Below, one piece after another: positions 1 to 33,609 of a stretch of 33,609 nt of DNA (positions are counted from its first letter, which is position 1; each line of letters starts with the position of its first letter). Source of the stretch: Acidobacteriaceae bacterium (GTDB lineage: Bacteria; Acidobacteriota; Terriglobia; Terriglobales; Acidobacteriaceae); NCBI GenBank assembly GCA_025462925.1, contig JAOAPL010000080.1, positions 1-33,609 of the forward strand. Reading direction: 5' to 3'. The notes below the pieces were generated by a model. It worked only from the letters and a program-made list of their open reading frames with translations, did no database searches and had not been told where the DNA came from. Position numbers and translations under genes: made by a program.

Positions 1-16
1 TGGCACCTTCGCTGAA

Positions 17-364
17 TTGGAGGAAGTGATTAATCGAGACATGGGCAAAACCCATTTGATGTTGTTCCTGGAATTTGATCATGGGGCTGTTCTCCGAAAG
101 GAGACGGGACTCAACAAACCGAAGATACTGCGGCTCGTAATCGGTAATCCCTTGGTCATGAAGGAGATGGCGAAGCATGTTCCCGACGCGGGATCTTATG
201 CGCCGGTTACCATTCTGGTCGATGAACGCGAAGACGGGGTCCATTTGTCCTATGACAGAATGGTTAGCTTTTTGGCGCCGTACGAAAACCGGGAAGCGCT
301 GGCAATCGCTCACGATCTGGATCATAAGATCGAGAAGCTAATCAATGACGCAGCGGTTGAGTAA
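17..364 (+). CDS. hypothetical protein (115 aa; true start may lie outside the window)
   Basis: Open frame at the left edge ending in TAA; next gene follows after a purine-rich AAAGGAGGAAAG SD. No recognised motif. Confidence 0.5.
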   Translation: MEEVINRDMGKTHLMLFLEFDHGAVLRKETGLNKPKILRLVIGNPLVMKEMAKHVPDAGSYAPVTILVDEREDGVHLSYDRMVSFLAPYENREALAIAHDLDHKIEKLINDAAVE

Positions 365-403
365 TCGTTCCGCTAAAGACGACAACGCCTAAAGGAGGAA
401 AGT

Positions 404-1033
404 ATGGTTTTCGCCGGCATCAAAGTTCCCGACACGGCTCTGGTCCGCGATGCGGTCGACCTATCGCGGAGTTTATTAGAGCCATTTCTTTTCAACCATG
501 TCATGCGCTCGTGGCTTTTCGCCGTTGTGCTTTCCGACGGTGCTGAACACCCACCAGATTCGGAGCTTTTGGCTGTTGCTGCAGTTCTTCACGATTTGGG
601 TTTGACCGATCGCTACGCCGCTGAGAGTCGCTTTGAGGTAGACGGCGCAAACGCGGCTCGCGCGTTTCTGAGTGATCGTGGCATCTCGACGCGGCAGATT
701 CAACTCGTATGGGACGCTGTCGCACTTCACACTACTCCCACACTCGCTCTTCACAAGGAGCCCGAGGTCGTAATGACCCATTCAGGGATAGCCGTCGATG
801 TCGTAGGTGCCGGTCTAGATCGAATCCCGCAAGATAAGCAGCGTGCGATTCTGTCGGAGTTTCCCCGGTTGGCCTTTAAGGATCAATTCAAGGGATGCCT
901 TTGCAAGGTCGTTCGTCAGAAGCCGATGACCACGATCGACAACATTCTGCGAGATTTCGGCATTCGTTACGTCGAGGGGTTCGCGCTACCGAATTTCGCC
1001 GACCTCGTCGGAAATGCACCGTTTTCCGAGTAG
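404..1033 (+). CDS. HD-domain protein (metal-dependent phosphohydrolase / cyanamide-hydratase-like)
   Basis: Strong SD (aaaggaggaaagtATG); HD motif AAVLHDLGLTDRY followed by VDGANAARAFL and VALHTTP, typical of this HD subfamily. Confidence 0.8.
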   Translation: MVFAGIKVPDTALVRDAVDLSRSLLEPFLFNHVMRSWLFAVVLSDGAEHPPDSELLAVAAVLHDLGLTDRYAAESRFEVDGANAARAFLSDRGISTRQIQLVWDAVALHTTPTLALHKEPEVVMTHSGIAVDVVGAGLDRIPQDKQRAILSEFPRLAFKDQFKGCLCKVVRQKPMTTIDNILRDFGIRYVEGFALPNFADLVGNAPFSE

Positions 1034-1350
1034 CTGACCAGCGGGTCGCGCGTCCTAGAGCAACGCTAACCCGGATTGCGAAACCTTCCGCGCCAATCAT
1101 CGAATAAATTTCGAGTTCCCGGCATTCCCATTAGCTCTCCTCATCGAAAAGTTCGGCGAACAGTTCTTGACGAAAAACGGTTCGCCCTACGTGACGCACT
1201 TCGACCTCGGTGGAGACGGAAGATGCCAGGAACTTCAAGGAAACGGACAACAAGTTTTCGGAAATTGAGGGAAATGGCAGACACCGTGACAGGGCGAACA
1301 GAGGTTGGTCGTACTAAGTTGCTGATTTTTAAATCGCTTATATCATCGTG

Positions 1351-1392
1351 ACGGTGAGAAAGGAGCGTTCTAACCAACTGAACTACGTCCCC
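1351..1392 (-). pseudogene. tRNA 5'-half fragment (tRNA-Asp-like: acceptor 5' strand, D-arm, diverged anticodon arm)
   Basis: Reverse complement reads GGGGACGTAGTTCAGTTGGTTAGAACGCTCCTTTCTCACCG: canonical 5' acceptor strand plus D-arm (GTTC...GAAC); no matching 3' half follows. Confidence 0.7.
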
Positions 1393-1595
1393 AGCTTGTT
1401 TTCAGCGGGTTAGTGGGAAACCCGCATCTTTGCTGTACCTCCTTGCTGTCAACTGTGTCGCCTGTTTCAACCGTTTCCACCCCATATATCAAAAATTCGA
1501 GGCGAAACGGACACCATGGACACCATGCGAAAAAGTGACCAGAGCATCCGTCCCTGCTCTGTGAATTAGATTGTCACAGAGGAATCCGAAGGTTT
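1363..1595. repeat. copy 1 of a ~230-bp diverged direct repeat carrying a tRNA-Asp 5' half
   Basis: Shares GCGTTCTAACCAACTGAACTACGTCCCCAGCTTGTTTTCA and then ...GTGTCGCCTGTTTCA..CC..TTCCACCCC.TAT...GTGAATTA.ATTGT.ACAGA with positions ~7666-7915. Confidence 0.75.
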
Positions 1596-1684
1596 GGGCA
1601 GCCCGTGATTCATGGGGACACTGAACCGTGGGTTCAGCGCTCTTTTGCGGCCGATTTCTTGGCGTCCGCTCTAAAATGCTTCGT

Positions 1685-2020
1685 ATGAAAAAGTCCACCA
1701 CTATTCCCGAGGATCGGACAGGGGTAGCCCGAGAGGCCAAGGCGCTCGTAGCGTTGGCATTCCGCAATGGCCCAATAGAGAATGTTCATGCCGGAAAGGC
1801 CTGCCCCACCTGTCAGGGTGACCCGGAGTATTCTCACATCACTCAGGCTGAAATGCGGCAGATTATGAAGGCTGCGGTGGACCGCCTTTACACCTTCCTC
1901 GTGCTGAAGCAGCATGAACAAGAAGCGTACGACGCTTTGCTAAGCCTCGGAGAGCGATACACAACCGCATGGGATGACCCGGTTTTTTCGAGGGGAGTTT
2001 TGAGGAACTCCGGCTCTTAA
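1685..2020 (+). CDS. small hypothetical protein (start uncertain, 1628/1676/1685)
   Basis: Frame MKKSTTIPEDRTGVAREAKALVALAFRNGPIENVHAGKACPTCQGD...; CPTC motif; its TAA stop lies in the tRNA-Lys anticodon-loop sequence. Confidence 0.55.
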   Translation: MKKSTTIPEDRTGVAREAKALVALAFRNGPIENVHAGKACPTCQGDPEYSHITQAEMRQIMKAAVDRLYTFLVLKQHEQEAYDALLSLGERYTTAWDDPVFSRGVLRNSGS

Positions 2021-2058
2021 TCAGTAGGTTGAAGGTTCGATTCCTTCCGCGCTCGCCA
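2014..2058 (+). pseudogene. tRNA-Lys(CTT) 3'-half fragment (anticodon loop to CCA), likely att scar
   Basis: CTCTTAATCAGTAGGTTGAAGGTTCGATTCCTTCCGCGCTCGCCA: loop CTCTTAA, 3' anticodon strand TCAGT, perfect T-arm GAAGG-TTCGATT-CCTTC, 3' acceptor and CCA; preceding sequence does not form a tRNA 5' half. Confidence 0.8.
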
Positions 2059-2127
2059 CTCTTTTCAACGATCTACACGCAACCAGGCTCGCACGGAAGC
2101 ACTTTACTGAAGTAACGAAAAGCCCGT

Positions 2128-2175
2128 ATTGGCGCATATTGGCTCGAAGCGTACGGCACACTTACGGCACACCTC
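2128..2175. repeat. left copy of a diverged ~48-bp direct repeat (possible island boundary)
   Basis: ATTGGCGCATATTGGCTCGAAGCGTACGGCACACTTACGGCACACCTC resembles TTTGGCGCTTATCGGCTCAAACGTACGGCACCACTCCACGACACACCCC at 26024-26072. Confidence 0.6.
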
Positions 2176-2353
2176 GATACCGCCGCGATCCGAAATCAGC
2201 CTTGATTGCACGTAAGTTGGAAGTAAATCCGAGAAGCCCGACAGGAGCCCAAAGTAGCGGCCGAGGGCGTCCACGCGAAAGAAAGGGCGCATTGAGGAAA
2301 GCCGCCCAGTTCAGTAACAGCGGTTTCGATTGGCTGCGCGGACTTTCTCTGGG

Positions 2354-3274
2354 CTAAGAAGACACGGCGACGACTACTGAATGAGCACTTTTATAAACCC
2401 CAAGCGTCAGAGCTTCGTATTGATTAAAGAATGTCTCAAAGTGAAAGAGGTGACGCAGGCCACTATCGTCCTGCAGTTGTAAATCCGTCGCTCCAAGCGG
2501 ACCGCCTTTACGATTTGCGCAGTAGGTCTGCACTTGACGAAAGAGATCGACTTCGCGAGTGTTAGAAAACCGTTGCTGGAAAGATCGCGACCCGACGAAA
2601 TACCGAAATGGATTGCCCCAATCGAATTCTGCCGGAAGGCGATGAGGATGACAGCAAATGGCTCCTATCATGGGCTGTTCGCTTTGCTCGACGTAACGCC
2701 ACAGGGTGGTGGTGATCGTGTTTCCGTATCTCTTTTTCAATGTCGTGACGGCGTTAATCCCGACAGTTAGGTCTCGTGCGTTTTGAACAAATGCCTGTTG
2801 AAAGAACAGCATCTGCCCAGCAGCAAAGTTAGCCTCGTTTTCGATTTGCTCGTGGCAGGCAGGCGTCAGGGTTTGTTTGTTGTCGCCCAGCATCGTATCG
2901 ATGTGCCACGGGATGATGCTGTGACCGACTTCGTGGGCTTCGCTCCATCGCTGTTTGGCCTCGGGAAGTTCGCTGTCAATCAGTATTCGCTTTCGGTCTG
3001 GGATGAAGAGCGCCCGGAGATCCCACTTCTTAATGACATCGAGGAGCAAGGCTGGTCGAGCCAGTACCTGTTTACCCGCTATTGTCAGCCTGTGGGCGAC
3101 CTCTCTTAATGCGCCGTCTTCGGTAGAGGAATAGTATTGGCGGTCGAGCCGCAGCAACTCACGCACATGATCCATGTGGAGCGGCGGCTCGGGATTTCCG
3201 AGGTCGCGGAGCACCTTGGCAACTAACTCGTTGACGTCCTGCGCGGTTCGGTCACGCAAAAAGATGTTTTTCAA
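2354..3274 (-). CDS. ImmA/IrrE-family metallopeptidase
   Basis: HExxH zinc motif in RWSEAHEVGHSIIPWH, followed by ENEANFAAGQMLF, typical of ImmA/IrrE (DUF955) proteins. Confidence 0.85.
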   Translation of the reverse strand: MKNIFLRDRTAQDVNELVAKVLRDLGNPEPPLHMDHVRELLRLDRQYYSSTEDGALREVAHRLTIAGKQVLARPALLLDVIKKWDLRALFIPDRKRILIDSELPEAKQRWSEAHEVGHSIIPWHIDTMLGDNKQTLTPACHEQIENEANFAAGQMLFFQQAFVQNARDLTVGINAVTTLKKRYGNTITTTLWRYVEQSEQPMIGAICCHPHRLPAEFDWGNPFRYFVGSRSFQQRFSNTREVDLFRQVQTYCANRKGGPLGATDLQLQDDSGLRHLFHFETFFNQYEALTLGVYKSAHSVVVAVSS

Positions 3275-3290
3275 CTGCTTTCACCGCTGG

Positions 3291-3785
3291 TTATTTCTCG
3301 CTTAAGAATTTCACGAATTCCTCCAAGGCCCGTTGCTCGTCTTTGTTCAATTTTTCTACCGACTCCGAGCGTGCAGCAAATCGAACCGCCTCCTGACCGA
3401 GCGTCTGATCGCGTGCGATTACGTTGCCAGAGAGTTGAAGCATTCTTTCATTGGAAAGACCTAGGGTTCTGGCGAGCTGGTACACGGTTCGTGGTTCCGG
3501 AGTGTAATGAATGTTTCGTTCAATCTCGATCAGTTCCGCGAGGTCGATGTTAGCTTTCTCGGCAAGCTGGTCCGTCCGAAGCCCTTTTTTCCTGCGCCAC
3601 AAGTTAATGAGCTTGCCAAACGCTGGTCGAGGATCTTCGTCGGCGGCAGCATTGATAGATGCAACTTGGTGAGTACGTTGTTTCGACTTGAGTATGTCTA
3701 TGCTGAAAACACCTGCGGAGATTTCGGCTTTGTCATCCCGCTCCGCGCGCTTTGTGAGCCACTCCTTAGTGAGATTTAGTTTCAT
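3291..3785 (-). CDS. XRE-family helix-turn-helix transcriptional regulator
   Basis: FGKLINLWRRKKGLRTDQLAEKANIDLAELIEIERNIHYTPEPRTVYQLARTLGLS matches a HTH_3/XRE domain; directly upstream of the ImmA/IrrE gene. Confidence 0.85.
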   Translation of the reverse strand: MKLNLTKEWLTKRAERDDKAEISAGVFSIDILKSKQRTHQVASINAAADEDPRPAFGKLINLWRRKKGLRTDQLAEKANIDLAELIEIERNIHYTPEPRTVYQLARTLGLSNERMLQLSGNVIARDQTLGQEAVRFAARSESVEKLNKDEQRALEEFVKFLSEK

Positions 3786-3794
3786 GGTATTGCC

Positions 3795-4412
3795 TCATTT
3801 TAAGAATTCTGACGCTTGCTCAGCTGTCATTTCGAAGTAGCGGAGGTTATGGGCAGTGGTGTCGCACCCGAGGTCGGTCATTCCGCAATCGTTGGCGTAC
3901 CACCCGTCTGCCTGTGGTAGGGAATGCAATCCGATGCGGCCGGAAAATTCTTCTTGGATACTCAACTGAATCGCGGTTGCCAAGAGTATGCTTCCGACGA
4001 GTGAAAACCGCGGCTCGGTCACAATGCTGGCAAGATTCCAAGGTGCCGCAGCGAGGAAGTGGACGTAGACGAGAGACTTGCCCTTCTGTGACTCGACACG
4101 GCAGACTTTGCCGGCAGTTGAAACCAGCATCATCCCCTGCATCTCTGACGCGCACTCAATCGCAAACATTTGGTAGGCAGCGTAGCCTTCGATGGCGTCG
4201 TACTTCTGTCGCCAATCCCAGTGTCTGTGCTGGGGCAATCGCTCTTTGGGAACACCTGCCGCTTCCATGCGACGGATTTCTTTTTCCAGAAAGGGCTTCC
4301 AGGTCAATTCCGCCGCTTGGACCTCTTCCTCGGTGACGCCATCGATAAGGATCGCTTCAACCAGTGTCCCGGTTCTGCGATCCTTCAAATGGACCTGGGT
4401 GCGCTCGCTCAT
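3795..4412 (-). CDS. GNAT-like N-acetyltransferase-fold protein (putative)
   Basis: C-terminal GRIGLHSLPQADGWYANDCGMTDLGCD...LRYFEMTAEQASEFL resembles GNAT C-terminal signatures; ATGA overlap with the upstream RHH gene. Confidence 0.55.
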   Translation of the reverse strand: MSERTQVHLKDRRTGTLVEAILIDGVTEEEVQAAELTWKPFLEKEIRRMEAAGVPKERLPQHRHWDWRQKYDAIEGYAAYQMFAIECASEMQGMMLVSTAGKVCRVESQKGKSLVYVHFLAAAPWNLASIVTEPRFSLVGSILLATAIQLSIQEEFSGRIGLHSLPQADGWYANDCGMTDLGCDTTAHNLRYFEMTAEQASEFLK

Positions 4413-4627
4413 ATCATCATGAGCTCGGCTTTTTCTTTCGTGCTGTCGTGCTCGAAAAAGAGCTTTTCTCCGCGAGTAAGGCGAGCCTCCACCATCTGAT
4501 AGAGGCGCAAGGCCTGTCGTAGGACGGCAGTCTTGCTCATGTCCTTCGTGACCGACAGCTCATCCAAGGCCTTCATCTCTGCCTCGGTCAGATTCAATGT
4601 CATTGTCTTTCGTGCGGGTGTGATCAT
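4409..4627 (-). CDS. ribbon-helix-helix (CopG/DUF1778-like) small protein, antitoxin/repressor-like
   Basis: KTMTLNLTEAEMKALDELSVTKDMSKTAVLRQALRLYQMVEA: beta strand plus two helices typical of RHH proteins; first gene of the minus-strand operon. Confidence 0.7.
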   Translation of the reverse strand: MITPARKTMTLNLTEAEMKALDELSVTKDMSKTAVLRQALRLYQMVEARLTRGEKLFFEHDSTKEKAELMMI

Positions 4628-4656
4628 TGGCCCAGACCCTCCTCTCCACTAGCAAA

Positions 4657-4685
4657 ATAGTATAAAAACTGCTAGTTTTTGTCAA
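4657..4685 (-). promoter_or_regulatory. promoter for the minus operon with a palindrome in the spacer
   Basis: Reverse complement TTGACA-17 bp-TACTAT; AAAAACT-GCT-AGTTTTT palindrome at 4664-4680. Confidence 0.6.
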
Positions 4686-4696
4686 GTAAATTTACA

Positions 4697-4730
4697 TTGA
4701 CATTAGCTAAATTTACTGTAATATTTACAG
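4697..4730 (+). promoter_or_regulatory. promoter for the Ubl operon overlapped by a palindrome
   Basis: TTGACA (4697-4702), 16 bp, TAATAT (4719-4724); palindrome CTGTAA-TAT-TTACAG (4716-4730) overlaps the -10. Confidence 0.6.
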
Positions 4731-4753
4731 AAGAATAGGAGGTTCCGAGACTT

Positions 4754-5077
4754 ATGGGAACTCAAACTCCAGATCTGCGAAGCGTTGCCACCAAACCGCA
4801 GATCGTCAATATTCAGGTGGTCACCGGTTCCGGGAATTACCCGAGTTCCGGATTCGAGCACTACAACTCTCACGAACTGCTGTCCACTGTGCTGCATCAG
4901 GCGCAACAGCACCTTCATCTGCAGAACACGGCTGGGTGGGTCGCTAAGACGGAGGATGATCGAGTATTGAATCCTGCATTGACGATTGCCGAAAACAACA
5001 TTCAAGACAAGACTCAGATCTTCTGGGCGCCAACGGAGAGCGGCGGAGGCAGCTTCGATGCATCCGGAAATCAGTAA
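4754..5077 (+). CDS. ubiquitin-like (beta-grasp) modifier protein, putative
   Basis: 107 aa, SD AGGAGG; C-terminal TQIFWAPTESGGGSFDASGNQ has a glycine run near the end; first gene of an operon with E2-, JAB- and E1-like proteins. Confidence 0.65.
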   Translation: MGTQTPDLRSVATKPQIVNIQVVTGSGNYPSSGFEHYNSHELLSTVLHQAQQHLHLQNTAGWVAKTEDDRVLNPALTIAENNIQDKTQIFWAPTESGGGSFDASGNQ

Positions 5078-5537
5078 GTCGTTATTTGAGGACCAGGTTC
5101 AAAAAGTTCTCACGAATCCGGAGTTGATTGTTAATCGGGGCTGGCTGGTTCTCAAGCACTCGTATCCGAATCTCGTGGTGGCAATGCGCCATCGAAAATC
5201 CGGTCAGCTGCGTGTTTTCGGCTTCAAGTTTGATGGGTGGAATGATCAGCCGCCTTCGCTGACGCTGCTAAGGTGTGACTCGGAAGAGGAGCTGCCTCAC
5301 AGCCAGTGGCCAAAAAACCCTCAAGGAAAAACTTACTGGCATCCTGGAGGCTGGGTCTCCGAAAGCGGAATCCTTGTTCCCTCGAAACCCTTTATGTGCA
5401 TGATTGGGATTCGCGAATATCATGAGCACCAACAACACGTAAAGGATGCTTGGAAGAACTACAAAAATCAGTCCTCATATGAATTGGGTCAACTTCTGAT
5501 CCAGGTATCAGAGGTATTTCAGAAATCCGATGTCTGA
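5058..5537 (+). CDS. E2-like (ubiquitin-conjugating-enzyme-fold) protein, putative
   Basis: MHPEISKSLFEDQVQ...YPNLVVAMRHRKSGQLRVFGFKFDGWNDQPPSLTLL...WHPGGW...SKPFMCMIGIREYHEH; position between Ubl and JAB genes; overlaps the Ubl 3' end. Confidence 0.55.
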   Translation: MHPEISKSLFEDQVQKVLTNPELIVNRGWLVLKHSYPNLVVAMRHRKSGQLRVFGFKFDGWNDQPPSLTLLRCDSEEELPHSQWPKNPQGKTYWHPGGWVSESGILVPSKPFMCMIGIREYHEHQQHVKDAWKNYKNQSSYELGQLLIQVSEVFQKSDV

Positions 5538-6024
5538 CCTATCGAGTCAGTCCCTCGTCTTTCACGTGCCCCGGCAGACGGTAGACCAGTCTCTGCAATT
5601 TTTTAAGCAGCAGGGAGAAAGAGGGCACGAAGGGGTCGCGCTCTGGCCCGGAAAGCTGCTGGCGGAGGTATGTGAGATCGGCCCCGCGGTTATTCCGCGG
5701 CAGATTACTGGGCCTCGCATGTACCAGATTCCAGCTGATGAAAGCTTTCGAATCATCAAAAGCACGGCGAAGCAGAATCTGGTTATACCGATCCAGATCC
5801 ACTCGCATCCCGCATCGGCTTATCACTCAGAGGCTGACGACGAATATGCCTTCCTTCAACATTTGAACGCGATCTCAATTGTTGTGCCCTGCTTTGGGCA
5901 CTTTGATCCAGATGAGTTCCTGGAACACGCCGTGTTCTATCGCCTCCGCGGGCCAGATCTGTGGGAACTGATGGCATTGAGTGAAATTAAAAGATGCTTC
6001 GCGTTTTCTGAGGGGACCCCATGA
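5530..6024 (+). CDS. JAB/JAMM (Mov34/MPN) isopeptidase-like protein
   Basis: JAMM motif HSHPASAYHSEADD (HxH...SxxD) with an upstream Glu (GHEGVALWPGKL); ATG overlaps the E2-like stop. Confidence 0.8.
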   Translation: MSDLSSQSLVFHVPRQTVDQSLQFFKQQGERGHEGVALWPGKLLAEVCEIGPAVIPRQITGPRMYQIPADESFRIIKSTAKQNLVIPIQIHSHPASAYHSEADDEYAFLQHLNAISIVVPCFGHFDPDEFLEHAVFYRLRGPDLWELMALSEIKRCFAFSEGTP

Positions 6025-7472
6025 ACTGGATTGAACAGCACATCCGAAATCTGGCCAAGACCTCGGGATTTGAAGAAGCAGACGCGAAGAGACTATTTGT
6101 GCGGAAGCTGCATGTGTCGATTGATGTAGAACTACGGAGCAATCGGACCTACAGGCTTGCATTCATATATGCGGTCAATCTGTTGTCCAGAATCTTTCCG
6201 TCGTTAACGTTCGATGAACTGCCGGTTTCGAAGCTGCCGATCTTGCCCTGGACAGGAAGCAAGCCGTTAGGAGCGTTTGAGAATCCCGAACTGACACTAC
6301 ACTTCGGGCAAGGCTCAGCCCATGAGGCATTTGTCACTGCGAATTGTCATCGTTGGCACGTGCTAATCGATTCACCGCATACTCCCACGGCTGAAGAAGA
6401 GTGGAATCCCGTGCTTGCATTGCTCACAGCATGTTATGCGACGGGGAGGGCTTGCAAGCTGCTTTTGGGCGATGCCCTCGCGGGGAGAGGTTTCTACGAA
6501 CCGTTCTCGATTTTGGATTTTGATCGCGGTGAAGTGGAGTTCGACTGGAGCCGCGATTCGGATATCGGCCATGTAACTTCGGCGGGAATAGGTGCGATCG
6601 GCTCTGCTTTTTTGTTTGCCTTGGCCTCTCATGGAATGGCATCCGGACGGCTTTCATTGGTCGATCACGATTTACTAGACCGTCCCAATCTGTGCCGTTA
6701 CAGCTTCTTTACTGAGGAAGAGATCGGAACCATGAAGGTCCTAAGTGCGAAGCGCAGGCTCGATTCTCAAGGCATGCAACTTGAGGTCAAGCAATTTGGA
6801 CAGCGATTCGAAACATACTTTGATGAGAACTACCATCGCGATCCACGTTTCAGAGTGGAACAATTGATTTCGGCTCCCGACCGTCGCGATACTCGCCGTC
6901 GCTTTCAAGGGAAACTTCCCAGACGGCTATGGGACGCTTCGACGGGATCTAATCAGGTGGTGCTCCACCACAATGAATACGACCCAAGGCTAGCTTGCCT
7001 GACTTGTATTTACCCAGAGACTCCCGATGAGAATGCACATCTGCGGCATGTTGCGGATGCTTTGAACCTGCCTCTTGAAAGGATTTTGTCGGGTGCCAGC
7101 ATTACCACTGCGGATGCGAGCGCCATTCACAGTAAATATCCCCAATTGGCAGTCGAGGATGTAATTGGGAAGGAATTTGATAGCGTTTTCCGCCAATTGT
7201 GCTCGGCGAGTGAGATAAGAACTGGCGCGAGCCAGTCGGTGCTTGCGCCTTTATCGTTCGTCTCTGCCATTGCCGGAGTTCTCTTGTACTTCGAGTTCAT
7301 CAAGTCGCTTAACCCTGAGGTGTTTGGCTCGTTCCAGTTGTATAACTACACCTATCTTGACCCTTTGACCAATCCGAATCCCAGCTTTCGGCGGCTGAAG
7401 AATCGTAGCTCAGATTGCGTCTGCGCGGACCCGAGATATCGAAAAGTATTTGCGGACATCTGGCACCAATGA
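6021..7472 (+). CDS. ThiF/E1-like ubiquitin-activating-type enzyme
   Basis: Rossmann motif VTSAGIGAIGSAFLFALASHGMASGRLSLVDHDLLDRPNLCRYSFF; CxxC pairs CLTC and CVC (zinc-site-like); ATGA overlap with the JAB gene. Confidence 0.85.
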   Translation: MNWIEQHIRNLAKTSGFEEADAKRLFVRKLHVSIDVELRSNRTYRLAFIYAVNLLSRIFPSLTFDELPVSKLPILPWTGSKPLGAFENPELTLHFGQGSAHEAFVTANCHRWHVLIDSPHTPTAEEEWNPVLALLTACYATGRACKLLLGDALAGRGFYEPFSILDFDRGEVEFDWSRDSDIGHVTSAGIGAIGSAFLFALASHGMASGRLSLVDHDLLDRPNLCRYSFFTEEEIGTMKVLSAKRRLDSQGMQLEVKQFGQRFETYFDENYHRDPRFRVEQLISAPDRRDTRRRFQGKLPRRLWDASTGSNQVVLHHNEYDPRLACLTCIYPETPDENAHLRHVADALNLPLERILSGASITTADASAIHSKYPQLAVEDVIGKEFDSVFRQLCSASEIRTGASQSVLAPLSFVSAIAGVLLYFEFIKSLNPEVFGSFQLYNYTYLDPLTNPNPSFRRLKNRSSDCVCADPRYRKVFADIWHQ

Positions 7473-7655
7473 ATTCCGGCATTCTTGTCACGAAACGAAT
7501 ATCCATGCGGGAACGAAAAACAGAGCTCCTCATCTGCGATATGCCGGGCGATTTTGCTCATCTAAGGGGCGCACCGGGTTGAAGTCGAGAGTGAATTGCT
7601 GTCTTTTGTGAGGGTAGATCTCAGGGATTGGCGTTTGGACTGAGGAATGAGGTCT

Positions 7656-7694
7656 GTGACAGGGCAGCGTTCTAACCAACTGAACTACGTCCCC
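7656..7694 (-). pseudogene. tRNA-Asp(GTC) 5'-half fragment (acceptor 5' strand to anticodon loop)
   Basis: Reverse complement GGGGACGTAGTTCAGTTGGTTAGAACGCTGCCCTGTCAC; anticodon loop CTGTCAC (GTC); following AGACC does not pair with CTGCC. Confidence 0.8.
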
Positions 7695-7925
7695 AGCTTG
7701 TTTTCAAAGGTTTGTGGGAAACCCTTGATTTTCCTGTCTTTCCTTACTGTCCATAGTGTCGCCTGTTTCATCCACTTCCACCCCGTATAACCGAATTCCG
7801 GGGGTTAATGGACAGGAAATGGACAGGAAGCAACCCGAATCCAATCCTGTGCAGAAGGCCCTATGACCAACGCATCTGTCCATGCGCCGTGAATTAAATT
7901 GTAACAGACACTCTTCTGATCCGTC
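7666..7925. repeat. copy 2 of the ~230-bp diverged direct repeat carrying a tRNA-Asp 5' half
   Basis: Aligns by eye with 1363-1595 in the same orientation. Confidence 0.75.
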
Positions 7926-8346
7926 AGCCTGCTGCACCGAATCTGGTGCACTGGAACCCTGCGAGTTGACCTGCTCGATCGGAAATGCGAGCGAAATGTT
8001 CTGGGTGATACCCCGAGCCGACGACCGCTCACAATTTAGCGGATGGCGAGAGACCGACAATCCGATTGAAGAGATTTGGATCGCGGTTTGTACTGGCTAA
8101 TGTTAGCCGTCGAATTTCTCGGCCTACCGAGATGGTGAGTTGCCATAGTGCGCGCCTGCATGACGAAGGCTACGTGCCTCATCACCGCTCAGAATGCCGC
8201 TGCGGCAGCGTGCACGCCGGTCGGCAACAAACGGGGAGGGGTTAAACACCCGAACGACCTCCGCCTTTCGCGAGTGACATGCAAGAGAAAAAAGCGGTAT
8301 AACCTCAGAGGTATCCATTTGATTCCAGTTAAGATATAGAGCCTGA

Positions 8347-10707
8347 ATGCCTCTAAACGAAGCCGACACATGCCGGACGTATGTCCTCCCAAGACTGTAC
8401 AGCGCTGGCTGGGAAGACACGCAGATCAGTGAGCAGAAAAGCTTCACTGATGGCCGCATCGTGGTCGTCGGCAATCGCGCGATTCGTCGTCCTCAGAAGC
8501 GTGCGGACTATCTGCTCCGGTACCGCAGGGACTTTCCTATTGCTGTCGTCGAGGCGAAGGCAGTCTACAGAACCGCGGGCAATGGTCTCCAGCAGGCTAA
8601 GGAATATGCGCAGATTCTTGGGCTGAAGTTCGCTTATGCGACAAACGGCCACAGCATCATCGAGCACGATTTCCTCACCGGCCTGGACAACGAAATCCAG
8701 AATTTTCCGAAGCCTTCCGAGCTGTGGGACAGGCTGCGGGCCGCTGAAAATATCTCGGAGAGCGTAGGAGAACGCCTGCTCACGCCCTACTATCATCTCT
8801 CCGGAAAATCGCCGCGCTACTACCAAGAGATAGCTATCAATGGCGCGGTACAAGCCATTCTGCAGGGCAAGAAACGCGTGCTCCTCACGCTTGCAACAGG
8901 GACCGGCAAAACAGTTGTCGCATTTCAAGTTTGCTGGAAGCTCACGAATTCGCGATGGAACCGCGTCGGTGAGTATCGTCGTCCGCGCATCCTTTATCTG
9001 GCAGATCGCAATATTCTTATCGACGACCCGAAGGATAAGATTTTCGCGCCCTTCGGCGAGGCGAGGCACAAGATCGAAGGGGAAGCGATCAAGAGCCGCG
9101 AGATGTATTTCGCAATTTATCAGGCCCTTGCCAAAGACGAACGTCGGCCGGGTCTGTATCGTGAATACCCGCGAGACTTTTTCGACCTCATCGTTGTTGA
9201 CGAATGCCACAGAGGCAGCGCGCGTGACGAGAGCAACTGGCGCGAGATCCTAGAGTATTTTGAGCCCGCTTTCCAGCTCGGGATGACTGCCACTCCTTTG
9301 CGCGAAGATAACCGCGACACGTATCGCTACTTTCACAATCCGCTTTATATCTATAGCCTGCGCCAAGGCATCGATGACGGATTCCTAGCACCCTACCGCG
9401 TACACCGCATCGTTTCGACGGTTGATGCAGCCGGATGGCGGCCGACGCCGGGCGAAGTTGATAGGTATGGCCGTGAGATTCCAGACAGCGTGTACGGAAC
9501 CCCGGACTTCGACAGACTGATCGCGCTCAAATCCCGCACGGAGGCGATTGCCCGCAACTTAACGGATTTTCTCAAGAAATCTGATCGTTTCGCGAAGACC
9601 ATTGTCTTTTGCGTGGACCAAGAACACGCGGAGGAGATGCGACGCGTACTGAACAACTGCAACGCGGATCTGGTGATGCAATATCCTGACTACGTGGCGC
9701 GGGTCGTTTCCGACGAAGGCGATATAGGGCGCTCGCATCTCGGCCGCTTCATGGAGCTGGAAACCACGACGCCCGCGATCCTCACGACATCGCAGATGCT
9801 CACTACCGGAGTTGATGTACCGACCTGCAAGAACGTGGTCATCGTCCGAACCATTAATTCCATGACGGAATTCAAGCAGATCATCGGCCGAGGCACGCGC
9901 GTGCGTGACGACTATGGCAAGCTGTTCTTCAACATTCTGGATTACACAGGAAGTGCAACTCGTCTTTTCGCCGATCCTGACTTCGACGGCGATCCAGTGC
10001 AGGTGACCGAAGAGCAGATGGACGCAAGCGGAGAAACGATAGGCGAACCTACCGTCGTCGAGGAACAGGTGCCCGTCGAACTCGACGAGCTGCCGCCAGG
10101 AACGGGCCTCACTTTTGACGACGAAGCTCCTCCGCCGCGCAAATATTACGTCGATGCCGGCGTCGTTGAGATTGCCGCGCATCTCGTCTACGAACTCGAC
10201 GCAGACGGCAGACGACTCCAGGTTAAGAAATTTACGGAATACACCGCAGAGAGCGTGCGCAGTATGTATCCCTCCGCCGCCGAGCTGCGTACCAAATGGA
10301 GCAATGCCGCAGAGCGCGCCGCGATCATCGAGGCGCTGGAGGCGAAAGGCATATCGTTCGAGGAACTCGCGGAAGCGTCGAAACAGCCCGACGCAGATCC
10401 GTTCGACTTGCTGTGCCATGTCGCTTATAGTGCGCCCATCCGAAGCCGCCGCGAGAGGGCAGAGGCGGCGCGCAATGGAGGTAAGGCATTTTTTGACAAA
10501 TTCACGAACGGGGCACGGGACGTGTTGAATGAATTGCTGGAGAAATATGTCGAATTCGGGACAGCGCAGTTCCAGATACCTGACGTACTAAAAGTACCGC
10601 CGATATCCCGGCATGGGAATGTCATTGAAATCGCCGATTTCTTCGGTGGACCTGATCAGCTGCGGCACGCGGTCGGGGAACTTCAGAAACTTCTTTACAC
10701 GGCGTAA
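8347..10707 (+). CDS. hsdR: type I restriction enzyme, R (endonuclease/translocase) subunit
   Basis: N-terminal nuclease-like AVVEAKA; Walker A LATGTGKT; DECH box VVDECHRGSARDESNW; MTATPLRED; TTGVDVPTCKNVVIVRTINSMTEFKQIIGRGTRVRDDYGK (SF2 motifs V/VI); followed by hsdM and hsdS. Confidence 0.95.
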   Translation: MPLNEADTCRTYVLPRLYSAGWEDTQISEQKSFTDGRIVVVGNRAIRRPQKRADYLLRYRRDFPIAVVEAKAVYRTAGNGLQQAKEYAQILGLKFAYATNGHSIIEHDFLTGLDNEIQNFPKPSELWDRLRAAENISESVGERLLTPYYHLSGKSPRYYQEIAINGAVQAILQGKKRVLLTLATGTGKTVVAFQVCWKLTNSRWNRVGEYRRPRILYLADRNILIDDPKDKIFAPFGEARHKIEGEAIKSREMYFAIYQALAKDERRPGLYREYPRDFFDLIVVDECHRGSARDESNWREILEYFEPAFQLGMTATPLREDNRDTYRYFHNPLYIYSLRQGIDDGFLAPYRVHRIVSTVDAAGWRPTPGEVDRYGREIPDSVYGTPDFDRLIALKSRTEAIARNLTDFLKKSDRFAKTIVFCVDQEHAEEMRRVLNNCNADLVMQYPDYVARVVSDEGDIGRSHLGRFMELETTTPAILTTSQMLTTGVDVPTCKNVVIVRTINSMTEFKQIIGRGTRVRDDYGKLFFNILDYTGSATRLFADPDFDGDPVQVTEEQMDASGETIGEPTVVEEQVPVELDELPPGTGLTFDDEAPPPRKYYVDAGVVEIAAHLVYELDADGRRLQVKKFTEYTAESVRSMYPSAAELRTKWSNAAERAAIIEALEAKGISFEELAEASKQPDADPFDLLCHVAYSAPIRSRRERAEAARNGGKAFFDKFTNGARDVLNELLEKYVEFGTAQFQIPDVLKVPPISRHGNVIEIADFFGGPDQLRHAVGELQKLLYTA

Positions 10708-10716
10708 GAGGGGACC

Positions 10717-12270
10717 ATGGCAATGACGGCAGCGGCTCGCAGGACAGAAGCGCCAAAATCGACGGCACATCAGCTCGGCAGCATCATCAAGGCTTGTCGA
10801 GACATTATGCGCAAGGACAAGGGGCTCAACGGGGACATTGACCGCCTGCCGATGCTGACCTGGATCATGTTCCTGAAATTCCTCGACGACATGGAGCAAG
10901 TACGCCAGGCAGAAGCAAAACTTGCAGGCAAACGCTACCACTCCACCATCGAATCGCCTTATCGCTGGCGGGACTGGGCGGCGAAGCCCGAAGGTGTCAC
11001 CGGCCCGGAACTGATCGCGTTCATCAATCAGGATGAAGCGATGCGCCCGGATGGGAAGAGAGGGCCAGGGCTGTTTGCCTATTTACGCTCCCTGGAGAGT
11101 CTGAACGGCGACCGGCGAGACGTGGTTGCGCGCGTGTTTCAAGGTACCATCAACCGCATGGTGAACGGCTACCTGCTGCGGGATGTCATCAACCGCGTGA
11201 ATGATATTCATTTCACGTCGAAGGACGAGATCCACACGCTGGGCCATATGTATGAAACCATGCTCCGCGAGATGCGGGATGCCGCAGGCGACTCCGGCGA
11301 ATTCTACACGCCGCGCTCGCTCGTGAAATTCATCATCACCGTCGTAGACCCGAGGCTCGGTGAAACAATTCTTGATCCTGCCGCCGGCACCGGGGGATTT
11401 CTGGTCGAAGCCTTCGAGCACTTGCGGGGACAAGCAAAACGCGCGCAAGACTATGACCGCCTGCAGCACGGTACCCTTCAAGGAATTGAAGCAAAGCCCC
11501 TGCCGTACTTGCTCTGCGAGATGAATCTCCTGCTCCACGGCATGGAGTATCCGGAGATTGATTCAGGCAACGCTCTACGCTTTCCGCTTCGGGAGATCGG
11601 TGACAGGGATCGCGTCGATGTCATTGTGACCAATCCGCCGTTTGGCGGCGAGGAGGAGCGGGGAATTCTATCAAATTTCCCCGAGGACAAGCAGACCGCA
11701 GAAACCGCGCTCCTCTATTTGCAACTCATCATGCGCAAACTCAGACGCTCGGTCGGCGGGGTACGCGCCGGACGCTGCGGCATGGTCGTCCCCAACGGGC
11801 TTCTGTCAGGTGACGGAATATCGGCTCGCATCAAGGAAGAGCTGATAAAGGAATTTAATCTTCACACAATCGTCCGGCTTCCCAACGGCGTATTTTCTCC
11901 TTACACTCCGATTCCTACAAATCTGCTTTTCTTTGACCGCTCTGGACGCACAAAAGACGTGTGGTACTACGAACATCCTCTTCCGGAGGGCAAGAAGAAT
12001 TACACGAAAACGGCCCCGCTCCAATTTGAGGAATTCAAGGAGTGCCTTACATGGTGGAGGAAGCGTGAGGAGAATGATCGCGCGTGGAAAGTTGGGGCCA
12101 AGGATCTGCTTGCCACCGGGTGTAATCTTGATCGCAAAAACCCCAGTGCGAAGGAAGACATAACTCATCTTCCACCCCAGCAACTGGCGGAAAGCATCGT
12201 GCTAAAGCAGCAGAAGATCGCAGAAATCATGAGTGAAATCAAAACTCTACTCGGAGATGACCGAGCATGA
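10717..12270 (+). CDS. hsdM: type I restriction-modification system, M (N6-adenine methyltransferase) subunit
   Basis: DPAAGTGGFLVEAFEHL (motif I), VIVTNPPFGGEEE (NPPF motif IV), GEFYTPRSLVKFI. Confidence 0.95.
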   Translation: MAMTAAARRTEAPKSTAHQLGSIIKACRDIMRKDKGLNGDIDRLPMLTWIMFLKFLDDMEQVRQAEAKLAGKRYHSTIESPYRWRDWAAKPEGVTGPELIAFINQDEAMRPDGKRGPGLFAYLRSLESLNGDRRDVVARVFQGTINRMVNGYLLRDVINRVNDIHFTSKDEIHTLGHMYETMLREMRDAAGDSGEFYTPRSLVKFIITVVDPRLGETILDPAAGTGGFLVEAFEHLRGQAKRAQDYDRLQHGTLQGIEAKPLPYLLCEMNLLLHGMEYPEIDSGNALRFPLREIGDRDRVDVIVTNPPFGGEEERGILSNFPEDKQTAETALLYLQLIMRKLRRSVGGVRAGRCGMVVPNGLLSGDGISARIKEELIKEFNLHTIVRLPNGVFSPYTPIPTNLLFFDRSGRTKDVWYYEHPLPEGKKNYTKTAPLQFEEFKECLTWWRKREENDRAWKVGAKDLLATGCNLDRKNPSAKEDITHLPPQQLAESIVLKQQKIAEIMSEIKTLLGDDRA

Positions 12271-13520
12271 GCACTCCTTGGCCGGACACTCCTTTCGGCG
12301 ACTTTCTGAAACCGAACAAGCGCCCTTACACCCTCGGTCCAAACCAAGACGCCAACCTCGTGGGCATGCGCTGGTATGGGGATGGGCCATTTCACCGTGA
12401 ATTGAAGGCTGCGATGAAGATTGCCAAGAAGACGCATTTCGTCATCAAAGCAGGGGATGTCATCTACAACAAACTCTTTGCTTGGAAGGGTAGTTTTGGC
12501 GTGGTTCCTCCGGCACTCGATGGCATGTTCGTGTCCGACAAGTTTCCGACGTATGAGTTGGACCGGAGCAAGGTAGACGAGAACTGGCTACGCTGGTTTT
12601 TCCGTTGGCCGCCGCTTTGGGAGCAGGCCAGGACAATGTCCAAGGGCTCTGCTGCGCTTTCCAAGCTCACGCTGAACCCGCCGAAGTTTCTACTTCTAAA
12701 AATGCCGCTTCCCCACATCGACGAACAGCGGGGACTTGCAGCCAGGCTGGACGGACTTGCCGCTAAGACTGAGGAAGCTCGCGGTCTTCAGGACCAAGCA
12801 CTGATTGAGTCCGCCAATTTATTGAAGACGGCCCTGCGTCGCATCGCGACCAAGGTCAACGCGACGGGCCAGCTAGGACAAGTCCTTACCGGAAAGCCTC
12901 GCAACGGATGGTCCGCGAAATGCGACAACGCTAACAACGGCATTTCGGTCCTGTCACTTGGGGCGGTAACGGGGTTTCGTTATCGAGCTACGGAGTTCAA
13001 GAAAACGTCGCTCCACGCCGACAAGGACGGACATTTTTGGCTGAAGCCCGGCGATCTGCTAATTACGCGTAGTAACACACCTGAACTTGTTGGACACGCT
13101 GCGATCTATAGCGGCAGTCCGTCCCCTTGCATCTACCCCGACCTCATGATGCGGCTTCCGTTGACTCTGGATCATGTAGACCCTACGTTTGTGTGGTACT
13201 GGCTGCAGTCTCCGCCCGCACGAGATTTCATATTCGGGAAGGCCAAAGGAACCAGTTCCACGATGAAGAAAATCTCGCAAGGTGTCGTCATGGCGATTCC
13301 TTTCCCCACGCACCTTAGCTTGCACGAGCAGCGCCGCATCGTCGCCGAGTTGGACCGGCTGCAAACTGAAGCGGATTCTCTGAAGACTCTCCAAGCCGAG
13401 ACTGGAACGGAACTCCGCGCCCTCATGCCGTCGATTGTTTCGAGGGCGTTCACCGGCCAGCTTGCCGGAGTTGGTACCCTCACAAACGTGGACGAATCAA
13501 CCGTTGACACTGCAGTGTAA
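12267..13520 (+). CDS. hsdS: type I restriction-modification system, S (specificity) subunit
   Basis: Two TRD-like halves, each ending in conserved coiled segments (LPHIDEQRGLAARLDGLAAKTEEA; HLSLHEQRRIVAELDRLQTEADSL); ATGA overlap with hsdM. Confidence 0.9.
   Translation: MSTPWPDTPFGDFLKPNKRPYTLGPNQDANLVGMRWYGDGPFHRELKAAMKIAKKTHFVIKAGDVIYNKLFAWKGSFGVVPPALDGMFVSDKFPTYELDRSKVDENWLRWFFRWPPLWEQARTMSKGSAALSKLTLNPPKFLLLKMPLPHIDEQRGLAARLDGLAAKTEEARGLQDQALIESANLLKTALRRIATKVNATGQLGQVLTGKPRNGWSAKCDNANNGISVLSLGAVTGFRYRATEFKKTSLHADKDGHFWLKPGDLLITRSNTPELVGHAAIYSGSPSPCIYPDLMMRLPLTLDHVDPTFVWYWLQSPPARDFIFGKAKGTSSTMKKISQGVVMAIPFPTHLSLHEQRRIVAELDRLQTEADSLKTLQAETGTELRALMPSIVSRAFTGQLAGVGTLTNVDESTVDTAV
13507..13518. 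promoter_or_regulatory. palindromic putative operator ACACTGCAGTGT upstream of the XRE (CapH-like) gene
   Basis: Perfect 12-bp palindrome inside hsdS codons, next to TTGACA (13504-13509) and 22 bp before the ATG. Confidence 0.55.
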
Positions 13521-13539
13521 GCTCTATAAGCTGACGGTC

Positions 13540-13896
13540 ATGGAAGGCCTCGGACCATTCATGCGCCGCCGTCGAGACGAGCTGGATCTTTCGCTCCGGG
13601 AATTTGCGAAACGGCTCGATTGTTCCGCGGCCTTTGTCTCGGACATCGAACTCGGGCGCCGGAATCCCTCAGAGAAAGTCCTGGCCGAGATTGCCCGCGT
13701 CCTCGACGTAAAGTTGGAAGAACTCCAGGCAATGGATGTGCGGCCGCCCATAGACGATATTAAGCGGCTGACACAGAACGATCCGCGATTTGCCCTGGCG
13801 TTTCGGACGATGATCGACAAAAAGGTCAGCGCAGACGAACTGCTGGCCCTTGCCAATCAAAAAAAAGGGGAAAGACACCCGAAGCATAAGAAATGA
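13540..13896 (+). CDS. capH: XRE-family HTH repressor, CapH-like
   Basis: MEGLGPFMRRRRDELDLSLREFAKRLDCSAAFVSDIELGRRNPSEKVLAEIARVLDV: clear HTH; paired with an ImmA/IrrE gene upstream of CBASS. Confidence 0.8.
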   Translation: MEGLGPFMRRRRDELDLSLREFAKRLDCSAAFVSDIELGRRNPSEKVLAEIARVLDVKLEELQAMDVRPPIDDIKRLTQNDPRFALAFRTMIDKKVSADELLALANQKKGERHPKHKK

Positions 13897-14594
13897 AAAT
13901 CTTCCGCACCAAATCCGGCCCATTCGCCGAACGCCCGCACTTTGAACCCAGCGAGATAGACCGGGTTTGCGCTGACGAGCTGCGGAAAGAGAGCCTCTAC
14001 CCCAGTTCACCGGAAGCCATACGCATCGACCGATTTGTCGAGAAGCGTTTTGGCGTCGTGCCCCAGTACGAAGACCTGCCTGACGGCGTGCTGGGATTTA
14101 CCAAATTCACCAAGAAGGGCGTTGAGGCCATAGTTATTGCGATAGCGCTCGATTCCGAAAGAGGCAAGGTGGCCGAGCGCCGCGTCAGGACCACACTCGC
14201 GCATGAGGCCGGGCATGGGCTACTGCACGCCTACCTGTTCGCGCGCGACGAGAAATCCCTCCATCTCTTCGATGCTGATAGCCATTCGGATCACAAGATT
14301 CTCTGCCGAGATGTCCAGGGCGACGAACGTAAAAGCCGGACCTACGATGGCCGCTGGTGGGAGTTTCAGGCGAACCGGGCGATGGGCGGCCTCCTCTGTC
14401 CCTGGACACTGGTGCAGGACGCGCTGAAATCGTTTCTCGTCCCGAGCGGTTCCTTGGGTGTAGTGACCCTCGACGAAAAACGCCGGGAAGAGGCGACGCG
14501 CACGCTGGCTGACATCTTCGACGTGAACCCGATCGTCGCGAAAATCCGGATCACCGAGCTATACCCCGCGGAGACGGGGCAACTCAGGCTGTAG
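13893..14594 (+). CDS. capP: ImmA/IrrE-family metallopeptidase, CapP-like
   Basis: TLAHEAGHGLLHAYL (HExxH); ATGA overlap with the HTH gene; directly upstream of the CBASS operon. Confidence 0.8.
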   Translation: MKIFRTKSGPFAERPHFEPSEIDRVCADELRKESLYPSSPEAIRIDRFVEKRFGVVPQYEDLPDGVLGFTKFTKKGVEAIVIAIALDSERGKVAERRVRTTLAHEAGHGLLHAYLFARDEKSLHLFDADSHSDHKILCRDVQGDERKSRTYDGRWWEFQANRAMGGLLCPWTLVQDALKSFLVPSGSLGVVTLDEKRREEATRTLADIFDVNPIVAKIRITELYPAETGQLRL

Positions 14595-14605
14595 CTTTTT
14601 TTTGT

Positions 14606-14637
14606 TGACAGTGTTCGCACTGTCCGCTTACACTGCA
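14606..14637 (+). promoter_or_regulatory. CBASS operon promoter with palindromic operator
   Basis: TTGACA (14606-14611), 17 bp, TTACAC; perfect palindrome GACAGTG-TTCG-CACTGTC (14608-14625) covers the -35/spacer. Confidence 0.65.
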
Positions 14638-14692
14638 CTCTCGGGCTAGTTTAGGCGGAGCGTGCCGCCGAAAGGCAGATTCAGGCGAACTT

Positions 14693-15652
14693 ATGGAACT
14701 CACAGACACCCAGCTTAATTATTTCGTCAACAACCGACTCAAACTGCCAAAAGGCAAACGTGCCGACTATCTCGCCCAGGTGGACCACCTCATTGAAAGA
14801 TTCTCCGCTGCTGCGGACGGCGACAAGGTTATCAACATCAAGAAGTTCCTGAAGACGGGCTCGCTGCGCAAGGGTACCGTGCTCCGCCCGAGGGGCGACT
14901 TCGGCGTAGATGCCGACGTGGCGGTCTTCCTGAACGCCAACGGGGCTTCCCAATACGATCTCGCCAACCTTCATGACCGTATCCGGAAACTCCTGGTAAA
15001 GATCTACCCCACCAAAGAGCCCGAAGACTTCACTGTCCAGCCGCGGACGCTCGGGATTGAATTTCTGGACTCCGGTCTCGAAATGGATCTCGTGCCGCTC
15101 GTCGTCATAGACGGGCCTGGCGACTACGGATGGCAGCCGTCGTCACGCGGCGACGCGCCCGTCAAAACCAGCGTGGCGAAGCAGCTGGAATTCATCCGCG
15201 CCAGGAAGGATTCCTATGCAAATTTCACAGCGCTCGTACGTTTGCTCAAGTCCTGGCGGAATTTCCATGACTTGGACGAGAGTTTCCGGTCCTTCACGAT
15301 AGAGCTGATTGTCAGCCACCTGCAGGATACTGAAGGGGCACCAGCCTCACTGGAGGCCGGACTTCTGCGGTTTTTCCTCTACGTGGCAGATTCGCAGCTC
15401 AAGACCCCGATCTGCTTCAAGGAATGCGGCACGCCGAAGACCCTCCCGAAAGATCGGGTGGTAATTTTCGATCCATGCAATGCTGACAACAATGTTGCCC
15501 GGAAAATTACGGACCAGGACTGCAAGGCGATCGTTGAGAAGTGTCTTAATGCGTGGGAAACGCTCACTTATGCGCGCAATTACGATGGCAAAACGCAGAC
15601 GCTGGAACTCTGGAAGGAAATATTCGGCCGGTCATTTGTAATCGAGGAGTAA
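14693..15652 (+). CDS. cdn: CBASS CD-NTase (oligonucleotide cyclase)
   Basis: GSLRKGTVLRPRGDFGVDADVAVFL (GS...DxD active site) and later LEMDLVPLV (third Asp); followed by HORMA and TRIP13-like genes. Confidence 0.9.
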   Translation: MELTDTQLNYFVNNRLKLPKGKRADYLAQVDHLIERFSAAADGDKVINIKKFLKTGSLRKGTVLRPRGDFGVDADVAVFLNANGASQYDLANLHDRIRKLLVKIYPTKEPEDFTVQPRTLGIEFLDSGLEMDLVPLVVIDGPGDYGWQPSSRGDAPVKTSVAKQLEFIRARKDSYANFTALVRLLKSWRNFHDLDESFRSFTIELIVSHLQDTEGAPASLEAGLLRFFLYVADSQLKTPICFKECGTPKTLPKDRVVIFDPCNADNNVARKITDQDCKAIVEKCLNAWETLTYARNYDGKTQTLELWKEIFGRSFVIEE

Positions 15653-15655
15653 GGC

Positions 15656-16159
15656 ATGTCTTATTCGGAATCATTGACGGAAACCTACAGCGTAGCCGAC
15701 ATCGGCAAGGTGATCGACTGCGTCGCGGCCGATCTGGATATGAATTCACAATCCACCGGGCTTTTGACGCGCGACCAGGTGAAGAACTATGCGGCGGATG
15801 TCAAAGCGCTGGCCCAAAAGGGCTACCTCGTCGAGGCGAACATCGTCCTGTACGATGCGTCCGGCAAGCCGATCCACGCCGCGAAATACGAAGTGTCCAC
15901 CGATGCTTCGACGCTCACCGCCCAGCGTCCCGGTAATAACCGCTGGCCGCGCACGCCGTCGGGCCAGTTGAATATAGTGGTGCAGTATAGCCAGAAGTGG
16001 CGCAATTTAACGGACACGCAGCGAGCGGCATTCAAGCAAACCTTGAGCACAGGGTGGACGACGTCGAACACGGATCTGTCATTTCCCACCTTGACGCGGT
16101 CGGCCGACCGCAATTACGTCAGCAACGGCTGGGGAGTGACCAAGAGCGTGTATGCGTAA
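15656..16159 (+). CDS. cap7: bacterial HORMA-domain protein (Cap7-like)
   Basis: MSYSESLTETYSVADIGKVIDCVAADLDMNSQSTGLLTRDQV... matches the start of bacterial HORMA proteins; lies between CD-NTase and TRIP13-like ATPase. Confidence 0.8.
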   Translation: MSYSESLTETYSVADIGKVIDCVAADLDMNSQSTGLLTRDQVKNYAADVKALAQKGYLVEANIVLYDASGKPIHAAKYEVSTDASTLTAQRPGNNRWPRTPSGQLNIVVQYSQKWRNLTDTQRAAFKQTLSTGWTTSNTDLSFPTLTRSADRNYVSNGWGVTKSVYA

Positions 16160-16183
16160 CTCAAACCGGGAAGTAGGTAGTCG

Positions 16184-17089
16184 ATGAGCGAAGTTAAGGA
16201 AATCGCCGAGCTGTTTGAACTGGAGTTGGATCTCCCGAACGCCGGCATCGCTGCGTCGGCGAAGAGGCTGGTCGGTTTTGAGAATCGTTACCAGAAACTG
16301 CACCGGGCGCTCCGCCTGCTGGCTGATCCGGAGGAGCTGCGCGCATGGAGCCGGAAATATCATCACCAGGAACTCGCCGTCTGCTCTGCTGTATCGGACA
16401 GGTATCCCCTGGTTATCTTCGCGGGCGATGTCGGCACCGGAAAGACGGTCACGGCCGAAGGCGCGTGTGACAGACTGGCTCGCGACGCCCGCAAGGAGGC
16501 GATGCTCTTCAAACTCAGCACGCGCGTCCGTGGATCGGGCAAGGTCGGTCAGATGAGCACGCTTCTCAACCAGGCGTTCGATGTCGTCGCCAAGCAGGCC
16601 GGAAAGACCCGGCAGGCCTTCCTCATCATCGACGAGGGCGACTCGCTTGCGTCCACGCGGGACACGGTGCAAAGCCACCATGAGGACAAAGTGGCGGTCA
16701 ACACCATCATCCAGAAAGTCGATGATCTTCGCCGCCATTCCGGCCGGATCCTGGTATTTCTCTGCACCAACAGGGCAGGGGCGCTGGACCCCGCCATTGT
16801 TCGCCGTGCGGCCGTCAGCGAGCAGTTCGACCGTCCGACCGATCAGGAACGGGAAGAGCTGTTCCGTATGGATCTCGGCGGCCTGACTATTAAAGACCAG
16901 ACGCTGCGTGAGTTGGTACGTCTCACCGGCCCGCGAGATGGGCGTCCGGGCCTTACTTTTTCGGACTTGCGCTCGAAGCTTTTGCCAGACGCGCTTTGCC
17001 GCGCATTCCCGAGCCGGGGGCTGACCGAAGACGACTTGATCGCTGCGGCGAAGGAAGTGCGGCCGTCTCCTGTGGTGGGAAACGGATGA
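16184..17089 (+). CDS. cap6: AAA+ ATPase, TRIP13/Pch2-like (Cap6)
   Basis: Walker A FAGDVGTGKTVTAE, Walker B AFLIIDEGDSLA, FLCTNRAGALDPAIVRRA sensor/arginine-finger region; operon context. Confidence 0.9.
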   Translation: MSEVKEIAELFELELDLPNAGIAASAKRLVGFENRYQKLHRALRLLADPEELRAWSRKYHHQELAVCSAVSDRYPLVIFAGDVGTGKTVTAEGACDRLARDARKEAMLFKLSTRVRGSGKVGQMSTLLNQAFDVVAKQAGKTRQAFLIIDEGDSLASTRDTVQSHHEDKVAVNTIIQKVDDLRRHSGRILVFLCTNRAGALDPAIVRRAAVSEQFDRPTDQEREELFRMDLGGLTIKDQTLRELVRLTGPRDGRPGLTFSDLRSKLLPDALCRAFPSRGLTEDDLIAAAKEVRPSPVVGNG

Positions 17090-18285
17090 CACCCCTGTCA
17101 TCCAGCTCCACCGCGTCAGCACTGCCTCTTCTCGGCCGCCGTATTCAGATTGCCGGTTCGGCCAGTGGGAAAACTGACCTCGCCCTCATCGGCTACGCGC
17201 ACCAGGTCGTAAGCAATCTGGTGAAGGGCGTAATGGCCTCCGGCGGCGGAATCGTAGTCGGTATCGGACGGGAACCTCGCTCGGATGGCTCAGCACCGGA
17301 TGCCCCGAGCTTACTGTTCGATTGGACGGCACTTGAGACAGCTGCTGAGTGCCTGAAACTCGGATTTCCTGCTTGGCCTGCGGAGTCAGGCCTACCCATA
17401 GTTGTCGCCTCTTCCGAGAAGGCGGTAACGGAGATTCCGGACAACCGTTTTCCTCTGTATGAAGAGTTGTTGAGGAGCGGCCTGCTTCACGTTGAGTCGA
17501 TAATGGCCGGCTCCCGTGCCGCTGCTTTTCTGCGCCAGCGCCAGGCGATATTTGGCGAAGCATTAGTCATTCTCGGCGGCGGCACCGGCGTTGAGCATTC
17601 CGCCGATCTATACCTGTCGCGACGAAAGCCGGTGCTGCCACTTGATTTGGCGCTCGGCGCCAGCAGGGACGACGGCACCGGCGGCGCGATGCGCCTGGCG
17701 AAGGAAGCTAGAGCGGAACCTGCCAGATTCTTCCACTTCAACTCCGCTTATGCAAACACGGAGGGCGCGGCGCTCGCAGAAATCGCCACGCGAAACGGCG
17801 CTGCGTCGGCGTCCGATGTCGCGAACCGGACGGTAAGCCTGCTCGCTAAGATTGCGCGTCCCGCTGCATTTTACGTGCGGCTTCTCAATCCCGACCATCC
17901 AAAATTCAAGATAGTCGAGTCGTTTTTCCGTGATGTCGTCGATCCTGTCGTTGATGAAGCCGGAATGCGCCGCATCGAAATGGGTGCCGACAAGAACGAG
18001 TATGCTTTCATGAACGTAGCCATTTTCGAGAGCGTGCACTTCTCCTCGGTAGCCATCGTCGATGTAACCGGCGAACGGCCGAACTGTTTCATCGAACTCG
18101 GCTACGCTCTGCGTGGAGGCCGCGTCCTTGTCACGGCAGAGGACGGGACCAAGCTTCCGTTTGACCAGGAAATGATACCGTGTCACTTCTGGAAGGCCGG
18201 CGACTCCGTTGCCGACAGGAAAAAGGCCTTGGTTGATTTTTGGGAAAAGAATATCAACAGACCGCCAATTGTGAAGATGGCTTAA
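17086..18285 (+). CDS. candidate CBASS effector: SLOG/STALD-like N-terminal domain + nucleoside 2-deoxyribosyltransferase/TIR-like C-terminal domain
   Basis: N-term ISGSASGKTDLALIGYAHQ...GGGIVVGIGREP...ALVILGGGTGVEHSADLYLSRRKPVLPLDLAL (SLOG-like); C-term AFMNVAIFESVHFSSVAIVDVTGERPNCFIELGYALRGGRVLVTAEDGTKLPFDQ (NDT/TIR-like). ATGA overlap with cap6. Confidence 0.6.
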   Translation: MTPLSSSSTASALPLLGRRIQIAGSASGKTDLALIGYAHQVVSNLVKGVMASGGGIVVGIGREPRSDGSAPDAPSLLFDWTALETAAECLKLGFPAWPAESGLPIVVASSEKAVTEIPDNRFPLYEELLRSGLLHVESIMAGSRAAAFLRQRQAIFGEALVILGGGTGVEHSADLYLSRRKPVLPLDLALGASRDDGTGGAMRLAKEARAEPARFFHFNSAYANTEGAALAEIATRNGAASASDVANRTVSLLAKIARPAAFYVRLLNPDHPKFKIVESFFRDVVDPVVDEAGMRRIEMGADKNEYAFMNVAIFESVHFSSVAIVDVTGERPNCFIELGYALRGGRVLVTAEDGTKLPFDQEMIPCHFWKAGDSVADRKKALVDFWEKNINRPPIVKMA

Positions 18286-18848
18286 TGGCCCGTGGAGGCG
18301 ATGTGCGAGAGGCTTACATATCGGTTGACGTTGAAGCTGCCGGACCGCTTCCCCCAACCTACAGCATGCTCTCGCTTGGAGCAGTGGACGTGGACGATCC
18401 GAAAGCCACTTTTTATGTCGAATTACGGCCTGTGAACGATGCTTCAGTGCCCGGAGCGATGGAGGTCGTCGGCCGGACGTTGCAGGATTTCGCGCGGTCC
18501 GGACGCGATCCGAAAGACGCAATGGCTGCGTTTCGCGATTGGGTTGGTTCGGTCGCAAAAGACGGGAAGCCCGTGTTCGTGGGCTTCAACGCAACGTTTG
18601 ATTGGGCTTTCGTTAACTTTTATTTTCACCAGTATGTGGGCGAGAATCCCTTCGGGATCGGGGGCATCGACATCAAGTCTTACTACATGGGCATGAGCGG
18701 TGGCACGTGGGAAGATACGCGGTCGAGCCGCATACCGAAGGAATATAAGGATTCGTCCCGGCGTCATACGCATAACGCACTTGATGACGCGATTGAACAG
18801 GCCGAACTATTCCGGCGGATGCGGCAGAAATCTGCGGGGAGCCGCTGA
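18285..18848 (+). CDS. cap18: DEDD-type 3'-5' exonuclease, Cap18-like
   Basis: AYISVDVEAAGP (ExoI), VFVGFNATFDWAFVNFYF (ExoII), HTHNALDDAIEQAELFRRM (ExoIII); TAATG coupling to the preceding gene. Confidence 0.85.
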   Translation: MARGGDVREAYISVDVEAAGPLPPTYSMLSLGAVDVDDPKATFYVELRPVNDASVPGAMEVVGRTLQDFARSGRDPKDAMAAFRDWVGSVAKDGKPVFVGFNATFDWAFVNFYFHQYVGENPFGIGGIDIKSYYMGMSGGTWEDTRSSRIPKEYKDSSRRHTHNALDDAIEQAELFRRMRQKSAGSR

Positions 18849-18858
18849 GAAGGCAGCT

Positions 18859-19380
18859 ATGGCTCTGGTGTTTCAATACGGCTCCAATTGTCTGGAAAGT
18901 CAGATCAACAGCAAGGATCGTCTCTGCGGTGGCGCGAAGTTCATTGACATAGCAGAGACCGTCGATGATTTCCAGCTCGCCTTTGATGTCTGGAGTACCA
19001 ATCGACAGTGTGCCGCCTCGGATCTTGTCGCGAGCCCTGGAAACAAAGCGTGGGGCGCACTGTACGAAGTGCCCGACTACCTTGTTGAACGAAAGACTGC
19101 CGCCGCGCAAAACAGGAAATCTCTCGACGCCATCGAGGGTGAAGGGGCCAACTACAAGCTTAAGAGGATTGCTGTTCGGCGGAACAACGGCTCAATCGTT
19201 ACTGCACTTACTTATCGGGTAAAAACTCCGAAACAGGATCTAAAGACGAACCTGGAATATGTCGGATACATCGTGAAAGGCCTTCGGGAGCGCGGTGTGC
19301 GCAAAGATTACATCGAGCATGTGAAGAAGCTCGCCCAGGCAAATAACCCAGCGATCTCCACTCAGGTGCAGGCACTCTAA
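18859..19380 (+). CDS. gamma-glutamylcyclotransferase (GGCT/AIG2)-like protein
   Basis: MALVFQYGSNCLESQINSKDRL (FxYGSN...R) with GALYEVP and LDAIEGEGANYKLKRIAVR (catalytic Glu region). Confidence 0.75.
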   Translation: MALVFQYGSNCLESQINSKDRLCGGAKFIDIAETVDDFQLAFDVWSTNRQCAASDLVASPGNKAWGALYEVPDYLVERKTAAAQNRKSLDAIEGEGANYKLKRIAVRRNNGSIVTALTYRVKTPKQDLKTNLEYVGYIVKGLRERGVRKDYIEHVKKLAQANNPAISTQVQAL

Positions 19381-19512
19381 ACGCGTTTTCGATTTGTAGT
19401 GCCCGGAAGTTGCATCCGCGCCTCGCACAAGTAAAAATCCAACCTGGCCGCCCAGACCTCTCTTGGCCTAGTCCTCAGCACATGATAATCCCGTTCCAAG
19501 CTCGTTGGTCAA

Positions 19513-20035
19513 TTGGTAGCGGACAGTCCAAAGAAGTCTCTCTTTGATCTGTTCGCAGACAACAATCCGATTGTGGCCGGAGCGGACCTCAGTGGCGTGG
19601 CGTCCGAGGCCATAGTCTCTGCAGTACGCGACGAAGGGGAAGATGTAGCTAGTGATGACCCATCCTTCGGGATCAAGGTGCCCAATCCCACACTTCGCCG
19701 CTACTTGGCGTGTATGCTGGACCGATGAAGGCATTGATGTCACCTTTGATGTTGAGAAGCTAGGCTCCTTGCAGGTTCCTTCCAACATTGATGCTGTGGT
19801 TGCCGCTATTGACTTGATGCGAAGCGCTGATCCAGCCCTCCAGTTCCAAGACTGCCTGCTGGAACTCGACAAGGTAGTGGCTCACCTTTTGGGTATGTCC
19901 GACGCCGACCTGAATTACATAACGTCAGCGATGGTGAACGATGGGTTCCTTAAGCAGCTACGTCCCAGCTTTGAACACAGAGGGCTTCGCGTACAACCGT
20001 ATGCGGATCAGAGTCAGGGAGACCGCTACGCGTGA
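19513..20035 (+). pseudogene. degraded gene fragment (C-terminal remnant, possibly of a large restriction/methylase protein)
   Basis: Frame 19513-19728 (...NPTLRRYLACM) and overlapping frame 19652-20035 (TDEGIDVTFDVEKLGSLQVPSNIDAVVAAIDLMRS...LDKVVAHLLGMSDADLNYITSAMVNDGFLKQLRPSFEHRGLRVQPYADQSQGDRYA) read as one protein broken by a frameshift. Confidence 0.5.
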
Positions 20036-20179
20036 GTCGGATCGGCTAGCAAAAGGTTGGAAAATACTGCACCACGCTGACGTAGAGATGCGCTGGCAGA
20101 GTCAGACAGACATTCATCGGCACTATACTCACCCCGTAGAAAGGGGCCGACACCTATATGGGCGGTGATTGGAGAACGT

Positions 20180-20962
20180 TCACCTGTCTGAGAAGGGAAT
20201 ACTCACACCAGCGAACGCGAGCACGTGTTCGGCGTTGCCTGTGACGATACGTTTCATCTCTTCGACAGGCAAATTGCGTAACTGCGCGAGCCGCGAGATC
20301 ATTGCCGTTACATCCCGAGGCTCGCTTTTCCGATTTTCGATTTCGGTAAAGGGCGCGTCGGTCTCCGTCAGGAGACGGTCGGCGGGCAGGCTTTTAATCA
20401 GCGATATACCGGAGTCGGCGGAGAGCATCCGATGGTTAATCGAGAAATAACAGCCGAATCTTGCGGCTTCGACTGCTGTAGCGACGCTGTCGGAGAACCA
20501 GTGCAGAATCGGCAGGACCCGCTCGGGCGTGGTGTGCTCCACAAGAGACGCGAGCACTTCGCGGCCCGCGCGCCGGCTGTGAATGGTCAGCACACGGGCG
20601 CCCAGCGTTTGCGCCGACTGAAGCACACGGGAAAACACCTCCTTCTGAATCGGAAGTGTTCTGCGGTGCGGAGGACTGCCGTCCAGTCCGACCTCGCCGA
20701 CAAAAGGCGACTCGGCCATGAGTTGTTCCACTAGGGCGATTTCGGCACGCCGCTGGTCAGCCAATTCAGGGTGTAGCCCGATCGCGGGAATCACGAAATT
20801 ACTGCGTTTGGTCCAGCGCCGGTTCTGCGTCCACGCCTTGGGTGTCGTCGTGACCGCCAGCGTCACAATATGGTTGCGATCACAATCCGCAATCAGCGCC
20901 GCCGGATCGGGAAACAGATCGACGTGGCAGTGAAAATCAAATCCGTTCACAACGATCGTCAT
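20180..20962 (-). CDS. qatD: TatD-family metal-dependent hydrolase (QatD-like)
   Basis: FDFHCHVDLFPD (HxH), FVGEVGLDG, LTIHSRRAGREV, LLTETDAPF; last gene of a qatABCD-order operon. Confidence 0.88.
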   Translation of the reverse strand: MTIVVNGFDFHCHVDLFPDPAALIADCDRNHIVTLAVTTTPKAWTQNRRWTKRSNFVIPAIGLHPELADQRRAEIALVEQLMAESPFVGEVGLDGSPPHRRTLPIQKEVFSRVLQSAQTLGARVLTIHSRRAGREVLASLVEHTTPERVLPILHWFSDSVATAVEAARFGCYFSINHRMLSADSGISLIKSLPADRLLTETDAPFTEIENRKSEPRDVTAMISRLAQLRNLPVEEMKRIVTGNAEHVLAFAGVSIPFSDR

Positions 20963-22323
20963 TCTGGACCCACCACGGCCCGGCCGGTGACACGGTCGAC
21001 TTCCTCGATTCCCCGCCTGAAGACGTCTGCAAACTTCGCGACTTCGTCCGCGGTGTAATCAGACAGTGGGCCGGACTTGTGAACGAGGATCTTTTCAAGG
21101 CCGGGCCGCCGCTTCAGTCGCCGCGCCATCATCTGGAAAGACCGAACGTGCTCGCCCTCGGCGGCTTTTGAATTCAGTTTCCGGGCGTGAAGGTCGGCAA
21201 TCGTGTATGTCGTCGGGTCCTTGCGGAACGCGGATGTCATGGCCGAGCGCCTGATCAGGCACGGCACACAGAAACCGCAGTGGCCAGGCTCTGCGCCGAG
21301 CCATCGCGCCTTCGTGACCGAGGAGCAGGAGATCGTGTCGACCGCGTGCTCGCGCACGATGTCCTGGTTCTTGCACTCCGCGAGCATCTCACCCTTAGTC
21401 TTGAACCGGTACGGGTTCTCGAGTCTGGCGGCGATTCCCAGCGCATCCAGAATCTCCTGCCATCGCGCCATATAGAACGGGTGCGTCGTGCGCGTGCTCC
21501 ACGCGCCCACGCGCAAGCGATCGAGCGGAACATTGAGCGAGATCAGGCCGTTCTCGGGAACGTAGATGATGGGATTCTTGTCCAGGCCGCTGGCGGCGAG
21601 CGCTGCGAGCGCGAAGAACAGGAACGACCGCCCGCGCGTAGTGAACTCGTTACCCATTGCGTGCGAGAAGTCGTTTTTGTCGAACCGGACATTTGCGCGA
21701 ACGTGGCGCGTGCGAATGTCGCCATATACCTTCGCAATCTGATCCGCGCAGCGTTCCTGTGAGCTCGTGCTGTTGTCGCCGTAGTGACTGACGAGAATCG
21801 GCTTCTTGCTTGTAGCGAACAGATCGATGGCGCCGATGAAGCTGTCGAGTCCGCCTGAGAAGAGACACACCGAGGTGAACGGCGGACGGACGAGCGCGCT
21901 TGGTTTCTGGATCAGGGTCTTGTATTTCAGGTGCCGTTCACGGACTAAAAGCCGCCAGTGGTCGCCGGTTAGGAATTTCAGCGTGCGCACGATTAGTGGC
22001 GCAAGCGCCTCCCAGCGGGCGGGATCATCGACCGGCAGATAGAGATCGATTTCACGCGTCCAGCCGTCCTGCGCGTCAGTGACGCGCGAGATGCGTGTAT
22101 CTGCGGCCGTGATTGCGGCCGCGAGGATTCCGAGGTCCGCCGCCGGCTCTGAAGGCACAACCCCACGCTGGATCAACTGGTCAATAATCTGGCCGAGACC
22201 AAACCCGAGGCGACTGTAGCCGTCGATGAAGCGGATTTCCGTCAAGAGGGAGTCCGCCTGCAGGACCTTCACAGGTGCTTTATCGGCCGGGCCGAGCCGC
22301 GCGATGATGCTGTGGCGTCTCAT
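20959..22323 (-). CDS. qatC: QueC-like ATPase/PP-loop protein (QatC-like)
   Basis: PP-loop SVCLFSGGLDSFIGAIDL; cysteine cluster HCGFCVPCLIRR; start chosen at 22323 (MRRHSIIARL) for an ATGA overlap with qatB. Confidence 0.88.
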   Translation of the reverse strand: MRRHSIIARLGPADKAPVKVLQADSLLTEIRFIDGYSRLGFGLGQIIDQLIQRGVVPSEPAADLGILAAAITAADTRISRVTDAQDGWTREIDLYLPVDDPARWEALAPLIVRTLKFLTGDHWRLLVRERHLKYKTLIQKPSALVRPPFTSVCLFSGGLDSFIGAIDLFATSKKPILVSHYGDNSTSSQERCADQIAKVYGDIRTRHVRANVRFDKNDFSHAMGNEFTTRGRSFLFFALAALAASGLDKNPIIYVPENGLISLNVPLDRLRVGAWSTRTTHPFYMARWQEILDALGIAARLENPYRFKTKGEMLAECKNQDIVREHAVDTISCSSVTKARWLGAEPGHCGFCVPCLIRRSAMTSAFRKDPTTYTIADLHARKLNSKAAEGEHVRSFQMMARRLKRRPGLEKILVHKSGPLSDYTADEVAKFADVFRRGIEEVDRVTGRAVVGPE

Positions 22324-23207
22324 CCGGCGGCGTCTCCCCATGTGACGAGCAACTCCCACGCATCCTGATAGGTGCGGTCGACGATCCCCTCTATCTGACG
22401 GTCGCTGAGCGAGGCGGGCATGCTGATGTCGCTCGAGAAAGAGTCGCGGACCGAACGCCTGATGTAATCGCGAAGCTGGTTCTCGAAAGCCTCAATCGCT
22501 GCTAAGTCTGCGGCGACCTTGAGACCATTTGCACCGATGTCCTGCAGCAATCGCCCCTCGATCGTGTGCGCAATGAAAGTGAGAAAGATGTCGCGCATCT
22601 GCTCCGCGGTGAGTGCTGCCGGATCGGTGACGTTGAGCTCTTCGAGGTCCGCGACGGTCTCCAGCCACGCATCGAGCGCGATTCCCTCATCGATCGATCC
22701 GCCGTCCTTGCAGACAACATCGGTGAGCCCCGTGAAGACTTCCTCAAGAGGCCTGCCCATGAGGTCGGCGAGATTGAGGCGCCGCAGCGTTGCGTTAAGG
22801 CCTTCGCGCTGAAAGTCTCGGAGAACCCCAAGCATTCCGCGAGCCGCACTCCGCGATGACCCCATACGACGCGTCGCGTTGCGGCTGCCGCCCGTGCCGG
22901 CGCGAACGTAATCGCGCGCCGCGCGACGGAGAGATCGTCCGTCACTGCCGGACGACGATGCGAATCGGGAAAAATTCGATCGCGCGGCCCTGAATCGATC
23001 CGGTGGCGGCGGCGGCGGCAGCGGAGGCAGCGGTCCCGCCGGTTGCGTCGGTAACCGCGGGACCGGAGGAGGAGTGCCGTCAGGAGGAGGCGGTTGAGGA
23101 GCAGGATCGCCGGCGGGGGGCGGGGCGGCAGGAGCGTCATCGAGCCACGACGGGACCAAGGGCGTTCCCGGATTCGGTCCACCTGAACGGCCGGACGTAC
23201 CCATCAA
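22320..23207 (-). CDS. qatB: QatB-like protein (proline-rich N-terminus)
   Basis: 295 aa with long Pro-rich N-terminal tract; position between KAP NTPase and QueC-like gene; ATGA overlaps. Confidence 0.8.
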   Translation of the reverse strand: MMGTSGRSGGPNPGTPLVPSWLDDAPAAPPPAGDPAPQPPPPDGTPPPVPRLPTQPAGPLPPLPPPPPPDRFRAARSNFSRFASSSGSDGRSLRRAARDYVRAGTGGSRNATRRMGSSRSAARGMLGVLRDFQREGLNATLRRLNLADLMGRPLEEVFTGLTDVVCKDGGSIDEGIALDAWLETVADLEELNVTDPAALTAEQMRDIFLTFIAHTIEGRLLQDIGANGLKVAADLAAIEAFENQLRDYIRRSVRDSFSSDISMPASLSDRQIEGIVDRTYQDAWELLVTWGDAAG

Positions 23208-25129
23208 TGTCCTGCCTTTCTGGCGGGGGCAATGGCCTGCGCAGCGGATCTCTTGAGAATCTGGTTCTCATCCTGAGCGGCCCACTTGGCCAGAATGGCG
23301 CGTAACCGGTCCGGCGTTCCGGGCTCCGTCAGGACCTCCCTCCAGCCTCGCGTCGCCCACGCTCCGAGACTCGTGGCATCAATGCTCTCGACGAGGGAGA
23401 GAAGCTCCGATTGATGGCGCGGATGATTTTTCGCGAGGAGCATCAGCCCAGTGAATCCGGCGGGTTCCGTTGCGAAATTCGGTGCCCGTAAAACGCGTTC
23501 GCGGAGTGCATTGAAGACCTGTTCGGCGTCGCTGGGAGGCAATCCTCTGACTTGCGGTTCGACGGCGCGCGCTGCCAGTTCGCCGCCGCTGAGTGATTCT
23601 ATGAGCGTGTCTAGACCGCCTGACTCGACGGTACTGGCGAGGATGCGCTTGTCGCGGGCAACAAATACGTAGGGGCGCAAGTCGACATCCTTAAGGGCGG
23701 GATCGATTTTCGCCCACTTCACGAGCCAGTCGCGTGACAACCACTTCTCATTGTCGTCATCCCGCCGGGCGGCGGCTTTACTGGGCTTCGCGTCCTTGTT
23801 GGGTTTGGAGTCAGCCTTGTCGTCGCGGTCTTCTGATTCGAGTTCAGCGAGGAGCGGCACTCTGCCTTTTGCCGCGAGCATCGCCTTGGCGGCGAGGTGG
23901 TCGTAGAAATCCGGCTGGAACCGCTCGGCGAGCATGAGTTTGCCGAGCACCGCGGCGTTGAGGTCCATCCCAAAGCCGCTTTCTTTTGCGATCCTCAGCC
24001 GGATAGAGAGTGAGTTGAGGAACCGCTTAATCTGCCGTGGATTGCCTTTTGTGCCCTCGGCGAGAATCGGTCCGATCTGCTGGGCGAGAACAAATGCCGC
24101 CCCGAGTTCCTCACGTTTCGCGTCGTCCACATCACGAACCTGGTCGAGCGTGATGCCGGAGCCGCGCCATGGCTGATTCAGTGCCTTGCGGGCGAGGGCG
24201 AGGAGGTCTTTGAATCCCATGTGGTCCTCGCCCGCGATCGCCTGGACGAGCAGCAGCATCACGTACGTGCGCGACTCCTGCACGCCGAGCGCCGGTATGC
24301 GGAACGGGATCTGAATCAACTTCTCAAGGTAATTCCTCGCGTATGGCAGCGGGCCGGATGCTAGCGGCAGGTTGGGAAAATGCTGTCGCACGGCGTATTC
24401 GATCATTCCCTCATCAGCGCCAATGATGAATGCTGTCTTCGGGACGAAGAGGAAGAGGCGAATCGCTTCGAGCGTGTCGATCGCGGTTGCCGGCAAGCAG
24501 CGGTCAAGGTCGTCGATCAACACGACGAGTTGGTCGATCTTTGCCTCGTCTAGCAGCTTCGCGAATTCCTCCCTAAAATGATGAATCTCCTCCGAGATGC
24601 TTTCTTCTTCGGCGGGTTTCAGAAGGCCGGCGGCCTCGTCGATCTTGCCTTTGATGTCTTCTGCCGACATCGACTGCACATTCGCTGCGAGATCGTGGAG
24701 TCCGCCCAGCGCCGCTGTGACAATGTGCGGAGGAATACCCGTTTTGAGACTGACGGCGAGTCCGATGCCGTGCCGGGCGAGTTTCATGAGGTTAACTCGC
24801 TTCAGCAGCTTGTAGCCAGCTTCTTTGACCTTGCCAAAGGTTGAGCGCTGCCGAATGAGTTCGCTGACGATGACCTCGATCAAGACTGTCTTCGCATCAT
24901 CGAATCCCTGAAACGTCCAGCCGTTGAACCACAGGGTTGCGACTCTCCTGTCGTCGCGCATGCCGGATTCGACCATCTTAAGGACACTGGATTTCCCGGC
25001 GCCCCAGTCACCGTGGATGCCGATCGTCAGCGCGTGCTCGCGATTTTCTTTGAGCAGCGCGACAATCGTTTTGGCAACAGCCTCGTAGTTGAGGAAGTCG
25101 ACAGCCGTTTCTTGGTCGGGAATCAGCAC
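23204..25129 (-). CDS. qatA: KAP-family P-loop NTPase (QatA-like)
   Basis: Walker A IGIHGDWGAGKSSVLKMV, WFNGWTFQG, Walker B VVLIDDLDRCLP, NPRQIKRFLN; all typical of KAP NTPases. Confidence 0.9.
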   Translation of the reverse strand: MLIPDQETAVDFLNYEAVAKTIVALLKENREHALTIGIHGDWGAGKSSVLKMVESGMRDDRRVATLWFNGWTFQGFDDAKTVLIEVIVSELIRQRSTFGKVKEAGYKLLKRVNLMKLARHGIGLAVSLKTGIPPHIVTAALGGLHDLAANVQSMSAEDIKGKIDEAAGLLKPAEEESISEEIHHFREEFAKLLDEAKIDQLVVLIDDLDRCLPATAIDTLEAIRLFLFVPKTAFIIGADEGMIEYAVRQHFPNLPLASGPLPYARNYLEKLIQIPFRIPALGVQESRTYVMLLLVQAIAGEDHMGFKDLLALARKALNQPWRGSGITLDQVRDVDDAKREELGAAFVLAQQIGPILAEGTKGNPRQIKRFLNSLSIRLRIAKESGFGMDLNAAVLGKLMLAERFQPDFYDHLAAKAMLAAKGRVPLLAELESEDRDDKADSKPNKDAKPSKAAARRDDDNEKWLSRDWLVKWAKIDPALKDVDLRPYVFVARDKRILASTVESGGLDTLIESLSGGELAARAVEPQVRGLPPSDAEQVFNALRERVLRAPNFATEPAGFTGLMLLAKNHPRHQSELLSLVESIDATSLGAWATRGWREVLTEPGTPDRLRAILAKWAAQDENQILKRSAAQAIAPARKAGH

Positions 25130-26023
25130 ATCATCCGCCCTCTCACGCAGGCCACTACCGACGACGCGTCAGGCTGCGGCCCAGCGCCCAAACACGATTC
25201 ACTCGTTCGCAATCTCGGTCCGACTCCGCAATCCGGGCAGAGGAGATTTTCCCCAACCGCTGCGCATCGCCGACAAACCTTTCTCGCCAGCTCGGCTGTG
25301 GCCGCATGTTTCTAGCACCTTCCGTGGCTTCGTCGCACAATAGTGTACTCGGGAAATCAAATCTCCCTACAAGAGAAGTAGTCTGCCACCACAAGGGAAT
25401 TCGATTATTAAAGAATTCTTATCCTCCGATTTCCCGATTGTAGAGATTCCTTTCCTTGTCCGTCGTCCCTCCGACCTGGATTAAGATAGGCGTTGATTGT
25501 GTCTGATTGACTGAGACTTTGCGGCATTGGGCCAACAACCTGTCCAACGCAAAATGTCATCCTTCTTAGTCCCCTCTCAAAGGACCTATGGCCTCGGAAG
25601 GAATCGAGCAAAGTTCATTTCAAAGGACGCCTGGAGCTGGTTGGGGCAATCATCCGCGCAGCGTAAACTCCTTCCACTTCGGTCCCTGATCGAGAAACTT
25701 AGACAACGGGGACTGTTTTCAAGCAAACAGTCGGGGTACGAACCTTGGCTGTTCGACGATGAACGCACTTTGCTTTCGACTGGCCGACTGGCCACTTCAG
25801 CTCGACTGGGGATAGGCTGATTTGCCGGTGCTTGCGACATCTTTGCGTAGCGATCGGAACCGCTAAATCCCCGGAAATTCTCTTCGGCCCTTCCCTGAGC
25901 TGACGACTAACTCTAAATCATTGAATAGAGGGCCCGTCGCAGAATGTGCCACTCTCGCGCATCTTCGCCTTGAATGGATCATTAGTAGGGACATTTCCGC
26001 AGGGTCCGGATCGAGCGGGTGAG

Positions 26024-26072
26024 TTTTGGCGCTTATCGGCTCAAACGTACGGCACCACTCCACGACACACCC
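26024..26072. repeat. right copy of a diverged ~48-bp direct repeat (possible island boundary)
   Basis: Resembles 2128-2175; same orientation. Confidence 0.6.
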
Positions 26073-26104
26073 CAGCTGTTCCCGGCGCGACCACAACGTG
26101 AAGG

Positions 26105-27166
26105 TCATTCGAAAAGATCCGGTTGCGCTGGAGCGTCTTCAGGCTCGCGGAAACTTCTCAAGCCAACACCGACCAGCCGAAACCGTTGCTTCGGGCCGAG
26201 ATCTACTCGCTCGCGCAGAGCCAGAGCGAGGGCGGTTAATTCCTCGCAGGAAGCGGGAGGAGCGCTGGATGTGTGACTACGTGTGAGGATTTTGAACTCG
26301 CTGGTCTTCAGTTTGAGGACCACTGTTCGGGCTATCCGAGACTCCTTACGCGAAGCGGACCACAGTTTTTCCGCAAGCCGGCGGATCATCACCTCTGTTT
26401 GTGCCAACGGTACGTCGTGCTCAAATGTATCCTCCACCGATATCGATTTGGTTGGCCTGTCCGGGACGACTTCACTACGGTCCACCCCCCGCGAGAGGTC
26501 GTACAAGCGGATACCATAGCTGCCGAAGTCGTCTTCGAGCGCCAGTAACTCTATCCCTCGCAGACCTCCCACCGTCTGAATCCCCCTTTTCGCGAGTTTC
26601 TCACCCGTCACTTTGCCTACGCCGGGCAGGCGTCCAACGGGCAGCGGAAGCAGAAAAGCATCTATGTCGTCGGGCTGGATAACGAATAAGCCATCAGGTT
26701 TGCGCCAGTCAGAGGCGAGTTTTGCCAAAAACTTATTAGTCGCCACGCCCGCCGAGGCCGTCAGGTTCAGTTCCTGGCGGATTTGTTCGCGAATGGTGCG
26801 CGCTACAAGCGTGGCGGTCGGCAAGCCAGTCTTGTTTTCGGTAACGTCCAGGTACGCTTCATCCAGCGACAATGGTTCGATCAAGTCCGTGTGGCGTTTG
26901 AAAATCTCCCGTACGCTGTGAGAGACCACCCGATAGCGCACGAAATCCGGAGGGACAAAGATCGCACTAGGGCACAAGCGTTCCGCTCGTACTGCTGGCA
27001 TGGCCGCACGCACGCCAAATGCCCTGGCCTCATACGAGGCGGCACAGACGACGGAACGATTGCCCTGCCAAGCGACGATCACGGGCTTGCCGCGGAGCTG
27101 CGGATCGTCTCGCTGCTCGACAGAGGCGTAAAACGCGTCCATGTCGATGTGAATGATTTTTCGCAC
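26105..27166 (-). CDS. dinB: DNA polymerase IV (Y-family)
   Basis: MRKIIHIDMDAFYASVEQRDDP, LDEAYLDVTENK, TASAGVATNKFLAKLASDWRKPDG; C-terminal clamp-binding-like QPDLF. Confidence 0.95.
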   Translation of the reverse strand: MRKIIHIDMDAFYASVEQRDDPQLRGKPVIVAWQGNRSVVCAASYEARAFGVRAAMPAVRAERLCPSAIFVPPDFVRYRVVSHSVREIFKRHTDLIEPLSLDEAYLDVTENKTGLPTATLVARTIREQIRQELNLTASAGVATNKFLAKLASDWRKPDGLFVIQPDDIDAFLLPLPVGRLPGVGKVTGEKLAKRGIQTVGGLRGIELLALEDDFGSYGIRLYDLSRGVDRSEVVPDRPTKSISVEDTFEHDVPLAQTEVMIRRLAEKLWSASRKESRIARTVVLKLKTSEFKILTRSHTSSAPPASCEELTALALALRERVDLGPKQRFRLVGVGLRSFREPEDAPAQPDLFE

Positions 27167-27180
27167 AATCGTCTGGAAGC

Positions 27181-27238
27181 AATATTATTCCTGACTTCGG
27201 AATGATATTGAATGTGTAACGCTTGCCCCAACACATTC
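27181..27238. promoter_or_regulatory. two inverted repeats in the dinB / SRAP divergent intergenic region
   Basis: AATATTATTCC-TGACTTC-GGAATGATATT (27181-27209) and GAATGTGT-13 bp-ACACATTC (27210-27238). Confidence 0.5.
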
Positions 27239-27263
27239 GTGGGCTCTGTTAAACTGACGCTCC

Positions 27264-28010
27264 ATGTGTGGCCGATACCGACTTACAGCGAAGGAGCGTT
27301 ACATCCGTGACCATTTCGGTCTCGACGAAGACCCACCTTGGACACCGCGTTGGAACATTGCGCCCACCCAGCCAGTGGCTGTCATTCGGCAGGATCCGCA
27401 TGAACCCAAGCGCACCTTTAGTCTGCTCCGTTGGGGGCTTATTCCGTATTGGGCCAAAGACGCGTCCATCGGATTCAAGACTATCAATGCGATGTCGGAG
27501 ACGGCCGCGGAGAAGCCCGCTTTCCGTGACGCAATGAGTCGGCGCCGTTGCCTGGTTCCTGCGGATTCGTTTTACGAATGGCAGAAAGTCGGACCGAAAG
27601 AGAAGCAACCGTACAGCTTTGGCATGATAGACGACGGTGTCTTTTCCTTCGCTGGATTATGGGAGAGCTGGCGAGATCCGGCCAACGAGATCGTCGAAAC
27701 ATGCACAATCCTTACCACCAAAACGAACTCGCTGGTTGCCGATGTGCATGACCGTATGCCGGCAATCCTGAAGCCGGCAGATTACGACTTGTGGCTAGAC
27801 CCTGGCGTGACAACCCCTGCGCTCGTGGCTGACTGTCTCAAGCCGTTCGAGGCGAAATTGATGAAGAAATATCCAGTGAGTAGTCGAGTGAATCATTCTG
27901 CAAATGATGATGAGGAATGCGCACGAGAGATTCCGGTCGCGAAGGCCCTCAGACATTATTCGGAAGCATCGCTGGATGCGCTGAATGAACAGCCACTGCC
28001 TACCGAATAA
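27264..28010 (+). CDS. yedK: SRAP-domain protein (SOS response-associated peptidase, YedK/HMCES family)
   Basis: MCGRYRLTA (catalytic Cys2), WNIAPTQPVAVI, RRCLVPADSFYEWQK, DRMPAIL: hallmark SRAP motifs. Confidence 0.95.
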   Translation: MCGRYRLTAKERYIRDHFGLDEDPPWTPRWNIAPTQPVAVIRQDPHEPKRTFSLLRWGLIPYWAKDASIGFKTINAMSETAAEKPAFRDAMSRRRCLVPADSFYEWQKVGPKEKQPYSFGMIDDGVFSFAGLWESWRDPANEIVETCTILTTKTNSLVADVHDRMPAILKPADYDLWLDPGVTTPALVADCLKPFEAKLMKKYPVSSRVNHSANDDEECAREIPVAKALRHYSEASLDALNEQPLPTE

Positions 28011-28026
28011 ACCTCTATATCGGCGC

Positions 28027-28683
28027 TCATTGGGATGGCGATGGAGACACGTCCTGGCAATTGTCAAAGCACTCGACCCAGAGCTCCCGGTTCACCTTGA
28101 GGATTCCGAATTCAACACATGCAGGTCTTGCCGTCTCGTCCGCATAAAGGGGACGGCTAAAGCAGAAGGTCCCACGGTTCAAGACACAGTACTGTTCCAT
28201 ATCGCGAAATCGCTTTCCTGCCACCGACCAACCCCGATTGAGATCGCGACGCTGAACGAAGACATTGGCCTCCAGCCCGTCCACCTTTCCTCCGATCGAA
28301 TGCGCGATAAAGTGGCCCTTGTCCCATTCCTTGCCGAACGTCTTTTCGGTAGCCCCAATCCATCCTTTGAGGCGATAGTCATCGCGCGCCATTTCTCGCG
28401 GTTGAGAACGCCCAAGCGCGGCGATGAGTCTCGCCTCAACATTAGGATCATGAGGCACGACCCCAGTCACTTCCAGAGTGGCGTGGTCATCAAAGAGATA
28501 TTCGAAAGATCCATAATGCCAACGGACGATGTTCGTCCGACGCGATGTCATGTCAATGTAAGCATCTCGCCAGACGTAGGGCAGTTCCTCCAATAGAAAC
28601 GCAGCAAGTTTAGCCGAGCCAATAGGCCCTTTCCGCAATACAGCCGGATAGTCGACCGTTCCCTTAAATGGTGGCTGGGTCAT
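28027..28683 (-). CDS. DNA/RNA non-specific endonuclease-like protein (start uncertain; frame open to 28875)
   Basis: EWDKGHFIAHSIGGKVDGLEANVFVQRRDLNRGW resembles the DxGH...N...Q motif of beta-beta-alpha-Me non-specific nucleases. Confidence 0.6.
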   Translation of the reverse strand: MTQPPFKGTVDYPAVLRKGPIGSAKLAAFLLEELPYVWRDAYIDMTSRRTNIVRWHYGSFEYLFDDHATLEVTGVVPHDPNVEARLIAALGRSQPREMARDDYRLKGWIGATEKTFGKEWDKGHFIAHSIGGKVDGLEANVFVQRRDLNRGWSVAGKRFRDMEQYCVLNRGTFCFSRPLYADETARPACVEFGILKVNRELWVECFDNCQDVSPSPSQ

Positions 28684-28934
28684 CGCTGATCTATCCCTGC
28701 CGGTACATTGTCGCTCAAAGCGACAGTCATCAATAGGATCTGGACGCCGGGCGTCAAGAAGCAAGCACCAAGGAAGGTCAAGCGCATACGTAGCGAACAG
28801 ATTACCCAAGAGCTGATAAGAAGCATATTTCGGCCGCCGGCGGCGCAGCTTGAGGCACTCAAATGCCTCCTGCACAATTATGAGACCCTTCGACGAATCG
28901 CCCGCGGCACATCTCGTTTGGGCATCTAACGATT

Positions 28935-30053
28935 CTACGAATTAACGAGCCCAGTATGGCTTCGGAAAGAAGATCGTTCGGACAAATGCTCAGGTTGTCG
29001 GAGTTGCAACCAGAAATGATTGTTGGACCAACGGGTTTCACTCTGGTAGATGCTCCTGCAGCGCGACAAATAAATTCTCCGGATGTCTTCTAGCCGACTG
29101 TTGTAGCTGTTCAGGGCTGTGGGGTCCCCCTCCAGAATTCCATGAATGGCCATGCCGGCCATCATGCCGCTGTGAAGGGCCGAGACGATGCCTTGAGCAG
29201 AGATTGGATCGAAGGACATCGCAGCGTCGCCACAGGCAAGCCATCCATCTCCAGTGAAATGGCTCAGGCGGCCACCCGAAGCGTCGAGTGCCCGCAATGG
29301 AAAATTGAATGTCACACCGCCGAATGCAGCGCTGATGTGACAGGTTTCCATCATTGCCTTTTTCCAGGCGGCAGAAGAAGCAGCGAATTGACCCGCATCC
29401 TGGGGAAGAAGATGAAGGCCAACTATTGGCGATCCCGAAGGCAACAGGCCGGCGTACCACCATCCCTGAGGTACTGCTTCGACCATGGTGCGATTCAGCC
29501 GGAATTCTTTTTGCGGCTGGCCAATGCCAAACAGAGCGGTTAACGGAGCATCACGCTGCCATTTGGCGCCAGCCCTGCGCGCTAGAGACGAGCTTCTTCC
29601 CGTGGCATCAATCAGCCAACGCGCAGCCACTATTTCGCCGTTGTCGAGCTTGATCCGCCAAGCTTCGCTCTCACGCTCCGCTTCAAGGACGCGTGCCTGT
29701 TTGAACCCAGCGCCGGAAGATGTCGCTGCCTCGCGCAACTCGGCATCAAAAAGGAAACGATCCAGCCTCCATCCTCGGCCGTCTGGATCATGAAAAAAAT
29801 CCGTCGCAGCCAGATCCTCCGAACCCCAGGAAGAGAGATTCCCGCCAATGGGAGTATGCGGTTCCTGACCATCCGGGACCGGGAGACTCAACGCGCGCAA
29901 GAGACGCAGGGCCGCACCAGGCAACGCTTCGCCCACTTTGATGGTGTGGCGCGGAACGACATCCACCAACAGGACCTGTCGTCCCTTGCGGGCCAAAACA
30001 TGTGCGGCCACCGATCCTGCTGGACCTGAGCCGGCGATCACTGCGTCCCACAT
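28935..30053 (-). CDS. FAD-dependent oxidoreductase, LodB/GoxB-like maturation flavoprotein
   Basis: MWDAVIAGSGPAGSVAAHVLARKGRQVLLVD (GxGxxG), WLIDATGRSS, WLACGDAAMSFDPISAQGI; directly downstream of a LodA-like gene. Confidence 0.75.
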   Translation of the reverse strand: MWDAVIAGSGPAGSVAAHVLARKGRQVLLVDVVPRHTIKVGEALPGAALRLLRALSLPVPDGQEPHTPIGGNLSSWGSEDLAATDFFHDPDGRGWRLDRFLFDAELREAATSSGAGFKQARVLEAERESEAWRIKLDNGEIVAARWLIDATGRSSSLARRAGAKWQRDAPLTALFGIGQPQKEFRLNRTMVEAVPQGWWYAGLLPSGSPIVGLHLLPQDAGQFAASSAAWKKAMMETCHISAAFGGVTFNFPLRALDASGGRLSHFTGDGWLACGDAAMSFDPISAQGIVSALHSGMMAGMAIHGILEGDPTALNSYNSRLEDIRRIYLSRCRSIYQSETRWSNNHFWLQLRQPEHLSERSSFRSHTGLVNS

Positions 30054-30059
30054 GATGGG

Positions 30060-33035
30060 CTACCGGTTCCGCACGCGGACAGAACGGAATTCTTCCAGTT
30101 GCTCCTGGCTTTCCCAGCCCGCGCGTTGGGTGCGAGTGGGCGGAGCCGGTTGCTCTGCAAGCATCCGCGTTGCCTGCAATGCCTGCGCCTTCAAGTGGCT
30201 TCCCGCAAGAGTTTCCACATAGATGACTTCAGGGAAATCAGGATCATCTTTGACACCGGGACGCGCTTCCACTATCCCCATGGCACCGAAGTGCGCAACC
30301 ATCTGCTTCATGACTTCTGCTACGCCGCCCTTCAAAGCGCGCAGCCAATTGGGACGATTACTGAAGGCGATGATGCGCTCTTCACGCGGCAATGAGGTAT
30401 CAATCACTTTGTCATAATCTTCCTGGGTAAGCACCTGGTTCGGCACACGTGCGGGCCAGAATGTGGGCAGATAAGGATCATATTCGGGCTCATATCCGGA
30501 GCGGCAGAACGCGGTGTCACCCTGCCAAGGCAAGGCCATCCACCGGCTGATGTCGCCCGGCCCCTGAGCATAGACCGGTCCACCCGGACGGAGAGCAATT
30601 TGCTGCGTGAGTTGGGCACCATAGTTGGGCTCAGGTCCCGGCGCACGGCGGCGAATGCGGAAAGGCGCTTCATACATGCTTGCCTGGCGCATCGGCCAGG
30701 TCATTTCACAACCGGGATGGAACGCATCCGCAAGACAGAAATGCAGCGCCGCCTTGGTCAACATGGCTGGTTGTTCCGCAAGAGGCACGTTGTTAATTGT
30801 TTTCGGCAACACCGCGGCAGGATTCCAGTCATCCACAAAATTGCCTTCCACCCAGTTCCTGAGCAGCGCCTGCTGCACGGAAGGTAGCGGAAGATTGTTG
30901 CCGGGCGAGGCAGTAGAAAATGATCCGAACGCGTCGCCGTAAATCCAGGGCCAGGTACGTGGCTCGTTTACGGCAGTGTTTGTAGGACGAAAGCAATTGA
31001 AGACCACCTGCCGCAGCTCCATATATGGATCTGCCTTAGTCACCGGATCTGGCGTCTGGGCCAATCTGGCAATGAAATCGGAATCTTCAAAATCCATGGG
31101 ACAGCCTTTGCCGAACATTGTGGCAAAGCCCTTGTTGACCCACTGAAGATTGGAGAGACGCCGCAGAACGGGCAGGATGTCATTGGCGAAGAAAACCTGC
31201 TCCGGCATTGCCATCCAGCCGCACTGAACATAGATGTCAACTAGCAATTCATGCATCGTGCGCCAGCCAATAACATTTGGTGCATAGTTGGGCGGAGCAA
31301 CCACGACCCATGCTGATTCCACAGGAATAGACCTGCCATCGATGGACACCGACGCAGTTACAGGGCCGTCAGAAATATCGTCATACCAATCATCGGCATT
31401 GTTGAAGCTGTTGGGATCAGATGGAATAAAAATAGGAGCATCAGAAGGCGACGCAGATTTGCCCGTTCCGCCCAGGACCAGCAATCGGCCGGCATCGTCT
31501 GTCCTAATCTCACCCAGTGGCACCGGTACTCCCTTGAATTTTCCTGTATCGAAATGATGTTCGGGGCCGCCAGAGACCGCCTTACCCGTGATGCTGCGCT
31601 CTCCCGGATCAATGGCCAGACTTGCACGCGCATTGCTTGGGACCTTGGCGTTGCGGAGAGGCACTGACATCGTAGCCGCATCAGGAATATCCAGCGCGGC
31701 TTGAAACTGGTACCACTGAGCTTTCCGGTTGGCGAGATGCACCGTCCATCTAACATCAGCGTTTTCCGCGGTGAGTTCGCGCACCACCTGTCCGGTGGCG
31801 TTGTAAGCATATATTCGAAAACTGGCGGCTTCGCGTTTCAAGGCCCCAGCAGAATCGCGATAGTAATCCGGAGGTTGGGGCGGTGGGTCGACCACTTCAG
31901 GGCCAATGTAGAATTCAGTCGCGCTGTCACCAATGCGTGCAATGCCAATACCGGGACAGATGGCGGCACGCACAATTACCTGATCTACACAGGGCGCCGA
32001 TTCCAGTGCAGGCTTGGGCTCTACCGGCTCTCCCGTGGGGACGCCATTCACGTTTCTTCTTAGATCAGCTGATGTGGCATAAACTACTCGCCGGGCGTCG
32101 GCAATTGAGCCTTGTGGCCTGTGATCTTCGGTCACCCGCCAGATATTCAATGAAAGGTTTTCTCCATAAGAGGCCTGGCCCCTCCACGTAATGTCCTGTT
32201 GCGGCAGAACCAAGTCCGCGATGTGGACGGGTGGGCTGGCTTTTTCACTCCAGCGTACCGTAGCTTCGTCGAGCGGCATTGTTTTTGGATCGGTCCGGAA
32301 CTGGACGGTAAAGCGGAAGCGCACTTCGCCTTCTTTGAGCCGCTTCTCAAGATCGGCGGCGAGGTAGGTGGGATCCGGCGGAGGGCCCGGAAGCGGATCC
32401 GTGTGCGTCTCCGGTTCGAGTTTGTATTTGACGTAACGGTCGGGTCCGAAGGCGAAAGGAACGCAACTCCAGTAATCGACCTCTAAAACGCTGGCGACAG
32501 GCTTGGCCATTTCATCCAGCAATTTAGCGGTTTTCGGGTGGGCCTTGAGGTAAGTGTCGTAGTCAGCATTGACCACTCCCGCCTGTGTGAACTCGCACAT
32601 GTCTTTCGCGGTATTGACAAAGAACACATCAAAGTTCTGAAGGATAAAGTCGAAGGTCTTCTCCTCAGCCAAGCCAAAGATTTTTGGCGTTGGAGTATCA
32701 AACAACTTGATGCCAATGCCGAGGGTGGTTTTGTAGTCTGAAACTGTCGGCAAGGTATCCGAAGAGAAGCGCACCCAGGCGGGATATTCAGTGCCGGCAA
32801 AAAGCCCTACCTTGAGATTGTCGGGCAGGTTGGGCAACATGCGAAAAGTCCCGCGCACCACACCGTGCGGCTTGAGAAATACCGGACGCATCGCCGGGCA
32901 CTGCCCTTTGGCAATGCGTCCCGCCTGCACCATTCCCACAAACATTTCTGTTAACGATGCGATTGGATCAGCATCGCAATCGATCTTTCGTTTTTGTTCA
33001 GGGGAGGATGAATTTGAAGCAAAGAGATGTTTCAT
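30060..33035 (-). CDS. LodA/GoxA-like (CTQ-dependent) oxidase with N-terminal catalase-like domain
   Basis: N-term KPHGVVRGTFRMLPNLPDNLKVGLFAGTEYPAWVRFSSD...GIGIKLFD...FDFILQNFDVFFV (catalase-like, y4iL type); C-term ICPGIGIARIGDSATEFYIGPE...FRIYAYNATGQVVRELTAENADVRWTVHLANRKAQWYQF...HPGCEMTWPMRQ (LodA-like). Confidence 0.8.
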   Translation of the reverse strand: MKHLFASNSSSPEQKRKIDCDADPIASLTEMFVGMVQAGRIAKGQCPAMRPVFLKPHGVVRGTFRMLPNLPDNLKVGLFAGTEYPAWVRFSSDTLPTVSDYKTTLGIGIKLFDTPTPKIFGLAEEKTFDFILQNFDVFFVNTAKDMCEFTQAGVVNADYDTYLKAHPKTAKLLDEMAKPVASVLEVDYWSCVPFAFGPDRYVKYKLEPETHTDPLPGPPPDPTYLAADLEKRLKEGEVRFRFTVQFRTDPKTMPLDEATVRWSEKASPPVHIADLVLPQQDITWRGQASYGENLSLNIWRVTEDHRPQGSIADARRVVYATSADLRRNVNGVPTGEPVEPKPALESAPCVDQVIVRAAICPGIGIARIGDSATEFYIGPEVVDPPPQPPDYYRDSAGALKREAASFRIYAYNATGQVVRELTAENADVRWTVHLANRKAQWYQFQAALDIPDAATMSVPLRNAKVPSNARASLAIDPGERSITGKAVSGGPEHHFDTGKFKGVPVPLGEIRTDDAGRLLVLGGTGKSASPSDAPIFIPSDPNSFNNADDWYDDISDGPVTASVSIDGRSIPVESAWVVVAPPNYAPNVIGWRTMHELLVDIYVQCGWMAMPEQVFFANDILPVLRRLSNLQWVNKGFATMFGKGCPMDFEDSDFIARLAQTPDPVTKADPYMELRQVVFNCFRPTNTAVNEPRTWPWIYGDAFGSFSTASPGNNLPLPSVQQALLRNWVEGNFVDDWNPAAVLPKTINNVPLAEQPAMLTKAALHFCLADAFHPGCEMTWPMRQASMYEAPFRIRRRAPGPEPNYGAQLTQQIALRPGGPVYAQGPGDISRWMALPWQGDTAFCRSGYEPEYDPYLPTFWPARVPNQVLTQEDYDKVIDTSLPREERIIAFSNRPNWLRALKGGVAEVMKQMVAHFGAMGIVEARPGVKDDPDFPEVIYVETLAGSHLKAQALQATRMLAEQPAPPTRTQRAGWESQEQLEEFRSVRVRNR

Positions 33036-33609
33036 GATGGATTTCCTGCTCTTGATGCGGATACGATTTCTTTCTATGAAGCGAGTGGCGCTGTCCTTAG
33101 ATTTAGACAGCGGTTAGGCCACCCCAGGGTTGCGGGAAAGGGCAAGTGTGGCCAGCGTTCAGCCACACCGAAGGAGAATAATCGCTTCATCCTATCATTG
33201 CAACGATTTCATCAGAATAATTGTAGTCATGTTAAAGCACGTCCATGAATACATTAGAGTTTTCAAACTCCTGACTTATACGTGTGCCTCAGCCATTCAC
33301 TGCACGAGGCCGGCAAAATAAATATTGAGCAACAAATTGCCCTCTGTTCTATAGACCTTGCTGAAAACAAAGTCGTATGCTTTTGATGGTCGCATCGTCT
33401 CCAGGAAAATTTCCATGCTTCTCCGCGGTGGACCGATAGCCATCATCCGGCGTCTTAGCTGTCGGTGAAAGGACTCGCACGAACTTCGTCGCCGTAGCGG
33501 GAGGTGCTACCGCGAACTGAGTGCGCGCTTGTCCCACGCTGGGATAGTCTGCCGCTGTGAAAACACCGGTCTGACTAAAAAACCTGTCCATCCCGAGGAT
33601 CGGCATGTC

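Follow-up and report, generated by a model that had tools for sequence, protein, structure and literature searches.

The locus analysed here lies in an Acidobacteriaceae bacterium (GCA_025462925.1, a draft genome of 79% completeness and 6% contamination) on contig JAOAPL010000080.1, and the window referred to below is the whole 33,609-nt stretch of that contig. At positions 4754-7472, where the initial annotation had described four overlapping genes on one strand, we find four intact plus-strand genes in which every start overlaps the preceding stop:

4754-5077, plus strand: ubiquitin-like protein (Ubl, BilA-like), 107 aa, single beta-grasp domain, tail ESGGG-SFDASGNQ
5058-5537, plus strand: E2 (BilB-like), 159 aa, CEHH motif C114/E120/H122/H127
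5530-6024, plus strand: JAMM protease (BilC-like), 164 aa, E34/H91/H93/S100/D103
6021-7472, plus strand: E1 (BilD-like), 483 aa, N-terminal half plus ThiF domain, C394 and C326/C329/C466/C468

The ATG of the E2 gene at 5058 falls inside the tail codons of the Ubl gene and gives the 159-aa product. This E2 matched Pfam Metal_CEHH (38.4 bits against a cut-off of 25; 1.2e-9) and the PADLOC BilB model (2.6e-7), and its best PDB sequence match was BilB (8tyz_C, 4.9e-6). Its motif, spaced C114-x5-E120-x-H122-x4-H127, aligns with the active-site residues of BilB, which are C138, E144, H146 and H151 (PMC11354881). Residue conservation was counted over 42 E1, 39 E2 and 42 JAMM alignment rows; C114 is kept in 39/39, E120 in 36/39 and H127 in 38/39 of the E2 rows. 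The initial annotation had described an E2-like protein without an obvious canonical active site, a doubt that is not upheld because the CEHH residues of the Bil E2 are present and near-invariant in relatives.

The JAMM protein exceeded the Prok-JAB cut-off (26.4 bits against 25; 6.5e-6), was matched by PADLOC BilC and had BilC (8tyx_B, 1.4e-16) as its best PDB sequence match, with metal ligands E34, H91 and H93 kept in all 42 rows. For the E1, Pfam ThiF scored 61.1 bits (cut-off 28.1; 1.1e-16), BilD (8tyz_A, 1.2e-17) was the only PDB sequence match at E <= 1e-5, and PADLOC BilD also matched, outscored by several E1-E2 fusion models. C394 aligns with C417, the thioester cysteine of BilD (PMC11354881), and is kept in 40 of 42 rows, while the N-terminal half (~180 aa) can be aligned with its counterpart in other Bil-type E1s. 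Both motifs quoted earlier, HSHPASAYHSEADD in the JAMM protein and GIGAIGS in the E1, were found. The "two CxxC pairs" ascribed to the E1 need one correction: both pairs of zinc-type cysteines (C326/C329 and C466/C468) are present, the first as CLTC, but the second reads CVC, i.e. CxC. Since the Metal_CEHH, Prok-JAB and ThiF matches all pass their cut-offs and over 30 loci, in several bacterial phyla and on one haloarchaeal plasmid, have this gene order, we do not regard the four-gene operon as a chance arrangement.

The Ubl matched no family over cut-off in Pfam, PADLOC or NCBIfam, and its identity was settled by fold. Its AF2 model (pLDDT 82.7) has the beta-beta-alpha-beta-beta order; the top PDB fold match of the model was the Bil Ubl 8tyx_A (E 7.5e-5, TM (target) 0.76), and 8tyz_B, the Ubl of the E1-E2-Ubl complex, ranked fourth. 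Model and fold match thus agree on a beta-grasp protein, a point on which the initial annotation had beforehand let its reading depend, along with the nature of the E2, which matches the solved Bil E2 by sequence. They also bear out its single Ubl domain: the 107 residues form one domain in the model, and the two-Ubl feature of BilA is absent. Ubl lengths in relatives range from 85 to 272 aa, with about half, that of Rhizobium NGR234 included, near single-domain length. Because many relatives are of this length, we do not hold two Ubl domains to be defining for the wider family, in which a single domain, judged by protein length, appears to be common. Gong et al. are said to have described, in 2025, one to three beta-grasp domains in bacterial Ubls. 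The G97-G98-G99 triplet is invariant across 15 alignment rows, and SFDASGNQ is the longest post-glycine stretch among the readable tails of relatives.

Further along the window, we identified three other sets of genes with known or probable defence functions:

8347-13520, downstream of the operon: type I restriction-modification (R-M) system, HsdM by Pfam, HsdR read from the translation
14693-18285: CBASS, with genes for a CD-NTase-like protein, a bacterial HORMA protein and a Cap17-like effector; the SMODS match is just below cut-off
20180-25129: probable Qat system, with KAP NTPase, unnamed 295-aa protein, QueC-like and TatD DNase genes in Qat order

A 301-aa plus-strand ORF (16184-17089) sits at the position expected for the Trip13-like gene of CBASS, and a 233-aa ORF immediately ahead of the CBASS set (13893-14591) had no Pfam match. 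The KAP NTPase, QueC-like and TatD set is one that we take to be Qat. Judged by this gene content, the neighbourhood of the operon is a defence island, and the earlier reading of a complete Ubl conjugation and deconjugation operon within such an island is supported both by the Bil matches of all four proteins and by the R-M, CBASS and Qat-like neighbours.

The order Ubl-E2-JAMM-E1 is that of the Bil operon, and we consider that the window operon very probably specifies a Bil-type conjugation pathway, as predicted from its sequence. It represents a known kind of operon in diverged form. With the BilABCD system (structures 8tyx-8tz0; Ensifer) it shares gene order, CEHH E2, E1 catalytic cysteine, JAMM ligands and a beta-grasp Ubl with a post-glycine tail; it differs in having a single Ubl domain where BilA is described with two, an E2 of 159 aa compared with 204 in the solved chain, the tail GGG-SFDASGNQ, an E1 at most 30% identical to any relative, and a regulatory cassette of its own. 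By analogy with Bil, we infer antiphage activity and protein conjugation for the operon. A third operon type typified by Rhizobium NGR234 was described previously (Iyer et al. 2006, PMC1779556; Table 1, row 6c); the NGR234 operon has the same four genes and a small Ubl of single-domain size, but it belongs to the other main E1 clade and lacks the cassette.

The same gene order also occurs on rhizobial, bradyrhizobial and haloarchaeal plasmids, and a scan of genome contigs recovered 37 loci in Pseudomonadota, Acidobacteriota, Bacteroidota, Myxococcota, Verrucomicrobiota, Marinimicrobia and Bacillota. Within the host phylum such an operon is seldom seen: 3 of 396 genomes have an E1 match, and among 61 near relatives it was found only in the window's own genome. 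No relative of the window E1, or of the GNAT-fold protein described below, was present in the phage collection. Some plasmid and genomic copies are atypical. The operon of a haloarchaeal Natrinema zhouii plasmid (L008, 3195-5957) has an E1 without the catalytic cysteine region and an E2 without the E, H and H of CEHH. On a Bradyrhizobium barranii plasmid (L006/L036; L006 3343-4204), the Ubl ORF lacks the glycine tail and the E2 as annotated is missing its N-terminus, a pattern suggestive of a frameshift between the two. In Bradyrhizobium viridifuturi (L034, 7127-7665) the JAMM gene is divided over two ORFs and may be disrupted.

In the E1 tree, relatives fall into two groups, the classical Bil proteins and proteins whose Ubl partners have GGGG tails, and the window E1 forms a long isolated branch beside the GGGG-tail group (98/86); it is not part of the clade that holds the remaining Bil operons with a cassette. 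Because of this isolation and the low identity noted above, its partners and chemistry could have drifted. The separation of the GGGG-tail clade from the classical Bil clade, together with Ubl genes of some clade members that are annotated multiubiquitin as in Bub-like operons, led us to consider a Bub-type placement instead, which we judge unlikely, at perhaps the level of an outside chance: Bub-like operons (L059-L062 and L064) comprise multiubiquitin, E1 and DUF6527 genes with no CEHH E2 gene recognised, multiubiquitin-type Ubl and DUF6527 genes are absent from the window operon, and the window proteins match BilB, BilC and BilD models and structures. A sulfur-carrier or other metabolic pathway was likewise considered, given the resemblance of the nucleotide-binding part of the E1 to MoeB/ThiF, and is very hard to credit, as a CEHH E2 and a JAMM protease accompany the E1 throughout its relatives, the sequence matches are Bil proteins, the surroundings are defence genes and the genes examined include no sulfurtransferase or rhodanese.

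Upstream of the Bil-type operon and divergent from it, outside the coordinates of the initial annotation, lies a minus-strand cassette of four genes (2354-4627):

4409-4627, minus strand: ribbon-helix-helix (RHH, CopG-type) protein, the first cassette gene, 72 aa, Pfam RHH_1 over cut-off
3795-4412, minus strand: GNAT-fold protein, 205 aa
3291-3785, minus strand: HTH repressor, CapH-like, 164 aa, Pfam HTH_19 6e-10, PADLOC capH 1.3e-6
2354-3274, minus strand: M78 (ImmA/IrrE) metallopeptidase, CapP-like, 306 aa, HEVGH zinc motif, Pfam Peptidase_M78 over cut-off

The RHH protein is 53-61% identical to those of 7 cassette homologues. The GNAT-fold protein matched no Pfam family over cut-off; the PDB fold matches of its AF2 model (pLDDT 86) are nearly all GNAT acetyltransferases (best E 1.8e-6). 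Its acetyl-CoA motif A reads RFSLVG against a consensus of xxxGxG, and the first glycine, here a leucine, is also absent from several Acidobacteriota copies. Because of this substitution the protein may not be a working acetyltransferase. The CapH-like protein has a SinR-type HTH in the PDB search, and the peptidase matched PADLOC capP (1.1e-14) and, by profile, IrrE (3dte, 3e-5), with HExxH kept in 8/8 rows.

In the CapH+CapP system, CapP activated by ssDNA cuts the CapH repressor and thereby controls immune operons (PMC13373217). The cassette resembles this system, which acts on CBASS among other immune operons, in that adjoining HTH and ImmA/IrrE peptidase genes, matched by the capH and capP models, lie divergent from an immune operon. 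It differs in that its peptidase is IrrE-like and 306 aa long against a model of 242 positions, in the RHH and GNAT-fold genes added ahead of the pair (28/28 complete loci), and in its TRGCYA operator boxes. A literature search, in which coverage of subscription papers was limited, returned no description of the four-gene cassette, and as far as that literature shows it is an undescribed extension of CapH+CapP.

Cassette and operon stand back to back across a short region with the following features:

4628-4753: divergent promoter region between the cassette and the Ubl gene
TTGACA 4697, TAATAT 4719-4724, plus strand: promoter TTGACA-16-TAATAT, by sequence match
TTGACA 4685-4680, TACTAT ending 4657, minus strand: promoter TTGACA-17-TACTAT, by sequence match
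4704-4709: TAGCTA box, inside the plus-strand promoter
4685-4694 and 4708-4717: AGTAAATTTA/TAAATTTACT, a perfect 10-bp inverted repeat
4737: Shine-Dalgarno sequence AGGAGG

The region contains 3 matches to sigma-70-like promoters where 0.3 are expected. In the 150-bp stretches that precede the RHH genes at 23 loci, which are not phylogenetically independent, TRGCYA occurs 45 times compared with 4.5 +/- 2.1 in dinucleotide shuffles, an excess that is descriptive because the motif was picked by eye from the same sequences before counting. Many of these boxes are exactly 11 bp apart and overlap promoter-like sequence of the immune operon. The window itself has one clear TRGCYA box only, which counts against the explanation favoured below.

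Complete cassettes in this fixed order were found at 28 distinct loci, 24 of them divergent from an immune or DNA-processing operon. The neighbours are 8 Bil operons, 9 Bub-like operons, 3 CBASS, 2 other Ubl operons, 1 SbcCD-NurA set and 1 R-M system, with 4 loci lacking a clear divergent operon; these counts are not frequencies, because the loci were found with the Bil E1 or the GNAT-fold protein as query. Partners other than Bil emerged from a plasmid search with the GNAT-fold protein and from a search of the host class. Seven further Bil operons (in Dyella, Bradyrhizobium, Marinimicrobia and others) have the cassette upstream in the same order. The other partners are:

L059-L062, L064, L076, L081, L082 and L085: multiubiquitin-E1-DUF6527 (Bub-like) operons
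L063, L065 and L069: CBASS with CD-NTase, HORMA, AAA and SAVED genes
L070 8508-11321 and L083 2885-6146: another type of Ubl-E2-JAMM-E1 operon
L071 1027-8106: divergent NurA-SbcD-SbcC operon, with SbcC, SbcD, unnamed 556-aa protein and NurA genes
L072: type I R-M system

The L070 and L083 operons, both divergent from the cassette, have a Ubl tail of TGGA and an E2-like protein with a cysteine and without CEHH spacing. The SbcCD-NurA operon is possibly a DNA-end-processing defence system. More distant GNAT homologues occur without the cassette on cyanobacterial plasmids (L068).

In a tree built on the concatenated proteins of the cassettes, that of the window falls among Acidobacteriota cassettes whose neighbours are a different Ubl operon (71% identity), SbcCD-NurA and R-M. 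The other seven Bil-associated cassettes do not group with it; in their GNAT-fold and peptidase proteins they share 36-39% identity with it. Given the strongly supported branches of this tree, the Bil label must have changed at least twice. The nearest relative of the window cassette thus adjoins another kind of Ubl operon, so that cassettes and operons have been re-paired, and their combination has taken place more than once.

These observations bear on what the cassette does. By analogy with CapH+CapP, it probably controls the Bil operon, and it is most likely a portable DNA-damage-responsive repressor unit. The rival explanation separates its two halves: the RHH and GNAT-fold proteins would form a toxin-antitoxin pair guarding the accompanying immune operon, the shared operator would reflect antitoxin autoregulation, and the HTH-peptidase pair alone would control the operon. 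In known RHH-GNAT toxin-antitoxin pairs an RHH gene is followed by an overlapping GNAT gene, which is the layout seen here; one crystal structure labelled as a bacterial toxin is among the GNAT-fold matches, and boxes spaced 11 bp apart fit an RHH operator. We nevertheless find this explanation doubtful, since the GNAT family is ~205 aa long, has an extended N-terminal part and matches nothing in Pfam, its best fold matches are non-toxins, the pair accompanies the HTH and peptidase genes in one fixed order at 28 loci, and several Acidobacteriota copies have a degraded acetyl-CoA motif.

The portable repressor unit is the reading we prefer, and we lean slightly towards a broader form of it, in which the RHH, GNAT-fold, CapH-like and CapP-like proteins constitute one controller that recognises a common tandem TRGCYA code every 11 bp and is traded between unrelated immune operons, with the GNAT-fold protein adding a second input besides DNA damage. 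As for the window as a whole, we think it quite likely that a single-Ubl Bil-type pathway stands under the divergent cassette and is induced by phage DNA damage. The RHH protein, the HTH repressor or both would occupy operators that overlap both promoters and hold the operon silent. We infer induction of the cassette from CapH+CapP: DNA damage during phage infection (ssDNA) would activate the M78 peptidase, the HTH repressor would be cut and transcription released. The GNAT-fold protein, we would guess, either modulates one of the repressors or is itself kept in check by the RHH protein. Once expressed, and going by the solved Bil system, the JAMM protein would trim the eight residues SFDASGNQ after GGG(97-99), and the E1 would adenylate the exposed glycine, load the Ubl on C394 and hand it to C114 of the E2, which would attach it to target lysines; the JAMM protein may also be able to remove the Ubl from targets.

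The window operon represents a deep single-Ubl branch of Bil and is useful for asking which parts of a bacterial ubiquitin-like pathway are minimal. The cassette matters more than the operon itself. If one exchangeable switch does serve conjugation systems, CBASS, restriction and DNA-end-processing alike, induction of many defence systems would obey a single rule, one that promoter sequence would reveal and one reporter could test.
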